From: a virus
Strand: one strand, 5' to 3'
Length of the DNA: 58,161 nt
Virus record (IMG/VR): IMGVR_UViG_3300044825_001220
Location: 1 to 58,161 of that record
Position 1 is the stretch's first letter; every line of letters starts with the position of its first letter. Positions 1 through 58,161 of the stretch are shown one piece after another. Both the position numbers and the translations under genes were made by a program. The notes below the pieces were generated by a model that ran no database searches, was not told the origin of the DNA, and worked only from the letters and a program-made list of their open reading frames with translations.

Positions 1-180
1 TTTTGTCATCACTAATTCTTTGCCCTCTTTGCGCACAACACATGACCCGGCAGCGCACAGCGTGGCGTGGGCGTACATATGCTCATGACGCGGCAACCCC
101 TCACCCTTGTCGGCGTGATACACGTTGAGCACAGCCCCGTCATAAGTGAAGGAGTGGGCTGGGTTGAGGGCGACTATCAT
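1..180 (-). CDS. Cupin-like small protein, 3' end cut off by window edge
   Basis: The minus strand is open from an ATG at 178-180 to base 1, giving 60 residues without a stop. The sequence has a histidine-rich stretch (LPRHEHMYAHATLC) followed by a GSCVV strand. This resembles the metal-binding motif of RmlC-like cupins found as small phage proteins next to tail-fibre genes. The start lies 9 bases beyond the stop of the upstream gene. The C-terminal half is missing, so the fold is inferred from one motif only. Role in the phage is unknown. Confidence 0.5.
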   Translation of the reverse strand, partial: MIVALNPAHSFTYDGAVLNVYHADKGEGLPRHEHMYAHATLCAAGSCVVRKEGKELVMTK

Positions 181-188
181 GAAGCGTT

Positions 189-422
189 TTACTTGGTTGG
201 CATCAGCGCCTTGAGTTCGTCTGGCGTCTGTGCTGCGTCCATCTGAGTCTGGAGGGCGGCGTATTTGTCACGGATTGCCTGACGAGCGGCTTCTGCACCG
301 TCTACCTGACCGGGAATTTGTTTGGCAATGGCGTTGTCAAACGGCTCAAACTCTTTGGCACGGGCAGCGCGACGGGCATCATGGGCGATAGCCTTCGCCT
401 TTGTCATGTTGATCTGGATCAT
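189..422 (-). CDS. Small conserved protein at the end of the tail-fibre cluster
   Basis: This encodes a 77-residue, mostly helical protein rich in Ala, Lys and Asp (KAKAIAHDARRAARAKEFEP near the start). The ATG at 420-422 overlaps the stop of the upstream 62-residue gene in an ATGA arrangement, so I prefer it to the ATG 12 bases upstream. Proteins of this type often follow fibre genes in tailed phages and resemble the C-terminal part of tail-fibre assembly factors (DUF4376-like). An assembly role is inference. Confidence 0.5.
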   Translation of the reverse strand: MIQINMTKAKAIAHDARRAARAKEFEPFDNAIAKQIPGQVDGAEAARQAIRDKYAALQTQMDAAQTPDELKALMPTK

Positions 423-607
423 GCATACTCCCATGCGTTGCGGAAGGTGCGGTCAGACGGAATGTCAGCGACATCCACGATCTGGAAGGGTTTGCCTGCC
501 GGCACGTCCTTGGCCGCGATCTGTTCAATCGTCAGGCCGCACTCGGCAGCAGGCACGATGACGGACACGCCGCCGTCGTCGTTGGGGTAGATGATGCGTT
601 GGTTCAT
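419..607 (-). CDS. Small tail-fibre-associated protein with FRNAWEY-type end
   Basis: A 62-residue protein that starts MNQRIIYPND and ends DRTFRNAWEYA. That C-terminal signature recurs in small phage proteins encoded next to tail-fibre genes and is often joined to the helical segment encoded by the next gene. Here the two parts are separate genes joined by an ATGA overlap. A strong ribosome site is present (minus strand AGGAGC just before the ATG). A chaperone or assembly role is inferred from context. Confidence 0.5.
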   Translation of the reverse strand: MNQRIIYPNDDGGVSVIVPAAECGLTIEQIAAKDVPAGKPFQIVDVADIPSDRTFRNAWEYA

Positions 608-619
608 GGTTGCTCCTGA

Positions 620-1132
620 TTAACGGAAGATGGCAACAGAGATTAACTCAAAATCTTGTGCACTACCTCCGTTATCTTTTGATGTAACCCTGTAACTTCC
701 AGTTGCATTTGAAAATGAATAAACAACCCTTGCAGCTTGCCCTGACCCGTTTAGTGCGGGGGCGTATCCAATAGTTGGAGAGTAATTTACATCCGGCATC
801 GCCGTCGTGAAATTGACGGTGTAATCCCCAGTGCCGTTGTCCGTGATGCTCGTCACGTTGCCAGACGCACGAATCGCTACAGTGCCGGTGCCGTTAAAGT
901 TGACCCATGCGCGGCAACCGTAAGCTGTGGCAACAGAGCCGTATCCTGAATTCATCAGGAAGTTGCCAGAGGCGTCAAACTCACCGCGCTGTACGCCGCC
1001 CGTCGAAAAACCAAGCCTGTCAGCGCCTGGGAAATAAACGCCGGTGTTGGCGTCAGTCCCCCTGATGGCAGGAGTAGATACAGAGCCGTCGATGTCAGAC
1101 AGGCCGTCGGTGCCAGACAAAATTAATGTCAT
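620..1132 (-). CDS. Tail-fibre-like virion surface protein
   Basis: A 170-residue Gly/Ser/Thr/Asn-rich protein. The N-terminal part (ILSGTDGLSDIDGS, then STPAIRGTDANTGVYFPG) is typical of phage fibre repeats that carry dataset-like 'GTDANTG' strands. The C-terminal part begins AWVNFNGTGTVAIRASGNV and continues SITDNGTGDYTVNFTTAMPD. This distal domain is widely seen in fibres of aquatic phages. It probably forms beta-structured trimers at the virion surface and may help bind the host. Start overlaps the stop of the upstream 34-residue gene (ATGA). Confidence 0.6.
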   Translation of the reverse strand: MTLILSGTDGLSDIDGSVSTPAIRGTDANTGVYFPGADRLGFSTGGVQRGEFDASGNFLMNSGYGSVATAYGCRAWVNFNGTGTVAIRASGNVTSITDNGTGDYTVNFTTAMPDVNYSPTIGYAPALNGSGQAARVVYSFSNATGSYRVTSKDNGGSAQDFELISVAIFR

Positions 1133-1233
1133 GATTGCTCCTCAGCAGGCAGTGGCTGGTTGCCTTCGGCAAGCCATGCAAGGTATTTCTGGTAGTCGGT
1201 GTTTATCGGATTAAAGAAGAGAATTTGGTGCAT
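1129..1233 (-). CDS. 34-residue fibre-cluster microprotein
   Basis: A short open frame: MHQILFFNPINTDYQKYLAW followed by LAEGNQPLPAEEQS. The YLAWLAEGN-PLPA motif is a recurrent short element in phage tail-fibre regions and in the ends of tail-fibre assembly proteins. It fills the 112-base space between two fibre genes and its TGA overlaps the next ATG (ATGA). A GAGG element lies about 8 bases before the start. I consider it a real gene despite its size. Confidence 0.55.
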   Translation of the reverse strand: MHQILFFNPINTDYQKYLAWLAEGNQPLPAEEQS

Positions 1234-1244
1234 GTCAATCAGCC

Positions 1245-2279
1245 TCATAGTTCAGCGCCGCTTGCTTCAAAAACTCGCGACGCCACAGCACAAGCTCCAA
1301 ACGCAGCGCCGACCAAAACACTTTGCGCCTCACTGGCATTAACAGCGGCCAGTGTCGCAGAGGATACGTTGGTTGTACTGCCTGCCGCAACTTGAACCAT
1401 CGTTGGCGTTGTGCGCATAGGAACAAAAAAGTTTCGCGCCACGGTCAAAGTCGAGCCCGCACCACCAGCAGGAAACTGCTGCTCCATCTGGAGGCGCTGA
1501 TAATACCGCTGACACAGCGCCAACTCTTGCCCGTATGACCTGAAATCAAAGCTCGATGCTGTGCTGCCGCGCTCCAACTGGACTCCGGTGATGTAGAAGG
1601 TGGCTCCGTTGGTGCCGACGACAGAGGTTGCGCCGGTGGCTGAAGTAAAGTTAGAGCCTGCCCATGCGCCAGCAGTGCCGCTAAGTGTCGAGCCAGTACC
1701 CAAACTAAAAGTTAAATTGATGCCGGTATTTTCATCCGTAAGCCATGTTCCACTCGTGTCACCAGGGATGGTGATTGTTTTATATTCAAATGTGTTGGCT
1801 GAATTAATTGTGTATGAAAAAGGGTAAGACCTGTTTGTCGCAGAATTTCTTATTGAGCCACCAAACGCCCCTGTAAGGCTTGATCTAACCCAAAACGACA
1901 GAGTAACTGTTTGCGCCCCCGCCGCACCCCAGCCAAGGTCTGCCACATTAAAGCCCTCAATACGTTGAGTAAAAACAAATGTTTCTGCCGCCCCTACTGT
2001 ATATGCAGAGCTTGATGTGCAAATAACTGAGTTTCTAAATCCTGCCGGTACTGTGGTTGATCTTTGCGCGGTAAACTTTGATGTAACAGTTCCCACAATC
2101 AAAAACCTATCAACAGGGAACAAATTGCCCGTCCCCTGAGTCACGCTCGCCCCAGCATTCCTCTGGTCAATAACCATACCACCGTTGATGATGCGGTTGC
2201 GAAAATTAATTGCCGCCGTGTTCTGTACCGTGTTGTCGGTAAACGTGATGCCGGTGGTACCATTGATTACAGTTGGCAT
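1245..2279 (-). CDS. Tail-fibre / receptor-binding-like protein
   Basis: A 344-residue protein. It has an N-terminal fibre segment (INGTTGITFTDNTVQNTAA), then the signature NRIINGGMVIDQRNAGAS followed by a VDRFL stretch, which heads a carbohydrate-binding-module-like beta sandwich in many phage fibres. The middle contains WVRSSLTG and GTWLTDENTGINLTF strands. The last 90 residues (RSYGQELALCQRYYQRLQ) carry the YxQ/LCQRYY motif typical of this family. A role in surface attachment is inferred from family and position. No enzymatic motif is seen. Confidence 0.65.
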   Translation of the reverse strand: MPTVINGTTGITFTDNTVQNTAAINFRNRIINGGMVIDQRNAGASVTQGTGNLFPVDRFLIVGTVTSKFTAQRSTTVPAGFRNSVICTSSSAYTVGAAETFVFTQRIEGFNVADLGWGAAGAQTVTLSFWVRSSLTGAFGGSIRNSATNRSYPFSYTINSANTFEYKTITIPGDTSGTWLTDENTGINLTFSLGTGSTLSGTAGAWAGSNFTSATGATSVVGTNGATFYITGVQLERGSTASSFDFRSYGQELALCQRYYQRLQMEQQFPAGGAGSTLTVARNFFVPMRTTPTMVQVAAGSTTNVSSATLAAVNASEAQSVLVGAAFGACAVASRVFEASGAEL

Positions 2280-2288
2280 GGTTGTTCC

Positions 2289-2594
2289 TTAAAGGTCTTG
2301 AGTGCCTTGAGATGCAGGCTGTTCACTTGCAGGTAGCGGCGCAGGTTTCGGTTCATTTGTCACGCACTCAGTGCCGTTCCATGTGAACCCGATTTGTGCT
2401 TCGCCCATGCGCTGTACCAACACCCAATCGTTGATGGGGGCATCCCAAAACCACACCAGCGCCATCGTGGTCGATTGCACCAGCATCAGGTATCCGGCAG
2501 GCGGTTGCCATGTTTCGGGATTTCCGTCCCACAAGCATACGTTGTCCACCACGTTGGTGGATTGATTCATCATGAGATAGTTTTGGACTGTCAT
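2289..2594 (-). CDS. Small fibre-associated protein
   Basis: A 101-residue protein (starts MTVQNYLMMNQSTNVVDNV) with several Trp residues in strands such as CLWDGNPETWQPPAGY and a Pro-rich acidic C-terminus. Similar proteins sit beside fibre genes in aquatic phages. Their N-terminal motif 'nylmmnqstnvvdnvclWdG' is characteristic, but their role is not established. The ATG at 2592-2594 follows the upstream stop. An upstream in-frame ATG at 2604-2606 would overlap the previous gene by 7 bases. Confidence 0.5.
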   Translation of the reverse strand: MTVQNYLMMNQSTNVVDNVCLWDGNPETWQPPAGYLMLVQSTTMALVWFWDAPINDWVLVQRMGEAQIGFTWNGTECVTNEPKPAPLPASEQPASQGTQDL

Positions 2595-2599
2595 GCTGA

Positions 2600-3364
2600 T
2601 CACCATTCAAAAATAACTACGCCCGCGCCGCCTGCTGCGCCTGCATGTAAACCACCACCACTGCGAAAAGCGCCGCCAGCGCCGCCGCCATAAGCTCCAC
2701 CAGCCGCACCAGCACCGTTTGAAGAAGTCCTGCCAAGTCCACCATTACCAAGAATAGACGGCCCACCCATGCCAGAGCCCGAGTTAGAAGAGCCGCCACC
2801 CCCACCGCCACTCATATTAAGTGTGCCGCCAGAAGCTGATCCGCCCGCTGCACCATTGAAATTAGAACTATCAATGACCCCACTACTTCCACTGCCGCCG
2901 TTTCCAGTTATTGTTGAAATACTTTGAGTACCAGAGGCAACACTAGAGTTACCGCCTGTGCCACCGCTGCTGGGCGAAGTAGAACCCGCCGTCCCCCCAC
3001 TACCAACAGTCACAGTCAGCGTATTTCCAGGGGTTAAACCAGTTAAATACGATATTGCCGCACCTCCGCCCCCGCCTCCAGCAGAAGCAGCGGCTGCTGA
3101 GCAAGGATTATTTGCTACTCCCCCGCTACCTCCACCCCCACCAACAACGGTGACCTTGAGCGTAGTAACGCCGGTTGGGATGGTGAACGTGCCGTTGGAT
3201 GTAAAGACTTGGCCCCTGGTGCCGCCAGAAACAAGATCGCTGGTCAAAGCGACGGTCCCGGTTGAATCGGGCAACGTGAGGGTTTGGTTGTTGTTGGAGT
3301 TTGGCGATGCAACCGTAAATATGCCGGTGCCGCCCGCATTGCCCGAAAGACGTACTGAACTCAT
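2600..3364 (-). CDS. Glycine-rich tail-fibre tip-like protein
   Basis: A 254-residue protein. Residues 1-45 form a fibre-type head (GTGIFTVASPNSNNNQTLTL then PDSTGTVALTSD). Residues 50-75 contain VFTSNGTFTIPTGVTTLKVT, which in many phages leads into a glycine-rich domain. The rest is dominated by Gly/Ser/Ala runs (GGGGGSGG, GGGGGG, GGAGG) and closes with AGVVIFEW. Polyglycine sandwiches of this kind form receptor-binding tips, as in T2/T6-type adhesins. That function is inferred. AAGGAG lies just before the ATG. Confidence 0.6.
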   Translation of the reverse strand: MSSVRLSGNAGGTGIFTVASPNSNNNQTLTLPDSTGTVALTSDLVSGGTRGQVFTSNGTFTIPTGVTTLKVTVVGGGGGSGGVANNPCSAAAASAGGGGGGAAISYLTGLTPGNTLTVTVGSGGTAGSTSPSSGGTGGNSSVASGTQSISTITGNGGSGSSGVIDSSNFNGAAGGSASGGTLNMSGGGGGGSSNSGSGMGGPSILGNGGLGRTSSNGAGAAGGAYGGGAGGAFRSGGGLHAGAAGGAGVVIFEW

Positions 3365-3373
3365 GTTCGCTCC

Positions 3374-3964
3374 TTAAACCACTACCCAGCTTGAGCCGGT
3401 GGTTACAGTTACCGATATACCGCTGTCAATTGTGACGGGGCCAAACGTACCGGCGTTGGTTGCTGCCGGGATGGTGTAGTTTGCGGTCACGTTCTGACCG
3501 TTCTCAAAGAATATCTGATCCGTGCCACCACCCGTTGCACCGCCAGAGCCGCCAGCAACTTTGACAAAATCACCAACCCCTGAGTCCCATGCCATCAGGG
3601 CTGCCTGACCAGCAGAAACAAATGCGCCCGCCGTGGGGCTGCTCGGGCCGCCGCGCAAATACACCAGGGAATCTGAGTTGTTGATCACCACATACATCTT
3701 GCTCTGCTTGGGAGCGTTGATGTAGCGCGTAGCACCCGGTGTCCCGGTGGCAATCAGGATGGCGTTTCTGGCCTCGTTTGGAGCGCCGCCTGCGGTGGTG
3801 GTCAGGGTCCAGTCGCCAGCCGTCACACTGGCGGTTGAAAATTGAGCAATCGCATCCTCAACCAGTTGTGTAAGCTGGCTGTTTACGGCGGTTCCCCATG
3901 TGTTTACAAGGCTGCCCGTTACGGGCTGGATCAGCCCGAGTAGCGAAGTGTATGCGGATGGCAT
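3374..3964 (-). CDS. Virion surface protein with shared C-terminal module
   Basis: A 196-residue protein beginning MPSAYTSLLGLIQPVTGSLV. The stretch NTWGTAVNSQLTQLVEDAI matches the common 'GTWG.t.N..l..liE.ai' head of aquatic phage fibre proteins. It ends GPVTIDSGISVTVTTGSSW-VVV, a module also found at the end of the 152-residue protein encoded at 5119-5577. The ATG at 3964 is preceded by AGGAG at good spacing. A TTG one codon upstream is less likely. Fibre or fibre-accessory role inferred. Confidence 0.55.
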   Translation of the reverse strand: MPSAYTSLLGLIQPVTGSLVNTWGTAVNSQLTQLVEDAIAQFSTASVTAGDWTLTTTAGGAPNEARNAILIATGTPGATRYINAPKQSKMYVVINNSDSLVYLRGGPSSPTAGAFVSAGQAALMAWDSGVGDFVKVAGGSGGATGGGTDQIFFENGQNVTANYTIPAATNAGTFGPVTIDSGISVTVTTGSSWVVV

Positions 3965-3967
3965 CAA

Positions 3968-5119
3968 TTACTCCTGTGAATCGTCTGTCTTTTGCCAGCC
4001 AGGACCTGCCGAGGTGTTGACATTTTGCCATGTAGAGGCTTGGCTGTCATCAATAACTACCCAACCAGAGTTGCCCGAGGCTTGTATGACCTGCCATGTC
4101 CCGTTCTGGCTACCGTCTATGGTCACCCAGTTGGCGGCTTGAGCGTCTGGGATCACTTCCCAGCGGAACCGCGCTGTGATGACATCTAAGGCAAGAGCGC
4201 CTTCTGATATTTGGACTGAAAGAGTTAGTTGCATTGCAACCGTGTCTTCAGCCGTCGAGGACTCAAAAATGCTGACCGGGAAATCCGCAGCCGCACTGAT
4301 TATGTCTGTCCCTGCCGCAGTTTCACTTACGGCTCTTGTAAAAATTTGCCCCGCAAGATTTGTTTCTGCCCCGGTTGCGGACTCCAAAACGCTACCAAAG
4401 AAGGTGAAGCTCGACGCTGTAAGGTCGATTCCAGCCGCAGACTCAGCAATCTGGGCAGAGTAAACCGGCACGGACGATACGGCGTCTGACGCCAAAGCGG
4501 AGGCCAAGAAACTGACAGCAAAATTTACCGTTGCCACCTGCGCGTCAGAGCCTCTGGCAACCTCACTCACCGATGCACGCATGGTGGCGCTGGCTGCAAT
4601 TGAGTCTGCGCCCGTCGCTGCCTCAGACACAGACGCCAGGAATGCAAGCCGTGCGGCCACCGCATCCAATCCCGTTGCCGTCTCAGAAACATTGGAGAAG
4701 TAAACGATGCGGGAAGAAACTGTATCCGTGCCAGTGGCTGACTCAGAAATCTGCGTGGAGTACGTGGGCAGCGCCGATACGGTGTCTGTGCCGGTTGCGG
4801 TCTCAGCAAGAGACGCAAGAAAAGTTGCCGCCGCTGACACGGTGTCTGTGCCCACGGCAGACTCAGAAACCGCCGCAAGAAATGCGGCGCTGGCAGATTG
4901 AGAATCTGACCCAGTCGCTGTTTCAGAAACAGACGACGAGAACGTGATCCGTGCTGCCTGTGAATCTGAGCCTGTTGCCGTCTCTGCGACAGAGGTTGGA
5001 AATGTGACTCTGGCTGCTTGTGCGTCGGATGCCGTGGCTGACTCAATGACCGCAGCGGCAAATACGTTCCCCGCCAGCGCGGAAATCGCTGTTGTTGAGA
5101 ACGCATGAAAGCCAAACAT
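3968..5119 (-). CDS. Repeat-built virion fibre protein (15 x 20 aa and 6 x 11 aa)
   Basis: A 383-residue protein built almost entirely of two tandem repeats. Residues 20-319 are exactly fifteen 20-residue units with the pattern F-x3-[VI]-x-E-[ST]-A-[TA]-G-[TS]-D-[TSA]-[VQ]-[SA]-A-x3. Residues 320-383 are six units (the last incomplete) of 11 residues, each starting with Trp and often containing D-x-S-Q. The regular periods with no insertions suggest an elongated solenoid or fibrous shaft plus a Trp-rich end. It lies among fibre genes, with its ATG overlapping the TGA of the next gene upstream. Function as a fibre or spike shaft is inferred. I do not know a characterised homologue. Confidence 0.6.
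   Translation of the reverse strand: MFGFHAFSTTAISALAGNVFAAAVIESATASDAQAARVTFPTSVAETATGSDSQAARITFSSSVSETATGSDSQSASAAFLAAVSESAVGTDTVSAAATFLASLAETATGTDTVSALPTYSTQISESATGTDTVSSRIVYFSNVSETATGLDAVAARLAFLASVSEAATGADSIAASATMRASVSEVARGSDAQVATVNFAVSFLASALASDAVSSVPVYSAQIAESAAGIDLTASSFTFFGSVLESATGAETNLAGQIFTRAVSETAAGTDIISAAADFPVSIFESSTAEDTVAMQLTLSVQISEGALALDVITARFRWEVIPDAQAANWVTIDGSQNGTWQVIQASGNSGWVVIDDSQASTWQNVNTSAGPGWQKTDDSQE
3971..4162 (-). repeat. Coding tandem repeat, ~6 units of 33 bp (Trp repeat)
   Basis: Encodes residues 320-383. Trp recurs at residues 320, 331, 342, 353, 364 and 375, exactly every 11 residues. The best-conserved units read WVTIDGSQNGT and WVVIDDSQAST. The last unit is cut short by the stop codon. 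Confidence 0.8.
4163..5062 (-). repeat. Coding tandem repeat, 15 units of 60 bp
   Basis: Encodes residues 20-319 of the 383-residue protein. All fifteen units are exactly 20 codons. Amino-acid identity is higher in the N-terminal eight units than in the last six, which have drifted. At the DNA level units are clearly related but not identical, so the array is not a very recent expansion. Confidence 0.85.
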
Positions 5120-5577
5120 CAGACGACCGTCCAGTTTGAACCAGAGGGCACCGTCACCGTCACACCACTTGCAATCGTGACCGGACCGCCGCTGATGGCA
5201 TTGTGTCCATCATTGACCGTTGAGGACTGCGTTATGACGGCTTCGTTCTCGATGTACCCCATGCCGCCGATGACAGCCCTTCCTGCGGGGTAGTCGCAAA
5301 ACACATCCTTGGTGCCCGCCGAAAAACTAACCTTTGCCCCAGAGGCGCTGGAGGCAAGCACCGTGTCCCGAGACAGCGTTGTGCCCGAGGCTGTGTATGT
5401 GCCTATCCCCACCTCCCACTCAGAGGTGCCCTGGCCCGCAATGGTGTAGTACGTGGTGTTGGCGTTGCCGATGGCAGCAAAGGTCTGAAAACCCGTAACT
5501 GCCCCCGCCAGCGTCACCGATACGGTGCCGGTCGTTGTTGTGGTCTCACGGACTCGGTCCGCAAGGACGAAGGGCAT
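5119..5577 (-). CDS. Conserved virion structural (fibre-associated) protein
   Basis: A 152-residue protein beginning MPFVLADRVRETTTTTGTVS with a middle SEWEVGIGTYTASGTTLSRD and a FSAGTKDVFCDYPAGRAV strand. This combination is a very common unnamed structural protein of aquatic tailed phages. The last 25 residues (GPVTIASGVTVTVPSGSNW-TVV) are a module shared with the protein at 3374-3964. It starts one base after the stop of the upstream 59-residue gene, so it is probably translationally coupled to it. Confidence 0.6.
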   Translation of the reverse strand: MPFVLADRVRETTTTTGTVSVTLAGAVTGFQTFAAIGNANTTYYTIAGQGTSEWEVGIGTYTASGTTLSRDTVLASSASGAKVSFSAGTKDVFCDYPAGRAVIGGMGYIENEAVITQSSTVNDGHNAISGGPVTIASGVTVTVPSGSNWTVV

Positions 5578-5578
5578 G

Positions 5579-5758
5579 TCAAGCCCCCGTCAGTTGGTCT
5601 TCATCAAACCAGCGTTGTTGAGTCGCACCGTTTGCGTCCGTCCACTCAACGAGATACTGGATCACGCCGTTGTCGTCTATACGCAGTGCCAACACTGGAC
5701 CTTGCGGCACGATGCTGGTGAGCTTTACAACATCGCCCTTCTTGAATGCGGTGGCCAT
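5579..5758 (-). CDS. 59-residue DUF2158/YodC-like small protein
   Basis: A short open frame encoding MATAFKKGDVVKLTSIVPQG and ending WFDEDQLTGA. The FKKGDVVKL start, a central GVIQYLVEW strand and the terminal WFDE-QL resemble the small beta-barrel DUF2158 (YodC-like) family often encoded by phages. AAGGAG sits at ideal distance from the ATG. The stop lies one base before the next start. Function unknown. The family assignment rests on pattern only. Confidence 0.55.
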   Translation of the reverse strand: MATAFKKGDVVKLTSIVPQGPVLALRIDDNGVIQYLVEWTDANGATQQRWFDEDQLTGA

Positions 5759-5767
5759 GTGCTCTCC

Positions 5768-6289
5768 TTATGCGGCATCGAGGCTGAAAGTGTATGTGAC
5801 GGTCAGCGTATCGCCGTTGACCACCGAGCGATCCCCAGGCGACTGGAAATCAGAGGCCGAGAACAAGATGCCGGTGGTGCCACCCTTGGTGTTGTTGCTG
5901 GTCAAGAACGCGCCACCAACGGTTGTGGTGCCGTTGATGCTGAAAGTGGCAGGAGAAGCTGAGTTGGTGATCACCGACGGGTCTGCCGTGGTGGCGGTGC
6001 CGAACGTCACAGCAGGACGAGTGGCTTGGCTGTAAGCCGTCACTTCAGTCCAACCAATGTGGGACGCCATCGTGTCACCGGCAGCGGGATTGTTTGTGGA
6101 GCCAGAGCCGTACAGGCCAATGTACCAAACGGCTGTGTAACCAGAGCCAGCAAAGTACTTGGTGTTCATGTCTTGCAGGCCCTCGTTGACCACAAGGTTG
6201 TGGTTTTCCTCGGCCCACTTCAAATTCCCATCCTTGTCAAAGCACTGAACGGTGAACACGCCACCTGCTTTAAGTTTTTCGTTGAACAT
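5768..6289 (-). CDS. Conserved virion-associated protein
   Basis: A 173-residue protein beginning MFNEKLKAGGVFTVQCFDKD, with the signature NHNLVVNEGLQDMNTKYFAG and a YIGLYGSGS stretch. The rest is beta-rich and Thr/Ser/Gly-heavy. This is a recurrent unnamed protein in the structural cluster of aquatic podoviruses and siphoviruses, usually between connector and fibre genes. No catalytic motif is visible. AAGGAGC precedes the ATG. A tail or capsid surface role is inferred from the cluster. Confidence 0.5.
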   Translation of the reverse strand: MFNEKLKAGGVFTVQCFDKDGNLKWAEENHNLVVNEGLQDMNTKYFAGSGYTAVWYIGLYGSGSTNNPAAGDTMASHIGWTEVTAYSQATRPAVTFGTATTADPSVITNSASPATFSINGTTTVGGAFLTSNNTKGGTTGILFSASDFQSPGDRSVVNGDTLTVTYTFSLDAA

Positions 6290-6298
6290 GGTTGCTCC

Positions 6299-6721
6299 TT
6301 AAACGAGGCGGATTAACGCAGATGTGCTGGTGTTGGCGGGCATCTGCACGGTAAAGGTTGTAGCTGATGTTTTGTCAGACCCAAAGTCCAACACGCACAC
6401 AGCGCCGTTTGCTCCAGATTTGTAGATCAAGGCACCACGGGCCGTGATTGCTCCTGTCCACGCTGGAGATGAGAAGTTGATGTACGTGATGCTGCCGCTT
6501 GCGGTGTCTTGGCTTGAGACTGTGGCCGTGACAATCTCTCCACCAGCCACGTAATTGCCGCCAGAGGCTTCGCCGGTCGAGGTGTACTCGGTGGTGGTCT
6601 GATCCAGCGTGGCTGAGTTGGTGTACAGCGCCAGATAGAACGTGTCCGAGGCGAAGTTGATCGTGCCGTTGGCAAGACCAGACCGCAGCGTGTTGCAAGA
6701 ATAATTGCCAGTGAATGCCAA
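6299..6721 (-). CDS. Conserved virion-associated beta-rich protein
   Basis: A 140-residue protein beginning MAFTGNYSCNTLRSGLANGT followed by INFASDTFYLALYTNSATLD. The 'F..D.f.iALYtnsAtl...t..Yt..GE' pattern is a widespread structural-cluster protein in tailed phages of unknown exact role. Here it ends STSALIRLV. It abuts the stop of the adaptor-like gene upstream and has no strong ribosome site of its own, which suggests coupling. Confidence 0.5.
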   Translation of the reverse strand: MAFTGNYSCNTLRSGLANGTINFASDTFYLALYTNSATLDQTTTEYTSTGEASGGNYVAGGEIVTATVSSQDTASGSITYINFSSPAWTGAITARGALIYKSGANGAVCVLDFGSDKTSATTFTVQMPANTSTSALIRLV

Positions 6722-7669
6722 TTACATCACCCCGTTATTCTGCGGCAGGGGCGGCGCACGGAACTGCCCGCTGCGGTATGCGTCACTGCGCTCCAGGCCA
6801 TCACCCAGACGTTTAGCCAGAGCAAGGGCTTCTTTGTACTTGCCGTCGTACAAGGCCATCATGTCGGCCTCACCCTTCATGTAGGTATAAGCCTCAACCA
6901 GAGTGCCGTAAAGCAATACGCTGTCAAAGTTGTCGCCCAGCCAAGAAGTGCCATCAGCGTTGAGCACGGACTGCACAGGGGCAGAGAAGCCCGATCCGGT
7001 ACCACCAATAGACGCCGCAGCCGCAGACATGGTGTCACCCACCACATACTTGCTGCCGTACTCAGAAATATTGACCGAGAACACAGAGCCACCGGCAATC
7101 ACAACCGTGGCTTTTGCGCCCTCACCCGTACCGCCCGTCAGCGGCACATCGTAGTACGTACCATTGACGTATCCAGTTCCACCCGTGACGGTGCCAAGCG
7201 AATAAAGCTGGCCACGGATGATGGACACCGGGTAGTAGTAATAGTGCAACTCAACCGAGTACGCGCCGTCTGGTGTCGGCCCAAGGATAAAGCTCAACTC
7301 GTTGGTAATCTGTGGGCTTGCCCCCGATGTCGTGGTCGGGCCAAACAGCGCGTAGTACTTGGGGATGGCGGTATCGTTGGGGCTTGGGTACGCCTGACGG
7401 ATGAAGTTCACATCTTTGTTCAACAAGTACTCGTACGACCCGGTGGCATCAATGACAGCCATTGAATAGGCCGCAAGAAAGTCGGTCGGGCACGACAGGT
7501 ACTTGTTGTTGATCGAAGTGAAGCCTGTCACGTTCTTCCGCAACGACGGAAACTGGACCGTGTTGTAGATGCGCTGCTCGGCCTGACGGATGAACGTGTT
7601 CATGTCCACGTTTGGGACATTGTTCTCCGTGTAGTTCGTTACAGCAGTGACAAGTTCGTCGTACGTCAT
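6722..7669 (-). CDS. Head-tail adaptor-like protein (SU10 adaptor-like)
   Basis: A 315-residue protein. The N-terminal helix-rich part (MTYDELVTAVTNYTENN, then MNTFIRQAEQRIYNTVQFPS) matches the 'y.el......yt.....d...fI..AE.ri.r....p..r' pattern of phage adaptor proteins that dock below the portal (SU10/T7 gp11-like). The middle contains ELSFILGPTPDGAYSVELHY followed by YYYPVS, and an inserted Gly-rich beta segment (VTGGTGYVNGTYYDVPLTG). I chose the ATG at 7667-7669, immediately after the upstream stop, over an ATG 54 bases upstream that lies inside the previous gene. Docking role is inferred. Confidence 0.6.
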   Translation of the reverse strand: MTYDELVTAVTNYTENNVPNVDMNTFIRQAEQRIYNTVQFPSLRKNVTGFTSINNKYLSCPTDFLAAYSMAVIDATGSYEYLLNKDVNFIRQAYPSPNDTAIPKYYALFGPTTTSGASPQITNELSFILGPTPDGAYSVELHYYYYPVSIIRGQLYSLGTVTGGTGYVNGTYYDVPLTGGTGEGAKATVVIAGGSVFSVNISEYGSKYVVGDTMSAAAASIGGTGSGFSAPVQSVLNADGTSWLGDNFDSVLLYGTLVEAYTYMKGEADMMALYDGKYKEALALAKRLGDGLERSDAYRSGQFRAPPLPQNNGVM

Positions 7670-7670
7670 A

Positions 7671-7919
7671 TTAAGCCATCGGGCCCCGAGACACTTTACC
7701 TTTGGTTGCCGCACCGCCGCCACGCATCATCGTGCCGCTGGTTTTGGTCGGCTCATAGTCTTGGCTGCGGGTGTTAGCCACAGACACATTGGCCTTGCGC
7801 ATGGTCTCTTTGGCAGGCTCTTCACCCACCACGACAGACGGATAGACCTTGGGCTGGATGTACTTCCCAATCGGGTCTTTGGTTTCCGCCGGGAAATACT
7901 TGAAGTCGTCGGTGTTCAT
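7671..7919 (-). CDS. Small basic structural-cluster protein
   Basis: An 82-residue protein beginning MNTDDFKYFPAETKDPIGKY and ending SGTMMRGGGAATKGKVSRGP-MA. The C-terminal 'RGGGAATKG...RGPMA' tail is a recurring element of small proteins in this part of related phage genomes. No domain is recognised. It lies between two small genes and two bases before the next ATG. Confidence 0.5.
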   Translation of the reverse strand: MNTDDFKYFPAETKDPIGKYIQPKVYPSVVVGEEPAKETMRKANVSVANTRSQDYEPTKTSGTMMRGGGAATKGKVSRGPMA

Positions 7920-7920
7920 A

Positions 7921-8088
7921 TCAGCCTCCCTTGCGGCCAGGGCTACGCTGGTTCATGACCTTGGCCATGTTACGCCCGTACTTGAGCATGTCGGCGTTGG
8001 TTTTACCACCAGCCTTCAGCTTGGTCAGGGGTTTGCCAGGGTGCATGGCTTTCTCGTGTTTATGCACAGCCTTCTTTGCGTCCATCAT
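7921..8088 (-). CDS. 55-residue lysine-rich protein
   Basis: A 55-residue protein (MMDAKKAVHKHEKAMHPGKP, then LTKLKAGGKTN and a GRKGG end). Lys, His and Gly dominate, so it is strongly basic. The ATG at 8086-8088 has AAGGAG six bases upstream. A farther in-frame ATG lies inside the previous gene. Members of this family occur next to the connector genes of aquatic phages. A nucleic-acid-binding or virion-interior role is only a guess. Confidence 0.5.
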   Translation of the reverse strand: MMDAKKAVHKHEKAMHPGKPLTKLKAGGKTNADMLKYGRNMAKVMNQRSPGRKGG

Positions 8089-8098
8089 GATCGACTCC

Positions 8099-8521
8099 TT
8101 ATGTCGTTGCAACCGTAATTGTGCCCAAATTCACTGTCAGAACCAAGTTATTTGGCGTTTCAGTGGCGGTAAAAAACGAAGAACCTCCAACGGGGTTCCA
8201 GCCCCACTGGAATATGCGACTACCAGCCTCTACCGATCCAGTGCCCAGCGGCCCAGAACCTGTCTGAATCTGCAATCCACTGGTACCAGAGAGCCTGTAG
8301 CTGCGGTCAGGGCGAGGATTCCTCAAACCCTGCGGGTCATCCACCGGGTACATACCCAACTGCAACTGCGGCTGATCTGGGTCCCAGCACTCCGGACATA
8401 CCAACAACTCATAGTTCTTGGTCTTGATGACCTCGCGCTTGAGCATTTTGAGCTTGAAACGCTGATCACAGCGATCACACTGGGCAATCGCATACTTACC
8501 GCTGGCAAACCTATTGCCCAT
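8099..8521 (-). CDS. Zinc-ribbon structural-cluster protein
   Basis: A 140-residue protein. Residues 15-45 hold two CxxC knuckles (C15, C18, C42, C45) that should bind zinc. They are followed by ECWDPDQPQLQLGMYPVDDP and QGLRNPRPD, a signature of a widespread phage family encoded just after the adaptor/connector gene. The last 70 residues form a Gly/Thr-rich beta segment ending TVNLGTITVATT. The start overlaps the upstream stop (ATGA). Role unknown. Confidence 0.6.
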   Translation of the reverse strand: MGNRFASGKYAIAQCDRCDQRFKLKMLKREVIKTKNYELLVCPECWDPDQPQLQLGMYPVDDPQGLRNPRPDRSYRLSGTSGLQIQTGSGPLGTGSVEAGSRIFQWGWNPVGGSSFFTATETPNNLVLTVNLGTITVATT

Positions 8522-9459
8522 CAGTAAGTGCTCCCGATGAATTGCTGGCGCGGCACAAACCGGATTGCGGCCTTCTCACGGTCCTCATCAGCGGCCAACT
8601 GCCACGCCTCGTCGTATTGAGCCTTCAGGACGGGCAAACGCTCCATCCCCCCGGGAATCTTCCCGGCGATGTAATAGGACAGACCCGCCGCCATGCAGGG
8701 GATGAACCTGAACGGCACATCCATGATGTTCACACCGCCACCGGCATCCTGCGTACGGCGCAGCCGCCAGTACACAAACTGGTACTGCTGGGCGTTGTCC
8801 GGTGTTGGCCAGACCGTGATAGCCGGAAGCTGCTGCCAGTAGACCGTTGACCCGTTGTTGTGAGATGCCGCCGTGGTATTGGCCTGACCCCTAAAGCAGT
8901 TGTATAGGGTATTCCCTAAGATGTACCCATAGTTGATGATCTCAGAGTCAATCTTGATAAACCCGGTGGCAGGCAGGCCAACCACAGAGTTGAGGGTGAT
9001 CTCAGTGACGGTGGCGTTGATTCCACCCACTTGGCTGATGGACAAGCCGGTCGGGCTCTGCTGGCCGTTGTACCGCTGAACCCAGACTTGGATCGGGCGG
9101 GCCTGCTGGAGCTTGTTTGGCAGAGTGGCGTAGGTTGAGACACTGATCCGGGTGATGGTCAGGTCTGCCTGAGTCGCAGCCACGTTGGCCCCGGTGCGGA
9201 TCACATGCTCCAGAAGATCAATTGTGTCGGTCGGCAGAGCGTAGGTGTTCTGGCCCTGCACAAGGTCAATCGTGCCCTGCTCGATGGTCCAGAGATTGAT
9301 GCCCCGGTTGGCCCAGTCGGCAAACATGATGTTGAGCGAACGACGGGCGGTCTTGAGATCGTAGCCCGTGCGCAACTCTGAACCGGCACGCTCAAACGCT
9401 TCCTCGACCAGTTCAGTCAGGTCGAGGTTAAAACTGCTTGCGCCTGATGTGGTGGCCAT
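8521..9459 (-). CDS. Tail accessory / connector-like protein (P22 gp4-like)
   Basis: A 312-residue protein. The head FNLDLTELVEEAFERAGSEL and RTGYDLKTARRSLNIMFADW is the classic start of a family placed next to P22-type portal modules and likened to the P22 gp4 accessory factor that joins portal and tail. Residues about 150-205 carry a separate small beta module (VVGLPATGFIKIDSEIINYG, CFRGQANTTAASH) also present in the fibre protein at 56785-57657. The C-terminal part (YQFVYWRLRRTQDAGGGVNI) is helical. The start overlaps the upstream gene's stop. Confidence 0.6.
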   Translation of the reverse strand: MATTSGASSFNLDLTELVEEAFERAGSELRTGYDLKTARRSLNIMFADWANRGINLWTIEQGTIDLVQGQNTYALPTDTIDLLEHVIRTGANVAATQADLTITRISVSTYATLPNKLQQARPIQVWVQRYNGQQSPTGLSISQVGGINATVTEITLNSVVGLPATGFIKIDSEIINYGYILGNTLYNCFRGQANTTAASHNNGSTVYWQQLPAITVWPTPDNAQQYQFVYWRLRRTQDAGGGVNIMDVPFRFIPCMAAGLSYYIAGKIPGGMERLPVLKAQYDEAWQLAADEDREKAAIRFVPRQQFIGSTY

Positions 9460-9692
9460 TACCTATACCTCGCCGTCTTCGCCGCCACCTTGGGTGGTTG
9501 CTTTACAAATTGTTTTCCAACCTTTTTGCCTGCCCGCTTGGCACGGGTTGTGGCAGCATACTCAGCGGGAGTCAACGCCTTGATGGCTTTCTCAGGCAGA
9601 TATCGCTCACCCGTCTTGGAAGACGGTTTGCCGGACTTGGTGCGCCACTTCTGAGCACCCCAGTCCTTGAGCGATTGCTGCGGGTCTTTCAC
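9459..9692 (-). CDS. DUF5872-like small basic protein
   Basis: A 77-residue protein beginning MKDPQQSLKDWGAQKWRTKS then GKPSSKTGERYLPEKAIKAL and EYAATTRAKRAGK. This matches my memory of DUF5872, a small protein of aquatic phages and viruses with no known role. GTG is the start codon (9690-9692), overlapping the upstream TGA as GTGA. It is one of a run of six small strongly basic proteins encoded downstream of the capsid genes. Confidence 0.6.
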   Translation of the reverse strand: MKDPQQSLKDWGAQKWRTKSGKPSSKTGERYLPEKAIKALTPAEYAATTRAKRAGKKVGKQFVKQPPKVAAKTARYR

Positions 9693-9973
9693 TTGTACCC
9701 ACCCCCACGGGCCTTGTACTGTTTGGCCAGAAGCTGTGCCTTACGGGCTGACCATTGGCCTGCGCCTGTACCCTGCACCGCACGGGACTTGATTGACTCA
9801 AACAGCGACTTGCGCATACCCGGCTTGGTGTAGACGCCAGCCTGATTGACCTTGGATTTGGTCTGGCCACCAGCCGCGTACTGATCAAAGTCAGTATCGT
9901 CCCTACGGGCCTTGCGTTTCGGCCCGGGCATCTTGCTGGGGTTGATGGCCCCCATGCCACGGCTGGCCATCAT
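9689..9973 (-). CDS. Small basic protein with QWSARKAQLLAK motif
   Basis: A 94-residue protein (MMASRGMGAINPSKMPGPKR at the start). The C-terminal half, YTKPGMRKSLFESIKSRAV then GAGQWSARKAQLLAKQYKAR and GGGYK, is a recurring conserved segment in this neighbourhood of aquatic phages. Very rich in Lys and Arg. The two Met codons at 9973 and 9970 are better starts than an ATG inside the preceding gene. Role unknown. A DNA-contacting internal protein is a guess. Confidence 0.5.
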   Translation of the reverse strand: MMASRGMGAINPSKMPGPKRKARRDDTDFDQYAAGGQTKSKVNQAGVYTKPGMRKSLFESIKSRAVQGTGAGQWSARKAQLLAKQYKARGGGYK

Positions 9974-9975
9974 GG

Positions 9976-10272
9976 TTACACCAGCTTGCCGCGAGTTTTG
10001 CCACGCTGCGCGCAACCATCAGCAGCGCGTACATAACCGCCATTGGCATAACCAGAAGATGATTTGTCCATCGACTTTGGCATCTCTGTAGATGTCAAAG
10101 ACTGGTTATAGGCATCCTCCAGTTTGGGTGCCATTTTTTCATCTTCCATTTCTTGAATCATCCGCATCTGCGCACCAGTAGGAGGAATCTTCCTGCCACG
10201 GCCAGCACCAGCCGTGCTGTTCATTTTCATGCCCAGCTTTTTTTCAACTTCTTCTGTGATGTTTGGATTCAT
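9976..10272 (-). CDS. Small protein with basic DGxAxRGKT tail
   Basis: A 98-residue protein. The N-terminal half is acidic/helical (MNPNITEEVEKKLGMKMNST, ... MRMIQEMEDEKMAPKLEDAY). The end, NGGYVRAADGCAQRGKTRGK-LV, is a basic tail motif shared with the next two genes upstream. GAGGTG precedes the ATG. No domain is recognised. Confidence 0.5.
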   Translation of the reverse strand: MNPNITEEVEKKLGMKMNSTAGAGRGRKIPPTGAQMRMIQEMEDEKMAPKLEDAYNQSLTSTEMPKSMDKSSSGYANGGYVRAADGCAQRGKTRGKLV

Positions 10273-10281
10273 GATTGCACC

Positions 10282-11193
10282 TCAATAAATTTTGCACTTT
10301 GTTTTGCCTTTGGAGGCAATGCCGTCGCCGCGTTTAGAAGCGGAGGACACTCCACCAGAAGCCATCTTCTTTGGCTTGGCCTTGACCGCGCCGCCTTCTT
10401 TACGTCGAGTGGTGTTAAAACCCCGGCCACGTTTTGCCAACTCTTCTTGTTGACGGCGGTATGCTTCTAGCTCTCGTGCAGTAGGACCACCTTGAGCACC
10501 GCGACCGCCTTTTACAGTGCTTGGTCGAACCCCGGTTCTATAATAAGTTAAAGCACTTGCATCGGTTTGGGTTCCGTACGGGACACCACTTTCTGCCAAA
10601 GCGTTAGCTTTTCTTACCATGCGTCTATACTCTTGATCGCGCTCCATTTCTTCTGCTGTTGCGCCGCCTATACCGCTACTGCGGCCAGCACCAGCCGGGT
10701 TATCAAGCTTAACGCCAGTTATGCGAGAAATCTCACCACTGATATTGGGGCCGATATCTTGCCCGGGGTTAAAAACACTTTCCTCATCATAGCTAGACCT
10801 TCGCCGGGGGGCGGCGGCAGGAGCGCGATTTTCGAACATCGCGTCTGCGGCGGCATTAGCGCTACGCTGAGAATCGTCAGCGAAAACACCGCGACGGGGG
10901 CGATAAGTAACAGCGGGGGCGGAGGCGACAGCGGCGGGGGGACGAAACGTAGAACCACCGGGTTCCCGGTCATCATCAAAAGTCACCCTTGCGGCAGCAT
11001 CCGCATACAAATCCGCTGGACTCATATCTCCGCGAACGGACGGCGGGCGGTCTTCTACGGGCGGACGGTCAGTCCCGCGATACTCCACAGGAGCAAGCTC
11101 TTCTCCGGCCCTTTTGTACAGGCCCTTACCCGCCATAAACCCCAACGCGCCCAGCGCAGCAAGGCCAGCTAAATTACGAGAACGTCGAGACAT
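10282..11193 (-). CDS. Basic, low-complexity protein with N-terminal hydrophobic segment
   Basis: A 303-residue protein. Residues 7-23 (NLAGLAALGALGFMAGK) are hydrophobic and Gly/Ala-rich and could span or touch a membrane. They are preceded by basic RRSR. The middle is disordered, with Arg/Pro/Ala-rich stretches. The end (EGGAVKAKPKKMASGGVSS, then RGDGIASKGKTKCKIY) contains the basic DGxAxxGKT motif seen in its neighbours. The N-terminal motif 'RRSRNLAGLAALGALGF' recurs in related phages. Role unknown. Confidence 0.5.
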   Translation of the reverse strand: MSRRSRNLAGLAALGALGFMAGKGLYKRAGEELAPVEYRGTDRPPVEDRPPSVRGDMSPADLYADAAARVTFDDDREPGGSTFRPPAAVASAPAVTYRPRRGVFADDSQRSANAAADAMFENRAPAAAPRRRSSYDEESVFNPGQDIGPNISGEISRITGVKLDNPAGAGRSSGIGGATAEEMERDQEYRRMVRKANALAESGVPYGTQTDASALTYYRTGVRPSTVKGGRGAQGGPTARELEAYRRQQEELAKRGRGFNTTRRKEGGAVKAKPKKMASGGVSSASKRGDGIASKGKTKCKIY

Positions 11194-11205
11194 GATAATC
11201 TCCTA

Positions 11206-11691
11206 TTAGCAGGCGTAGCCGCCCTTTTTCATGCCCAGCGGCTTGGATGCACCCATCTTGACCTGCATGCCTTTGGTCTTGCCCTTCGTCGCAACACCAT
11301 CTTTACTGGGAGCGGCGGTACGGACGGTGCCCATTTTGGCGGTAGTGATGCCACCATTGGCCATCTTCTTCATACCGGCCTCTTTCATCTCATGCTTGAT
11401 CATGGACTTGGGAGCGCCCTTCTTCTTCATAAAGGACACTTCTTTCTTCATCATCTCTTTCGATTCTTTCATGTCGCCACCTCTTGCAAAAAGTTCTTGC
11501 TTGCCTTGATTGGTTTTAGGTCGGTTGATCGCCTGCGTACTCGCCCGGCTACCAGACCCAAACCGCTTACCCTTGTCTGCCTTCATGAACTCTTTGCCGA
11601 CAGACTGTGGGACCCCTACGCGCTTGGCAGCGGCGGGGTCGTTAGCCACCATCGCCATCAAGTTGTGCTGTTTCTTGCTAACCGAGGGCAC
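11206..11691 (-). CDS. Lysine/glycine-rich structural-cluster protein
   Basis: A 161-residue, extremely basic protein. It starts MPSVSKKQHNLMAMVANDPA followed by AKRVGVPQSVGKEFMKADKG, a conserved head of a family in marine and freshwater phages. The centre has Met/Lys-rich helices (MKESKEMMKKEVSFMKKKG) and the end has SKDGVATKGKTKGM plus MKKGGYAC. GTG is the start (11689-11691) with AAGGAG at proper spacing, overlapping the upstream gene by 14 bases. DNA or capsid binding is inferred from charge only. Confidence 0.55.
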   Translation of the reverse strand: MPSVSKKQHNLMAMVANDPAAAKRVGVPQSVGKEFMKADKGKRFGSGSRASTQAINRPKTNQGKQELFARGGDMKESKEMMKKEVSFMKKKGAPKSMIKHEMKEAGMKKMANGGITTAKMGTVRTAAPSKDGVATKGKTKGMQVKMGASKPLGMKKGGYAC

Positions 11692-11926
11692 TGCGCTGCT
11701 CCTTCATGAAGTCATCAATCTTCTTCTCAAGCCGGTCAAGCCGATCCAAGACGCGATTGATGTCCGTATGCACCTCCTGCTTGGTGACATACTCCTTCGC
11801 AATCTCTTCCCGGGTACGGTTGAGAAGAATCTGAATGCGCTTCATCTCGTCCGTGGACATCTTCACCCAGAACAAAATTAGGGCGGAGACGAGGGAGAGC
11901 GCAGCGTTCCACAGCGTTACATCCAT
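11678..11926 (-). CDS. Small membrane protein with coiled coil; holin candidate
   Basis: An 82-residue protein. Residues 5-22 (LWNAALSLVSALILFWVK) form one transmembrane helix. The rest is a charged helix with heptad-like spacing (DINRVLDRLDRLEKKIDDFM), likely coiled coil in the cytoplasm or periplasm. Size, single helix and charged tail fit some phage holins or membrane-anchored lysis accessories, but no endolysin is next to it. A scaffold or ejection-linked membrane role is equally possible. It is the best lysis-related candidate I see in the window. Confidence 0.45.
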   Translation of the reverse strand: MDVTLWNAALSLVSALILFWVKMSTDEMKRIQILLNRTREEIAKEYVTKQEVHTDINRVLDRLDRLEKKIDDFMKEQRSALG

Positions 11927-11927
11927 T

Positions 11928-12182
11928 TCAGCAGTTCCACGCCCTCAGGCTTTTGTTGATACGGCTGTTTGGGTCCTTCTTGGCCTTCTCGCCGGTCATT
12001 TTGGCCTTCATCCCAGACATCCTGGCACAGAAGGAGTCGCGGCGCGCTCCGCCTTGTGGCTGCGGGGGTTTGAGCCCCGGTTTGCCCGGATTGGCTTTGT
12101 TGTAGGAGGCTCGCCCCTTGGCGTTGAGTCCGCCTTTGGGGTTCTTGCCTTCCTTGCGAGTCCACGCCGGGGTCTTAGCCAT
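11928..12182 (-). CDS. Small basic DUF6321-like protein
   Basis: An 84-residue protein beginning MAKTPAWTRKEGKNPKGGLN and continuing AKGRASYNKANPGKPGLKPP, then RRDSFCARMSGMKAKMTGEK. The 'KNPKGGLNAKGR.SYN' and 'R..SFCARMSGM' blocks match what I recall as DUF6321, a small phage and bacterial protein of unknown function. I chose the ATG at 12180-12182, which overlaps the upstream gene by 8 bases, because conservation begins there. An ATG 27 bases upstream is less likely. Confidence 0.55.
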   Translation of the reverse strand: MAKTPAWTRKEGKNPKGGLNAKGRASYNKANPGKPGLKPPQPQGGARRDSFCARMSGMKAKMTGEKAKKDPNSRINKSLRAWNC

Positions 12183-12462
12183 AGAAGATCGTGACTGCGG
12201 CAGCATCACCTGTGTCGCAGAACACCCCGTTATCAGCCCGAATGCCTTCGCCAGGGATCACAACAGTGTGTGCTCCCGCCGCCGTAACACCCAAACGCAA
12301 CAACACGTTACCAGACGCAGCCGAGGCGTTGTCATAGAAAACAACCGGGTTGGTTCCGCCGGTAGTTACAGAGATGTACGCACCTTTGATGCGTACGGGG
12401 TACGGAACCATCGCCGCGTCAGACGCCGTATAGGCGGCTTTTACGTCATATTGCATGGCCAT
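12175..12462 (-). CDS. Small capsid-cluster beta protein, decoration candidate
   Basis: A 95-residue protein (MAMQYDVKAAYTASDAAMVP) of alternating short strands rich in Gly, Ala and Val, with no charged cluster or motif. Its place two genes after the major capsid protein and its simple beta-rich makeup suggest a capsid surface (decoration) protein. The family is common next to Mu gpT-type capsid genes, but I know no proven function. Confidence 0.45.
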   Translation of the reverse strand: MAMQYDVKAAYTASDAAMVPYPVRIKGAYISVTTGGTNPVVFYDNASAASGNVLLRLGVTAAGAHTVVIPGEGIRADNGVFCDTGDAAAVTIFYG

Positions 12463-12474
12463 GTCGGCCTCCTA

Positions 12475-12897
12475 TTAAGCCGTACGGCTGAAGGTGTAGG
12501 CGGTGGCGCTGGAGAACATCAGGGTGAAACGGGCCAAGCCAGTCGCACCAGCAGCAATGGTCAGGTCACCAAAGTTGGCGGTACTGCCATCCACGCCAGC
12601 ACTGGACAGGACTGCGTTGGTATTTGCGGCCACAGTCACAACGCTTGCACCTGCGGTGTTGTCAACAAACAGGTCCAGCACCGTGCCACGAGATGCGCCC
12701 AAGAAGGTACCCAGATCAGTGCCGGTGGGCAGCGTAATCGTGACGGTGCCAGCCGAAGTAGAGGTGATGTAGCCATCAGCAACCTGTGCCGCAGTAGCGG
12801 TGCCGGTCGTGTTGATAGCGTTGAGGGAAGTGGGTTGGTGGCCTTGAATGAAGCCGTTTTGCGAAACGACCGGGCCATTGAACGTAGTACGTGCCAT
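12475..12897 (-). CDS. Beta-rich capsid-associated protein, decoration candidate
   Basis: A 140-residue protein rich in Thr, Ala, Gly and Val (MARTTFNGPVVSQNGFIQGH start). The repeated pattern of strands, for example GTVTITLPTGTDLGTFLGAS and ATAYTFSRTA, resembles capsid decoration or fibre-head domains. It is the first gene after the terminator that follows the major capsid gene, so it may be expressed at a different level. No enzymatic motifs. Confidence 0.45.
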   Translation of the reverse strand: MARTTFNGPVVSQNGFIQGHQPTSLNAINTTGTATAAQVADGYITSTSAGTVTITLPTGTDLGTFLGASRGTVLDLFVDNTAGASVVTVAANTNAVLSSAGVDGSTANFGDLTIAAGATGLARFTLMFSSATAYTFSRTA

Positions 12898-12993
12898 GAT
12901 TCCTCACATGCGAGTTAATTGAGGGCGCTCTGTCTGCATGTCGTCAGCCGGGACTGTCAGAAACGCCGGAAACCCCGGGATGTAGCCAATATA

Positions 12994-13028
12994 CAGGAAA
13001 AAGAAAAGGGGCACAAGGCCCCTTTTCT
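12994..13028 (-). terminator. Rho-independent terminator after major capsid gene
   Basis: A 10-bp stem (13002-13011 with 13019-13028; sequence AGAAAAGGGG / CCCCTTTTCT on the plus strand) with a 7-base loop. On the minus strand it is followed by CTTTTTCC. It begins 10 bases beyond the stop of the capsid gene and lies in the 140-base gap before the next gene. It should reduce read-through from the abundant capsid transcript. Confidence 0.75.
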
Positions 13029-13037
13029 AGGTTTTCA

Positions 13038-13949
13038 TCAGGTCGAACCTGACGAGCCCCACATACCCAGCGGGTCAGACCAGCCGAACGAATAACGCTC
13101 GCGGGCCTTGTAGCGGACGTTGCCGGTGTCAAAGTCACCGTCCATCGAGTTCTGCAACGGAGTACGCACAAAGTGCTTCATGCCGTTGGGAACGTCGGTG
13201 GTCAGGAACCAAGCGTTCGGGTCAGTCAAGAAGTGGTTGACCGTGTAACCCTCAGGGATTGCGCCCATCTGCTTGATAGCGTTGATATCGTTATCAGCAG
13301 TTGCAACCCGCAGTTCGGTGTCAAGCAGGCGCTTGGCGGTGAACATCAGGGCCGGGGGAACAATCATCTTCTTGGGTTTGGCAGCGATCAGCAGGCCACG
13401 CTCGTCGGTCCAAGCGGCGATCTGAATAACGGCGGCTTCCAGGGAAGTCTCGTTCAGGTCAACTTGGGTGCCGGGAGTGTTGCTGTTCACACCACCGGAA
13501 ACCAGCGGGTGATTTGCATTGAACAGGGAAACGCCATCACCACCGGGGTAGGTGTTGGAGAAGCCGTTGTTCAGCACAGCAGCAGCCTTTACTTGCTTGG
13601 TGTACGCCATAGCGCGGGCCAGAGCCTTGGTGTAACGAGCAGACAGGCTGTCGTACAGGTTGTCTTCAATCGCCTCTTCGGTAATCGAGAAACCCAGGGC
13701 AATGGTTTCGTGCGTATAGCGGGTGCTCCAAGCCTCTTGCGCGTTGTCGTAGGCAATCGCACTGCCCTCGTTCTTCACCGGAGCGGCGGAGAAGCCAGAC
13801 AGCTTGGTTTCCTCTTCAAACGAACGCTCGGAAGTCTCGGTTTCGTAGATTTCCTTGTGCTCTTCGCCGTAGCGAGCGTACTCCATACCGAACAGGGCGT
13901 TCAGACCGGGGAGCAGCTCTTTCAGCAGTTGTGCGCGTGAAATAGCCAT
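13038..13949 (-). CDS. Major capsid protein (Mu gpT-like, HK97 fold)
   Basis: A 303-residue protein. The N-terminal segment (AQLLKELLPGLNALFGMEY) and the central/C-terminal signatures (FNANHPLVSGG, PKKMIVPPALMFTAKRLLDT, DPNAWFLTTDVPNGMKHF, then YKARERYSFGWSDPLGMWGS) are those of the Mu gpT-like capsid family. It forms the icosahedral shell, assembled on the scaffold encoded at 15155-16165. The length fits a capsid protein without a cleaved delta domain. It has AAGGAGT before the start and a strong terminator after the stop. Confidence 0.88.
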   Translation of the reverse strand: MAISRAQLLKELLPGLNALFGMEYARYGEEHKEIYETETSERSFEEETKLSGFSAAPVKNEGSAIAYDNAQEAWSTRYTHETIALGFSITEEAIEDNLYDSLSARYTKALARAMAYTKQVKAAAVLNNGFSNTYPGGDGVSLFNANHPLVSGGVNSNTPGTQVDLNETSLEAAVIQIAAWTDERGLLIAAKPKKMIVPPALMFTAKRLLDTELRVATADNDINAIKQMGAIPEGYTVNHFLTDPNAWFLTTDVPNGMKHFVRTPLQNSMDGDFDTGNVRYKARERYSFGWSDPLGMWGSSGST

Positions 13950-13967
13950 GATTAATTACTCCTTCGA

Positions 13968-14660
13968 TTAGACGCCAACGGGGTTGAGGTACTGATGACC
14001 GCCGGTGACAACGCTGGCCGTGGTCGTGGTGATGCCGCCACTGGAGGTGGAGGTAGACACAACGTACGGAGCATTGAACTTGCAGATCACTTCAACGAAG
14101 TTGCCAGACGAGTTTGCGGTGTCGGGCACAACGTCGATGATGCGAATGGGCAACGATGCGGTGCCAGTGCTGCCGGTGGTGTAGACACCAATCCGGCTGT
14201 CGCCGGTCGAAGTCAAGCCAGCGTTTTGCACTAGTTCAGCGTTCGTGCCAATCACACTACGGCTCAGGTAGGTCGGCGTCAAGCCGTTGCCACCTTCGGT
14301 TTGACCAGCAACCAGAACGGCCTTGAACAGGACATCCGGGTCATCCTGCACGTATGCAGTGATGTAAGTGCCGGTGGGCGCAGCGTACCCGGTGGGGTAG
14401 TACTGAGCGAAGATGGTCTGACCTTGCGCGTTAACGTAAGAGCAGCCCTGAAAGATACCAACAGGCGTAGCGGTTGCTTCGCCAAGGTCTTTCTCGATGT
14501 AGCCCGTCGAAACAATCTTCACCACATCTCCATAAAAGATGTTACCAGCGAACCCAGCGGGGTCGATCTGATACTGGCGAGTTTGTCCGGCGAACACCTG
14601 ACCACCGATCAAATTGATCGGCTTCAAGCCATACGGCTTGTCAACGGTGGGATAAGCCAT
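13968..14660 (-). CDS. Capsid-associated protein (putative head decoration)
   Basis: A 230-residue protein beginning MAYPTVDKPYGLKPINLIGG with GNIFYGDVVKIVSTGYI. This head is a standard companion of the Mu gpT-like capsid gene and is encoded directly upstream of it. The protein is beta-rich, with a Thr/Ser-rich tail (STSTSSGGITTTTASV). A capsid surface role is inferred from position. AGGAG precedes the ATG. Confidence 0.55.
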   Translation of the reverse strand: MAYPTVDKPYGLKPINLIGGQVFAGQTRQYQIDPAGFAGNIFYGDVVKIVSTGYIEKDLGEATATPVGIFQGCSYVNAQGQTIFAQYYPTGYAAPTGTYITAYVQDDPDVLFKAVLVAGQTEGGNGLTPTYLSRSVIGTNAELVQNAGLTSTGDSRIGVYTTGSTGTASLPIRIIDVVPDTANSSGNFVEVICKFNAPYVVSTSTSSGGITTTTASVVTGGHQYLNPVGV

Positions 14661-14675
14661 TTAAGACTCCTAAAT

Positions 14676-15155
14676 TTAAGAACCAGAACCGAAAGTGACC
14701 TTGGAGCTTCGTTCAGTGAATTTCTGCATCCGAGGATCATTTTCACGAAGGAAACTGTTGTCCACCGAATCAATCTGAGCCTTGTTTTGGCGCTCGTAGT
14801 GTTGCATACGCTGCTCCAAAAACTCAGTCGGAATACGACAGAGCAACAGACCACCAACCTCGATACCGCCTTTGAAGCGGCCCTCAGTAGCGGCGTGCAT
14901 CATGAGTTCAGGATATTCCTCTGCTTTGCAGGGTTCGTATCCCTCTCGTAACTTGCTAGAGATGTTGCTGGGATCAGCAGTGCCTTGAATGCTCACGCGA
15001 ACGTAGCGATGCTTCCAACCCGGACGATCATCCGGTTGAGGAAGAATTTCCGGGGCACGCCACATCTGGGGACGGGCATTAACCGCACGGGACTCCATTG
15101 CGCGGGGCGCACGATTTTGACGACCTTGGGCCGCCATTTGCTCTTGCTGTTCCAT
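14676..15155 (-). CDS. Conserved capsid-module protein of unknown function
   Basis: A 159-residue protein. The N-terminal 35 residues are disordered and basic (Gln/Arg/Ala-rich). The conserved core has GWKHRYVRVSIQGTADPSNI followed by SKLREGYEPCKAEEYPEL, and a GGLLLCRIPTEFLEQRMQHY helix. It lies between scaffold and capsid-associated genes in many phages with this capsid type. An assembly or head-completion role is plausible. No catalytic motif. The start shares one base with the scaffold stop. Confidence 0.55.
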   Translation of the reverse strand: MEQQEQMAAQGRQNRAPRAMESRAVNARPQMWRAPEILPQPDDRPGWKHRYVRVSIQGTADPSNISSKLREGYEPCKAEEYPELMMHAATEGRFKGGIEVGGLLLCRIPTEFLEQRMQHYERQNKAQIDSVDNSFLRENDPRMQKFTERSSKVTFGSGS

Positions 15156-16165
15156 TATTCACCTCTGTTAAGTAAAGCAGCCTGTTTAGCATATTGTTCC
15201 AAAGGAACCCCAAGACGACGAGCTATGTTCGCTTCGGATGACTTCAGTCGAATACGACTAGGCGACGAACTGCGAGAGGCCGGAGCCACCACAGTCGCGG
15301 GTTTTGAAGCACGGCGCGGAGGCTCTTCTTCCTCCTCAACCGGGGCTGACCTCTTTCGCGGAGGCGGGTCATTGTCCTCTTGGCTCTGAGTCTCAAAGTA
15401 CTCAGGAAATCTTTTTCGCATAGTACGGTCAATAGTCTTAAAGTACTCTTCCGTACCGACATAGTCCGCACCATACTCCCGCTGCAACTTCTTGTCAAGA
15501 CCCATTGCAGCCATCGTCATTTCATCGTCCGGGCCAAACCAATCGCTGTTAGCGTCAACCCAACGCTTGGTACGGGGGCTGATCTTGGGGGCGGCGGGTT
15601 CCGCTTTCGCAGGTTTAAATTCTTCCTTCTCCTCAAGCTCAATTGGTTTGAGCGTCTCGGCCTTGTCCAGTTTTACGGTAGCCTTAGCAATCGCCTCCTG
15701 AGCCGTAATGATTGCGTCAGCATCGCCTGCGTCATACGCCTTACGATACTTCTCCTTGGCCGTCTCAAGTTCCGCCTGCGCGGCCCCTTTTGAGGTCTCA
15801 ATATACGCCTTGCTGCCGGTAGAAAGCTGCTCTTTCAGGCGTTTGTTCTCTTCATACACCTGCTTGGCAAAATGCTCCGCAGCCTCGCGCTCGCGTAGAG
15901 CTTCCTCTTTGGCCCGACGCTCATCGTGATATCCACGGGTGAACTTCTTGATTCGGGACTGGACTTTCTCGTCGTAGGACGCCAATTCGTCGTCCGTGGG
16001 GTCCTCAACCGGCTCGCGCATGGGTTTACGCCCGCGATCCGCCGGAGGGGTGTCGTCTTCGATTTCAACTTTTACGTCGGAATCATCAGCCTTTTCGGCT
16101 TTAAATTTGGTCTTTTGTTCCGCCTCATCGGGGAACTCAAACTCTTCAAATTGCTGCGTTGCCAT
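15155..16165 (-). CDS. Scaffolding protein
   Basis: A 336-residue, highly charged and helical protein. It has an acidic N-terminus (FEEFEFPDEAEQK), a long coiled-coil-like centre (ERRAKEEALREREAAEHFAK ... AAQAELETAKEKYRKAYDAG), a linker, and a basic C-terminal part (SSPSRIRLKSSEANIARRLG). Composition, size and position between portal and capsid are those of internal scaffolds that guide procapsid assembly and leave before DNA packaging. A basic C-terminus is the usual capsid-binding element. No protease is encoded nearby. Confidence 0.75.
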   Translation of the reverse strand: MATQQFEEFEFPDEAEQKTKFKAEKADDSDVKVEIEDDTPPADRGRKPMREPVEDPTDDELASYDEKVQSRIKKFTRGYHDERRAKEEALREREAAEHFAKQVYEENKRLKEQLSTGSKAYIETSKGAAQAELETAKEKYRKAYDAGDADAIITAQEAIAKATVKLDKAETLKPIELEEKEEFKPAKAEPAAPKISPRTKRWVDANSDWFGPDDEMTMAAMGLDKKLQREYGADYVGTEEYFKTIDRTMRKRFPEYFETQSQEDNDPPPRKRSAPVEEEEEPPRRASKPATVVAPASRSSSPSRIRLKSSEANIARRLGVPLEQYAKQAALLNRGE

Positions 16166-16175
16166 TTGTCACTCC

Positions 16176-16580
16176 TTATGCAGCGCGGGTAATCCCACGC
16201 GGGTCTTCCACAACGGCCTCAACCGATTCATCATTGATGATGCGGAACTCTCGGCCATGAATCTTCAAGCGGGTGCCTGAATTGGGTCGGACGATGACAA
16301 AGTCACCTTGTTTGCACGACGGTCCACTAGGGAACCGGGTCTTGTCCTGATAGCAGTCAGGGCCGAGCTTGACCACGAACAACACGGGGGTCAGAACCTC
16401 CTCGTAGTGCATGGTTTGTGCGGACTTAAGAATTTCGCTGTCTTCATATTCCGCCATCGCCTCAGGAACGACACACAGCATGTGATACGTCTTTGGGTCA
16501 GGAAGCTGTTTGGCTTTCTCTTCTGCGCTCTTGTTCAAAATGCCGGAGAGGTCTACGGCAGCCACATCAAATTCACTCAT
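16176..16580 (-). CDS. GroES/Cpn10-like co-chaperonin
   Basis: A 134-residue protein whose C-terminal 90 residues follow the GroES pattern. It has an opening strand (KTYHMLCVVPEAMAEYED), a flexible stretch where the GroES mobile loop lies, then a strand (VLFVVKLG), a PSGPSCKQGDFVIVRPNSG turn like the GroES KVGDIVIF segment, and a final REFRIINDESVEAVVE like GroES EEVLIMSESDILAIVE. It probably caps the host GroEL to fold capsid proteins, as T4 gp31 does. It sits inside the head operon next to the scaffold gene. The start overlaps the upstream gene by 8 bases. Confidence 0.65.
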   Translation of the reverse strand: MSEFDVAAVDLSGILNKSAEEKAKQLPDPKTYHMLCVVPEAMAEYEDSEILKSAQTMHYEEVLTPVLFVVKLGPDCYQDKTRFPSGPSCKQGDFVIVRPNSGTRLKIHGREFRIINDESVEAVVEDPRGITRAA

Positions 16581-16767
16581 TCGTCATCCTTTGCACGAGG
16601 TCCTCAATCACATGATCTGCGTAGTTAAGACCCCGGATCACTCCACAGACTTTTTTGTACTCGTCGTACGTGTCGGCACGGCTTGCAGCAAGAAAGGCAA
16701 CTTGCTCCTGCCGGTACTTTTCAATCTCTTTCTGCACGAGTGCGAGCACTCGGATTTCATCCTGCAT
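16573..16767 (-). CDS. Small helical protein between portal and co-chaperonin genes
   Basis: A 64-residue, mostly helical protein (MQDEIRVLALVQKEIEKYRQ ... YADHVIEDLVQRMTNE). The start codon overlaps the portal stop (TAATG) and its end overlaps the next start, so it is translationally coupled on both sides. I do not recognise a family. A small head-assembly factor would fit the location. Confidence 0.5.
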   Translation of the reverse strand: MQDEIRVLALVQKEIEKYRQEQVAFLAASRADTYDEYKKVCGVIRGLNYADHVIEDLVQRMTNE

Positions 16768-19232
16768 TACGATTTACTCCTCTCGGGTTGACGTTGTGGG
16801 CGACTCATTTGCGCTCTGTCTTTGGCAATCTGGACACCGAGCTTGGCACCTTCGAGCTCAAGATTCTTATTGAGCTTGTCTTTTGCGGCGGCTGCGTTGG
16901 CAGCAACCTGCATAGCGGCAATTTCTTTCTGCGCCGCAATCCGCGCCATCTCAACCTCAAGCTGATCGGCCTTGGCTGCGGCATCGGTGGCCTGCTTCTG
17001 CGCTTTAAGTTCAAGGTCCTTCATCTTCAACTGCAACTCTTGCATCTGCATCTGGACCACCGGGTCCTGCATCTGCTGCTGGGCTGCGGCCTGCTGGGCC
17101 TCCTGCTGATCACGCTGGAGCAACTGCTGCGACGCTTGGGCTGCTTTGATGGCAATCTGATCGGCCATCTCCGGGGGCACCTGCTTATTGGCCTCCTCAC
17201 CGGGCAGCACCATACCCATCGCCTCTTCAATCTGACGGCGATACTCCATCGCAACATGCTCATTGATGTGGGCCATCGCAGCCGCAAAAATCTGCTGCGC
17301 CATCGGATTACCCTGGATGACCTGCTGAATCTTCGGGTTCTGGATCGCAGCCATGTGGACCTGAATGTGGGCCTGATGGTTCTGCTCAATGAACGCTTTG
17401 ACCGGCTTGTTGGTCAGCAGGTTCTGGTTCTCCGTGATGGGGTCCATCGGCACCATGTCGTCCTCGATGGGCACGAGCTTGGCTGCGTTCTTGATACCGA
17501 GCACCTCGATCATCTGGCGGTGGAGCAGCGGCATGTTGTAAAGCTGCGGCGAACCCTGCGCAAGCTGGAAGACCGCCTGATACTGCACGATCTTCTGGGC
17601 CATCGTGGCAGCGTTGGGATCGCTCACCGGGATGACATCAACCATGTCGTAGTCGGACTTCTTGGCCTTGCGGGAGCCATCGACCGGCTCGTAGTCATAC
17701 TCCTCGGGCGTATAGTCTGCAATGATGACTTTGAGGAGCTTGAACTCCTGCTTCATCGAGAAGTGCATCCGCGCCTGAACCGCGCCCATCACCTTCAACT
17801 GCCGCTCCAGCAGGGCCAGAGTCGTACCCACCGGGGCGTTGGCCGACATGTCACTGACGCTCATGTCGCCAGCGGAAGCAAACTGACGGCCCTCCGTCAC
17901 GATCTGATTGAACAGCGTGTAGAGAACCTGAGACGGCTCTTTGTACGGCAGCGGCAGGATGTTGTCGCGGATGGAGCCCGAGGGCACATCTACGTCTCGG
18001 AACTCTCCTGGCGCGATGGGAGTGTCATCACCTTTAACGCGAAGCCCCCGTGACTTAAGTCCTCCGGGGAGATTCGAGAGAGTGCCCGCATCAACCAGTT
18101 GACGGATGAGCATGGTAGCGGACTTAGCGTAACCTCCAATGAGATGGATAAGCCCGTAGCCGTAGAACCCGAAGCCGGGGATGTATTGGTAGTGGACGAA
18201 GTGCTGACGTTTGAGGTGGAGTTGGTCGTCTTCATACCAATTACGGCGAATAGCCAGAATCTTGCTGGTGCCCTTCTCAATAGTGATCACGTACGGCAAC
18301 GCGATCCCAGTGGGCTCACCCTTCTTATTCTTGTGCTCAAACCCAGGCAAGTCAAGATCAACGTGCATCTCAAGGATGCGGAACCGATCATCCTGTATCG
18401 CAGACATGCCGGTCTCTTCGGCCTTCTGCTTCTCAATGTCATCAAGCTGGTGAGACGGCTCACCCAGGTCTACATCAACGTAGAACCCGGCCTCCATCAA
18501 CTTAATGATCTCGTTCTTGGTCTTGCGCATCACATGCGTAACGCGCTCAGCCTTCTCAATACTGGACGCACCGTACGGCACCACGATGTCTTCTGCGGGG
18601 ATGAACATCGCCACCTGCCGCCCAAGGCTCGGGTCGTAGTACACCTTCTTGAACGCGCTGCCCGCAATCGGCAGGTTCCACAGCAGCTTCTCGTGCTCCG
18701 GGCGGTACTCGACCATCACTTCGGTAAGCTGGTAGTTCATGTCGTCGCGCACCCGCGCTGCCGCCTCCTCGACCTCAGGAGTGTCCTTACCAATAATCGT
18801 AGTCTTGACAGGGCCTGCGGCGGGGAACGTCTCCGTGATCCCCTCACTCTGGAACCGCACCACGCTCTCAGTCAGCATGGGGTGGAACACACCACACGCC
18901 CCGTTCCACGGCTCGGTACGCTCTTCGTACTTCAGACCCAGTAGCTTGAGCCCCTCAACAAAGGTCTGCATCCAGTCCTTGCGATCTTGGATGTCCTTAT
19001 CGAAGTCCTCTACAAGCTCCGAACCCAGCGAGTCCAACTCACCAGAGTCCATGTAATCTGCGAGGTTGGCGTCAAAGTCCTCCGCCGTCTCCTTGCGTGG
19101 TGTGAGTTCAATCTCAATGTCACCCATGCCAATGCGCACCTCCTCGGGGTCCTCGATCTCAATCTCGATGGGAGGGCCAACCTCCTCCATCATCCCCAGA
19201 GGCGCTGCATACAAACCTTTGTCAATCGCCAT
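16767..19232 (-). CDS. Portal protein (P22-type)
   Basis: An 821-residue protein. Conserved features include DRKDWMQTFVEGLKLLGLKY, EPWNGACGVFHPMLTESVVR and FQSEGITETFP near residues 85-135, an ELLWNLPIAGSAFKKVYYDP-like block, and QQVHYQYIPGFGFYGYGLIH-like stretches before the crown. These define the large P22-like portals of aquatic podoviruses. The last 150 residues are Gln/Ala/Met-rich and helical (EAQQAAAQQQMQ), like the long barrel of P22 gp1. The portal forms the dodecameric DNA gate and docks the terminase. AAGGAG precedes the start. Confidence 0.85.
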   Translation of the reverse strand: MAIDKGLYAAPLGMMEEVGPPIEIEIEDPEEVRIGMGDIEIELTPRKETAEDFDANLADYMDSGELDSLGSELVEDFDKDIQDRKDWMQTFVEGLKLLGLKYEERTEPWNGACGVFHPMLTESVVRFQSEGITETFPAAGPVKTTIIGKDTPEVEEAAARVRDDMNYQLTEVMVEYRPEHEKLLWNLPIAGSAFKKVYYDPSLGRQVAMFIPAEDIVVPYGASSIEKAERVTHVMRKTKNEIIKLMEAGFYVDVDLGEPSHQLDDIEKQKAEETGMSAIQDDRFRILEMHVDLDLPGFEHKNKKGEPTGIALPYVITIEKGTSKILAIRRNWYEDDQLHLKRQHFVHYQYIPGFGFYGYGLIHLIGGYAKSATMLIRQLVDAGTLSNLPGGLKSRGLRVKGDDTPIAPGEFRDVDVPSGSIRDNILPLPYKEPSQVLYTLFNQIVTEGRQFASAGDMSVSDMSANAPVGTTLALLERQLKVMGAVQARMHFSMKQEFKLLKVIIADYTPEEYDYEPVDGSRKAKKSDYDMVDVIPVSDPNAATMAQKIVQYQAVFQLAQGSPQLYNMPLLHRQMIEVLGIKNAAKLVPIEDDMVPMDPITENQNLLTNKPVKAFIEQNHQAHIQVHMAAIQNPKIQQVIQGNPMAQQIFAAAMAHINEHVAMEYRRQIEEAMGMVLPGEEANKQVPPEMADQIAIKAAQASQQLLQRDQQEAQQAAAQQQMQDPVVQMQMQELQLKMKDLELKAQKQATDAAAKADQLEVEMARIAAQKEIAAMQVAANAAAAKDKLNKNLELEGAKLGVQIAKDRAQMSRPQRQPERSKS

Positions 19233-19241
19233 GATGGCTCC

Positions 19242-20783
19242 TTACACTGTGTAGAACCGCTCTCGGCGGTGACTCTTGAACCAATGAATCTCTTCGGGCT
19301 CGTCTGTGGGTAGACGCAACAACCCGCCCTGCCTGAACCGCATCAACGCCAGCGTGGTGGCGTCTACCAAGTCATCATGCTCCCCGTTGGGAAACTCTGC
19401 AATTTCATCGACCAACTCCTCGGCCCAACGCGTGCGAGGAACCCACACCTTACCAGACGCAATTATGTCGGAGACCGCATTCAAGCGGGCAATTTTGTCC
19501 TGGCCCTTACTTGGCGTGAACTCCTGAACCGGGACCCCCATCGCCCGCAGGTCGTAAATCAGCGGTGCCCCAGAGGCTTTCTTCTCCACAATCAGCGCGT
19601 CGGGCTCGTAATCCCGGTACTCTGCGAGCACGTCTTTCTTCAGGTCCGGGAACTCAACGCGCTTCTTATACGTATTGAGCAGGATGATGTTGGGCCTGTT
19701 GCCATCCTTGGGATTACTGAAAATCCCCCACGTCGTGCCCGCTGAATAGTCAGCCCGCTGCGTCTTCTCGAACGCCGTATCCCACGACTGCAAGATGAAC
19801 TCACACTGCGGTGGGTCGTCTTCTTCCCACCACTGCCACCAGTCGCGCTTGATGATGGCCGACTCGTTACCAATCGGGTTCTGCTGGTACTGTGCCTGCC
19901 ACTTGGCATTGGGCAACTCGTCCTGCAACGCCTTGAGCTCGTCAAAACTCCAGAACTCAGGCCACAGCGGGTTGCCCGAGGGCATGATGGCGGGGAACTC
20001 AATGACCTCCCACTGCTCACCCCCACGTCCGGCCGCCGCTTTGAGCACCTGTCCCGTCAAATCCCGCTGCGCCCAGCGAGTCATCACGATCACGATGGCC
20101 CCACCGGGCTGGAGACGCTGGCGTGGCCCCGATGTGTACCACTCGTACACCTTGTCGTAGATGTCCGGGTTGGTCGCCGCCAGCGCAGCCTCCTGTTCAG
20201 AGTGCGGATCGTCGATGATCAGCAGGTGGGCACCCTTACCAGTGACCGTACCGCCCACACCGATGGCGAAATAGTCGCCGCCCTTGGACGTATTCCACCT
20301 TCCAGCAGCTTTTGAGTCCGCCTGAAGCTCCAAATTCGGAAAAATGTCCTTGTACGCCTCAGAATCAACCAAATTTCGTACTTTTCGACCAAAACCGACC
20401 GCTAATTCGCCAGTATTAGAACTTTGGATTACTTTTTTGTTCGGAAACCGACCCAAAAACCACGCCGGGAGCAGATACGAGGCAAATTCCGACTTCGTAT
20501 GCCGTGGCGGCATGTTGATGATGAGCCGTTTGCACTCGCCATTGGCCACTCGCTCGAACGCTTTGGCCATAATCTTGTGGTGACGCCCGCCAATGAAGTC
20601 CGGCCAGACCTTATTGACGAACCCCAGAAACGTATCGCGGGCTTTTTCCTTCTCTAACAGCTTCTCCCGGCGCTCCAAGTCCTCCAAAATGAGTACTTTC
20701 TTCGCCTCCGGCAGCTTATCAAGCTGCGAAAGGAGTACTTTTAGCTCCTCATCAAGCGTAGAAACCTGCGTTTCATACCGCAT
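19242..20783 (-). CDS. terL: Terminase large subunit
   Basis: A 513-residue packaging motor. The ATPase part carries a deviant Walker A (MPPRHTKSEF, residues 91-100), Walker B LLIIDDPHSE (about 187-196) and the coupling motif VMTRW (233-237). The nuclease part has SWDTAFEKT, VEKKASGAPL and DDLVDATTLAL with the acidic residues of an RNase H-like site. An open frame runs 59 codons farther upstream but is inside terS and not conserved in style. The ATG at 20781-20783 has GGAG at correct spacing and overlaps the terS end by 11 bases. Confidence 0.92.
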   Translation of the reverse strand: MRYETQVSTLDEELKVLLSQLDKLPEAKKVLILEDLERREKLLEKEKARDTFLGFVNKVWPDFIGGRHHKIMAKAFERVANGECKRLIINMPPRHTKSEFASYLLPAWFLGRFPNKKVIQSSNTGELAVGFGRKVRNLVDSEAYKDIFPNLELQADSKAAGRWNTSKGGDYFAIGVGGTVTGKGAHLLIIDDPHSEQEAALAATNPDIYDKVYEWYTSGPRQRLQPGGAIVIVMTRWAQRDLTGQVLKAAAGRGGEQWEVIEFPAIMPSGNPLWPEFWSFDELKALQDELPNAKWQAQYQQNPIGNESAIIKRDWWQWWEEDDPPQCEFILQSWDTAFEKTQRADYSAGTTWGIFSNPKDGNRPNIILLNTYKKRVEFPDLKKDVLAEYRDYEPDALIVEKKASGAPLIYDLRAMGVPVQEFTPSKGQDKIARLNAVSDIIASGKVWVPRTRWAEELVDEIAEFPNGEHDDLVDATTLALMRFRQGGLLRLPTDEPEEIHWFKSHRRERFYTV

Positions 20784-21525
20784 CGGGGGTCTCCGGCGGC
20801 TGCTGAGCGGGCGGGGCGGGCTCAACCTCTTCAACCATCTCAAGCGGGGGCTTTGTCCCCAACTCTGCATCGATGTCAATGTCCACAGGCGACAAATCCG
20901 CACCGTGAGCCAACAACATTTTGCGAACTTTGTCCTTGATGGCGTTGTCGATGTCTGCAACTGAGTTGTAGGTGACCGTGATCTCGGTCTTCTCCGTAAA
21001 CAGCCCCACGTCGCTAATCTTGCCGAGCATCTCCGCTGCTTTAATTTCTATGCGCGGATCACCGCACATCGACAAGTCAAGCAGCTTGTTGGTCACAACC
21101 ATGCGAAGCTCCGCTGCGTCTGCAACGGTGTGACTGTTGTACTCGTTGAGCATCGTGCGGATGCGCTCCGCTACGTTGCCTTGGTACAGCGATGGGGGAT
21201 TTACGGACTCTGCGCGTGGGGTTGGCGAAGTCTCGGCGGTCGCATACTTCCTAGGTCTGCCGCCCTTGTTCTTGGCGGGCTTGGCTGGCTGCTCTGGCGC
21301 AATCGCATCCTCGAACTGCTGCTTCGCCCGCTCTGAAAAAGCACGGAACACCTCGTCCGCCATCTCAGTGTCTGCTTGCGAGACCTCGCCGGGCGGGCGT
21401 AACTCGGAAAGGAGCGCCGCTGTGTCCGCCGCGATCTGCATGTTTTCGCGCAGGGTCGTTGCGGCCTCGGGCGCGTCGCCCGCTGGATAAGGCACAGTCC
21501 TATCAGGTCGAATCTGTAGTGTCAT
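20773..21525 (-). CDS. terS: Terminase small subunit
   Basis: A 250-residue protein encoded directly before terL. It contains a basic AT-hook-like stretch (KNKGGRPRKY, about residue 85-95). A helical region (VAERIRTMLNEY, ELRMVVTNKLLDLSMCGDPR) and an EIKAAEMLGKISDVGLFTEK block follow, the latter typical of small terminases of this lineage. The tail is acidic and Pro-rich. It should recognise the packaging site and recruit the large subunit. It is the first gene of the leftward structural operon. Confidence 0.7.
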   Translation of the reverse strand: MTLQIRPDRTVPYPAGDAPEAATTLRENMQIAADTAALLSELRPPGEVSQADTEMADEVFRAFSERAKQQFEDAIAPEQPAKPAKNKGGRPRKYATAETSPTPRAESVNPPSLYQGNVAERIRTMLNEYNSHTVADAAELRMVVTNKLLDLSMCGDPRIEIKAAEMLGKISDVGLFTEKTEITVTYNSVADIDNAIKDKVRKMLLAHGADLSPVDIDIDAELGTKPPLEMVEEVEPAPPAQQPPETPDAV

Positions 21526-21965
21526 GGCACCGAGTAATCGGGAATGCGCGGAATGTAACAGAAATATATAGTACTACGCAAGGAGAAATTTGGGTCCCCT
21601 TGACGGGGGGTGTTTCTGTGTGGCGATGCCCGCTTCGCCCGCTGGAAATTGAAAGGGGGTGGGGGGGGTCTAGTTTTGCACCGGTTTTTGCTGATCGGGT
21701 GTGCAAAACACTATGTATATGTCCTGGGCCCCCCAACTGCACGTATTCGGGCCCCCGGGGAGGCTTGCCCTCTGGCGCGGCGGGCTTAGAACCCCTGACC
21801 CCGGCTGCGCTCGCTCCGTCATGGCGGTAGTTCGGCGCACGGCGTTCGCGTTTTTTCGGGCGTTCCGCGCATTGCCCGCCGTGTTCGCGCCCAGGCCTCC
21901 CGTGTTCCTGGCCCGCCTCGAGGGTCGCGGTCAGGCGTGGGGAATCCCCCCAAACTCTGTCAGTT

Positions 21966-21974
21966 TGATATAGT
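21966..21974 (+). promoter_or_regulatory. Possible extended -10 promoter for the first early gene
   Basis: TGATATAGT fits an extended -10 element (TGn followed by TATAGT). No good -35 box lies upstream. It is about 105 bases before the ATG at 22081, in front of the inverted repeat. Weak evidence. Confidence 0.3.
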
Positions 21975-22010
21975 AACACCATGGACAGACGGGGTGATGC
22001 CCGCTGTGCT

Positions 22011-22042
22011 GAACAAACCGACAACCCCCTGTCGGATTGTTC
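22011..22042. repeat. Dispersed inverted repeat, copy 1
   Basis: Arms GAACAAaCCGACA and TGTCGGaTTGTTC, 12 of 13 positions pairing, 6-base loop. It lies 39 bases before the ATG at 22081. It is one of nine copies between 22.0 and 32.7 kb. Confidence 0.75.
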
Positions 22043-22080
22043 GGGCGCTGTGCCCGTTCTTTATTGAAAGGAAAAACATC

Positions 22081-22752
22081 ATGGCTAAATCTATTCCTGT
22101 TGTCGCGGCTCAGTCTGCGATCCCCGGTGTCAATGAAGCCCCTGTGGCTGAAGCGGCTGTGGTTCTCTCACCCTCGGAACTCGAGACAATCGAGCAGTTG
22201 GGGCGCGACTACTGGATGGCCGAGGACGCCAAAGCGGTCGCGGATCGCAAGCTGAGCCAATGTGACGTGGCGCTTTTCGATATCGTCAAAGGCGTCAGCT
22301 ATCGGCGCTTCATGGCGATCCGTGCGGCCTACGTCACGGGATGCCGGGACAAAGGCGCGGCTACTGATGAAGCGGCGGCCAAAGTGTGGGAGCGCGCAAT
22401 CAATCGCATTGGCAATTCGTGCGGTTTCGAGCGTCCCAAAGCTGAGTCGGAAGCGGCAAAGCGCATGGCGGCTAAGCGGGAAGCGCTGGCCAAGCAGTTC
22501 GAGTCCAAGACGGACGGCGAGTTGATCGAACAGCGCAATGCCCTCGTGGCCTTTGGCGATACTAAGTCGCTGAAGCAGGCGACAGAGATTGCCAAAGAGA
22601 TCGAGCGGCGCGAAAAGCCCGTACTGGATGAGGCGCAAAACCAGCGGGTGGCCGTGCGTGACAAGCTGATTGCCCGTGCCAAGGAATTGTGCAAGGCGGG
22701 CACGGCGGATGCGGATGACAAGATGATCCGCGCCCTTCAGGCTATGTCGTAA
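22081..22752 (+). CDS. Early protein of unknown function, helical
   Basis: A 223-residue protein (MAKSIPVVAAQSAIPGVNEA start), largely helical and rich in Ala, Lys, Glu and Arg. A Gly/Phe patch (GNSCGFERPKAESEAAKRMA) interrupts two long helical stretches. I see no catalytic motif. GAAAGGA precedes the ATG. It is the first rightward gene, following a copy of the inverted repeat and a possible promoter. DNA- or protein-binding early function is possible but not supported further. Confidence 0.6.
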   Translation: MAKSIPVVAAQSAIPGVNEAPVAEAAVVLSPSELETIEQLGRDYWMAEDAKAVADRKLSQCDVALFDIVKGVSYRRFMAIRAAYVTGCRDKGAATDEAAAKVWERAINRIGNSCGFERPKAESEAAKRMAAKREALAKQFESKTDGELIEQRNALVAFGDTKSLKQATEIAKEIERREKPVLDEAQNQRVAVRDKLIARAKELCKAGTADADDKMIRALQAMS

Positions 22753-22768
22753 CCCGAGCGGGCATATC

Positions 22769-22960
22769 ATGAGAGACATTCATGCTGTGCCCGCCATCGG
22801 GCGGGACTACAAATCCATGGCGGCTGTCAAAGCCGATTGGGCGGCGGGCAAGGATTTTCGTTGCACTCTAACCGGGCGCTATTTTAGCGTACGGGATAAT
22901 TTGCCCTGCGAAGTCTGGGTGCGCTACGCCCGCATGACCAAAGTCGTTAGAGTTAAGTAA
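22769..22960 (+). CDS. Small conserved phage protein
   Basis: A 63-residue protein with SMAAVKADWAAGKDFRCTLT and a C-terminal VWVRYARMTKVVRVK. The pattern 'V..DW..GkdF.......vn.rY..l.kvv.v' is a common tiny phage protein with no known role. It ends 6 bases before a strong terminator, so it closes the first early transcription unit. Confidence 0.6.
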   Translation: MRDIHAVPAIGRDYKSMAAVKADWAAGKDFRCTLTGRYFSVRDNLPCEVWVRYARMTKVVRVK

Positions 22961-22966
22961 ATTATT

Positions 22967-23003
22967 GGCCCTCGGTGCTTCGGCGCTGAGGGCCGTTTTT
23001 TTT
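22967..23003 (+). terminator. Rho-independent terminator with UUCG loop
   Basis: A 12-bp stem (22967-22978 with 22983-22994) capped by TTCG and followed by G and eight T (22996-23003). It is directly downstream of the stop at 22960. Confidence 0.9.
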
Positions 23004-23077
23004 GGCCCGCGTGGCCCGCCCGGACTGACTCGGCGGCGGCGCGGGCGGCGCTGAGCGTAGTTCCTGATAGTAGTTCC

Positions 23078-23118
23078 GGAGGATCGGTGGAGGATCGGTG
23101 GAGCTTGCGCGGCAAGCT
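23078..23118. repeat. Direct repeat pair plus hairpin
   Basis: GGAGGATCGGT occurs twice in tandem (23078-23088, 23089-23099), followed at once by a perfect inverted repeat AGCTTGC-gcg-GCAAGCT (23102-23118). All lie in non-coding DNA. Confidence 0.6.
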
Positions 23119-23180
23119 ATGCTGGCGTAAGGGTTGTTTGCCGTGAAGCATCGGCGTAGTCTGCGCGGCGGGCGGGGCCG

Positions 23181-23209
23181 AACAAAGCGACAAAGTGTCG
23201 GATTGTTTA
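23181..23209. repeat. Dispersed inverted repeat, copy 2
   Basis: GAACAAAGCGACA, 3-base spacer, TGTCGGATTGTTT. Intergenic. Confidence 0.7.
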
Positions 23210-23685
23210 CCTTGAGTTTCTATGCACAGGGGCGCTGACGCCTCGCCCGCCTCGCCTAGTGTACCTAAGTACTACTTTTAACCATATCAAACTCGGCACA
23301 TTTACAAAACGTGTAATACCGGCAAAGCGGGCCCCGCTGGCATCGCGGCTTCCCCAGTAAGCAGCTACTGACTAATGTTGTTAAACGGACTTGATTTCCT
23401 GGCTAATATATCATTTATTCATCCTAAGCATATCTTATTCGCCATGCCCGCATCGGCAAACCGTTGATTTTCCTAGCTTTCTTCTTCTTTACTTTAAATA
23501 AAATAAATAATATATGATGTTGTTCCTGACTTGGGGGTATAGAGAACAAAGCACCAGTTCACCCCCACGCCCATGCCTACCCGACCCCCACCCCCTCGCT
23601 TTTCCCGCCCCTTCTTTCCCTATTCCTCAAAGTCTGGAACAACATCTTTTATTTTTTATCAAACCCTTTTTTACCCTTGATTTTA

Positions 23686-23713
23686 TTGACTTTCGCCCCG
23701 AGTATGATATGCT
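23686..23713 (+). promoter_or_regulatory. Sigma70-type promoter before the HNH-like gene
   Basis: TTGACT (23686-23691), 16-base spacer, TATGCT (23708-23713). It lies about 57 bases before the ATG at 23770 in an otherwise gene-free stretch. Confidence 0.5.
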
Positions 23714-23769
23714 TACCCCGCAAGTTTTGTTATCTTGCCGGTTAACTCTATCAAACTCAAGGAGCCACC

Positions 23770-24501
23770 ATGGGACGCCCAATCCGCTACGCCAACGCCG
23801 ACAACCTCCTCGCCAACTGCACCATCAAGGACGACTGCTTTCTCTGGCCCGAGTCCTCAACCCCCATGCCGATGCTCAGCCCCGCATCGCCTCTGACCAA
23901 GCAGTTCGGTACATCCTCTGTTGTGCGTATCCTATTCTCTATCTGTAGGTACGTACCGGCGGGTCCACGGCTGGTGCGTCGATGCAGCCACCGCTTCTGC
24001 GTCAACCCGTACCACTACTCCGAGGCCAAAGAGTTCCGCGCTCGGCGGGCGAAGCTCACCGACCCCCATGGACTCCTGCCCGAGCAGGAGGGCTCGCGCC
24101 ACCTCATCGCCCCGCCCGACGAGGTTCTCTATTCCATGCGCCCGACTGACCCATTTCACGTTAAGGTTCTGATGGACGCGGCGGTCATGGCGGGCTTCGA
24201 CGCCAAGGGCATCGTGAACAAGCGCAGTTACGCACCGATCCCCAAGCCCGAGCCCCGCTACGCCGACCCCCAGAAGCCTGTGCTTGTCGTGCGCGGCAAG
24301 GCCAAGCCCGCCTCGAGCCCAGACGGCGGCTCCCTCGACGATATCGAGGAGTCCTTGGGGAAAACCCACAACCCTCGGGACTTCCCACCCACCCAAGACC
24401 AGCGTGATTTGGACAGCATCTTCAGCCTCATCCACCACCGGGACCGCCTCCTCGAAGCGGGCGTAGCGAAAACCCACGGTGCGGAACAGCCTGGAAACTA
24501 G
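23770..24501 (+). CDS. HNH-nuclease-like zinc-binding protein
   Basis: A 243-residue protein. Residues 17-80 hold CFLWP at one end and a cluster LVRRCSHRFCVNPYHYSEAK at the other. The spacing and the CxxHxxCxNPxHY block resemble zinc-bound HNH folds ('H.C.N..CvNP.Hl') seen in phage homing nucleases. The first His of the usual 'HhC' is Arg here, so catalysis is uncertain and it may act as a DNA-binding protein instead. The C-terminal half is Pro-rich, then acidic. AAGGAG precedes the ATG. Confidence 0.5.
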   Translation: MGRPIRYANADNLLANCTIKDDCFLWPESSTPMPMLSPASPLTKQFGTSSVVRILFSICRYVPAGPRLVRRCSHRFCVNPYHYSEAKEFRARRAKLTDPHGLLPEQEGSRHLIAPPDEVLYSMRPTDPFHVKVLMDAAVMAGFDAKGIVNKRSYAPIPKPEPRYADPQKPVLVVRGKAKPASSPDGGSLDDIEESLGKTHNPRDFPPTQDQRDLDSIFSLIHHRDRLLEAGVAKTHGAEQPGN

Positions 24502-24533
24502 GCGAACCCGAGCCTCTATTGGCGAACATGGAC

Positions 24534-24562
24534 TTGACAAAGTCCAATTTATATGGTACAAT
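24534..24562 (+). promoter_or_regulatory. Strong sigma70 promoter P1
   Basis: TTGACA (24534-24539), 17-base spacer beginning AAGTCCA, TACAAT (24557-24562). Consensus -35 and near-consensus -10. It drives the rightward small-gene operon starting at 24674. The spacer start matches those of the promoters at 32766 and 40314. Confidence 0.88.
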
Positions 24563-24577
24563 GTACGAAGTACATTG
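24559..24577. promoter_or_regulatory. Operator-like palindrome at P1
   Basis: CAATGTAC-gaa-GTACATTG is a perfect 8-bp-arm dyad covering the end of the -10 box and the expected start site. A partial second copy (CAATGTACGACGT) begins at 24593, 34 bases downstream. The placement would let a dimeric repressor block P1. Confidence 0.65.
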
Positions 24578-24611
24578 AGCGCTAGGGGGCGGCAATGTAC
24601 GACGTGACGTA

Positions 24612-24640
24612 GAACTCTCCGACACCGTGTCGCTTTGTTC
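24612..24640. repeat. Dispersed inverted repeat, copy 3 (reverse orientation)
   Basis: Read on the minus strand it is GAACAAAGCGACA-cgg-TGTCGGAGAGTTC. The left arm is identical to that of copy 2. It lies in the leader between P1 and the first gene of the operon. Confidence 0.7.
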
Positions 24641-24673
24641 TAGACCAGCAACTTTCCTATATTGGAGGATACG

Positions 24674-24901
24674 ATGACCACCACATTGACTTTTGCCCAG
24701 CTGCGTGAAGTGCAGCTCCCCCTGAACATAAGGAACGTAAGCATCTACCCGAACGGGCGGATGTACGTGTCATTCGACAACCCGTCGAATGACCTCCGGG
24801 CTACTAAGCCCTGGAGTTCCGAGGTTACCCTGGACAAGGCCAAAGTTTTGTTTGCCCACCTCGGCACCGGAGTCCACCCTGTTCGCGCCGTCTGGGGGTG
24901 A
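24674..24901 (+). CDS. Small early protein, unknown
   Basis: A 75-residue protein (MTTTLTFAQLREVQLPLNIR). A central VSIYPNGRMYVSFDNPSND strand pair and a C-terminal TLDKAKVLFAHLGTGVHPVR helix are visible. GGAGG precedes the ATG by 6-7 bases. It is the first gene of the P1 operon. No family recognised. Confidence 0.6.
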   Translation: MTTTLTFAQLREVQLPLNIRNVSIYPNGRMYVSFDNPSNDLRATKPWSSEVTLDKAKVLFAHLGTGVHPVRAVWG

Positions 24902-24904
24902 GCG

Positions 24905-25108
24905 ATGACCGATGACCGACTAATCGAACTGCACAACAGTATTGTTGACTACGTGCAGTACTACGCAGACGGGGTGCTCACGCTGCCCGAGTTCGCCGCC
25001 CGCATCGCGGCAATCCACAACGAGTTGACCGCCGACAGCCCCATCGGGCTGCTCGACCCCGTCAGCGGGCTGCGCCTCGTTCAGGAGTACTGCCATGGAC
25101 CCGTTTGA
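24905..25108 (+). CDS. Small early protein, unknown
   Basis: A 67-residue helical protein (MTDDRLIELHNSIVDYVQYY ... PEFAARIAAIHNELTADSP). It follows the previous gene by 3 bases and overlaps the next micro-gene by 14. No known domain. Confidence 0.55.
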   Translation: MTDDRLIELHNSIVDYVQYYADGVLTLPEFAARIAAIHNELTADSPIGLLDPVSGLRLVQEYCHGPV

Positions 25109-25202
25109 TTTCTCTGGCCCCGGGCGGGCGTGGCGCATCGTGCTGCTGCTTGCAATCGTGGTCGTGCTGTGCCTCGACCTGTTCGTGTGGAGGCCGCTAT
25201 GA
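25095..25202 (+). CDS. 35-residue single-span membrane protein
   Basis: A short open frame encoding MDPFDFSGPGRAWRIVLLLA and then IVVVLCLDLFVWRPL. Residues 14-30 form one strongly hydrophobic helix, preceded by an Arg pair. CAGGAG lies 7 bases before the ATG. It overlaps the end of the upstream gene and its TGA overlaps the next ATG (ATGA). The good ribosome site and coupling on the downstream side argue that it is expressed. Role unknown; membrane-targeting early proteins often alter host envelopes. Confidence 0.55.
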   Translation: MDPFDFSGPGRAWRIVLLLAIVVVLCLDLFVWRPL

Positions 25203-25423
25203 GTGACTTCTTTGAATGTGAGTGCTGTGGCGATGACGTTCACTCTGCCCGCTGGGCACTCGACTACCGCGTTTGTCTCAAGTGCGGTGATCTGCTTGCA
25301 GAGGATGCCCGGGCTTCGTGGTGCATCGTGCAAGAGTACGGCAAGGGCCCGTACCAGTTTGTGACCGCCGCGTCCGCTCCCCGGACTCTGCTGGACACGA
25401 ACCAGAAGTGCCCTCGTTCCTAA
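25199..25423 (+). CDS. Small zinc-ribbon phage protein
   Basis: A 74-residue protein. Cysteine pairs at the start (ECECCGDD) and at RVCLKCGD (residues 26-29) form a likely zinc site. The C-terminal WCIVQEYGKGPYQFVTAASA resembles a common family in phages whose end reads like 'w.vap..ksnY.L.t....l..inNkg'. Function unknown. Start is coupled to the 35-residue gene (ATGA). Confidence 0.6.
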   Translation: MSDFFECECCGDDVHSARWALDYRVCLKCGDLLAEDARASWCIVQEYGKGPYQFVTAASAPRTLLDTNQKCPRS

Positions 25424-25450
25424 CTTTCCGTCACTTTTGTCGGATTGTTT
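25422..25450. repeat. Dispersed inverted repeat, copy 4 (reverse orientation)
   Basis: AACTTTCCGTCA-ctttt-GTCGGATTGTTT, directly at the stop of the preceding gene and 26 bases before the next ATG. It is nearly identical to copy 5, including the following CTTCCAACC. Confidence 0.7.
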
Positions 25451-25475
25451 CTTCCAACCAACTTTGGAGAGAGTA

Positions 25476-25718
25476 ATGATTGAAACCATCGTAGGAAAAA
25501 CCATCGCCGGCGTTCGCTACGTCGACCCGTGGAGCCGAGGGCTGACCATCGTGTTCACCGACGGCACCAAGCTGCGCGTCGATGAGCGGATGCAGGCGGG
25601 CGAGATCAATGTGGAGCTCAACAACGAGCCCGTTTCATATGGGGTGCAGGCGGGCGAGATCAATGTGGCGCTCAACAACGAGCCCGTTTCATATGAGCGG
25701 GATTTGGAGCAGGAATAA
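25476..25718 (+). CDS. Small protein with internal 18-residue duplication
   Basis: An 80-residue protein (MIETIVGKTIAGVRYVDPWS). After a small beta domain (GLTIVFTDGTKLRVDER) it contains QAGEINVELNNEPVSYG and then QAGEINVALNNEPVSYE, a tandem duplication at both protein and DNA level. GGAGAGAG precedes the ATG. The family with a 'v.Gkti..v......l.i.FtDG' head is common among tiny phage proteins. Role unknown. Confidence 0.6.
   Translation: MIETIVGKTIAGVRYVDPWSRGLTIVFTDGTKLRVDERMQAGEINVELNNEPVSYGVQAGEINVALNNEPVSYERDLEQE
25591..25698 (+). repeat. 54-bp tandem duplication inside a gene
   Basis: Copies at 25591-25644 and 25645-25698 differ at only a few positions (GAG to GCG near the middle). 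It keeps the frame (18 codons). Near identity indicates a recent event. Confidence 0.85.
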
Positions 25719-25730
25719 ACCCCACCAGCA

Positions 25731-25758
25731 AACTTTCCGTCATTCTGTCGGATTGTTT
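25731..25758. repeat. Dispersed inverted repeat, copy 5 (reverse orientation)
   Basis: AACTTTCCGTCA-ttc-TGTCGGATTGTTT, between the duplication gene and the MoxR gene, 28 bases before the ATG. Confidence 0.7.
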
Positions 25759-25786
25759 CTTCCAACCTTTGTATCAAGGACTAAAA

Positions 25787-26863
25787 ATGAAAACTGACGT
25801 TAACCTCATTCGCCGCGTGAACTTCGCGGAGACAGTCAATGTTCTGCTCAACGCGGGCGAGAACTCCGTGCATCTTGTTGGCGAGCCCGGTGTGGGCAAG
25901 ACCGCCATGCACAAGGAAATCATTGAGCGCACGGGGTTCCGTGGTATCTACATCGACGGGCCCAACACCGACGTGGGTCAGTCGGGTATGCCCATCCCCA
26001 ACCACCAGAGTAGGACGCTGGACTTCTATCCAGCCGAGTACTACGGACTGCACACGGGTGAGCCCCTGTGCATCATGATCGACGAGTGGACCAAGACTGA
26101 CGACTACGTGCGTAACACGTTGCACCCCCTGCTCCATGAGCGCAGGCTGGGTAACTTCAATCTCCACCCGGACAGCATTGTCTTCACCACCGGTAATCTG
26201 GACAGCGACGGCGTGGGCGACCACGTCAAGGCGCATACCCGGAGCCGACAAACTTGGTTGCCATACATGAAACCTACAGCTAAAGAATGGTGTGCTTGGG
26301 CCACCAACAACGGTATGACCGCCGAGGTCATCGCATGGGTACACGAGTACGAGCATTGCATGATGAGCTACTTGGACGGCGGGCAAGAGAAGAACCCGTA
26401 CATCTTCAATCCCAACGATGCGTCGCAGACCGCGTTCGTGTCCCCGCGCACGCTGGCCAAGGCGTCGCATTGGGTGCAACGCCGTTCTGCGTTATCGGAA
26501 AACGCGTTCATCGCCTGCCTTGACGGCACTATCGGCTACGCGGCATCGCGGGATTTGCAGGCGTACATCGAGCTTGCCGATCAACTGCCAACACGGGAGT
26601 CCATCGAGACTTCGCCCGAGACGGCGACTGTGCCCACCAGCCCAGCGGCCCAGTGCATCTTGATGTTCAAGGCTGTGGCTGTGGTGAGCCGCGACAACTT
26701 TGCGACGTGGATGCGCTACGTCAAGCGCATGCCCAAAGAGACACAGGCTGTGTTCATCAACAGCTTGCTCGAAGTCAGGGACAAGAAGGCATGGGCCATC
26801 GTGCATCCGAGTTTCGTGACCTGGGCTCGTGAGAACCAGTACATGTTTGCTGGCTTGAAATAA
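25787..26863 (+). CDS. MoxR-family AAA+ ATPase
   Basis: A 358-residue ATPase. Walker A is GEPGVGKT (residues 32-39), Walker B is CIMIDE (95-100), and sensor 1 is in IVFTTGN (131-137). A basic segment HTRSRQTW may hold the arginine finger. The C-terminal third is the helical lid. MoxR proteins work with von Willebrand A-domain partners in remodelling or metal-insertion complexes. Such a partner is encoded at 28060-29331. The six genes between them are tiny and coupled, so the whole block is one operon. AAGGA precedes the ATG. Confidence 0.85.
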   Translation: MKTDVNLIRRVNFAETVNVLLNAGENSVHLVGEPGVGKTAMHKEIIERTGFRGIYIDGPNTDVGQSGMPIPNHQSRTLDFYPAEYYGLHTGEPLCIMIDEWTKTDDYVRNTLHPLLHERRLGNFNLHPDSIVFTTGNLDSDGVGDHVKAHTRSRQTWLPYMKPTAKEWCAWATNNGMTAEVIAWVHEYEHCMMSYLDGGQEKNPYIFNPNDASQTAFVSPRTLAKASHWVQRRSALSENAFIACLDGTIGYAASRDLQAYIELADQLPTRESIETSPETATVPTSPAAQCILMFKAVAVVSRDNFATWMRYVKRMPKETQAVFINSLLEVRDKKAWAIVHPSFVTWARENQYMFAGLK

Positions 26864-26885
26864 ACGACAAATTGTCGGAATGTTT
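26862..26885. repeat. Dispersed inverted repeat, copy 6
   Basis: AAACGACA-aat-TGTCGGAATGTTT, starting inside the MoxR stop codon and ending just before the GGAGG of the next gene. Confidence 0.65.
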
Positions 26886-26894
26886 GGAGGACAC

Positions 26895-27062
26895 ATGAAC
26901 ACCGAGAAACAAATCAGCAACCCACCCCAGCCAGATTGGCGCGACCCGAACAGCGGATGCTACTGCGTGGTCTGCTTGGCCCCGGTCAAGGAGGACATCT
27001 TCGTGCAGCGGCAGGGGTGCTGCCCCGACCACAAGTTCGATGATGAATGCACCTACACATGA
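26895..27062 (+). CDS. 55-residue cysteine-rich protein
   Basis: Six Cys and one His (C22, C24, C27, C42, C43, H46, C52) suggest one or two zinc knuckles. The frame starts MNTEKQISNPPQPDWRDPNS. GGAGG precedes the ATG. It is the first of six tiny genes between the MoxR and VWA genes. No family recognised. Confidence 0.55.
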   Translation: MNTEKQISNPPQPDWRDPNSGCYCVVCLAPVKEDIFVQRQGCCPDHKFDDECTYT

Positions 27063-27073
27063 GGGGTAATCAA

Positions 27074-27238
27074 ATGAACAACCAACGCACCGAGGCGCAA
27101 GCCTACGCGAACTTTGTGGACTACACCGGCTTTGTGACGATCATGCCATTCGCTGATCATCCCACCGCGTGCGAGGCCATGTGTGAGTTCTTTGAGCAAT
27201 GGCTCAACCTTGCCAAACAACGGGGAGAACTGGAATGA
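27074..27238 (+). CDS. 54-residue early protein, unknown
   Basis: MNNQRTEAQAYANFVDYTGF followed by TACEAMCEFFEQWLNLAKQR. It has a helical C-terminus. GAGGGG lies 8-9 bases before the ATG. The end overlaps the next start (ATGA). Confidence 0.5.
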   Translation: MNNQRTEAQAYANFVDYTGFVTIMPFADHPTACEAMCEFFEQWLNLAKQRGELE

Positions 27239-27402
27239 CTAGAGAAGATTGGATCATCCTGCGCCTGCTGATGACAACATCGAAGGCCAATCTGCACAAC
27301 GACTTGGACGTAGCCCGGTCGATCATGCATTTGATCAAGAGGTACGGACAGGATGCGGTGAACAACTGCATCGACCAACTGCACAAGGAGAGAAGCAAAT
27401 GA
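27235..27402 (+). CDS. 55-residue helical early protein, unknown
   Basis: MTREDWIILRLLMTTSKANL then DVARSIMHLIKRYGQDAVNN, all helical and amphipathic. The start and stop are both coupled to neighbours by ATGA overlaps. No family recognised. Confidence 0.5.
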   Translation: MTREDWIILRLLMTTSKANLHNDLDVARSIMHLIKRYGQDAVNNCIDQLHKERSK

Positions 27403-27644
27403 TGCCGAAAAGCGTATGGAAAGTGACGGGTCGTCACATCGAAGATAGCCCGGATGGAGTTCTGTTCGAGGCGTACTTCACCGACAGGGACACGGCTCAC
27501 GCTGTGTACCACAAGGGTGAGCGCGAGTACGGCATAGCCGCTGGCTACACCAAGATGCGCTGGTCATTGGAGGGGTTCTACCTCAACAACGACCCGCACA
27601 TTGACCAGATGTTCAACGATGTTCGTGAAGCAATGGAGGAATGA
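27399..27644 (+). CDS. 81-residue early protein, unknown
   Basis: MMPKSVWKVTGRHIEDSPDG ... YGIAAGYTKMRWSLEGFYLN. A mixed alpha/beta composition with conserved-looking aromatic residues. ATGA start coupling. AAGGAGAG lies upstream inside the previous gene. No family recognised. Confidence 0.5.
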   Translation: MMPKSVWKVTGRHIEDSPDGVLFEAYFTDRDTAHAVYHKGEREYGIAAGYTKMRWSLEGFYLNNDPHIDQMFNDVREAMEE

Positions 27645-27645
27645 A

Positions 27646-27831
27646 ATGAAACACATCTACTGCCTGTGGCAGGAGGAAGAAGTCATCCCGAGGCTGTGGT
27701 TCGACACGAAGGAAGCCGCTGAAACCGCCGCCCGGATGCTCTATCCCAACGAATCGCCTGAGATGCGGTACTCCCGCATCTACGAGCGCCCCCTGCGATC
27801 CCTCAACGACCTCACCGGAGAAACCAAATGA
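27646..27831 (+). CDS. 61-residue early protein, unknown
   Basis: MKHIYCLWQEEEVIPRLWFD then AAETAARMLYPNESPEMRYS. GGAGG lies just upstream in the end of the previous gene. The stop overlaps the next start (ATGA). No family recognised. Confidence 0.5.
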   Translation: MKHIYCLWQEEEVIPRLWFDTKEAAETAARMLYPNESPEMRYSRIYERPLRSLNDLTGETK

Positions 27832-28076
27832 AACGACCATTCGTAACTCAGTATTTCACAGAAAGCGATGCCTCGGGCAAGAAGCCCGTGAGCATGGGCT
27901 ACGCCGCAAGCGTGGGCGGAGCGCGTAAGAACATGGCGGTGCGTATCGTCATCGGCCAGTACGGTCTAGCCGTCGTGCTTGACCGCGAGTCGCGTGATGT
28001 GATCAGCACCATGCGTAGGACCAAAGCTGGAATGTCAATCAAAGATATGGGGGTGCAAGATGTTGCTCAAAAATAA
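27828..28076 (+). CDS. 82-residue early protein upstream of the VWA gene
   Basis: MKRPFVTQYFTESDASGKKP and KNMAVRIVIGQYGLAVVLDR are visible strands, with a basic RRTKAGMSIKD stretch. It overlaps the VWA gene by 17 bases, pointing to coupled expression and perhaps a joint function. No family recognised. Confidence 0.5.
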   Translation: MKRPFVTQYFTESDASGKKPVSMGYAASVGGARKNMAVRIVIGQYGLAVVLDRESRDVISTMRRTKAGMSIKDMGVQDVAQK

Positions 28077-29331
28077 AATGCCTGCTGAGCGCAGGCTCGA
28101 ACTTGTTCATGTATCGCTGATGCGGGACAAAGCGTTCGCGTTCTTCGCGGGCTTATTCATGGTCGGTAAGACGACCATCCTCGACAAGCCAATCACGGCG
28201 CGGACCAACGGGCGTGACGTTGAGTACGGGCGTGCGTTCGTGGACGGGCTCACCGACAAGGAGCTTGCCTTTCTTGTGCTTCACGAGAACATGCACAAGT
28301 GCTATCGCCATCTCACAACGTGGCGGGCGTTGTTCGACAAGGACAAGCGCCGTGCCAACATGGCGTGCGACTTTGTCATCAACATCCAGTTGCGTGATAT
28401 GGACCCGGAGGAGCGCCTGATCGCCATGCCTCGGGATCGCAAGACCGGGGAGTTCATCGGTTGCTACGACGTGCAGTATCGTGGAATGGATACCAAGCAG
28501 GTTTGGGATGCGCTCGAAGGCAAGACGAAAGACAAAGACAAAGACAAGGGCCGGGGCGGCGCGGGCGACAAGGGTCAGGGTGACCCCGAACAAGGCGACG
28601 GAATGTCGGAAAGTTCAGACGATGGCTATGACGCACTCGATGAGCACGATTGGGAAGGCGCACAGGAGCTGTCTCAGAAAGAACAGCAAGACCTTGAGCG
28701 TGAGATCGACCGGGCCCTGCGGCAGGGCGGCATCTACGCGGGCAAGATGGGCGGCAATATGTCACGCGACATTGAGCGACTGCTTGAACCCAAGGTTGAT
28801 TGGCGCGAGGTGTTGCGCCGGTTCGTGCGTACTTCACTCACGGATCGGGACAGCCCGTCGTGGCGCAAGGCGCACAAGCGGTATCTCTGGCAGGACATTA
28901 TCTTGCCGAGCATCATCGGTAAGCGTATGAAGTCGCTGGCCGTGGGCATCGACACATCTGGTTCTATCCAAGGCGATCTGCTCGGTGCGTTCATGGGCGA
29001 GCTTGACAAGGTGGTGCGTACCGTATCGCCTGATCGCGTGGACATCATGTACTGGGACACCAACGTGGCTAGGCACGAGGTGTACACCAGCAACGCCCAG
29101 TCCATCGTTGACAGCACCAAGCCAGCGGGCGGTGGTGGCACAGACCCGGACTGCGTACCTGCGTTCATGCGAGATCACAAGATCAATCCTGACGCACTCA
29201 TCATGCTGACGGATGGGTTCATGAGTAGCGACTCCGGCAGGTGGGCGCATCTGTCGTGTCCTGTTCTCTGGTGTGTGATTGGTAACCCGAACGTGTCCAT
29301 CCCGAAGGGGTCTGTGGTTCGCGTCGAGTGA
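28060..29331 (+). CDS. DUF2201-type metallopeptidase-like/VWA protein, MoxR partner
   Basis: A 423-residue two-domain protein. Residues 70-85 contain FLVLHENMHKCYRH with a zincin-like HExxH (H75, E76, H79), as in the DUF2201 N-terminal putative peptidase domain. A charged Lys/Asp/Gly linker (about 154-190) leads to a VWA domain with an intact MIDAS: D298-x-S300-x-S302, T361-D362 and LTDG. Such proteins pair with MoxR ATPases, and one is encoded 1.2 kb upstream. The linker includes the peptide encoded by inverted-repeat copy 7. Phage function is unknown; complex remodelling or host interference is inference. Confidence 0.8.
   Translation: MLLKNKMPAERRLELVHVSLMRDKAFAFFAGLFMVGKTTILDKPITARTNGRDVEYGRAFVDGLTDKELAFLVLHENMHKCYRHLTTWRALFDKDKRRANMACDFVINIQLRDMDPEERLIAMPRDRKTGEFIGCYDVQYRGMDTKQVWDALEGKTKDKDKDKGRGGAGDKGQGDPEQGDGMSESSDDGYDALDEHDWEGAQELSQKEQQDLEREIDRALRQGGIYAGKMGGNMSRDIERLLEPKVDWREVLRRFVRTSLTDRDSPSWRKAHKRYLWQDIILPSIIGKRMKSLAVGIDTSGSIQGDLLGAFMGELDKVVRTVSPDRVDIMYWDTNVARHEVYTSNAQSIVDSTKPAGGGGTDPDCVPAFMRDHKINPDALIMLTDGFMSSDSGRWAHLSCPVLWCVIGNPNVSIPKGSVVRVE
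28588..28616. repeat. Dispersed inverted repeat, copy 7 (inside coding sequence)
   Basis: GAACAAGGCGACG-ga-ATGTCGGAAAGTTC, read in frame as EQGDGMSESS in the linker of the VWA protein. Almost identical to copy 8 and in the same reading frame. Confidence 0.75.
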
Positions 29332-29366
29332 CCCGTGTTAACAAGTTCTTTTATTAGGAGTCGATC

Positions 29367-29606
29367 ATGACTGATCATGTGATTTTGACCATTGGTGAAA
29401 CGAAGTTCGTGTTGACCACGAACGAGGCGTTTGGTATCGCCAACATACTCAACGGTTCCACGCAGATAACCACTGCGTGGCTGAATGGGAAAAGCAGAAG
29501 AGTGTACGGCGAGCCGAAGATGGATGCGGCGCACATTGCCCCGATCAACGGACCACTTCAGCTTGAGCTGGAGACGAACACCAAAGAACGCGAGGCATCG
29601 AAATGA
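29367..29606 (+). CDS. 79-residue early protein, unknown
   Basis: MTDHVILTIGETKFVLTTNE then AFGIANILNGSTQITTAWLN. It looks like a small beta domain followed by a helix. AGGAG precedes the ATG. Its stop overlaps the next start. No family recognised. Confidence 0.55.
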   Translation: MTDHVILTIGETKFVLTTNEAFGIANILNGSTQITTAWLNGKSRRVYGEPKMDAAHIAPINGPLQLELETNTKEREASK

Positions 29607-29773
29607 AACAGATACCGCTCGATACTTTCTCGGTCAAGTTGAACCGAGAGACTTGGGACCTGCTTGTTCAGGTCCGCACAGAACTCGGGGCCAAGCTCGG
29701 GTTTGAACCTACGAACGGCCAAGTCGTTCGCCATCTCATCGCCATTTACTTTGGAGAAGCAAGCAATGTATAA
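29603..29773 (+). CDS. 56-residue ribbon-helix-helix-like protein
   Basis: A short frame beginning MKQIPLDTFSVKLNRETWDL and ending HLIAIYFGEASNV. The N-terminal strand (TFSVKLN), a helix (RETWDLLVQVRTEL) and a second helix (TNGQVVRHLIAIYF) match the ribbon-helix-helix layout of small DNA-binding regulators. The start overlaps the upstream stop (ATGA) and the end overlaps the next gene by 8 bases. It could regulate the early operons. Confidence 0.5.
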   Translation: MKQIPLDTFSVKLNRETWDLLVQVRTELGAKLGFEPTNGQVVRHLIAIYFGEASNV

Positions 29774-30836
29774 CACGTACGGAGCACCATCCCTGTCAAC
29801 CTATCAGGCGGCATTGGATTGGTACAACAAAACCAAACCCATTCGTGGGGCAACCACAAGGCCCATCGGCAACAGACGCTACCACCACTCGGCGTCGATA
29901 GATAAGCGCGAAGACAACATCGTGCTGGTCTACGAGCGGCAACCGCTGATCGTGTGGGAGCCTGACTCGACGTTCACGCTTCGTGCACCTGCGTACTACA
30001 ACGCATATCAAGCGGACCGGTTGTACGGCTGGGGCCCGAGGGGCATGCGGTTTAACTGGGACAGCGGGCGTTTATTTGTTGTGAACAGGGACGACAACAT
30101 ACATCTGCCTGAGGGCGGGTCGCTCAGGTTTGTGCCGACGAGCGATTCCCCGTTTCCAACGTACCAGTGCGTCACCGAACGCAGCAGTCTTGAGTACAAG
30201 ATGCGGCGCGGGGTTGCAAACAAGCTGGCTTCCGCACAATGCGTGGACTTTCTCGCTTGGGCACAAGTTGTTCTGGCGACAAGCACCCCGGTTGTGTACG
30301 AGGAGTGCGTCGAGGCGCGGGGGAGACTTCAGACTGCTGTCGGGTATTCACCCGAGTTCATAAAAGAGATGGACTCGCGGCATCAGACAAGTAACAGTCC
30401 TGAAGCAGAGCACGCTCGTCGGAGGTGGTATCGACTGCACAACCGGATCAGAAGCCTCCCGTTTCGGTTGACCAACGATGGGAGGGGCTGGGTGTTTGCG
30501 CCCGCGTGTAGAGTCATGTTGGATCAAATCACTTCGACGGATTACGCGCAATGGGATGACGTGCTCAAGGTAATCGCCGGTCACTCAGGTCGGAGTCTGT
30601 ACACACCGGTGTCTCACGGCAACGGGTTCAGTCGGATGCTGACGCGCCAAGCCTTGACGTTCGATGGGGTAGTGGAGTTCATCCATAAGCTGATAGCTTG
30701 TGTTTACCGAGACGCGGTGTTCGAGGTAGTCCCTGTGCGTAACGGCGCGATGCCGTCTGCGCGTAACTCCGGTTTCTTCCGCGACATGCTGGATGAACCG
30801 GAACAAGGCGACAAATTGTCGGAAAGTTCTGTTTAA
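29766..30836 (+). CDS. 356-residue early protein, unknown
   Basis: Starts MYNTYGAPSLSTYQAALDWY. It has many Arg, Tyr and Trp residues, with strands such as NIVLVYERQPLIVWEPDSTF and LRFVPTSDSPFPTYQCVTER. A helical C-terminal half includes FDGVVEFIHKLIACVYRDAV. No motif is recognised. GGAG precedes the ATG. The last ten residues are encoded by inverted-repeat copy 8. It lies between the VWA and DUF3150 genes and may belong to the same functional block. Confidence 0.6.
   Translation: MYNTYGAPSLSTYQAALDWYNKTKPIRGATTRPIGNRRYHHSASIDKREDNIVLVYERQPLIVWEPDSTFTLRAPAYYNAYQADRLYGWGPRGMRFNWDSGRLFVVNRDDNIHLPEGGSLRFVPTSDSPFPTYQCVTERSSLEYKMRRGVANKLASAQCVDFLAWAQVVLATSTPVVYEECVEARGRLQTAVGYSPEFIKEMDSRHQTSNSPEAEHARRRWYRLHNRIRSLPFRLTNDGRGWVFAPACRVMLDQITSTDYAQWDDVLKVIAGHSGRSLYTPVSHGNGFSRMLTRQALTFDGVVEFIHKLIACVYRDAVFEVVPVRNGAMPSARNSGFFRDMLDEPEQGDKLSESSV
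30801..30829. repeat. Dispersed inverted repeat, copy 8 (end of coding sequence)
   Basis: GAACAAGGCGACA-aat-TGTCGGAAAGTTC, read in frame as EQGDKLSESS, three codons before the stop at 30836 with one Val between. Same frame and nearly the same peptide as copy 7. Confidence 0.8.
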
Positions 30837-30850
30837 CCAAGGAGTCAATC

Positions 30851-31729
30851 ATGAGCCAAGTAAATTTCGAAACCCCAACCCTTTCGCTCGCATCCATGGC
30901 GATGCTGGTCGAGCTACGCATCAGCACGTGGACTGCGCGTAAGCGTGACAACGCGACGACTGAGGAAGTCAACCGATCAAAGAACGCCAACGACGATGCG
31001 GGCAGCGTCTACAAGTACCTCATGGCGGGCAGTGATCACCTCAAGAAGATCGAGAAGTACGCGGCCAAGTGCCGGGCGTGGAACGGCCAGCAGACCCTGC
31101 CGTGGATGAAGGGCGTGGGCTTGCTCCCGATGGAGAACTTCTTTTCGTATCGAGAGCAGCTCGGCACGATGGAATCCAATTTCAACGGATTGGTTGAAGA
31201 CTTCATCAAGGTCTACCCGTCGCTCGTCAGCGCACAGGCGTTCAAGCTCGGGGATTACTTCGTGGCCGAGGAGTTCCCGCTGGTGGAGTCATTGCCCCGC
31301 CGGTTCCGCTTTGAATACAACTTCCTCCCGGTTCCAGAGAAGGGGGACTTCCGTATTAAATGCGAGGAGCGAGTGCGCCAAGACTTGGCCGAGCAGTACG
31401 ACAAGATGTTCAACCAGAAGCTGGCCGAGGCGATGCGTGAACCGTGGCAGCGACTGCACGATGTGCTGGTGCATATGACCGAGCGACTGAGTGACGCGAG
31501 CGATGGCACCCGCAACATCTTCCGCGACTCCATCGTGAACAAACCGCTGGAGTTGTGCGCCCTGCTGTCCAAGCTCAACGTGACCAAGGACCCGCAGCTT
31601 GAGGAAGCGCGGCGCATGCTGGAGGTGGCGCTCGTTGGCGTAAGCCCTGACGACTTGCGCAATATCCCATCGGCGCGGGCTGAGCTGAAGTCAAGCGTCC
31701 AAGAGATCATCAACAAGTTCACATGGTAA
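30851..31729 (+). CDS. DUF3150-like protein
   Basis: A 292-residue helical protein. The head (LVELRISTWTARKRDNATTE), GSVYKYLMAGSDHLKKIEKY, the block TLPWMKGVGLLPMENFFSYR and FLPVPEKGDFRI follow the DUF3150 pattern as I remember it. Such proteins occur in many phages and plasmids with unknown function. AAGGAG precedes the ATG. The next gene starts 10 bases after its stop. Confidence 0.65.
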   Translation: MSQVNFETPTLSLASMAMLVELRISTWTARKRDNATTEEVNRSKNANDDAGSVYKYLMAGSDHLKKIEKYAAKCRAWNGQQTLPWMKGVGLLPMENFFSYREQLGTMESNFNGLVEDFIKVYPSLVSAQAFKLGDYFVAEEFPLVESLPRRFRFEYNFLPVPEKGDFRIKCEERVRQDLAEQYDKMFNQKLAEAMREPWQRLHDVLVHMTERLSDASDGTRNIFRDSIVNKPLELCALLSKLNVTKDPQLEEARRMLEVALVGVSPDDLRNIPSARAELKSSVQEIINKFTW

Positions 31730-31739
31730 GGAGTGATTC

Positions 31740-32645
31740 ATGTCTAACGTAGAAAGCAAAAACCCCAAGGTCATACCAGACCCGTTCCTGCTTGAACTGT
31801 TCAAGCGCGTGGCGCTGGTCAATTCAAACCTCAAGTTTGTGTACGACTTTGTAAATGGTAATCATCAGCCATACACCACGAAGCAAAGCTGCATAAAACG
31901 GAGCGACGGTACAAGGGAGACTGCACCGGAGGATTATTCTTTCGGGCAGTACTACGATGTGTACGACAACGGCAAGCCGTGCGGTGTCGTGCGTGTTGAC
32001 TATCAGTATCAGCGAAACAAGGGGAACGTTTCGATGTACGCCATCAAGTCGCACCTCGTCGAGCGGACGAGTCGTGGGCGTGGCTTCATACGCACGGGTG
32101 ACGTAGCCAAGGCTGTGGCAAACGCCAAGAAGTACCTACGCGCTCCAACGGATGGGTACACCTTGTTCAACAAGCTGGCCGAGGCAGACAGCACCATGCG
32201 TGATGTTGTGTCAGACTTGATGCGCCCCATCACCCGTGGCAACTTCCTGACAGACATAACGAGTGCGCAGGTACTACTGAATGCTTACATGACCGGACGC
32301 CCCGTTGACACCCAACTGGAAAGCGCGATGCGGGCTAAGCTGACATCAGACAAGTTCGACGCCGCGCTCAGCGAGTACTATCTTGCTAAATGGCTTCGGG
32401 ATTTACCGGGCACAGAGCGACTGTTTGTTCATCGCAACGGCACAAGCTATTCGTTCTTTACATCCAACCCGGACCCGGGCTCTGAAGAGGCGGCGATAAC
32501 CACACCGGTTGTGACGGTGGAGTTTGAGGACTTACCCCTCAAGACGCAAGAACGACTAAGTGTGCTGCAACTTATGAAAGACCGTGAGGTAGTCTTGAAT
32601 GTCGGCATCCGCATAACAGACACCGAGTTCTTCATAAGAGTGTAA
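31740..32645 (+). CDS. 301-residue early protein, unknown
   Basis: Begins MSNVESKNPKVIPDPFLLEL. It is rich in Tyr and Arg in the first half (DYSFGQYYDVYDNGKPCGVV) and helical in the middle (TDITSAQVLLNAYMTGRPVD). The end is TDTEFFIRV. I recognise no family. AAGGAG precedes the ATG. It is the last gene before the terminator at 32665 and probably ends the P1 operon. Confidence 0.6.
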   Translation: MSNVESKNPKVIPDPFLLELFKRVALVNSNLKFVYDFVNGNHQPYTTKQSCIKRSDGTRETAPEDYSFGQYYDVYDNGKPCGVVRVDYQYQRNKGNVSMYAIKSHLVERTSRGRGFIRTGDVAKAVANAKKYLRAPTDGYTLFNKLAEADSTMRDVVSDLMRPITRGNFLTDITSAQVLLNAYMTGRPVDTQLESAMRAKLTSDKFDAALSEYYLAKWLRDLPGTERLFVHRNGTSYSFFTSNPDPGSEEAAITTPVVTVEFEDLPLKTQERLSVLQLMKDREVVLNVGIRITDTEFFIRV

Positions 32646-32664
32646 GATCAACTGTCTGCCACTT

Positions 32665-32689
32665 GACCCGCTTCGGCGGGTCTTTTTTT
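32665..32689 (+). terminator. Rho-independent terminator with UUCG loop
   Basis: GACCCGC-TTCG-GCGGGTC followed by seven T. It lies 20 bases after the stop at 32645. Confidence 0.92.
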
Positions 32690-32704
32690 GCCTGTACTTT
32701 CCCC

Positions 32705-32733
32705 GAACAATCCGACATACTGTCGGTTTGTTT
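32705..32733. repeat. Dispersed inverted repeat, copy 9
   Basis: GAACAATCCGACA-tac-TGTCGGTTTGTTT. Eleven of the 13 arm positions pair. It sits between the terminator and the next promoter. Confidence 0.8.
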
Positions 32734-32765
32734 TTGGCTAGGTGTTTCCCCTAGTCATGATGCGC

Positions 32766-32794
32766 TTGACATAGTCTAGTCCTCGTGCTACATT
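32766..32794 (+). promoter_or_regulatory. Strong sigma70 promoter P2
   Basis: TTGACA (32766-32771), 17-base spacer beginning TAGTCTAG, TACATT (32789-32794). It lies about 20 bases before the GTG start at 32815, so the leader is short. It drives the nuclease-polymerase operon. Confidence 0.85.
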
Positions 32795-32814
32795 GATCTT
32801 CCGAGGACATAAAA

Positions 32815-33180
32815 GTGGCATCCACTCCCGAGCGAAAAGTTAAGGAAGCTGTAGCGGCGGTGTTGAAGAACAACGCAGTCTACTACTTCTTTCCCCCTGC
32901 CAACGGTTTAGGCCGTGCGGGCATCCCCGACATCATCGCATGCTGCAACGGCATGTTCCTTGCCATTGAGTGCAAGGCGGGCAAGGGAGTCACCACCGCA
33001 CTACAAGAACGAGAACTCTCCCGCATACGCAACGCGGGCGGGGTAGCCATCGTCGTGCGTGAGAACAACATAGACAGCATCCAACCGATCATCAACCAAC
33101 TAAGGAGCATCCGTGGCCTACCCAAAGTTTCTGCGCCGCCTAGTCCCAGAAGAACTCCGCGCTCTGCTGGAGAAGATTGA
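32815..33180 (+). CDS. VRR-NUC domain nuclease
   Basis: A 121-residue stand-alone VRR-NUC protein. The conserved core is present: G36-I37-P38-D39, E52-C-K54 and Q64, which match the PD-(D/E)XK active site of this family. Such proteins occur in phages, possibly in DNA repair or recombination, and in eukaryotic FAN1. Start is GTG with GAGGA upstream. Its last 68 bases overlap the next gene in a different frame. Confidence 0.85.
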   Translation: MASTPERKVKEAVAAVLKNNAVYYFFPPANGLGRAGIPDIIACCNGMFLAIECKAGKGVTTALQERELSRIRNAGGVAIVVRENNIDSIQPIINQLRSIRGLPKVSAPPSPRRTPRSAGED

Positions 33181-33463
33181 TTCAATCCACAGCCCGATGG
33201 ATAGTAGTTACCAAGCGATAGATATGTTCACGCGCACAACAAAATTGCGGTGGTTTGAGAATCAACTTGTGCGTAGCGCAATGAAGCGCGTACAGCGTGA
33301 GTACACCTTGGCTCAGGCCATGCACATCGTCATTTACAACAAGATGGACCGCTTCGAAAGCCCCGAGATTGATCTGGACGTAAGGAGCCGCGTCATAAAT
33401 TCGACGCGCGTGTACGCGAAACAGGACAAGACGGCTTCCGTGATCAGTAGGCAGTTTCTGTGA
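33113..33463 (+). CDS. 116-residue protein upstream of DNA polymerase
   Basis: Begins MAYPKFLRRLVPEELRALLE and is helical and basic, with a MFTRTTKLRWFENQLVRSAM stretch. GTG start with AAGGAG at ideal distance, overlapping the VRR-NUC gene by 68 bases. Its stop overlaps the polymerase start as GTGA. No family recognised. A polymerase accessory role is possible from position. Confidence 0.6.
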   Translation: MAYPKFLRRLVPEELRALLEKIDSIHSPMDSSYQAIDMFTRTTKLRWFENQLVRSAMKRVQREYTLAQAMHIVIYNKMDRFESPEIDLDVRSRVINSTRVYAKQDKTASVISRQFL

Positions 33464-35280
33464 TCACACTCGATTTCGAAACTTTCTACGACAAAGATTT
33501 TAGTCTGTCGAAGATGACGACTGAGGAGTACGTGCGTGACCATTTGTTCGAGGTCATCGGTGTAGCTGTAAAAGTCAACGACGGACCGACCGAGTGGTTC
33601 AGCGGTGACCACGGGGAAACCGCGCAGTGGCTGGAACGGTTCGATTGGGGCAACAACTTCGTGTTAGCCCACAATGCCATGTTCGACGCGGCCATTCTGA
33701 CGTGGCGCTTTGGTATCCGCCCGAAAGCGTGGTTTGATACGCTGTCCATGGCCCGTGCTGTGCTCGGCCCCACGACGAGTGTGTCGCTGGCGTCGCTGGC
33801 ATCTCACTTCGGGCTGGGCGAGAAGGGCACCGAAGTCGAGGACGCCAAGGGTATGCGCCGTGGAGATTTCGACAGCGATCAACTGCACCGCTACGGACAG
33901 TACTGCCGCAACGATGTGGACCTGACGTATGCCGTGTACAAGGAACTTGAGGGCGCTGTATCGACCAAGGAGAAGCGGCTCATTGATCTGACCATCCGCA
34001 TGTTCAGTGATCCGGTGCTGGTGCTGGATGTGCCGCGCCTTGAGACGCACCTGACGGAAGTCCGGGAGCGCAAGCGCAAACTCTTTGAAGACGCGCAGAT
34101 AACGCCTGAGGTGCTCAACAGCAACAAGAAGTTTGCTGCGCTGCTGGAGTCTTTTGAGGTGCTCACGCCCATGAAGATGAGCAAGACCACAGGCAAATGG
34201 ACGTATGCGTTCGCAAAGAGTGACGAGGAGTTCACGGCACTGCTCAACCACCCTGACGAGCGGGTTCAAGCTATTGTGGCTGCACGGTTGGGGGCCAAGT
34301 CTACGCTGGAGGAGACGAGGACCGAGCGGTTCATCGCCATCGCCAACCGCACGAAGGACAACCTGCTGCCCATCCCGCTCAAGTATTACGCTGCACACAC
34401 GGGCCGGTGGGGCGGCACTGACTCCGTCAACCTCCAGAATCTGCCGAGCCGGGGTGAGCGTGGCAACAAACTCAAGCGGTGTATCCGAGCCCCTGACGGG
34501 CATGTGATCATCGACTGTGACTCGTCGCAGATCGAAGCCCGAGTGCTGGCGTGGCTGGCGGGGCAGAACGATCTGTTGCTGCGCTTTGAGCGTAACGACG
34601 ATGTGTATCGGTACATGGCCTCGATGCTGTACGACAAGCGGCCCGATGAAGTGTCACCGGAGGAGCGGTTCATCGGCAAGACAACCGTGCTCGGTGCGGG
34701 CTACGGCATGGGTGCTGTAAAGTTCCAGGCCCAGTTGCAGTCCATGGGCAAGAACGTAGACTTGGATACCTGCAAGTACATCATCAAGGTGTACCGGCAG
34801 AGGAACCAAGCCATCTCACAGTGGTGGATCAGACTCAACGATGTGCTGGTCAGGATGGCCGCGCAACAGCCGATGGACGCGCTCGACGCCGTGGGCCTGC
34901 TGGAGTTGTCGGTGCTGGGCATGGGCATCCGGTTGCCCAACAACATGTATCTGAGCTACCCGGAGTTGCGGCGCGAAGCCCTCGGGGAGTACTCGTACAA
35001 GACACGGTACGGGCGCAACCGTATCTACGGCGGCAAGGTGGCCGAGAACATCTGCCAAGCTGTGGCCCGCTGCATCATCGGGGATCAGATGCTTGAGATT
35101 GCCAAGCGATACCGCGTGGTCCTGACCGTCCATGACGCGATAGCCTGCGTGGTCCGTGAGGAAGAGAAGGATGAAGCGGTTGCCTACGTGGAGAGCTGCA
35201 TGCGTAAAACGCCCGCGTGGGCTGAAGGGCTCCCGTTGAACTGTGAGTCCGGTGTTGGAGAAACTTATGGCGACTGCTAA
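33460..35280 (+). CDS. DNA polymerase, family A, with 3'-5' exonuclease
   Basis: A 606-residue replicative polymerase. Exonuclease: motif I D5-x-E7 (LDFETF), motif II N72..D76 (AHNAMFD), motif III Y148..D152 (YCRND). Polymerase: motif A with D354 (DCDSSQIEAR), motif B with K407 and Y415-G416 (FIGKTTVLGAGYG), motif C with H558-D559 (LTVHDAI). The Glu that follows the Asp in E. coli Pol I motif C is Ala here. No N-terminal 5' nuclease. It should copy the phage genome with the primase-helicase at 41976. Start is GTG, coupled to the upstream gene. Confidence 0.95.
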   Translation: MITLDFETFYDKDFSLSKMTTEEYVRDHLFEVIGVAVKVNDGPTEWFSGDHGETAQWLERFDWGNNFVLAHNAMFDAAILTWRFGIRPKAWFDTLSMARAVLGPTTSVSLASLASHFGLGEKGTEVEDAKGMRRGDFDSDQLHRYGQYCRNDVDLTYAVYKELEGAVSTKEKRLIDLTIRMFSDPVLVLDVPRLETHLTEVRERKRKLFEDAQITPEVLNSNKKFAALLESFEVLTPMKMSKTTGKWTYAFAKSDEEFTALLNHPDERVQAIVAARLGAKSTLEETRTERFIAIANRTKDNLLPIPLKYYAAHTGRWGGTDSVNLQNLPSRGERGNKLKRCIRAPDGHVIIDCDSSQIEARVLAWLAGQNDLLLRFERNDDVYRYMASMLYDKRPDEVSPEERFIGKTTVLGAGYGMGAVKFQAQLQSMGKNVDLDTCKYIIKVYRQRNQAISQWWIRLNDVLVRMAAQQPMDALDAVGLLELSVLGMGIRLPNNMYLSYPELRREALGEYSYKTRYGRNRIYGGKVAENICQAVARCIIGDQMLEIAKRYRVVLTVHDAIACVVREEEKDEAVAYVESCMRKTPAWAEGLPLNCESGVGETYGDC

Positions 35281-35524
35281 ACAGATTAAAGAAAACGCCC
35301 GCAAACGATTCATGTGGGCTGGATCACTCCGACAGCGTGGGCTCACGTACGCGGAGATCGGGAGAGTGCTTGGCGTTGGAACAGAGCGGGCGAGGCAGTT
35401 GGTGCTGAACTTTGAGCGGGACTGCACCCGGACAGCGCGTTGGGGTGGGTTGAAGCCACACGAATACATGGCGCTGAAGCCGCTTCAGGATTGGTTGGAT
35501 TTTTTAACGAAGGAAAGTAAATGA
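35267..35524 (+). CDS. Small sigma-region-4-like HTH protein
   Basis: An 85-residue protein. Residues about 20-55 (SLRQRGLTYAEIGRVLGVGT then ERARQLVLNFER) form a helix-turn-helix much like sigma70 region 4. Before it is a basic segment (KQIKENARKRF). No other sigma regions are present, so it is probably a DNA-binding regulator rather than a sigma factor. It overlaps the polymerase stop by 14 bases and its stop overlaps the next ATG. GGAG precedes its start. Confidence 0.65.
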   Translation: MATAKQIKENARKRFMWAGSLRQRGLTYAEIGRVLGVGTERARQLVLNFERDCTRTARWGGLKPHEYMALKPLQDWLDFLTKESK

Positions 35525-36192
35525 GCAACATCACTTGGTCTTACAGCAACCTGAGCCTGTACCAGCAGTGCCCGAAGAAATACTTTCACCTCAAGGTAGC
35601 CAAGGATGTGAAGGAGCCGCCGAGTGACGCGCTCACATTCGGCAATGAGATTCACAAGATTGCGCAGGAATACATTGAGAGCGACAAACCCATTCCGGAG
35701 AAGTTCAAGCAGGAGATGCAAGCACCGCTGGACCGCCTCAAGGCGATCCCCGGGCAGAAGCTGTGCGAGAACAAGCTGGGGCTCACCGCAGACTTCAAGC
35801 CCTGCGGGTTCTTTGACCGCAACGTGTGGTGGCGCGGCATCGCTGACATCATCATCTTGCAGGACGACAAGGCGTTCACCGTGGACTACAAGACCGGCAA
35901 GTCGTCCAAGTACGCTGACTTGAAGCAGCTTGAGATTCTGTCTCTTGCGATCTTCAAGCACTTCCCTAATGTTAAGAAAGTCAAAGCGGGCTTGATGTTC
36001 TTGTTCGCTGAAGACTTCGTAAGAACCGAGTACCTTGCGGAACAGCAGAGTGATCTGTGGGTTTCGTGGGTAGCGGACGTTGGGCAACTGGAGGCATCCG
36101 TACAGAGCAAGGTATGGAACCCCAAACCCAACTTTACCTGCCGGGGCTACTGCCCGGTGACATCATGTGACCACAACCAAGGAGCTAAGTAA
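35521..36192 (+). CDS. Cas4/RecB-like PD-(D/E)XK exonuclease
   Basis: A 223-residue nuclease. Active-site residues: H45 (GNEIHK), D109 (RGIADI), D122 and K124 (VDYKTGK). A Cys near the N-terminus (C17, QQCPKKY) and three near the C-terminus (C207, C211, C216, in CRGYCPVTSC) form the pattern of a Cas4-type iron-sulfur cluster. Family members digest DNA ends. In phages they serve in recombination or host DNA breakdown. It sits in the replication operon and is not linked to any CRISPR array. Confidence 0.82.
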   Translation: MSNITWSYSNLSLYQQCPKKYFHLKVAKDVKEPPSDALTFGNEIHKIAQEYIESDKPIPEKFKQEMQAPLDRLKAIPGQKLCENKLGLTADFKPCGFFDRNVWWRGIADIIILQDDKAFTVDYKTGKSSKYADLKQLEILSLAIFKHFPNVKKVKAGLMFLFAEDFVRTEYLAEQQSDLWVSWVADVGQLEASVQSKVWNPKPNFTCRGYCPVTSCDHNQGAK

Positions 36193-36677
36193 TGAAAACT
36201 GCAAAATCCAAAACCAAAGCGTATCGTATTCGTCGCTATGAGCACAGCCACCCCGGCGCTACGGCAAAAGAAGTCGCCAAGGCGCTGGGCGTCACCGAGG
36301 CGTACGTGTACGTTGTCCGGTCCAAGGAACGCAAGTCGATCAAGAAGGAAGCGGCGCAGCTAAAGACGTTGACGCTGCCTAAGCCAACCAGCAACACGGC
36401 TTTCACCCACATGTGGGTGGACCCGAACAAGATGGGTGAACACGCTCAAGCTGAATTGTCAAGGAGACTTGGAGCCGACGATCCGGTCAATCACCCGGCC
36501 CACTACAAGGTCGGTGGTATCGAGACCATCGACTTCATTGAGGCCAAGAAGCTGAACTACAACATGGGCAATGCGGTGAAGTACATCGCCCGTGCTGACC
36601 ACAAGAGCAACCGCAAGCAAGACCTAGAGAAGGCGGTGTGGTATCTCAACCGTGAAATCAGCGGCATGGGGGTGTGA
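36192..36677 (+). CDS. HTH-DUF3310 fusion protein
   Basis: A 161-residue protein of two parts. Residues 15-50 (YEHSHPGATAKEVAKALGVT, then EAYVYVVRSK) look like a winged or simple helix-turn-helix. Residues 98-158 (VNHPAHYKVGGIETIDFIEA, NMGNAVKYIARADHKSNRKQ, DLEKAVWYLNREI) are a typical DUF3310 domain. DUF3310 is common in phages and its role is not established. The fusion to a DNA-binding head suggests a DNA- or nucleotide-linked role. The start shares a base with the upstream stop. Confidence 0.75.
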   Translation: MKTAKSKTKAYRIRRYEHSHPGATAKEVAKALGVTEAYVYVVRSKERKSIKKEAAQLKTLTLPKPTSNTAFTHMWVDPNKMGEHAQAELSRRLGADDPVNHPAHYKVGGIETIDFIEAKKLNYNMGNAVKYIARADHKSNRKQDLEKAVWYLNREISGMGV

Positions 36678-36678
36678 C

Positions 36679-36861
36679 ATGGACGCAAAGAGAACTGATC
36701 CGTGGATACCTATTGGCCATCCCGACTTCGTGTGGACATCGGGTGCTGATGTGCAGGCCACATGGCGCAAGTACGGGTGGACCCCGCCAAGCGAGAAGCG
36801 GCCCCCGGTTGTGGTGGAGAACAGAGAGCCTGAGTGGGTGGCGATGAGGCGGGTTAAATGA
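36679..36861 (+). CDS. Small conserved phage protein
   Basis: A 60-residue protein with FVWTSGADVQATWRKYGWTP followed by PSEKRPPVV. The FVWTSGADVQATWRKYGWTPP block is a repeated feature of tiny phage proteins in replication operons. Function unknown. The stop overlaps the next start. Confidence 0.55.
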   Translation: MDAKRTDPWIPIGHPDFVWTSGADVQATWRKYGWTPPSEKRPPVVVENREPEWVAMRRVK

Positions 36862-37064
36862 AGGCCATCCTTGAGTTCACGTATCCCGAAGACGAAGACA
36901 AGCTGCGCCATGCAATGCACGGTGACACCGCCATCTATGCGCTCGATGATATGCGGCAGATGATCCACTCATGGGAGAAGCACGATGGCACCAACCCAGG
37001 CGCTATGGTCGAGCGACTCAAGCTGCGGTTGGTTGAAGCGTTAACAGCCTGTGGGGAGGACTGA
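36858..37064 (+). CDS. Small conserved phage protein
   Basis: A 68-residue protein with LEFTYPEDEDKLRHAMHGDT and AIYALDDMRQMIHSWEKHDG. This pattern ('leFtyPeDedkLrhAlhg......l.....irs..Kh') is widespread in phages without known function. ATGA coupling upstream, and the next ATG follows the stop directly. Confidence 0.6.
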   Translation: MKAILEFTYPEDEDKLRHAMHGDTAIYALDDMRQMIHSWEKHDGTNPGAMVERLKLRLVEALTACGED

Positions 37065-37253
37065 ATGGCTAAGCCCCGCACTGAGGCTAAGCGCATTACG
37101 CTGCCCGTGTCGCCAGACATCGACAAGATCAGAGATCGACTGGAGCGCGACACGGGTGTGCGTATGACGTACACCCAGACCTTTAACTTCCTCGTGCATT
37201 TCTATGTTGAACGGGCGAACGAACCGAAAAGCAGATGGAGGTCGTTGGAATGA
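37065..37253 (+). CDS. Ribbon-helix-helix-like small DNA-binding protein
   Basis: A 62-residue protein. RITLPVSPDIDKIRDRLERD and MTYTQTFNFLVHFYVERAN fit a ribbon strand plus two helices. A basic N-terminus (MAKPRTEAKR) and its size support a regulator. GGGGAGG is present upstream. It is a second candidate of this type besides the one at 29603. Confidence 0.5.
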   Translation: MAKPRTEAKRITLPVSPDIDKIRDRLERDTGVRMTYTQTFNFLVHFYVERANEPKSRWRSLE

Positions 37254-37477
37254 GCATCACCGCAATGCGTCAGGCGTTGGAAGCGCTGTATATGGCAAAT
37301 GCTCGTGAGTGGCCTGAAAACAAAATTGGCGCAGCGATAAACGCGTTGAGCGCCGCCATCGCAGAGGCTGAGAAGCAGGAGCCAGTTAAACGCACCGTTA
37401 TGTACAGACCCGCAGACTTGGAATCACTTGACCTGACGCATGAGGATGTTGTGAAGCTGATCAAGGAGCAATCATGA
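37250..37477 (+). CDS. 75-residue early protein, unknown
   Basis: MSITAMRQALEALYMANARE followed by ENKIGAAINALSAAIAEAEK, resembling common short helical phage proteins ('mraLeaL......p..i....aal..aIaeaEkqEPV'). The ending EKQEPVKRT stretch is typical. The exact role is unknown. Coupled at both ends (ATGA). Confidence 0.55.
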   Translation: MSITAMRQALEALYMANAREWPENKIGAAINALSAAIAEAEKQEPVKRTVMYRPADLESLDLTHEDVVKLIKEQS

Positions 37478-37665
37478 AAGAAGACATCATCAAGATGGCG
37501 CAAGAAGCTGGTTGGGAGATGGGCGACGATCTGTCTGACGGTTTTGGTGTGAGGCTTGAACGTTTCGCCGCCCTTGTCGCAGACCGCTGCGCCAAGATCG
37601 CATACGAGGCCGAGCCGTGGCATTCTGCTGATCTGATCCGCAAAGCTTTTGGAGTAGAGAAATGA
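37474..37665 (+). CDS. 63-residue conserved small protein
   Basis: MKEDIIKMAQEAGWEMGDDL followed by LERFAALVADRCAKIAYEAE. The 'i..mAreAG......l..Fa.lva..caki' pattern is a common tiny phage protein of unknown function. ATGA coupling on both sides. Confidence 0.6.
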   Translation: MKEDIIKMAQEAGWEMGDDLSDGFGVRLERFAALVADRCAKIAYEAEPWHSADLIRKAFGVEK

Positions 37666-37874
37666 CCGACAAAGGAGCCAATCTCAATCTTTTACGCCGA
37701 GCATGGGACGCACTGGATTCGTTCAAGCAGGCATACCCAGAGAATTGGCACGAAGAAGATCAGGCGGTTTTGGATGACTTGATCAAGGCCGACAACGCAA
37801 TACAACGGGCGCAAACAGAAACTCCCACGCTGATGAGCCACGTGTGGATAGAACAACTGTGGAGGAACAAATGA
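37662..37874 (+). CDS. 70-residue early protein, unknown
   Basis: MTDKGANLNLLRRAWDALDS then AVLDDLIKADNAIQRAQTET. Helical. Both ends overlap neighbours. No family recognised. Confidence 0.5.
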   Translation: MTDKGANLNLLRRAWDALDSFKQAYPENWHEEDQAVLDDLIKADNAIQRAQTETPTLMSHVWIEQLWRNK

Positions 37875-38071
37875 TTGACCCAAACAAACTGCAATACATG
37901 ACGATGGCAGCACGACTGCGCGGATACGCGGAGGGCCTACTGGAGGGTTATCAGGGTGAGGCCCGGCATGGAACTCTGGCCAATACATTGAACAAGGCGG
38001 CAGACCTTCTGGAGGCAGTGTGGGCTGAACACACCCAGCAAGAGGATGAGAAGTTTGGAGGTACAGATTGA
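37871..38071 (+). CDS. 66-residue early protein, unknown
   Basis: MIDPNKLQYMTMAARLRGYA and NTLNKAADLLEAVWAEHTQQ, fully helical, ending with an acidic tail. GGAGG lies just upstream. Its stop overlaps the TTG start of the next gene. Confidence 0.5.
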   Translation: MIDPNKLQYMTMAARLRGYAEGLLEGYQGEARHGTLANTLNKAADLLEAVWAEHTQQEDEKFGGTD

Positions 38072-38262
38072 AGTGCGAACTGTGCGGAGCCCCAAGTGAT
38101 GTCAAACAAACCAAACACATCGACGGTGTCCCCATCAGACGCCGCATCTGCTACAACGAGCACAGCTTCAACACCAAAGAAGTTGCGATCAGCGAACCTA
38201 AACCAAAGCGAAAACTTCGCACGAAGCTGGCCATTCCAGAGAGTAGACCCAAGACTGCTTGA
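38068..38262 (+). CDS. NrdR-like zinc-ribbon small protein
   Basis: A 64-residue protein with a zinc site C3-xx-C6 ... C28-xxx-H32. The layout (CELCGAPSDVKQTKHIDGVP then RRRICYNEHSFNTKE) strongly resembles the N-terminal zinc ribbon of NrdR repressors without the ATP-cone. Small stand-alone versions are frequent in phages. The start is TTG (38068), supported by GGAGG about 6 bases upstream and the TTGA overlap with the previous stop. Its C-terminal end is basic. Confidence 0.65.
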   Translation: MKCELCGAPSDVKQTKHIDGVPIRRRICYNEHSFNTKEVAISEPKPKRKLRTKLAIPESRPKTA

Positions 38263-38319
38263 ACGGGCGCATCGGCAAGCAACCAAACCCCAACCCCATC
38301 CCTTTGAGGAAGCCCCATT

Positions 38320-38619
38320 TTGAGCACCCTAATTGACTACGCCAGCCCAATGATGCAGATTGAAAAAAGGCTGAAGGAAATGCACAATGAACTGCTGAGT
38401 CGAGACTTCGACAAAGCGCAGGAAAGCGCAGTGATGCTGATCACAGATGCGCGACTGCTATGCAACACGCTACTGCTTATGAAGGAGCAACAAAATGCCT
38501 TACGTGAACAAACCACGCCCGTACAAGAAAGAGTACCAGCAACAGATTCAGCGCGGGGAAATACCCGACAAGCTGGAACGCCAGCGGGCAAGGCGGGCGA
38601 TGGACAAGCGCGGCGTTGA
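38320..38619 (+). CDS. 99-residue helical early protein
   Basis: Residues 10-65 (MMQIEKRLKEMHNELLSRDF, then ESAVMLITDARLLCNTLLLM) are helical and follow a pattern common in small phage proteins. The last 35 residues are disordered. The start is TTG with GAGGA about 13 bases upstream. Its last 125 bases overlap the HNH-like gene in another frame, which could be its way of evolving a tail. Confidence 0.55.
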   Translation: MSTLIDYASPMMQIEKRLKEMHNELLSRDFDKAQESAVMLITDARLLCNTLLLMKEQQNALREQTTPVQERVPATDSARGNTRQAGTPAGKAGDGQARR

Positions 38620-38749
38620 TCGTAACGGGAAGGACGTAGCCCACGTCAAGGCGCTGAGCAAAGGCGGGTCGAACAAGGACGGAGTTCAATTGCAGGCTCC
38701 CTCCAAGAACCGATCCTTCAAACGAAACTCTGATGGTTCAATGAAGTAA
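38495..38749 (+). CDS. Small HNH-like phage protein
   Basis: An 84-residue basic protein. RAMDKRGVDRNGKDVAHVKA then LSKGGSNKDGVQLQAPSKNR and SFKRN fit the phage HNH-like pattern (D-H-x3-LSKGG-x-N-x2-NRSF). Ala replaces Asp in the 'DH' of many members and the second N is Gly-Val here. Nicking activity is therefore uncertain. AAGGAG precedes the ATG, which overlaps the previous gene. Confidence 0.6.
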   Translation: MPYVNKPRPYKKEYQQQIQRGEIPDKLERQRARRAMDKRGVDRNGKDVAHVKALSKGGSNKDGVQLQAPSKNRSFKRNSDGSMK

Positions 38750-40317
38750 TGCAAATCCTTGCCAATGAAACGCTGGTCATACAGACCCGTTTTCCCGCAC
38801 GTATCGTAGAGACGCTCCCAGAGAGCAAGGTCGTCAACAACTACGGGGACGGGCGGTATGAAGTGGCCGTGCGCTGGGGGCTTCAGGAGGCCATCACACT
38901 CAGCAGGCTCAACCTGAAGAACGTGCCGTCTACCATCAAACGCGACTACAAGTGGCCGCGCCCGCTGGGGTTGGAGCCGTTCGACCACCAGAAAGAAACA
39001 GCGTCGTTCCTCTCGTTGAGGCGTCGCGCTTTCTGTTTCAACGAACAAGGCACGGGGAAGACCGCCTCGGTCATCTGGGCAGCGGACTACCTGATGAAGA
39101 TGGGCGTCATCAAACGGGTGCTCATCATCTGCCCGTTGTCGATCATGCAGTCCGCGTGGCAGCAAGACCTGTTCAAGTTCGCCGTGCATCGCACAGTCGA
39201 TGTGGCGTATGGCACCGCAGACAAGCGCAACAAGATCGCTAACGGGGCGGCTGAGTTCATAGTCATCAACTATGACGGCGTGCCCGCGATTGCAGACTCA
39301 ATACTCAATAACAACCTGTTCGATCTGGTGGTGATCGACGAGGCCAACGCCTACAAGAACGCACAGACCAAACGCTGGAAGTTGATGCGCAAGCTGGTGC
39401 GGGACGATACGTGGCTGTGGATGCTTACCGGCACGCCCGCCGCTCAGTCTCCGCTCGATGCGTACGGGTTAGGACGACTGTGCGTACCGGCGCGGGCACC
39501 GCGTTTCCTGGGGGACTATCGTGAGTCTGTGATGCAGCAGGTTTCCGCGTTCCGCTGGGAGCCGAGGCCAGAGGCAGAGAAGATCGTGTTCGAGATGTTG
39601 CAGCCCGCGATCCGATACACGAAGGCAGAGTGCCTGGACCTGCCCGACGTGACTCACGTAACCCGGATGGCACCCATGTCAACCGAGCAGCGAAAGTACT
39701 ACAAAGAGTTGAAGGACCAACTCCTGCTGGAGAGCAACGGGGAGGAGGTCAGCGCGGTCAACGCAGCAGCCAAGATGAACAAGCTGTTGCAGATTTCTGG
39801 TGGCGCGGTCTACACAGACACCGGGGCAGTCATTCACTTCGATGTGACAGACCGGATGCGGATCGTGGAGGAGGTCATCGACGAAGCGAGTCACAAAGTC
39901 CTCGTGTTCGTACCATTCAGGCATACGATTGATATGCTGTCGGATCACCTGACCCGCGCTGGCATCGTCAACGATGTGATCCATGGCGATGTCCCGGCCC
40001 GCAAACGCACCGAGTTGTTCAAGCAGTTTCAGGAGCAGCCCAATCCACGGGTGCTGGTGATTCAGCCGTCAGCCGCTGCACACGGGGTAACCCTGACCGC
40101 TGCCAACGTTGTAATCTGGTACGCTCCTGTTACGTCCACCGAGACGTACCTTCAGGCCAACGCCCGGATAAACCGGCCCGGCCAACGCAACCCGATGACT
40201 GTTGTCCACATTCAAGGCAGCCCCGTTGAGAACCGGCTGTACTCGATGTTGCAGGGCAACATCAACACACACGAGAAGCTCGTCGATCTCTACAAAAAAG
40301 TTGTGGCCGAGGCTTGA
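38749..40317 (+). CDS. SNF2-like SF2 helicase
   Basis: A 522-residue helicase. Q81 in FDHQ precedes motif I NEQGTGKT (residues 98-105). Motif II is VIDEAN (195-200), motif III includes LTGTPAAQSP, and motif VI is QANARINRPGQ with its two arginines. The overall arrangement is that of phage SNF2/DEAD-like ATPases acting in replication or recombination. The DEAH box of most relatives reads DEAN here. The start shares a base with the HNH gene's stop. The last bases contain promoter P3. Confidence 0.88.
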   Translation: MQILANETLVIQTRFPARIVETLPESKVVNNYGDGRYEVAVRWGLQEAITLSRLNLKNVPSTIKRDYKWPRPLGLEPFDHQKETASFLSLRRRAFCFNEQGTGKTASVIWAADYLMKMGVIKRVLIICPLSIMQSAWQQDLFKFAVHRTVDVAYGTADKRNKIANGAAEFIVINYDGVPAIADSILNNNLFDLVVIDEANAYKNAQTKRWKLMRKLVRDDTWLWMLTGTPAAQSPLDAYGLGRLCVPARAPRFLGDYRESVMQQVSAFRWEPRPEAEKIVFEMLQPAIRYTKAECLDLPDVTHVTRMAPMSTEQRKYYKELKDQLLLESNGEEVSAVNAAAKMNKLLQISGGAVYTDTGAVIHFDVTDRMRIVEEVIDEASHKVLVFVPFRHTIDMLSDHLTRAGIVNDVIHGDVPARKRTELFKQFQEQPNPRVLVIQPSAAAHGVTLTAANVVIWYAPVTSTETYLQANARINRPGQRNPMTVVHIQGSPVENRLYSMLQGNINTHEKLVDLYKKVVAEA

Positions 40318-40341
40318 CAAAGTCTAGATTGCCGCTACAAT
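40314..40341 (+). promoter_or_regulatory. Strong sigma70 promoter P3
   Basis: TTGACA (40314-40319), 16-base spacer starting AAGTCTAG, TACAAT (40336-40341). It begins inside the helicase stop codon and is 27 bases before the ATG at 40369. Its spacer start matches P1 and P2. Confidence 0.85.
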
Positions 40342-40368
40342 ACAAGTCCCTTCAACCAAGGAGCAACT

Positions 40369-40767
40369 ATGACAGACATGGACGAGATGTCCCAGCAGTA
40401 CCTTCGACTTCGTCAGAAGCGTGAACTGCTCAAGGAACGATATACCACAGAAGACGGCGCACTTGAGAAAGAGATGGCCGTGATCGAAGAGCAATTGCTC
40501 AACACCCTCAATGAATCGAACAGCAACAGCATGAGCACCAACTCTGCCGTGATCATGCGTTCGGTGCGTAAGCGGTACATGCCCACGAACTGGGACGCTG
40601 TGTACAAGCTGATCGAAAAGCACAAGGCGTTTGCCCTGCTTGAGAAGCGCATCCACAACGGCAACATGAAAGATTTTCTCGAAGAGCATCCCGACGAGTA
40701 CCCTGCCGGGCTCAATGTTGACAGTCGCTACGCGGTGACGGTACGCCGCAAAAACCAAGGAGAATGA
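40369..40767 (+). CDS. Conserved phage protein next to ssDNA-binding gene
   Basis: A 132-residue helical protein (YLRLRQKRELLKERYTTEDG, MAVIEEQLLNTLNESNSNSM, VYKLIEKHKAFALLEKRIHN) ending VTVRRKNQGE. This architecture is widespread upstream of the putative ssDNA-binding gene in phages with this replication module, with no proven role. It is the first gene after promoter P3, and AAGGAG precedes the ATG. Confidence 0.65.
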   Translation: MTDMDEMSQQYLRLRQKRELLKERYTTEDGALEKEMAVIEEQLLNTLNESNSNSMSTNSAVIMRSVRKRYMPTNWDAVYKLIEKHKAFALLEKRIHNGNMKDFLEEHPDEYPAGLNVDSRYAVTVRRKNQGE

Positions 40768-40768
40768 G

Positions 40769-41668
40769 ATGACCAACCAAGTACAGACCTTCAAAGAAAA
40801 ACTGCCCGCGCATTTGCAGCGCGTTCAACTGGACGACTTCACCAAGGCGTTCACATCCTCTGGCGGTTCCGTCAAACGCATCTCGCTTCGTGGGCGCGTG
40901 TTCCGTATGGTCGATGGCGGCAAAGAGATCGCCAAGAACAAAGAACTGCACCTCGATGTGATTGTTGTGAATGGCTCCACGACTGTGCAGAAGACGTATC
41001 ACGCCAAGTCCTACGACCCGGACGAGACTTCGACTCCCGACTGCTGGTCCAGCAATGGTGAGCGGCCCGACCCCGAGGTAGAGGACCCGCAGTCTTCCAA
41101 CTGCAAGGAATGCCCGAAAGCCATCAAAGGCTCGGCGGGCGGCACCAAGACTTCGTGCCGGTTTTCCCAGCGTATCGCTGTCGTGCTGGCCAACAACCCC
41201 GGCGGCGACGTGTTCCAACTGGTGATCCCGTCGAAGTCTTTGTTCGGCGCGGGCGACATGGAGCACATGCCCTTCCTTCAGTACGCTCGCTATGTCGGCA
41301 ACTCGGGCTTCAACCTCAACATGCTGACCACACGTCTGATGTTCGACACGGACAGCGATGTGCCCAAGCTGTTCTTCAGCAACGTCGAGTTCCTCGATGT
41401 GGACACGCACAATCTGGTCATCGAACAGGGTCAGACCGCTGCGGCAGTCAACGCTGGCAAGCTCTCGTTTAAGAAGAAGGGTGAGACCGCTGCAAGCACT
41501 GAGATGCCCAAGCTCGTGGCACCGGCTGGGTCGGCTGCGGCCAAGGTCAAAGCAGAAGAAGCAGCAGCCAAGCCCGCTGCCAAGCCTAAGGCTGCGGAAC
41601 CCGCGCCCGCACCAGCCAAGGACACGGGGCTGAGCACCCTTGTCGATGAATGGGGTGACGACCAATGA
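40769..41668 (+). CDS. Putative single-stranded DNA-binding protein
   Basis: A 299-residue protein. Residues 35-170 form a probable OB-like core with a zinc motif (C92, C112 and C115 in CKECPKAIKGS, C129). The C-terminal 70 residues are Ala/Lys/Pro-rich, ending STLVDEWGDDQ. A short acidic, aromatic tail is a hallmark of SSBs, which use it to contact partners. Position next to primase and helicase supports this. The family is often left unnamed, so the call is tentative. AAGGAG precedes the ATG. Confidence 0.6.
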   Translation: MTNQVQTFKEKLPAHLQRVQLDDFTKAFTSSGGSVKRISLRGRVFRMVDGGKEIAKNKELHLDVIVVNGSTTVQKTYHAKSYDPDETSTPDCWSSNGERPDPEVEDPQSSNCKECPKAIKGSAGGTKTSCRFSQRIAVVLANNPGGDVFQLVIPSKSLFGAGDMEHMPFLQYARYVGNSGFNLNMLTTRLMFDTDSDVPKLFFSNVEFLDVDTHNLVIEQGQTAAAVNAGKLSFKKKGETAASTEMPKLVAPAGSAAAKVKAEEAAAKPAAKPKAAEPAPAPAKDTGLSTLVDEWGDDQ

Positions 41669-41886
41669 TTGGCTATACGCTGTATATGCAGCAGGTCAAC
41701 AAGTCCGCCGATACCAAGAGGCTCGGTGTGAAGTTGGGACGCCACTGCATCAAGAACAGTTTGTCCGTGGCTGCGCTGGCCAAGGAGTTCGGTGTGAGCC
41801 GTCAGACCATCTACAACTGGTTTTCCGGTAAGACTGAACCCACAAAGCAGCACACTCCACGGATCAAAGAAATTCTTGGTTTGTAA
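41665..41886 (+). CDS. Small Cro/Xre-type HTH regulator
   Basis: A 73-residue protein. KNSLSVAALAKEFGVSRQTI followed by YNWFSGKTEPTKQHTPRIKE is a clear helix-turn-helix of the lambda Cro/Xre type. It starts MIGYTLYMQQVNKS. ATGA coupling with the upstream gene. It could repress an early promoter such as P1 (palindrome at 24559), although this is conjecture. Confidence 0.75.
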   Translation: MIGYTLYMQQVNKSADTKRLGVKLGRHCIKNSLSVAALAKEFGVSRQTIYNWFSGKTEPTKQHTPRIKEILGL

Positions 41887-41892
41887 AAGTTT

Positions 41893-41947
41893 GGGGGTGG
41901 CTAGTTCGACGGAACGAACGGGGCGTCCGTCAGCCCCTGCCACCCTC
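41893..41947 (+). ncRNA. Three-way-junction RNA with kissing loops (candidate)
   Basis: A 55-base intergenic stretch folds by eye into an outer 9-bp stem (41893-41901 with 41939-41947, one G-T). It encloses two 5-bp hairpins: GTTCG/CGAAC (41904-41908 with 41915-41919) and GGGGC/GCCCC (41920-41924 with 41933-41937). The loops contain ACGGA (41909-41913) and TCCGT (41926-41930), which are perfectly complementary, so a kissing interaction is possible. It is not followed by a T run and is not a terminator. It lies 28 bases before the primase-helicase ATG, suggesting a cis-regulatory RNA or stable small RNA. Confidence 0.6.
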
Positions 41948-41975
41948 CATTTATTTGACGTGCAGATAGGCAATC

Positions 41976-44825
41976 ATGGCGGACATTGATTTGCTACAGA
42001 AGGTCGTACCACAAGTTGACGGGTGGTACTGCGTTCTTGGATTGTTTCAAGGCGAGATTCGCTCCCAGAAATTCTTCAAGACGCTCGATGAGGTGCGTGA
42101 ACGAGCCGATGAGTTGGTGGCGTTCAAACAAGACGCGTTTTTTGCGCTCGGTAAATTTGAGACGAACGAGAACAGGACGGCACGCAACTGCAAGATGTTG
42201 CAGTCGTTCTTTCTCGACATCGACTGCGGGCCGACCAAGGCCGCTCCTGATAAGAACGGGCGGGTCAAGGGCTACATTGATCAGCAGGCGGGCATGGCTG
42301 CGCTCAAGCAACTATGCGCTGCGCTCAAGCTACCCAAGCCAACCATCGTCAACTCCGGGCGTGGCTGGCATGTCTACTGGCCGCTGACCGAGCCGGTGGA
42401 GCGGGAGACGTGGCTCGATGCCGCGCACACGTTCAAGAGCCGGTGTCTGGAGAATGGCTTTCACATCGACCCCGATGTGCCAGCCGATGCTGCCCGTGTG
42501 CTTCGCGTACCCGGCACCAAGAACTTCAAGGACGACCCGGCGCATGACGTTGTGGTGATGCACGAAGCTACGGCCATCAGCTTCGATGCCTTCGTGGCCA
42601 AGATTGGTCCGCTGGTTCCACGCAAACCCACATTCCAACCCAAGCCGCTGGACGACTTCACGCGGGCCTTGATGGGGAACAAACAATCTCGGTTTAGGAC
42701 CATCTTGGAGAAGACGGCCAACGGCACGGGCTGTGAGCAACTGCGGTACATCATCCTAAATCAAGACAAGGCCGAGGAGCCGATGTGGCGGGCAGGGCTG
42801 TCCATCGCTCAGCACTGTGTGGACCGGGACAAAGCCATCCACATCATCTCCAACAAGCACCCGGACTACACCCCCGCTGCCACGGAAAAGAAAGCCAGCC
42901 AGATCAAAGGCCCCTACACCTGCGAAACCTTCGACAACTTCTCGCCCGGCGTGTGCGACACCTGCCCCCATCACGGCAAGATCAAATCGCCAATCGTGCT
43001 TGGAAACGAAGTAGCTAGATCAGAGCCCGGAGAGGTAATTGAAGAGGCTAATTTTGCGGAGGCTCAACCCGAGTTTGTAGTACCAAAGCTCCCATATAAG
43101 TACTTTAGGGGCAAGAACGGTGGTATCTACAAGACCGTCGCACAAGGGGAGAAAGACGACGAGGGCAATGAGATCGAGGGGGAGTCATCCGTACTGCTGA
43201 TTTACGAGTACGACCTGTTCATCATCAAGCGTTTGTACGACCCGTCCTACGGCGAGACCGTCTTGATTCGTTTGTCGCTACCCAAGGACAAGGTCAAGGA
43301 GTTCTCCCTCACGCTCGTGGACGCCTTGAGCAAAGACGAACTGCGCAAGGCGCTTTCGTTCCGTGGAGTTATTGCGCTGCCCGCGCAAATGAATTTGATC
43401 CTGACGTACTTGGTGGCTTGCGCCAAGGAACTTCAGGTTACACAGGAGTTGGAAATGATGCGTTTGCAGTTTGGCTGGGCCGATGCAGACAGCCGCTTTA
43501 TCTTGGGGGACCGGGAAATTGGCCCTGCCTTCGTGCGGTACAGCCCGCCATCCAAGGCCACCCGCGAAGTTGCCGCTGCGCTGCGCCCCATGGGCACCCT
43601 CGATGAGTGGAAACGAATCGTCAATGTGTACAACATGCCGGGGTTTGAGCCCCACGCTTTTGCCGTTTTCTCCGCGTTCGGGGCCCCGCTGCTGAAGTTC
43701 CTGGGGGTTAAGGGTGGCATCATCAACCTGATCAACAACCGTTCTGGCACCGGTAAGTCCACGATTTTGCAAGTCATGAACAGCGTCTGGGGGCACCCGG
43801 ATGAGTTGATGCTTCAGTGGCGTGACACGCTTAACGTCAAGCTGCACCGCATGGCGGTCATGAACAACCTGCCGCTGGGTGTGGATGAGATCACCAAGAT
43901 GAGCGGGGACGACTTCTCTGATCTGGCCTACAGCGTGACACAGGGGGCTCCACGCCGCCGCATGAAAGCATCCGCCAACGAGGAGCGGGAAGCGCAGGGC
44001 TACTGGGCCACCACGATGGTGTGTACATCCAACTCGTCCATGACGGACAAGCTGGAGGCGCTCAAGGCCACGTCCGAGGGCGAGCTTATGCGGCTGATGC
44101 AGTACAAGATTGAGCCGACCGGCAACCTTGAGCGGGATGAGGCCAAGCGGATTTTCAGCCGGTTGCACAGCAACTATGGGGTGGCCGCGCAGCCGTACGC
44201 TCAGTTCCTCGTGCAGAACCTTGAAGAAGTGATCGAGCAGATGATGAAGGTGCAGCACCGCTTTGACGCGGCGGCGGGCATCGAGAGCCGTGAGCGGTTC
44301 TGGTCAGCCATGGTGGCCTCCAACATCTTCGGCGGTATGGTGGCCAAGAAGCTGGGTATCCACGACATCGACTGCAAGCGCGTGTTCGACTGGGTGGTGG
44401 AAGAAGTGAAGGTGATGCAGAGTTCTATCAAACTCTCGTTTGAAGACTACGCCACCATCCTCGGTGAGTTCTTGCTGCACCACAACACGAACATTCTAGT
44501 GGTGAACAAGCGCAGCACGTCCAAGAACAATGTGGCGGCTGCACCCATTCTCACGCCCAGAGGATCACTGCTGATCCGGTACGAACCTGATACTAAACGC
44601 CTATTTATCATCAGGCAAGTACTGAAAGAGTATTGCGTTTCCAAGCAGGTGACGTTCATTGAGATGCTGGCCGCGCTCAACAAAACTGGTGCGTTCATCG
44701 GGGAGGCCCGGACCCGGTTGGACGTGGGCACGGAAATCAACGCGCCTCCGGTGGTTGCCCTTGAGTTTGACGCGGACCTACTAGGGATTTCCCCTACGAT
44801 CTCAACTCAGGGCGATGAGAGTTGA
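41976..44825 (+). CDS. Primase-helicase (AEP primase + DUF927-type ATPase)
   Basis: A 949-residue fusion. The N-terminal archaeo-eukaryotic primase part has D81-x-D83 (FFLDIDCG), S127..H132 (SGRGWHVYW) and RVLRVPGTKNFK. A Cys-rich segment follows (CDTCPHH, about 328-335). The C-terminal helicase-like part has Walker A RSGTGKS (589-595) and Walker B with D637-E638 (GVDEITK), as in DUF927/SF3-type ATPases. It should unwind DNA and make primers for the family A polymerase. An intergenic RNA candidate precedes it. Confidence 0.88.
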   Translation: MADIDLLQKVVPQVDGWYCVLGLFQGEIRSQKFFKTLDEVRERADELVAFKQDAFFALGKFETNENRTARNCKMLQSFFLDIDCGPTKAAPDKNGRVKGYIDQQAGMAALKQLCAALKLPKPTIVNSGRGWHVYWPLTEPVERETWLDAAHTFKSRCLENGFHIDPDVPADAARVLRVPGTKNFKDDPAHDVVVMHEATAISFDAFVAKIGPLVPRKPTFQPKPLDDFTRALMGNKQSRFRTILEKTANGTGCEQLRYIILNQDKAEEPMWRAGLSIAQHCVDRDKAIHIISNKHPDYTPAATEKKASQIKGPYTCETFDNFSPGVCDTCPHHGKIKSPIVLGNEVARSEPGEVIEEANFAEAQPEFVVPKLPYKYFRGKNGGIYKTVAQGEKDDEGNEIEGESSVLLIYEYDLFIIKRLYDPSYGETVLIRLSLPKDKVKEFSLTLVDALSKDELRKALSFRGVIALPAQMNLILTYLVACAKELQVTQELEMMRLQFGWADADSRFILGDREIGPAFVRYSPPSKATREVAAALRPMGTLDEWKRIVNVYNMPGFEPHAFAVFSAFGAPLLKFLGVKGGIINLINNRSGTGKSTILQVMNSVWGHPDELMLQWRDTLNVKLHRMAVMNNLPLGVDEITKMSGDDFSDLAYSVTQGAPRRRMKASANEEREAQGYWATTMVCTSNSSMTDKLEALKATSEGELMRLMQYKIEPTGNLERDEAKRIFSRLHSNYGVAAQPYAQFLVQNLEEVIEQMMKVQHRFDAAAGIESRERFWSAMVASNIFGGMVAKKLGIHDIDCKRVFDWVVEEVKVMQSSIKLSFEDYATILGEFLLHHNTNILVVNKRSTSKNNVAAAPILTPRGSLLIRYEPDTKRLFIIRQVLKEYCVSKQVTFIEMLAALNKTGAFIGEARTRLDVGTEINAPPVVALEFDADLLGISPTISTQGDES

Positions 44826-45033
44826 TGGGGTAGAGTACGTCATCGACTGGGAGAACTTCACGGTAGGGAGTTCTTTTTTCTTGCCGTGCCTGCGGGACGA
44901 AGAAGGGCGGCAACGCATCGAGCAGAAGATGAACCGACTGGGGTTCAAGGTGCTCATCAAGGTCGTCATCGAAGACGGTATCCGAGGCTTGCGGGTCTGG
45001 AGAGTGCCCAAGTACAATGAACCCGTTGGCTAA
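44815..45033 (+). CDS. 72-residue protein after primase-helicase
   Basis: MRVDGVEYVIDWENFTVGSS then KVLIKVVIEDGIRGLRVWRV. A small alpha/beta protein, a frequent companion of the primase-helicase gene in this phage lineage. Overlaps its end by 11 bases. Role unknown. It is the last gene of the rightward block. Confidence 0.6.
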   Translation: MRVDGVEYVIDWENFTVGSSFFLPCLRDEEGRQRIEQKMNRLGFKVLIKVVIEDGIRGLRVWRVPKYNEPVG

Positions 45034-45069
45034 TGCAGTTGCCAACTTCTCCTTGGTTGGAAGAATTTC

Positions 45070-45097
45070 GCCCCGCCGTAACTGGCGGGGCTTTTTT
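45070..45097 (+). terminator. Rho-independent terminator between convergent operons
   Basis: GCCCCGCC-gtaact-GGCGGGGC followed by six T, 37 bases after the stop of the last rightward gene. The stop codon of the leftward giant gene (45096-45098) overlaps its T run. Confidence 0.9.
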
Positions 45098-48000
45098 ACT
45101 CCTCGTCCTCTTCGCTCAGTTTGCTGACGTAGTCATCATTGAGCAGGTAGGCCATCCGTTTGTTCAGGATCAGTCCGTGCTGAGCCTGCGTGGATTTTTG
45201 CAACCGCTGTTTTACCGACCGATTTAGTGAGGTCGCGGCAATTGCCATAGCGGGATGCTGCTCGTTAAACTTGAGCATCTTTTCAAGGGCTTTCTGCACG
45301 CCCTCGGCATCGCTGCTCATGAATGACGCCCCATACAGATTAAGCAGGTTCTGGCGTTTCTTCAGGATTTCCTGCTCCTGCCCCTTCTTCTGGATGTTGT
45401 AGTACTGAATCTCCGCAATCTCAGCCGGGCGGAATCCCAGCGACTGCATGAACAGATCAAACGGCCCGACGTTTTCAACGAGCGGGTCTCCACGCAGACT
45501 CTTCACGCCTTCTTCGGCATACCGTGTTGCGATCAACGGCTGCTTGATGAATGCAGGGGCCACCGCCTCCAGGGCTCGGTCAGCGTGACCTTGGTTGTAC
45601 AGGTCAACAGCGCGGGCGACGTTGACCGTGAGTCCCACCGTGGGACCCAGCAGATCAACCAAGAATTGCCGCCATGCGTCTTCTTCGTCCAGATTCTTCC
45701 GGCCATCACGGAACCACATGTTGTCCAGAGACACCCGGCTGTGCAGATCGACACCTGCTGCATTACCTGCGCCACGGGTGAGGAACATCCCCAGGTTGGT
45801 CCCGAAGGTGTTGACCGCCCAGTTCATGTACTCCAACTCGAAGTCGAACGGTTCGTCCTCATCGTCCCCGAATCCGTTGACCACAGCGTTGATGATTGAC
45901 GCGGCGGTTGAGAAGCCCCACAAGCCCGTCGTGCCCGCCAGGATACCGGTCATGCCCATGGTGCCAACGAAGCGAGCAGTTGCTTCCCGCTTCATAAGAG
46001 CGTGTCTTTTTAAGAATTGCTCTCGTTCCGCGTCGCTCATAAGTGCCATTTGCGTCTCTGACGGCTTTTTGACCATGTTCACAAAGTTGCGCGTCAAGAA
46101 GAACGTCATCTGCTGCGGAAACTGCTTGAACTGCAAGATGACACGAGCAGCGGGATGCTGCATGTAGCGTGGCTTGTTCGCAGTGGAGTAGTCAAACATG
46201 GACCGGGTGGTCACATCTTTGGCCTCCGCGATGGCTTCGGAGAACGCCCGCTGCTGGTCAGGGTAGTTGGCGCGTTTCTCCATCGCAGCCCGGAATGCAG
46301 ACATGGCGATCACTTCGCGGTTGAACCGTTCTGCGTTGTGGAACAGCGCCGCCAGCGCAGTCATAACCCGATTGCGTATGCCGTCGTAGCTCTCTGTTGG
46401 TGACGACGCCAAACCAGACTGATCGTAAGTAGCAGTGATGTCGATCAAACCATCAGCAACGAACCGGTTATACGCAGCCTGATCTAAGCGGCTAAGTCCA
46501 GCGCGATCAAGCGACGGGAACAGAACCATGTTGTCGCGTATCCGGGGGCCACGTTCCAACCCGAAGCCTGTGCTCAAAATCTGTGCAGCCACGTCTTTCA
46601 TCTGCCCAAGGCTCTTGAGCGTAGCCGTGGTGTACGACATGTTGGGATTCAACCGTATTTGCTGACCAATCAAGGTCGGCAGACCAATGGTTAATCCACC
46701 CAAGATGTTGGTTGCCGCAGAAGCAAACGAGGTCAGGTACCAGATGAAGCCGATGTTCGACAGGGTCGAGACAACGATGCCTGTGTCCTCTGGGTTGAGG
46801 ATGTACGAGAGACGCTTGTCAAGCTCGCGCACGTAATCCGTAAGCTCGCTGTTCTCGCGCATCACGTCCATATTGGCGCGATCAGACTCGTCTTTGCGGT
46901 CTTTCAACTGTATGCGTGCAGCGGTCATCTGCGAGAACATCTCGGGGGAGTACTCGAAACGCGCCTGCTGGTACGCCATGTGGAAAGACGAGTACGAGAA
47001 GTTACGCAGGGCATCTTGAGAAAAGCCCTCGACGTTGGACCGATGCACGAACCGATTGCGGAAACTTGTCTCGGGTAGGTTGGTCAGCCACGCCTGATAC
47101 AACTCGTCCTTGAGGCTCTGCTTCAAAGCGTCCTCTTGAGCCGGTCCAGCCACGCGAATCTGATCGACGGCATTGAAGGCCGACTTGAGGAAGCTGGACT
47201 CGCGGGCGTGGAGGTCCATGCCCTTCATGTAGTCATCGCCGTACTGAATGGTTGCTTCCAGATGCGGGACTTCCGACAGCCGCTGCTTGATGTGCGCCTC
47301 CCGCTCGTTGGCAGTCTCGAACATGTAGTACTCGCGGCTGTTTCCCTTGCCAATCTGATACCAGAAACGCCCATACCGCATGAGTGGGAAGTACGGCCCT
47401 GCGCCGATGCCCTTCTCAAACTCGTTGCGAATCTCATTGATAGTAGTTTCTGAGACCCCCAACTGGCGCATCTGAACCACACGCTGACGCAGAGTGCGTT
47501 TGTACTCGGAGAACCGGCGTGCGTAGAAGTCGCGCACATCGCGGTAAATCTGCTTGGCCTCCGGGTTCAACTCCCGCCACATGGTCATCAGATCGGGATC
47601 AGCGTTACGCTGTTCGGCTGTGGCCTTGTCCGGGTCGATACGCTGTATGGTGGCACGATGCATCACAGCCCCGACCTTACGAGACATCTCGGGGTCCATG
47701 GCTTGCAGGCGCTGCCAGCGTTTGGTGATGTCGCCGGACTCGGTCAAGATGCGGTTCTTACGAGCCGTGTAGTCTTCGACGACGCGGATGAAGTTGTCGA
47801 GTTGTGGGATGCGTCCGTCCACAAGGTCTGCAATCTGGCGCAGCGTCAATGCACCCAGCGCCACTGGCCGCAGGTTGGACTTGAGCCCCCGGTAGAACGT
47901 GCCCCAGTCATTCTTGACTTCGCTCCACGGGCGTGGCGTCATGTAGTTACGCAGCGACTGGGTGGAGTTCGGACGCCCCACGGGGATGCGTTTCTTACTT

Positions 48001-51000
48001 TGGGCCAAACCCTTGGCCTGAGACTTGACCTGCAAGTCTGTCATCGGCCCGGTCAGATCGTCTTTACCGGCGGTGCCGCCGAGCATCATCGCGTCTGCGG
48101 CAAAGATGGCCTCGTTGAGGATGTTGCTTTCGCGCCCCTGCTTGATGTTAAACAGCTTACGGATTCCATCCGTGAACCAGTTCATCATCGAGAAGGGTGA
48201 TGCCTTGTACCGAATCGCCCGCAGCAGGGCTTGAAACTCTGGGTTGGTCAGGGCTTCGGACACAAACTCATGCAGGTCTGTGAGTCCGTAGATGTTGCTG
48301 CCGCCTACTTCATTCTCAGTCAGAACGCCTTTGGCGTGCTTGTACAACTCGACGAGCTTGTCGTATCCCTGACGACGAACGCCAGACAGCGTATCGGGGC
48401 GGTCAAGCAGTCCAAGCGTGGCTGCATGCAGAACCTCGTGCAAGAACGTGTGGTTCGTCATGCCAACTCCGCTACGCATGAAAATCGTATCGGACGTGGG
48501 GTCGTACTTACCAATCCAGCCGTACTGTTGGCTGATAAAGTCTGTAGCCGCACCAACCAACTGAATCTGTGCATCAGTCAGAGGTGAAGCAGTGCCACGG
48601 CTGGCGTTGTTGAGTTCAGCCAGCGCCTGCTCCAGATCACGGAGTTTGCTGGAGTCCAGCAGGCGCAGCAGTTCAGTGTGACGTTCTTGCGGCAGCGTTG
48701 TGGTCACCAACTCACGCAGCGAACCCAAGAAGTTGTCAAACGTCTTGCGAACCTCGGGGGTATCGTTCAGCGGAGCGATGGTGTCCCGGGAGATCAGTTC
48801 AGTCTTGGCCGTGATGCCCGCTTCAAGCAAACGCTCTGCCAGCATGGCGTAGTACGGGTTGGACTTACTGTCCGCAAGCAGTTGCAGAGCCTGCTGCGTG
48901 TTACCCGCTTCAAGCGCACGACGAATCGCGGGGTGAATCTCGTACAGACCCTGCACACGAGGCAGATTTTTACGAGAGACCTTGGGTTCAGTTACCTCTT
49001 CACGCTCTTCCTCGGGCGTAAATTCACCCGCCCGATCACGAGACTTTTTCGGGGCGCGGGGCATGGGCACTTTCGCCGCTGCACGCTGCTTTTCTTTATA
49101 CGCGTCGAGGCGGGCGTTGTACTCACTGACCGCCTGTTCAAACTCCGCGTTTGCTTGTGCGGTTTCTTTGTGGCCTTGAATCAACTCGTCCAGAAGTGCC
49201 ACAGTGCCAGGGTCAAGGTTCTGCTCGACCCACGTACGGAAGTCCTGCGCGTATTTGCCGCCCTCACCGTAGAACGTGGAGTTGGCACCGTAGTGTTTGG
49301 GGTCCAACTCATACATCGCCAAGTCAAACGCCAAGTCTTGCAGCGCCTGCCCGAACGTCTCACGCGTGCGGTTGTTCAGGTAGTTGGCGGCAGCGCGGGC
49401 GGACGCGCTCAGTTTCTCGCCAGCGGTGACCATCTGCCGCAGCATACGGATGGCCGTGCGCAGGCGTGAGTCGGACAGGGTGTACTGCTTGATCCGCGAC
49501 GCCTGCCCGGGACGGCGTGGCCTGCCCTCTTTGGCGGTGGCGGGCACTTGCGTAACCCGGACATCCTGCTCAATCTCTTCTTTGTAAGGCACCGGAGACT
49601 TGGTAACCCGCGAAGGAGTAGACCGCTGCGGTGTGGGGATGCCTTCCCCGGTGGCAGGCAGTTGTTTGAAGTACTCTTGGACTTGCCCGCTGAACTCTTC
49701 CATCCCACGACGGGTCGTGAGATTGGGCAAGCCCGCACGCTGGAGCAGGAACGCTTGCCGATCAGGAGAGGCACCACGCAACTGCTGCACAAGTTGCTGA
49801 AACGCTTCCATGCCACCGACGCGGTTGGCGAGGTAACGGAGCGCAGCCAGCCCGCCCTCGGTAGTCGTCTCCCCCGGGGCGGCGATGTCGTACTCAAGCA
49901 GCGCGGCTTGAGCGGCGTTCTTCGGTGACTGATACTTCTCACGCTCGACGGGAGACTCAGTGGCGGGCTCGATAACGTCAAAGAACCCCTGAATCGCCTG
50001 ACCTTCTTCCGTTTGAAGCAGGCGTTCAGTGTCAACGGCGGGGGCAACAACCCGCTCCTTCTGCGACACAGCGGGGCGAGTCTCTTCTCGAACTGGCTCT
50101 TCAACGATGCCCTCATCAGAGCCGAACTCAGGTTCTGCGGCTGCGCGTTCTTCTTGTTGCACCTCCGCAGCGGCTTGCTTAAGTTCGCTAACCAACTGAG
50201 AGCGAGGGCTCGGAGTGGGAGGCAACGCGCCAAAGAGATCACCCTGCATCCCACGGGCCGGGCCTTTAGATTGCACAGCCGCAATCGCTTCTGCGGTGCG
50301 CTGCTCTTCCTGCTGCAAATAAAGCTCAGCAACCTTCTTGGGGTTGTCAAACCCTTCTTCGGGAGTCAAGCCAACCTGCGGTGCGTTCGTGCGGCCCCAG
50401 ATGCCGTTGTTTATGTTGGCCGCTACCCGGTCCCGGAAGCGTTGCAGTTGCTCTTGCAAGTACTGCACGGACTTCTGCGGGTCACCGCGTCCGATGGCAA
50501 GAGCGCGGTTAGTCAGGTCGAGTACGTCTTTGCGGCCACCAAACAAGTCGCCGCGCATCCCGCGTGCTTGACCGGTTGGCACTTGACTGGCTGCAATCTG
50601 CAAGTCCGTCAGAACCCGAGTCCCATCGAACATCGGATTCTTCAGTTGATCAACCAAGGCTTTGCTGCCGATCAGATCGGCGTTGGCATCAACGATAGAG
50701 GCCAAGTCCCTGTTCACCAACAACAGCCTGCGCCCATCGGCTTGCGTGGGGCTGGTAATACTCAGCAGTTCGTTGGCTTCTTGGCGCAGGTCGTTGTACT
50801 GCCGTGAGAAGTCTTCGAGGCGAGCTACTGCACCGGACTGAGTTCCTTCTCCAGCGGCGGCTGGTGGTGCGGCAAAAACATCTTTGACTGTTTTTTCGAT
50901 GCGCGCAAGTTCTGCTTGGTTTGCCTCGTCCAAAATTTCCAACTCTTGAAACTCAGCCCGCAGCTTGGAAAAGTGACGATCAATAGGCAGGCCTCGCTTG

Positions 51001-52559
51001 GCGTCCATGATCGCCTCGCCAAGAAACCTATTAAGATGTGACGTGCCAAACCCGTTTTGCATAACGAAGTCGGCAGCATCATTGGGCAATACGATTGAGC
51101 CATATCCTCCAGCGGGTACTACAGAAAACTTTCCATCCCGGCTGGTCCATAGGCCATTGCGCTTCTTGGCCCCCTCATACGGAGGTTTGTCTGGATTAAT
51201 AAGAGGATCAAAATCCTCCAAATCTTCTTGTGCTCGTATCAGCGCAGTAGCCTCTACTGCACCGGACTGAGTTCCTTCTCTAGCAGGAGGCTGTCCAACA
51301 TCCGCTGGAGTAGAAACCATTCCATCTGGTTGAGTTGTAACAGGTCGTCCGGCGGGGGGTCGAGCTCCGGGGACGCCAGCCACTCCAGCGCCCGCTCCAC
51401 CTGTGAGTTCGAAAGGTTCTGCAACATCTTCTTCCTCCGAGAACGTCCCGCCCAGCAACGACCTCTCATCCAGTTTGATTGGCGGCTGCGGTTTTTCGGC
51501 GGCACGACCAAACACAACGTCGGATGCGCCAGTGATGACGCCACCACCAATACCGCCCTTTAGACCGGCATTGACGAAGCGAACAAAATTTTCTGCGGTA
51601 AAGAAGTTAGGGTTATTTGCGACGAAGGCTTCTGCCGCTGCGCTGGACATTTCCTGCACAGCCTCAGTGCCGCCCTCAGTGAAGAACCCCTTGCCAAGAC
51701 CAACCGCACCGCGCTTATACCACGCGCCAATGATCTCTTGAGGAGGGATGCCCGCTGTGCCAACCTTGCGCAGAAGTTGCACCGGCAGAATCGCGTCCAG
51801 CACGGAATTGAAACCACCGGCCACAAGGGCAGCGCCGATATCTTCCTTGCCGGTTTCTTGGAGAATATTCTGGTACACCTCAGGGATGTTCTGCGCCGCC
51901 GAACCGGTCAACGCACCCACTGCTTGGTACTTGAGCGCCGTACGCTGCGCGGCCTTTACACCCTCGTCCAGCGCCGCTTTACGAATGCCTTGGAGTGTGG
52001 CGTCGGTCAAAGCGCCAGAGGCCGTAGCCCGTGCTACTTCCCTCGCTGCCACGCCCTCTGCGGCTTGCATGGCAGCAGTCATGGCCGGGCGGGCCAACAG
52101 CGCGGCCGCGCCACCCGTAAACAAGCTGGGGAGTAGAGAGGGGATGGCCTCGCCAACCGCCTCGGTGATGTACGTCACTGCATCGCCAACACCTTTGATG
52201 TCGGTGAACGATGGCACTGCGGCAGGGAACCGCTCCTGAATCTCTTTCTGTGAGGCAGCCGCTTCCGCAAGTTGACGGTTGGCGTACTCATCTGCGCCCA
52301 CCGCCCGACCAAGCATGGCGGGGAGAACGTCCCCAAACAGCACGCCGGTCTGCATGGCGCTGCGTTTAATCGACGGAATAAACCCCGTCTGAGGCGCAGG
52401 GCCGGGCGCAGGGCCAAGAGTGGGTTCAAAAAGCGGCGCTTCAGGAGCCGAACCCAGAAACTGATTAAGAAAAAACGCCGCGTCTCGGTCTGTCAGCCCT
52501 GGCGGGCCGTCAAACTTATACATACGCCCATCAGGCCCTTTTGCACGGTACTGCGCCAT
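45096..52559 (-). CDS. Giant polyvalent ejection protein with zincin-like motif and LPD38-like end
   Basis: A protein of about 2,487 residues. The N-terminus (MAQYRAKGPDGRMYKFDGPP, GLTDRDAAFFLNQFL) is the usual head of phage internal-virion proteins. About 400 residues of Gly/Ala-rich helices follow (PSLLPSLFTGGAAALLA). Near residue 1374 is FLHEVLHAATLG, an HExxH zinc-protease-like motif followed by LHEFVSEAL. The last part (RVILQFKQFPQQMTFFLTRN; GMFLTRGAGNAAGVDL) resembles the LPD38 domain of polyvalent proteins. It is presumably packaged and injected with the DNA. The ATG at 52559 has AAGGA upstream. Confidence 0.72.
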   Translation of the reverse strand: MAQYRAKGPDGRMYKFDGPPGLTDRDAAFFLNQFLGSAPEAPLFEPTLGPAPGPAPQTGFIPSIKRSAMQTGVLFGDVLPAMLGRAVGADEYANRQLAEAAASQKEIQERFPAAVPSFTDIKGVGDAVTYITEAVGEAIPSLLPSLFTGGAAALLARPAMTAAMQAAEGVAAREVARATASGALTDATLQGIRKAALDEGVKAAQRTALKYQAVGALTGSAAQNIPEVYQNILQETGKEDIGAALVAGGFNSVLDAILPVQLLRKVGTAGIPPQEIIGAWYKRGAVGLGKGFFTEGGTEAVQEMSSAAAEAFVANNPNFFTAENFVRFVNAGLKGGIGGGVITGASDVVFGRAAEKPQPPIKLDERSLLGGTFSEEEDVAEPFELTGGAGAGVAGVPGARPPAGRPVTTQPDGMVSTPADVGQPPAREGTQSGAVEATALIRAQEDLEDFDPLINPDKPPYEGAKKRNGLWTSRDGKFSVVPAGGYGSIVLPNDAADFVMQNGFGTSHLNRFLGEAIMDAKRGLPIDRHFSKLRAEFQELEILDEANQAELARIEKTVKDVFAAPPAAAGEGTQSGAVARLEDFSRQYNDLRQEANELLSITSPTQADGRRLLLVNRDLASIVDANADLIGSKALVDQLKNPMFDGTRVLTDLQIAASQVPTGQARGMRGDLFGGRKDVLDLTNRALAIGRGDPQKSVQYLQEQLQRFRDRVAANINNGIWGRTNAPQVGLTPEEGFDNPKKVAELYLQQEEQRTAEAIAAVQSKGPARGMQGDLFGALPPTPSPRSQLVSELKQAAAEVQQEERAAAEPEFGSDEGIVEEPVREETRPAVSQKERVVAPAVDTERLLQTEEGQAIQGFFDVIEPATESPVEREKYQSPKNAAQAALLEYDIAAPGETTTEGGLAALRYLANRVGGMEAFQQLVQQLRGASPDRQAFLLQRAGLPNLTTRRGMEEFSGQVQEYFKQLPATGEGIPTPQRSTPSRVTKSPVPYKEEIEQDVRVTQVPATAKEGRPRRPGQASRIKQYTLSDSRLRTAIRMLRQMVTAGEKLSASARAAANYLNNRTRETFGQALQDLAFDLAMYELDPKHYGANSTFYGEGGKYAQDFRTWVEQNLDPGTVALLDELIQGHKETAQANAEFEQAVSEYNARLDAYKEKQRAAAKVPMPRAPKKSRDRAGEFTPEEEREEVTEPKVSRKNLPRVQGLYEIHPAIRRALEAGNTQQALQLLADSKSNPYYAMLAERLLEAGITAKTELISRDTIAPLNDTPEVRKTFDNFLGSLRELVTTTLPQERHTELLRLLDSSKLRDLEQALAELNNASRGTASPLTDAQIQLVGAATDFISQQYGWIGKYDPTSDTIFMRSGVGMTNHTFLHEVLHAATLGLLDRPDTLSGVRRQGYDKLVELYKHAKGVLTENEVGGSNIYGLTDLHEFVSEALTNPEFQALLRAIRYKASPFSMMNWFTDGIRKLFNIKQGRESNILNEAIFAADAMMLGGTAGKDDLTGPMTDLQVKSQAKGLAQSKKRIPVGRPNSTQSLRNYMTPRPWSEVKNDWGTFYRGLKSNLRPVALGALTLRQIADLVDGRIPQLDNFIRVVEDYTARKNRILTESGDITKRWQRLQAMDPEMSRKVGAVMHRATIQRIDPDKATAEQRNADPDLMTMWRELNPEAKQIYRDVRDFYARRFSEYKRTLRQRVVQMRQLGVSETTINEIRNEFEKGIGAGPYFPLMRYGRFWYQIGKGNSREYYMFETANEREAHIKQRLSEVPHLEATIQYGDDYMKGMDLHARESSFLKSAFNAVDQIRVAGPAQEDALKQSLKDELYQAWLTNLPETSFRNRFVHRSNVEGFSQDALRNFSYSSFHMAYQQARFEYSPEMFSQMTAARIQLKDRKDESDRANMDVMRENSELTDYVRELDKRLSYILNPEDTGIVVSTLSNIGFIWYLTSFASAATNILGGLTIGLPTLIGQQIRLNPNMSYTTATLKSLGQMKDVAAQILSTGFGLERGPRIRDNMVLFPSLDRAGLSRLDQAAYNRFVADGLIDITATYDQSGLASSPTESYDGIRNRVMTALAALFHNAERFNREVIAMSAFRAAMEKRANYPDQQRAFSEAIAEAKDVTTRSMFDYSTANKPRYMQHPAARVILQFKQFPQQMTFFLTRNFVNMVKKPSETQMALMSDAEREQFLKRHALMKREATARFVGTMGMTGILAGTTGLWGFSTAASIINAVVNGFGDDEDEPFDFELEYMNWAVNTFGTNLGMFLTRGAGNAAGVDLHSRVSLDNMWFRDGRKNLDEEDAWRQFLVDLLGPTVGLTVNVARAVDLYNQGHADRALEAVAPAFIKQPLIATRYAEEGVKSLRGDPLVENVGPFDLFMQSLGFRPAEIAEIQYYNIQKKGQEQEILKKRQNLLNLYGASFMSSDAEGVQKALEKMLKFNEQHPAMAIAATSLNRSVKQRLQKSTQAQHGLILNKRMAYLLNDDYVSKLSEEDEE
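50825..50851 (-). repeat. 27-bp direct repeat in the giant gene, copy A
   Basis: Identical to 51254-51280. It encodes the EGTQSGAV peptide in both places. It marks the edges of a 429-bp segment that could have been duplicated or inserted. Confidence 0.75.
51254..51280 (-). repeat. 27-bp direct repeat in the giant gene, copy B
   Basis: Identical to 50825-50851, same frame and orientation. Confidence 0.75.
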
Positions 52560-52586
52560 GGTCAATCCTTCTCAGGGTGGCCCAGA

Positions 52587-54770
52587 TTATTCGTCATCAT
52601 CCGAGTCGTCGGGCGTTACGTTGCTGATGAATCCTTTGTTAAGTTTACCCAATTCGCGCTCTGCGTACAGTTCGTAGAGTTGCGCGGACGACGTAATTCC
52701 GCGATCCTTGAACATTTTCTGCATGGCCGGGTTCAATGCGGCGGATTCAAAGTCAGCCTTGGCCAGCCGCTGTGCCCGGTCAAGAGCCCGCTCTCGTGCC
52801 GCTCCGTAGTTCTTCATGATCGCGGCGCTGCTCCTAGCCTGTGCAGCGGGGCCTGCGGCTGCAATACGCTGCCGCATAAGTCCTTCTTTGACTTGACTAG
52901 AACGCCGCTGCTCATCAAGCTGCTCACGCTGTAGAGCAAGCTGCGCTTGCGACTGCTCAAGTGCGCGAACCTGACCGGCCAAAGCCGCCGCCGTTTGCAA
53001 GTCGCCCTTACGCTGCGCAATCTCAAACTGCTTCAAGCTCATCCGCAGCTTCATGTCATTCTGGTCCATCTCCCGAGCCAGCTTGGCGCTTCCAGCCATG
53101 GATGCCGAGATGGTGGGTGCCGCTGCGGACGCACTGCCGAGGAACGTAGCACCGGGTTTAGATGCGGCAGCGGCCATTTGAAAACCAAAGTCTGCAAGTG
53201 CTGCACCAAACGCCCGTTCTTTTACCTCTTTAGAACCACCCATACTCTTTTCAGCTTCCGCAAGAAGGCTTTTCATCTCCTCCTTACTGGACTGATTAAG
53301 CTCGTCGCGCAACTCTTTAAACTTCTCCATGAAAGAGTCGCGGTTTACACCCACTTTGTCCGCCATCTGCTCCACCGCTTGCGTGATGGATGCATTAGTG
53401 GCACCGGCGGGTGCGGGTGCGCGGGCGCGAGCTCTGGCTTGAGCCGGTTTGGCGTCCGACCGGGATTTTTTACTGACCCGGCTTGCTGACGCTGCTTCCT
53501 CTTCTTCCAGCGGCTGGACGAAAGGGCGTGTAGGAGGTCGTGGTGGTGGTTCAGCAAGTCTAGAAGCAGCGCCCCCGTAGTATTCCGCAATGGATTTACC
53601 ACCACGGGCTATTCGCCCGGGAGCGTCTAGTAGCCGTTCAAGTAATGAACTTTCTCTTATCGTGGGGGCAACAAAATCAGACCCGCCAAACTCTGGGCTC
53701 ACACCGCCGTTTGCAAACGCCACGATGCCACCGTTGGCAGCGGTAAACACGCGCTCTTGATCTTCTGCCGGGAGCGAATCAAACGCGCCACCGAGACCTG
53801 CGCGGAGCGACGCCCGCTCGGCAAGCTCGTCGTCAATCATCATCAATTGCTGGTTATCGCCCCTGTTGAGCGCAGCCATACGCGATTGCTGCAATTGAGC
53901 ATCGCTGAGTCTGTCGATGATGTCATCAACACTGTAATCGCTGGTCACACCCCCACCGGCATACTCATCGACCTGACCACCTTCAGCAAACCCCCTGCCA
54001 AAACCTGTCATCGCACCCAAGCCAACACCAAGACCGGCCAACTGGCCAAGGACGTTTGGAGGCGGCTGATACAACGTCTGAACACTACCCATCGGGGTGC
54101 CGCGCAGGATGTTGGACATGAACTCCAACTGCTGGTACGGGTACTTCTGCTGGTTGAGGAAGTCTTGATAACCCTGGCTCAGGCGTTGCTGCTCCAACCC
54201 CTGACGCATCCCGCCGTACTGCATTTGTAGACCCTGCGCCCGACGAGCCTCTTCAGAGCCTTGCTCAAACGCACGCTGAGAACCCATAGCTTGGATGTCG
54301 CCCATCTGGCGCATGAGGTTGCGGTTGTCTTCTGCCCGTTGGATGCCTTCACGATACCCGCCAAACGCCCCCGCACCCGTAGCCCTTGCCTGCTGCTGCG
54401 CACCAAGAATACCGGCGCTGCGCATGGCTTCGCGCTTTTGAACGTCCACCACGTTCTGCATGTAGGGCGACATGTAGCCCTGAACCTGTTTGCCAAACTC
54501 CTCTGGGCTTGAAGCAGTGCGCATGGCCTGCTCTTGCATGGGATCAAACCCGGCAATTCGGTCTTTTGAATATACCTGATACGGGTTTTGGCTGATGTCT
54601 GTCAGCGCAGCAGCTTTGCCAAGCGTCTCTTTGGCGTACGGCTTGGCCCACTCTGGGAGGTCTGCAATCTGAGTTTGAGAGGCAGGGGCCGAAGAACCGC
54701 CACCACCACCGCCGCCAAGATGCAGAGTAAACCAGTCCGGGTTGAACAACCACTTCCAAATCTTAAACAT
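52587..54770 (-). CDS. Internal virion / DNA ejection protein candidate
   Basis: A 727-residue protein. After an aromatic N-terminus (MFKIWKWLFNPDWFTLHLGG) and a Gly-rich linker comes LPEWAKPYAKETLGKAAALT followed by QVYSKDRIAGFDPMQEQAMR, a conserved head of podovirus and siphovirus internal proteins. The centre is Gln/Ala/Arg-rich with long helices (AQQQARATGAGAFGG). Two 'GGxVxxYAGGGV' and 'GGIVAFANGGV' stretches follow. The last 150 residues are helical. Together with the giant protein it likely forms the ejected core. It overlaps the next gene upstream by 8 bases. Confidence 0.6.
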   Translation of the reverse strand: MFKIWKWLFNPDWFTLHLGGGGGGGSSAPASQTQIADLPEWAKPYAKETLGKAAALTDISQNPYQVYSKDRIAGFDPMQEQAMRTASSPEEFGKQVQGYMSPYMQNVVDVQKREAMRSAGILGAQQQARATGAGAFGGYREGIQRAEDNRNLMRQMGDIQAMGSQRAFEQGSEEARRAQGLQMQYGGMRQGLEQQRLSQGYQDFLNQQKYPYQQLEFMSNILRGTPMGSVQTLYQPPPNVLGQLAGLGVGLGAMTGFGRGFAEGGQVDEYAGGGVTSDYSVDDIIDRLSDAQLQQSRMAALNRGDNQQLMMIDDELAERASLRAGLGGAFDSLPAEDQERVFTAANGGIVAFANGGVSPEFGGSDFVAPTIRESSLLERLLDAPGRIARGGKSIAEYYGGAASRLAEPPPRPPTRPFVQPLEEEEAASASRVSKKSRSDAKPAQARARARAPAPAGATNASITQAVEQMADKVGVNRDSFMEKFKELRDELNQSSKEEMKSLLAEAEKSMGGSKEVKERAFGAALADFGFQMAAAASKPGATFLGSASAAAPTISASMAGSAKLAREMDQNDMKLRMSLKQFEIAQRKGDLQTAAALAGQVRALEQSQAQLALQREQLDEQRRSSQVKEGLMRQRIAAAGPAAQARSSAAIMKNYGAARERALDRAQRLAKADFESAALNPAMQKMFKDRGITSSAQLYELYAERELGKLNKGFISNVTPDDSDDDE

Positions 54771-55212
54771 TTAGATGCTCCTTGCGGTAGTCGTCAAACC
54801 GCTCATAAAACACAGCTTTCCAGACCTCTGGAAGAATCTCTTTGGCTTTTTCTGGACCAACACAAACATGTACGGCATAGGCCAAGATGTTGCCAGCAGC
54901 GTACCGCAGACTATGCGCAATCTCAATCCCGTGCGGGTCTTTGTTTCGCTCAAAAGTGTTCGCCGTCTCAAACGAAGAAACTACAACCAACCACATCGGC
55001 AAGATGTCGTCTTGGATGCTGCGGTAAAACGGGTTGGCAGGAAGATAAACAAGTGCGGTTAGGAAGGCTTGGTTGATGGTGTCATCGGATACATCCTTGT
55101 CCCTGTCCACCATGTCATCCCAAGCGTGTGCCAAAAACACAAACGCCCGAAACATGTTCAGGGCGTCTTGGTTCCCTCCGAACCACTCAAGTTTGCCTTC
55201 GTTGATGTTCAT
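54763..55212 (-). CDS. Conserved 149-residue phage protein with DDxxD-like motif
   Basis: Residues 15-75 (FRAFVFLAHAWDDMVDRDKD then AFLTALVYLPANPFYRSIQD) form a widely conserved phage family. Its 'HaWDDmvDrDk.vsd..in.af..al..LP.NPFYr' pattern is strongly kept. The acidic DDMVD cluster on a helix recalls isoprenoid synthase-type helical folds, but no function is known. It lies between two large internal-virion genes and overlaps both. All-helical structure is predicted by eye. Confidence 0.65.
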   Translation of the reverse strand: MNINEGKLEWFGGNQDALNMFRAFVFLAHAWDDMVDRDKDVSDDTINQAFLTALVYLPANPFYRSIQDDILPMWLVVVSSFETANTFERNKDPHGIEIAHSLRYAAGNILAYAVHVCVGPEKAKEILPEVWKAVFYERFDDYRKEHLNV

Positions 55213-56750
55213 GCTGGCAGGTATTTGTCGGCGCGGGTGTTTTTGGCGACTCGGCCTTTACCAGTCGTTTGGCCACGAGCTGCTTGTACACGGTTCATCA
55301 TGGCGTACAGCTTACGCGCACCGGCCTCAGTCGAGCCGTTACCCAGTTCAGAGACGATGCGGGCCGGGATTACAAACTCACCGTCTGCAAGACGAGCAGG
55401 GCGCTTGTTGCCAATTGTGGCCGGGATAGAGTCAGACACCCCATCACCAGGGCCGCGCAGCAGCCTGCCGCCGTCAGAGTAGTCGCCAAGGTGAGAGTAC
55501 CCGCCGCCAGCAAGAGCAGTGATGCCACCTTTGTAGAAACCAATTCCGTCAGTTCCAGTATCTGCGCTCATACCACTGGCGTTTGAAGCGGCATTTGCTC
55601 CAGAAACATCAGCGGCTTGAGCAGCGCCCATGGAATCCATGGCACTGGCATTTATAGCGCCAACCTCACCGTGTCCAATTGAGGCATCTGACAAGGCATT
55701 GACACTCTGCGCCGTATCAAACGCGCCTATGGCTTCGTCTCCGACTCCCGAGGCCAGAGCGGCGGCGGCAAGGCCAGACAAACCAGGGCCCGCAGCGGCC
55801 AAATCACCACCCGCGCCGACAGAATCCATTGTGCGATCAGGATTACCAGCTTTTGTTGGTTTCGGCGGCTCAACCTTTTTGTATGACTGCGTCAGCGGGT
55901 CATAGGTGTATTTGTTGTCATCGGTACTGCCGCCCGTACCGCGATCAAGAAGGCCACCCTCGGCGGCCAGACGGGTATATTGAGGCTGGAAATTCATGCG
56001 TTCCCCGCGATAGTCCGCAGGGTAAAGAGACTCAGGGTTCTTGACCCGGCCAGGGTTAAACGCAAAAAGCGCTCTCTGTGAGTCTGATTGAGGAGGTGCT
56101 GACTCCGACTCTCCTGCCATGAGCATAGGAGCGGCAGCACCTGCGGCATATTTGAGCAGTCCTTTGCCGCCGCCAATACTTTTCATGAAGGCTTCTCTGC
56201 CACCAGTTTCTGTTAAACCAGTCAGCCCTTTGGCCGCCGTTGAAAATGGACTCTCTAATGCTGTTTTTGTGGCTTGGGCAGCGACTTCGTTCATGGCGGC
56301 CTGTGATGCGCCTTGACCAAGACCAGCAACGGCACCTTGCTGCGCTGCCGCTGTACCCGCACCAAACAAACCGCCCCCAAGTCCAGCACCGCCATATGCG
56401 CCAAGACCAGCCATCAGCCCCTTGCCGATGTCGCCTGTCCGAGCCGCTTGGAGCGCACCCACACCAAGGCCGATGGTGGCTGGCATACCCATCCCAAACA
56501 ATCCTGCACCTGCGGCAGCGCCAAGCCCCCCGGTGGCAAACATCAAGCCACCGCCAATAATCGCCGGGAGAAGACTGTCCAGAAACCCAGCCTCAGGAAG
56601 TCCTGTCTCAGGGTTAATACTTAGAGTGCCACCATGGGCTTTGGCAAGTTCTTGGAGACTGCTCAACTCGCCCAGCGACATGTGGACAAGCTGAGTGTCT
56701 GGGCCTCGGCCCTTAGAGGCAAGGTGTTTGGCGGCGGCTTCAAGGCTCAT
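55209..56750 (-). CDS. Internal virion-like protein with disordered centre
   Basis: A 513-residue protein. The head MSLEAAAKHLASKGRGPDTQ with LVHMSLGELSSLQELAKAHG and TLSINPETGLPEAGF is a hallmark of a widespread virion protein. Residues 60-145 are Gly/Ala-rich and hydrophobic (GAAAGAGLFGMGMPATIGLG). The C-terminal module (GPGDGVSDSIPATIGNKRPA then RLADGEFVIPARIVSELGNG, TEAGARKLYAMMNRVQAAR) recurs in many phage virion proteins. An ejection or membrane role is inferred. Confidence 0.62.
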   Translation of the reverse strand: MSLEAAAKHLASKGRGPDTQLVHMSLGELSSLQELAKAHGGTLSINPETGLPEAGFLDSLLPAIIGGGLMFATGGLGAAAGAGLFGMGMPATIGLGVGALQAARTGDIGKGLMAGLGAYGGAGLGGGLFGAGTAAAQQGAVAGLGQGASQAAMNEVAAQATKTALESPFSTAAKGLTGLTETGGREAFMKSIGGGKGLLKYAAGAAAPMLMAGESESAPPQSDSQRALFAFNPGRVKNPESLYPADYRGERMNFQPQYTRLAAEGGLLDRGTGGSTDDNKYTYDPLTQSYKKVEPPKPTKAGNPDRTMDSVGAGGDLAAAGPGLSGLAAAALASGVGDEAIGAFDTAQSVNALSDASIGHGEVGAINASAMDSMGAAQAADVSGANAASNASGMSADTGTDGIGFYKGGITALAGGGYSHLGDYSDGGRLLRGPGDGVSDSIPATIGNKRPARLADGEFVIPARIVSELGNGSTEAGARKLYAMMNRVQAARGQTTGKGRVAKNTRADKYLPA

Positions 56751-56784
56751 ATTTGCCTCGCAGAAAAGGGTTTAAACGAGTCTA

Positions 56785-57657
56785 TCATGGAGGGAGCGCA
56801 GATACAAATCCAAGTGTGGCTACCACAGATGCCGTGGCCGGTCTGGTTGGCCCTGTTGACGGGCCGTAACATTCAAGGGTTACCTTCTGATCAGTGGTGG
56901 ACCACCAGATTTCTACGTACTGCCCAGCATTTAACTGCAAAAAATAGTTCCAGCCAATGATGGCGTGACCGTCAATACCGCCATGAGTGCCGACAACAGA
57001 AATAAACCCCGTAGAACCAACCACATCAACCCCATTTACACGCAGCCAAACTGAAGCGTCATGTATGGCCGAATCTGAGTTGTTGAACTGCCCCGACCAC
57101 TGCAAGTTGTAAATGCCAGCCTTTACGGCAGTTATTCTGGTCTCGTTTACGATACTTACGTTGTTTGCGTAGTCCGTAGTGTTGATGTACATGGGCACAG
57201 CAGTGGCCGCAGGAGGTGACTGTATTTTGGTTACAGCCACGCCAGTGGAGTGCGCTACGTTTGTTGACCCCCTTGCGCCACGGGTGCAGCCCGTGAATGT
57301 TGTAGGCGTTTTGCCAGTGTAGGTGATGACTTCAGATGTGATGCGAAGCTCACCAGCAGTTGGAAATCCTGCGGTGCTGACGACGGTGATTGTGGTGACC
57401 GAGTTGTTGATGCCGCCGTTAAGCGTGGTGTACGCCGTATCTTGAAACGCACCGTATGGAAGGCGAATGCCAGAGCCGTCAATTGCACCAGACCCTGTAT
57501 TTAACTGCGCCAAAATGCCATCGAGTCGGTTGAAGTACAGGCGCAGAACATCCGCGAATTGATCGTGATACCGCTTCTCGTAGTCGTTTGGCGCGTCTGG
57601 CAACCTGGGTGCGGCAACCCGATTTAATTCGTAGGTGGAGGTAACGATGAACGTCAT
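56785..57657 (-). CDS. Virion surface/fibre protein with C1q-like end
   Basis: A 290-residue protein. The N-terminus (TYELNRVAAPRLPDAPNDYE) is a common head of fibres attached to the tail hub. Residues 80-140 carry the small module VSTAGFPTAGELRITSEVIT plus TFTGCTRGARGSTNVAHS, shared with the connector-like protein at 8521. The last 120 residues (GIYNLQWSGQFNNSDSAIHD, NYFLQLNAGQYVEIWWSTTD) look like a C1q/TNF-type jelly roll. Role in host contact is likely but inferred. TAATG-coupled to the upstream gene. Confidence 0.6.
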   Translation of the reverse strand: MTFIVTSTYELNRVAAPRLPDAPNDYEKRYHDQFADVLRLYFNRLDGILAQLNTGSGAIDGSGIRLPYGAFQDTAYTTLNGGINNSVTTITVVSTAGFPTAGELRITSEVITYTGKTPTTFTGCTRGARGSTNVAHSTGVAVTKIQSPPAATAVPMYINTTDYANNVSIVNETRITAVKAGIYNLQWSGQFNNSDSAIHDASVWLRVNGVDVVGSTGFISVVGTHGGIDGHAIIGWNYFLQLNAGQYVEIWWSTTDQKVTLECYGPSTGPTRPATASVVATLGFVSALPP

Positions 57658-58161
57658 TACGTGTTGCCCCTGCGGCCATCGGGTTTGATGTCAATACGCG
57701 GAGCGCCAAGCTGCCACTGCACCCCAAGATTGGCAGACTCGACCTTGAACTCCATCTGCCTACCACGAACCCGGATCAGCACCTGCCCGGTAAATTGTTC
57801 AACCGGAACCGATGCGCTGCGCACCACAGGAGCGTTGTTTGTGCCGCCGACAGACTCAGGGTTGTTAAAGCCCGAGCCAGAGTTTTGCAGCGGCTTGAGC
57901 GTCATGGTCACCTGCGGGTTTGCAGCAGACGAACCCCTGAACGTGATGTCAGGCAACAACCTCCAGATGAACCCAAAAGCATGGCCATCACCAATATCAA
58001 ACTGCGACGAGGTGATGTAGGCGTTGATCGGGGCCGGGGTGCCAGAGACGTTGTCGTCAACACCAAACTCATGGAAGACCAAATTGTTGGAGTACGTGGC
58101 AGCAATCGGATAGTTGTTCAGGCTGGAGTCATTCCAAGCCGTGCGGCCCATCGAGCCATAG
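57657..58161 (-). CDS. C-terminal part of a tail hub/DNA-stabilisation-like protein, cut by window edge
   Basis: The open frame enters from the right edge. Before the first Met (58151) the frame reads YGS without a stop, and the conserved MGRTAWNDSSLNNYPIAATY is internal in relatives. It continues INAYITSSQFDIGDGHAFGF and ends QVLIRVRGRQMEFKVESANL, then GVQWQLGAPRIDIKPDGRR. This C-terminal block is a known feature of large proteins near P22-like portals and may be a tail-hub or DNA-stabilisation protein. The N-terminal part is missing. Confidence 0.55.
   Translation of the reverse strand, partial: YGSMGRTAWNDSSLNNYPIAATYSNNLVFHEFGVDDNVSGTPAPINAYITSSQFDIGDGHAFGFIWRLLPDITFRGSSAANPQVTMTLKPLQNSGSGFNNPESVGGTNNAPVVRSASVPVEQFTGQVLIRVRGRQMEFKVESANLGVQWQLGAPRIDIKPDGRRGNT

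Follow-up and report, generated by a model that had tools for sequence, protein, structure and literature searches.

Organization of the locus

The window analysed here is an entire IMG/VR record of 58,161 bp, probably from a phage of freshwater type. It and its relatives are contigs from metagenomes, classed by IMG/VR as linear, and gene starts were picked by script. The early region carries nine copies of an inverted repeat, together with four putative promoters and the gene of a candidate reader protein (Table 1). Each copy consists of a 13-nt arm, a loop and a second 13-nt arm, the half-site consensus (G/A)AAC-nnnn-CGACA facing its own reverse complement.

Table 1. Repeat sites, putative promoters and candidate reader gene in the window. 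Start points of P0, P1 and P2 are estimates.
Feature	Position	Strand	Loop (nt)	Description
P0	21935..21974	+		Single-copy conserved upstream box GTGTGSRGTTTYMCCC and -10 TATAGT (21969-21974), ahead of gene 22081
Site 1	22011..22042		6	GAACAAACCGACA-ACCCCC-TGTCGGATTGTTC; leader of 22081-22752, at about +30 of the expected P0 start point
Candidate reader	22081..22752	+		223 aa, predicted all-helical, no known family; covaries with the sites
Site 2	23180..23208		3	Intergenic; past an intrinsic terminator; expected P1 start point about 510 bp further downstream
P1	23686..23713	+		Sigma-70-type, gene 23770-24501; conserved among relatives
P2	24534..24562	+		Sigma-70-type, early operon; conserved among full genomes
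Site 3	24612..24640		3	About +43 of the expected P2 start point
Site 4	25421..25450		4	Overlaps stop codon of gene 25199-25423
Site 5	25730..25758		3	28 bp ahead of the AAA gene start (25787)
Site 6	26857..26885		3	Overlaps stop codon of the AAA gene (25787-26863)
Site 7	28588..28616		3	Within coding sequence of the VWA/metallopeptidase-like gene 28060-29331
Site 8	30801..30829		3	Final codons of gene 29766-30836; 21 bp ahead of gene 30851
Site 9	32705..32733		3	Between terminator 32665-32692 and promoter P3
P3	32766..32794	+		Sigma-70-type, conserved; precedes the replication block, with no site downstream of it

An earlier note on this DNA had described the nine-copy family, and all nine copies (9/9) were found in place, with none further in the window. 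Its placement of seven sites in intergenic or leader DNA, often touching a stop codon, and of two in coding sequence agrees with the exact coordinates, by which seven are intergenic, in a leader or across a stop codon and two (28588 and 30801) are coding. The reverse orientation that it assigned to copies 3-5 rests on small arm differences; as the element is a near-symmetric palindrome, the orientation of these copies carries no clear meaning.

A position matrix built from the nine window copies found only those nine in the 58,161 bp, the ninth scoring 29.1 bits and the next score (11.6 bits) being an overlapping register of site 6. Because a matrix from the window's own copies is circular, a second one was derived from 12 other phages (184 half-sites) with zero window data; it recovered the same nine sites at 29.6-45.7 bits, the next score being 4.3. 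The best score among 60 shuffled windows was 15.9 bits, which is below that of the lowest true site (29.6 bits). The scan of the window also confirmed that the structural genes and the 33-45 kb replication block are free of sites.

Several further features were noted. Sites 4 and 5 (25421-25787) have the common flank CTTCCAACC and bracket the small gene 25476-25718, which holds a tandem 54-bp duplication (25588-25695, 96% identical). A relative that is 98% identical (L009) carries at 990-1110 one fused site with the left flank of site 4 and the right flank of site 5, and the small gene is missing there, as if recombination between site copies could remove or add a cassette. The AT-rich leader before P1 contains a long imperfect inverted repeat with 49-nt arms (23503-23659, 80%). 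Gene 23770-24501, under its own promoter P1, encodes an HNH-like protein that is kept in 19/19 relatives and has a start of GRPxKY type and catalytic residues that appear degenerate. Outside the site region, 41665-41886 encodes a small conserved protein whose Cro/XRE-like HTH (GVSRQTIYNWF) makes it a further possible regulator, and 45096-52565 (minus strand) a protein of 2489 aa with an LPD39 domain (Pfam, E 9e-19).

Conservation and concerted change among relatives

Related loci were fetched by protein search, 48 with the AAA gene and 39 with the VWA gene. A palindrome is located just upstream of the AAA gene in all relatives aligned at the AAA leader, with arm sequences that differ, and this site was used as the seed for collecting the copies of each phage. 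In about 40 related IMG/VR phages, 5-12 copies per phage lie within the same approximately 12 kb around the AAA-ATPase gene. The consensus is particular to each phage and is altered in all copies and in both arms (318 sites, 40 phages). The consensus classes include GAAC..CCGACA, GAAC..CCAACA, GAAC..TCGAAT, GGAA/GGAC..TCGACA, GGAA..CCCTTG and GAAG..CCGACA. Among 12 full or near-full genomes the copies span about -4.2 to +7.8 kb of the AAA gene, and only one marginal match (in G011) was found outside this early span; in G005 the sites appear to run on across the record end.

The copies occupy syntenic places in diverged phages, and their position relative to the genes is conserved. The counterpart of site 1 lies 36-41 nt ahead of the 22081 start codon in the full relatives covering that gene, the geometry of P2 and site 3 is similar across full or near-full genomes, and a coding site at the place of site 7 recurs among relatives. 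A simple gene caller assigns 78% of the region to coding sequence, yet 73 of 98 sites fall between genes or across a stop codon, and many sites lie 8-41 bp ahead of start codons. That all copies in a phage change in concert points to a coevolving trans factor.

These data also bear on the suggestion that the repeats are a REP-like mobile element that spreads in early phage genes and has no regulatory role. Some flanking sequence is common to sites 4/5 and to sites 7/8, so that local duplication has happened, but the syntenic positions in diverged phages, the phage-specific change in concert with the protein described below, and a genome that is otherwise site-free make this reading scarcely credible.

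A candidate reader protein

Protein distance was compared with site-matrix distance for each conserved gene, background divergence being held constant (partial Mantel test). Gene 22081-22752 gave an r of 0.72 and a partial r of 0.64, with 0 of 500 permutations as high, followed by the DUF3150-like gene 30851 (partial r 0.35) and gene 38495 (0.28, p 0.058). The HTH and ribbon-helix-helix proteins that had been named as potential binders are not supported: the ribbon-helix-helix protein (29603-29773) had a partial r of 0.07, and the sigma-r4-like HTH protein (35243-35524) is present in 3/19 relatives. Other potential readers were rejected on their partial r, namely the HNH-like 23770 product (-0.01), the zinc-ribbon-like 25199 product (-0.20) and the fast-evolving 29766 (0.15) and 31740 (0.06) proteins.

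Individual residues of the 22081-22752 product covary with individual bases of the site. Arg133 occurs with C at site position 4 and Lys, Glu or Ala with A or G; Lys129 occurs with G at position 2 and Met, Val or Ile with A; Arg105 and Arg109 accompany C at position 12, their loss being restricted to cases in which that base has changed. Each of the three patterns is consistent in 34/34 cases. For position 4 the best column of this protein reached 0.97 vs 0.85 for the best column of any other protein, whereas positions 10, 12 and 13 are uninformative by themselves, since their rare classes are single clades and other proteins tie. On a tree built from six other proteins, a minimum of five changes is needed at position 4, two at position 2 and two at position 12; joint residue-base labels require no extra change (five again at position 4), which gives nine matched events in total. 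In class B (CCAACA) the protein has WQSP where most others carry Arg or Lys before the proline.

The pattern was carried over to loci outside this sample. Three loci (L131, L139 and L108), fetched solely by a match to the site pattern, encode divergent homologues of the 22081 product (E 3e-13 to 3e-5), and no other window gene was seen in them; in each, a site adjoins the homologue gene, which, as in the window, stands beside apparent terminase and portal genes. When the L131 homologue served as query, a protein search yielded nine further loci. The nine contigs examined, of which two overlap in sequence and one (L207) has only a weaker site, contain 27 sites (≤2 mismatches) vs 1.55 expected from shuffles, with 0 on the structural side. 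Within a pair of these homologues that are 73% identical (L199 and L200), residue 129 is Met in one and Lys in the other and the sites read GAAC and GGAC, respectively, as the pattern predicts. Arg109 is not kept in L139 and L108, yet their sites read CGACA, so that residue 109 does not represent a strict rule. The sites and the covarying residues come from a single data set, a limitation for which the L131 lineage compensates in part. Taken at the level of sequence, the covariation shows co-adaptation and is neutral on the sign of regulation, and the 22081-22752 product likely reads the sites.

No credible match to this product was found in Pfam, NCBIfam, PHROGs or PDB sequences, and no relative in INPHARED; a PDB profile match to 1hkq, a plasmid replication protein, was not considered significant (E 0.18). 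The AlphaFold2 monomer model is all-helical (pLDDT 86, pTM 0.55) and places the covarying residues in helices 96-114 and 124-140, which are followed by a long helix (161-206). A Foldseek search with the model returned nothing below E 0.49 in PDB or BFVD. The AAA protein, used in a search for the host, had no match in GTDB contigs.

Pairing within and between sites

For 318 sites from 40 phages, pairing was assessed within each site and, for comparison, across the different sites of one phage. The inner arms pair equally well in both cases (0.925 within vs 0.921 across sites, p 0.19), their mismatches comprise 16 G.U and 18 A.C, and 5 of 47 inner deviations (positions 9-12) are compensated. The outer arms show a small excess within sites (0.892 vs 0.885, p 0.023; 55 G.U vs 29 A.C), which leaves the verdict unchanged because the counts are dominated by related copies. 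The middle positions are less complementary within a site than across sites (0.509 vs 0.594); this A+T middle (site positions 5-8) behaves in the same way across all relatives, which suggests selection against a long hairpin or cruciform. The spacing is 3 in 284/318 sites and 4 in another lineage. Together, the pairing data are the reverse of what an RNA hairpin should show and fit double-stranded DNA with two half-sites that would be read separately.

The earlier note had also considered RNA processing or attenuation hairpins, and a protein-read RNA hairpin could in principle serve RNase III-type processing, attenuation or as a translational operator. The loops are short, the sites lie between a stop codon and a ribosome site, much as other phages have processing sites between their early genes, and there are the few copies that score as terminator-like. 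Given the lack of compensation within sites, inner arms without a G.U bias, a middle that avoids complementarity, a spacing that differs by lineage and so suggests protein geometry, and the position of sites 2 and 9 behind terminators, with site 9 before its promoter, such a role is improbable. Hairpin promoters of the N4 virion RNA polymerase type, brought to mind by the AAA/VWA genes and the 3-nt loops, were rejected, as the sites are symmetric, have independent half-sites and lie mostly away from likely starts. The remaining proposal of the earlier note, operators for a dimeric regulator, is the one favoured by the independent half-sites and by the covariation of site and protein.

Proposed mechanism of regulation

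We consider it probable that the nine elements are DNA operators of one dimeric regulator, the 22081-22752 product, which would act most likely as an elongation block and negative autoregulator. A half-site would comprise two boxes, an outer one of GAAC type and an inner one of CGACA type, at a distance of about 8-9 bp. One subunit would probably use two helices to read them, with residues 105 and 109 (helix 96-114) facing the inner box and 129 and 133 (helix 124-140) the outer box; the long helix 161-206 may serve dimerization.

The P0 element ahead of gene 22081 is conserved in relatives, with the -10 hexamer about 17 bp after the upstream box, and looks like an activator-dependent promoter. 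No site overlaps a promoter core, which leaves classical promoter occlusion unsupported. The sites instead lie past the P0 and P2 starts, at gene junctions along the early operon and behind the terminators at its borders. As judged from this geometry, the bound protein would stop elongation and would thereby shut down 24.6-32.6 kb and its own gene, whereas the leftward structural genes and the operon for replication (from P3) would stay free. The layout is that expected for elongation blocks with autoregulation, and from it we infer the sign of regulation.

The same protein and sites could act in the opposite sense, by activating or antiterminating early or middle transcription, or could organize or mark the DNA. 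Across genomes, site 9 is centred 41-61 bp upstream of the -35 hexamer of P3, where an activator could sit, many sites precede start codons at the short distances given above, and the covariation is compatible with either sign. Against this, most sites have no adjacent promoter, those at P0 and P2 lie downstream of the start point, which is unusual for activators, and those within the VWA gene are about 700 bp from the next start; we therefore rate this alternative as unlikely.

Several palindromic sites with one dedicated binder are also found in partition or centromere-like systems with dispersed sites, such as SopB/IR of N15 and KorB of RK2. The ParA-type ATPase domain PF13614 was matched in 0/14 records, which may be fragments, whereas a control was matched in 14/14; no integrase was found in these records, the binder is unrelated to known families and the sites are confined to early genes, so that a partition function appears very unlikely.

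For the operator reading, the lack of any match to an integrase, resolvase or ParA in the 14 records favours a role in timing (early shut-off) over one in lysogenic immunity, with the limits that possible fragments cannot prove absence and that, for records classed as linear, a missing integrase is no proof of a virulent life style.

Comparison with known systems and significance

The closest system in its presumed working is that of the cluster A mycobacteriophages (L5, Bxb1, TipsytheTRex), in which stoperators are bound by an immunity repressor (PMC9283540, PMC6550527). As in cluster A, the sites are dispersed, lie mostly off promoters in short intergenic spaces and have a phage-specific consensus that covaries with the (candidate) regulator, which would likewise have two DNA-reading elements per subunit. 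L5-type sites are 13 bp long, asymmetric and oriented with transcription, whereas the present ones are 29-bp near-symmetric palindromes confined to the early region; the L5-type repressor is a monomer with HTH and stoperator domains, to which the predicted all-helical protein has no detectable relation; and the stoperator phages of cluster A are temperate, whereas no integrase was found in the 14 records searched here. Since asymmetric oriented sites and an HTH repressor define the stoperator family, the system in the window is not filed as a member of it.

The C1 repressor of phage P1 controls lytic genes through 22 dispersed operators (PMC8546580). One repressor there, and one candidate regulator here, serves many dispersed operators; the operators of C1 differ in being 17 bp long, asymmetric and spread over P1, a temperate plasmid prophage. 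No match between C1 and the 22081 product was found in the family libraries searched. The repressor of the temperate Streptomyces phage phiC31 is a single regulator that acts on conserved inverted-repeat operators, intergenic among the early genes, and is a different protein from the 22081 product. The literature was also searched for palindromic sites in the early region of lytic phages, and nothing matching was listed.

Dispersed operators that block elongation are known mainly from temperate mycobacteriophages. In several phage lineages from environmental viromes that show no sign of lysogeny, a protein that is unrelated and unclassified appears to serve a comparable purpose through palindromic sites, which provides a likely role for a protein family described in none of the databases searched. 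Matched variants of protein and site occur as a natural series, with which the recognition code can be tested directly. More tentatively, the 22081 family may represent a novel type of DNA-binding protein whose residue-to-base code can be read. Apparently virulent phages would use it to switch off their whole early region, and its specificity may diversify because phages sharing a host can silence or escape each other.
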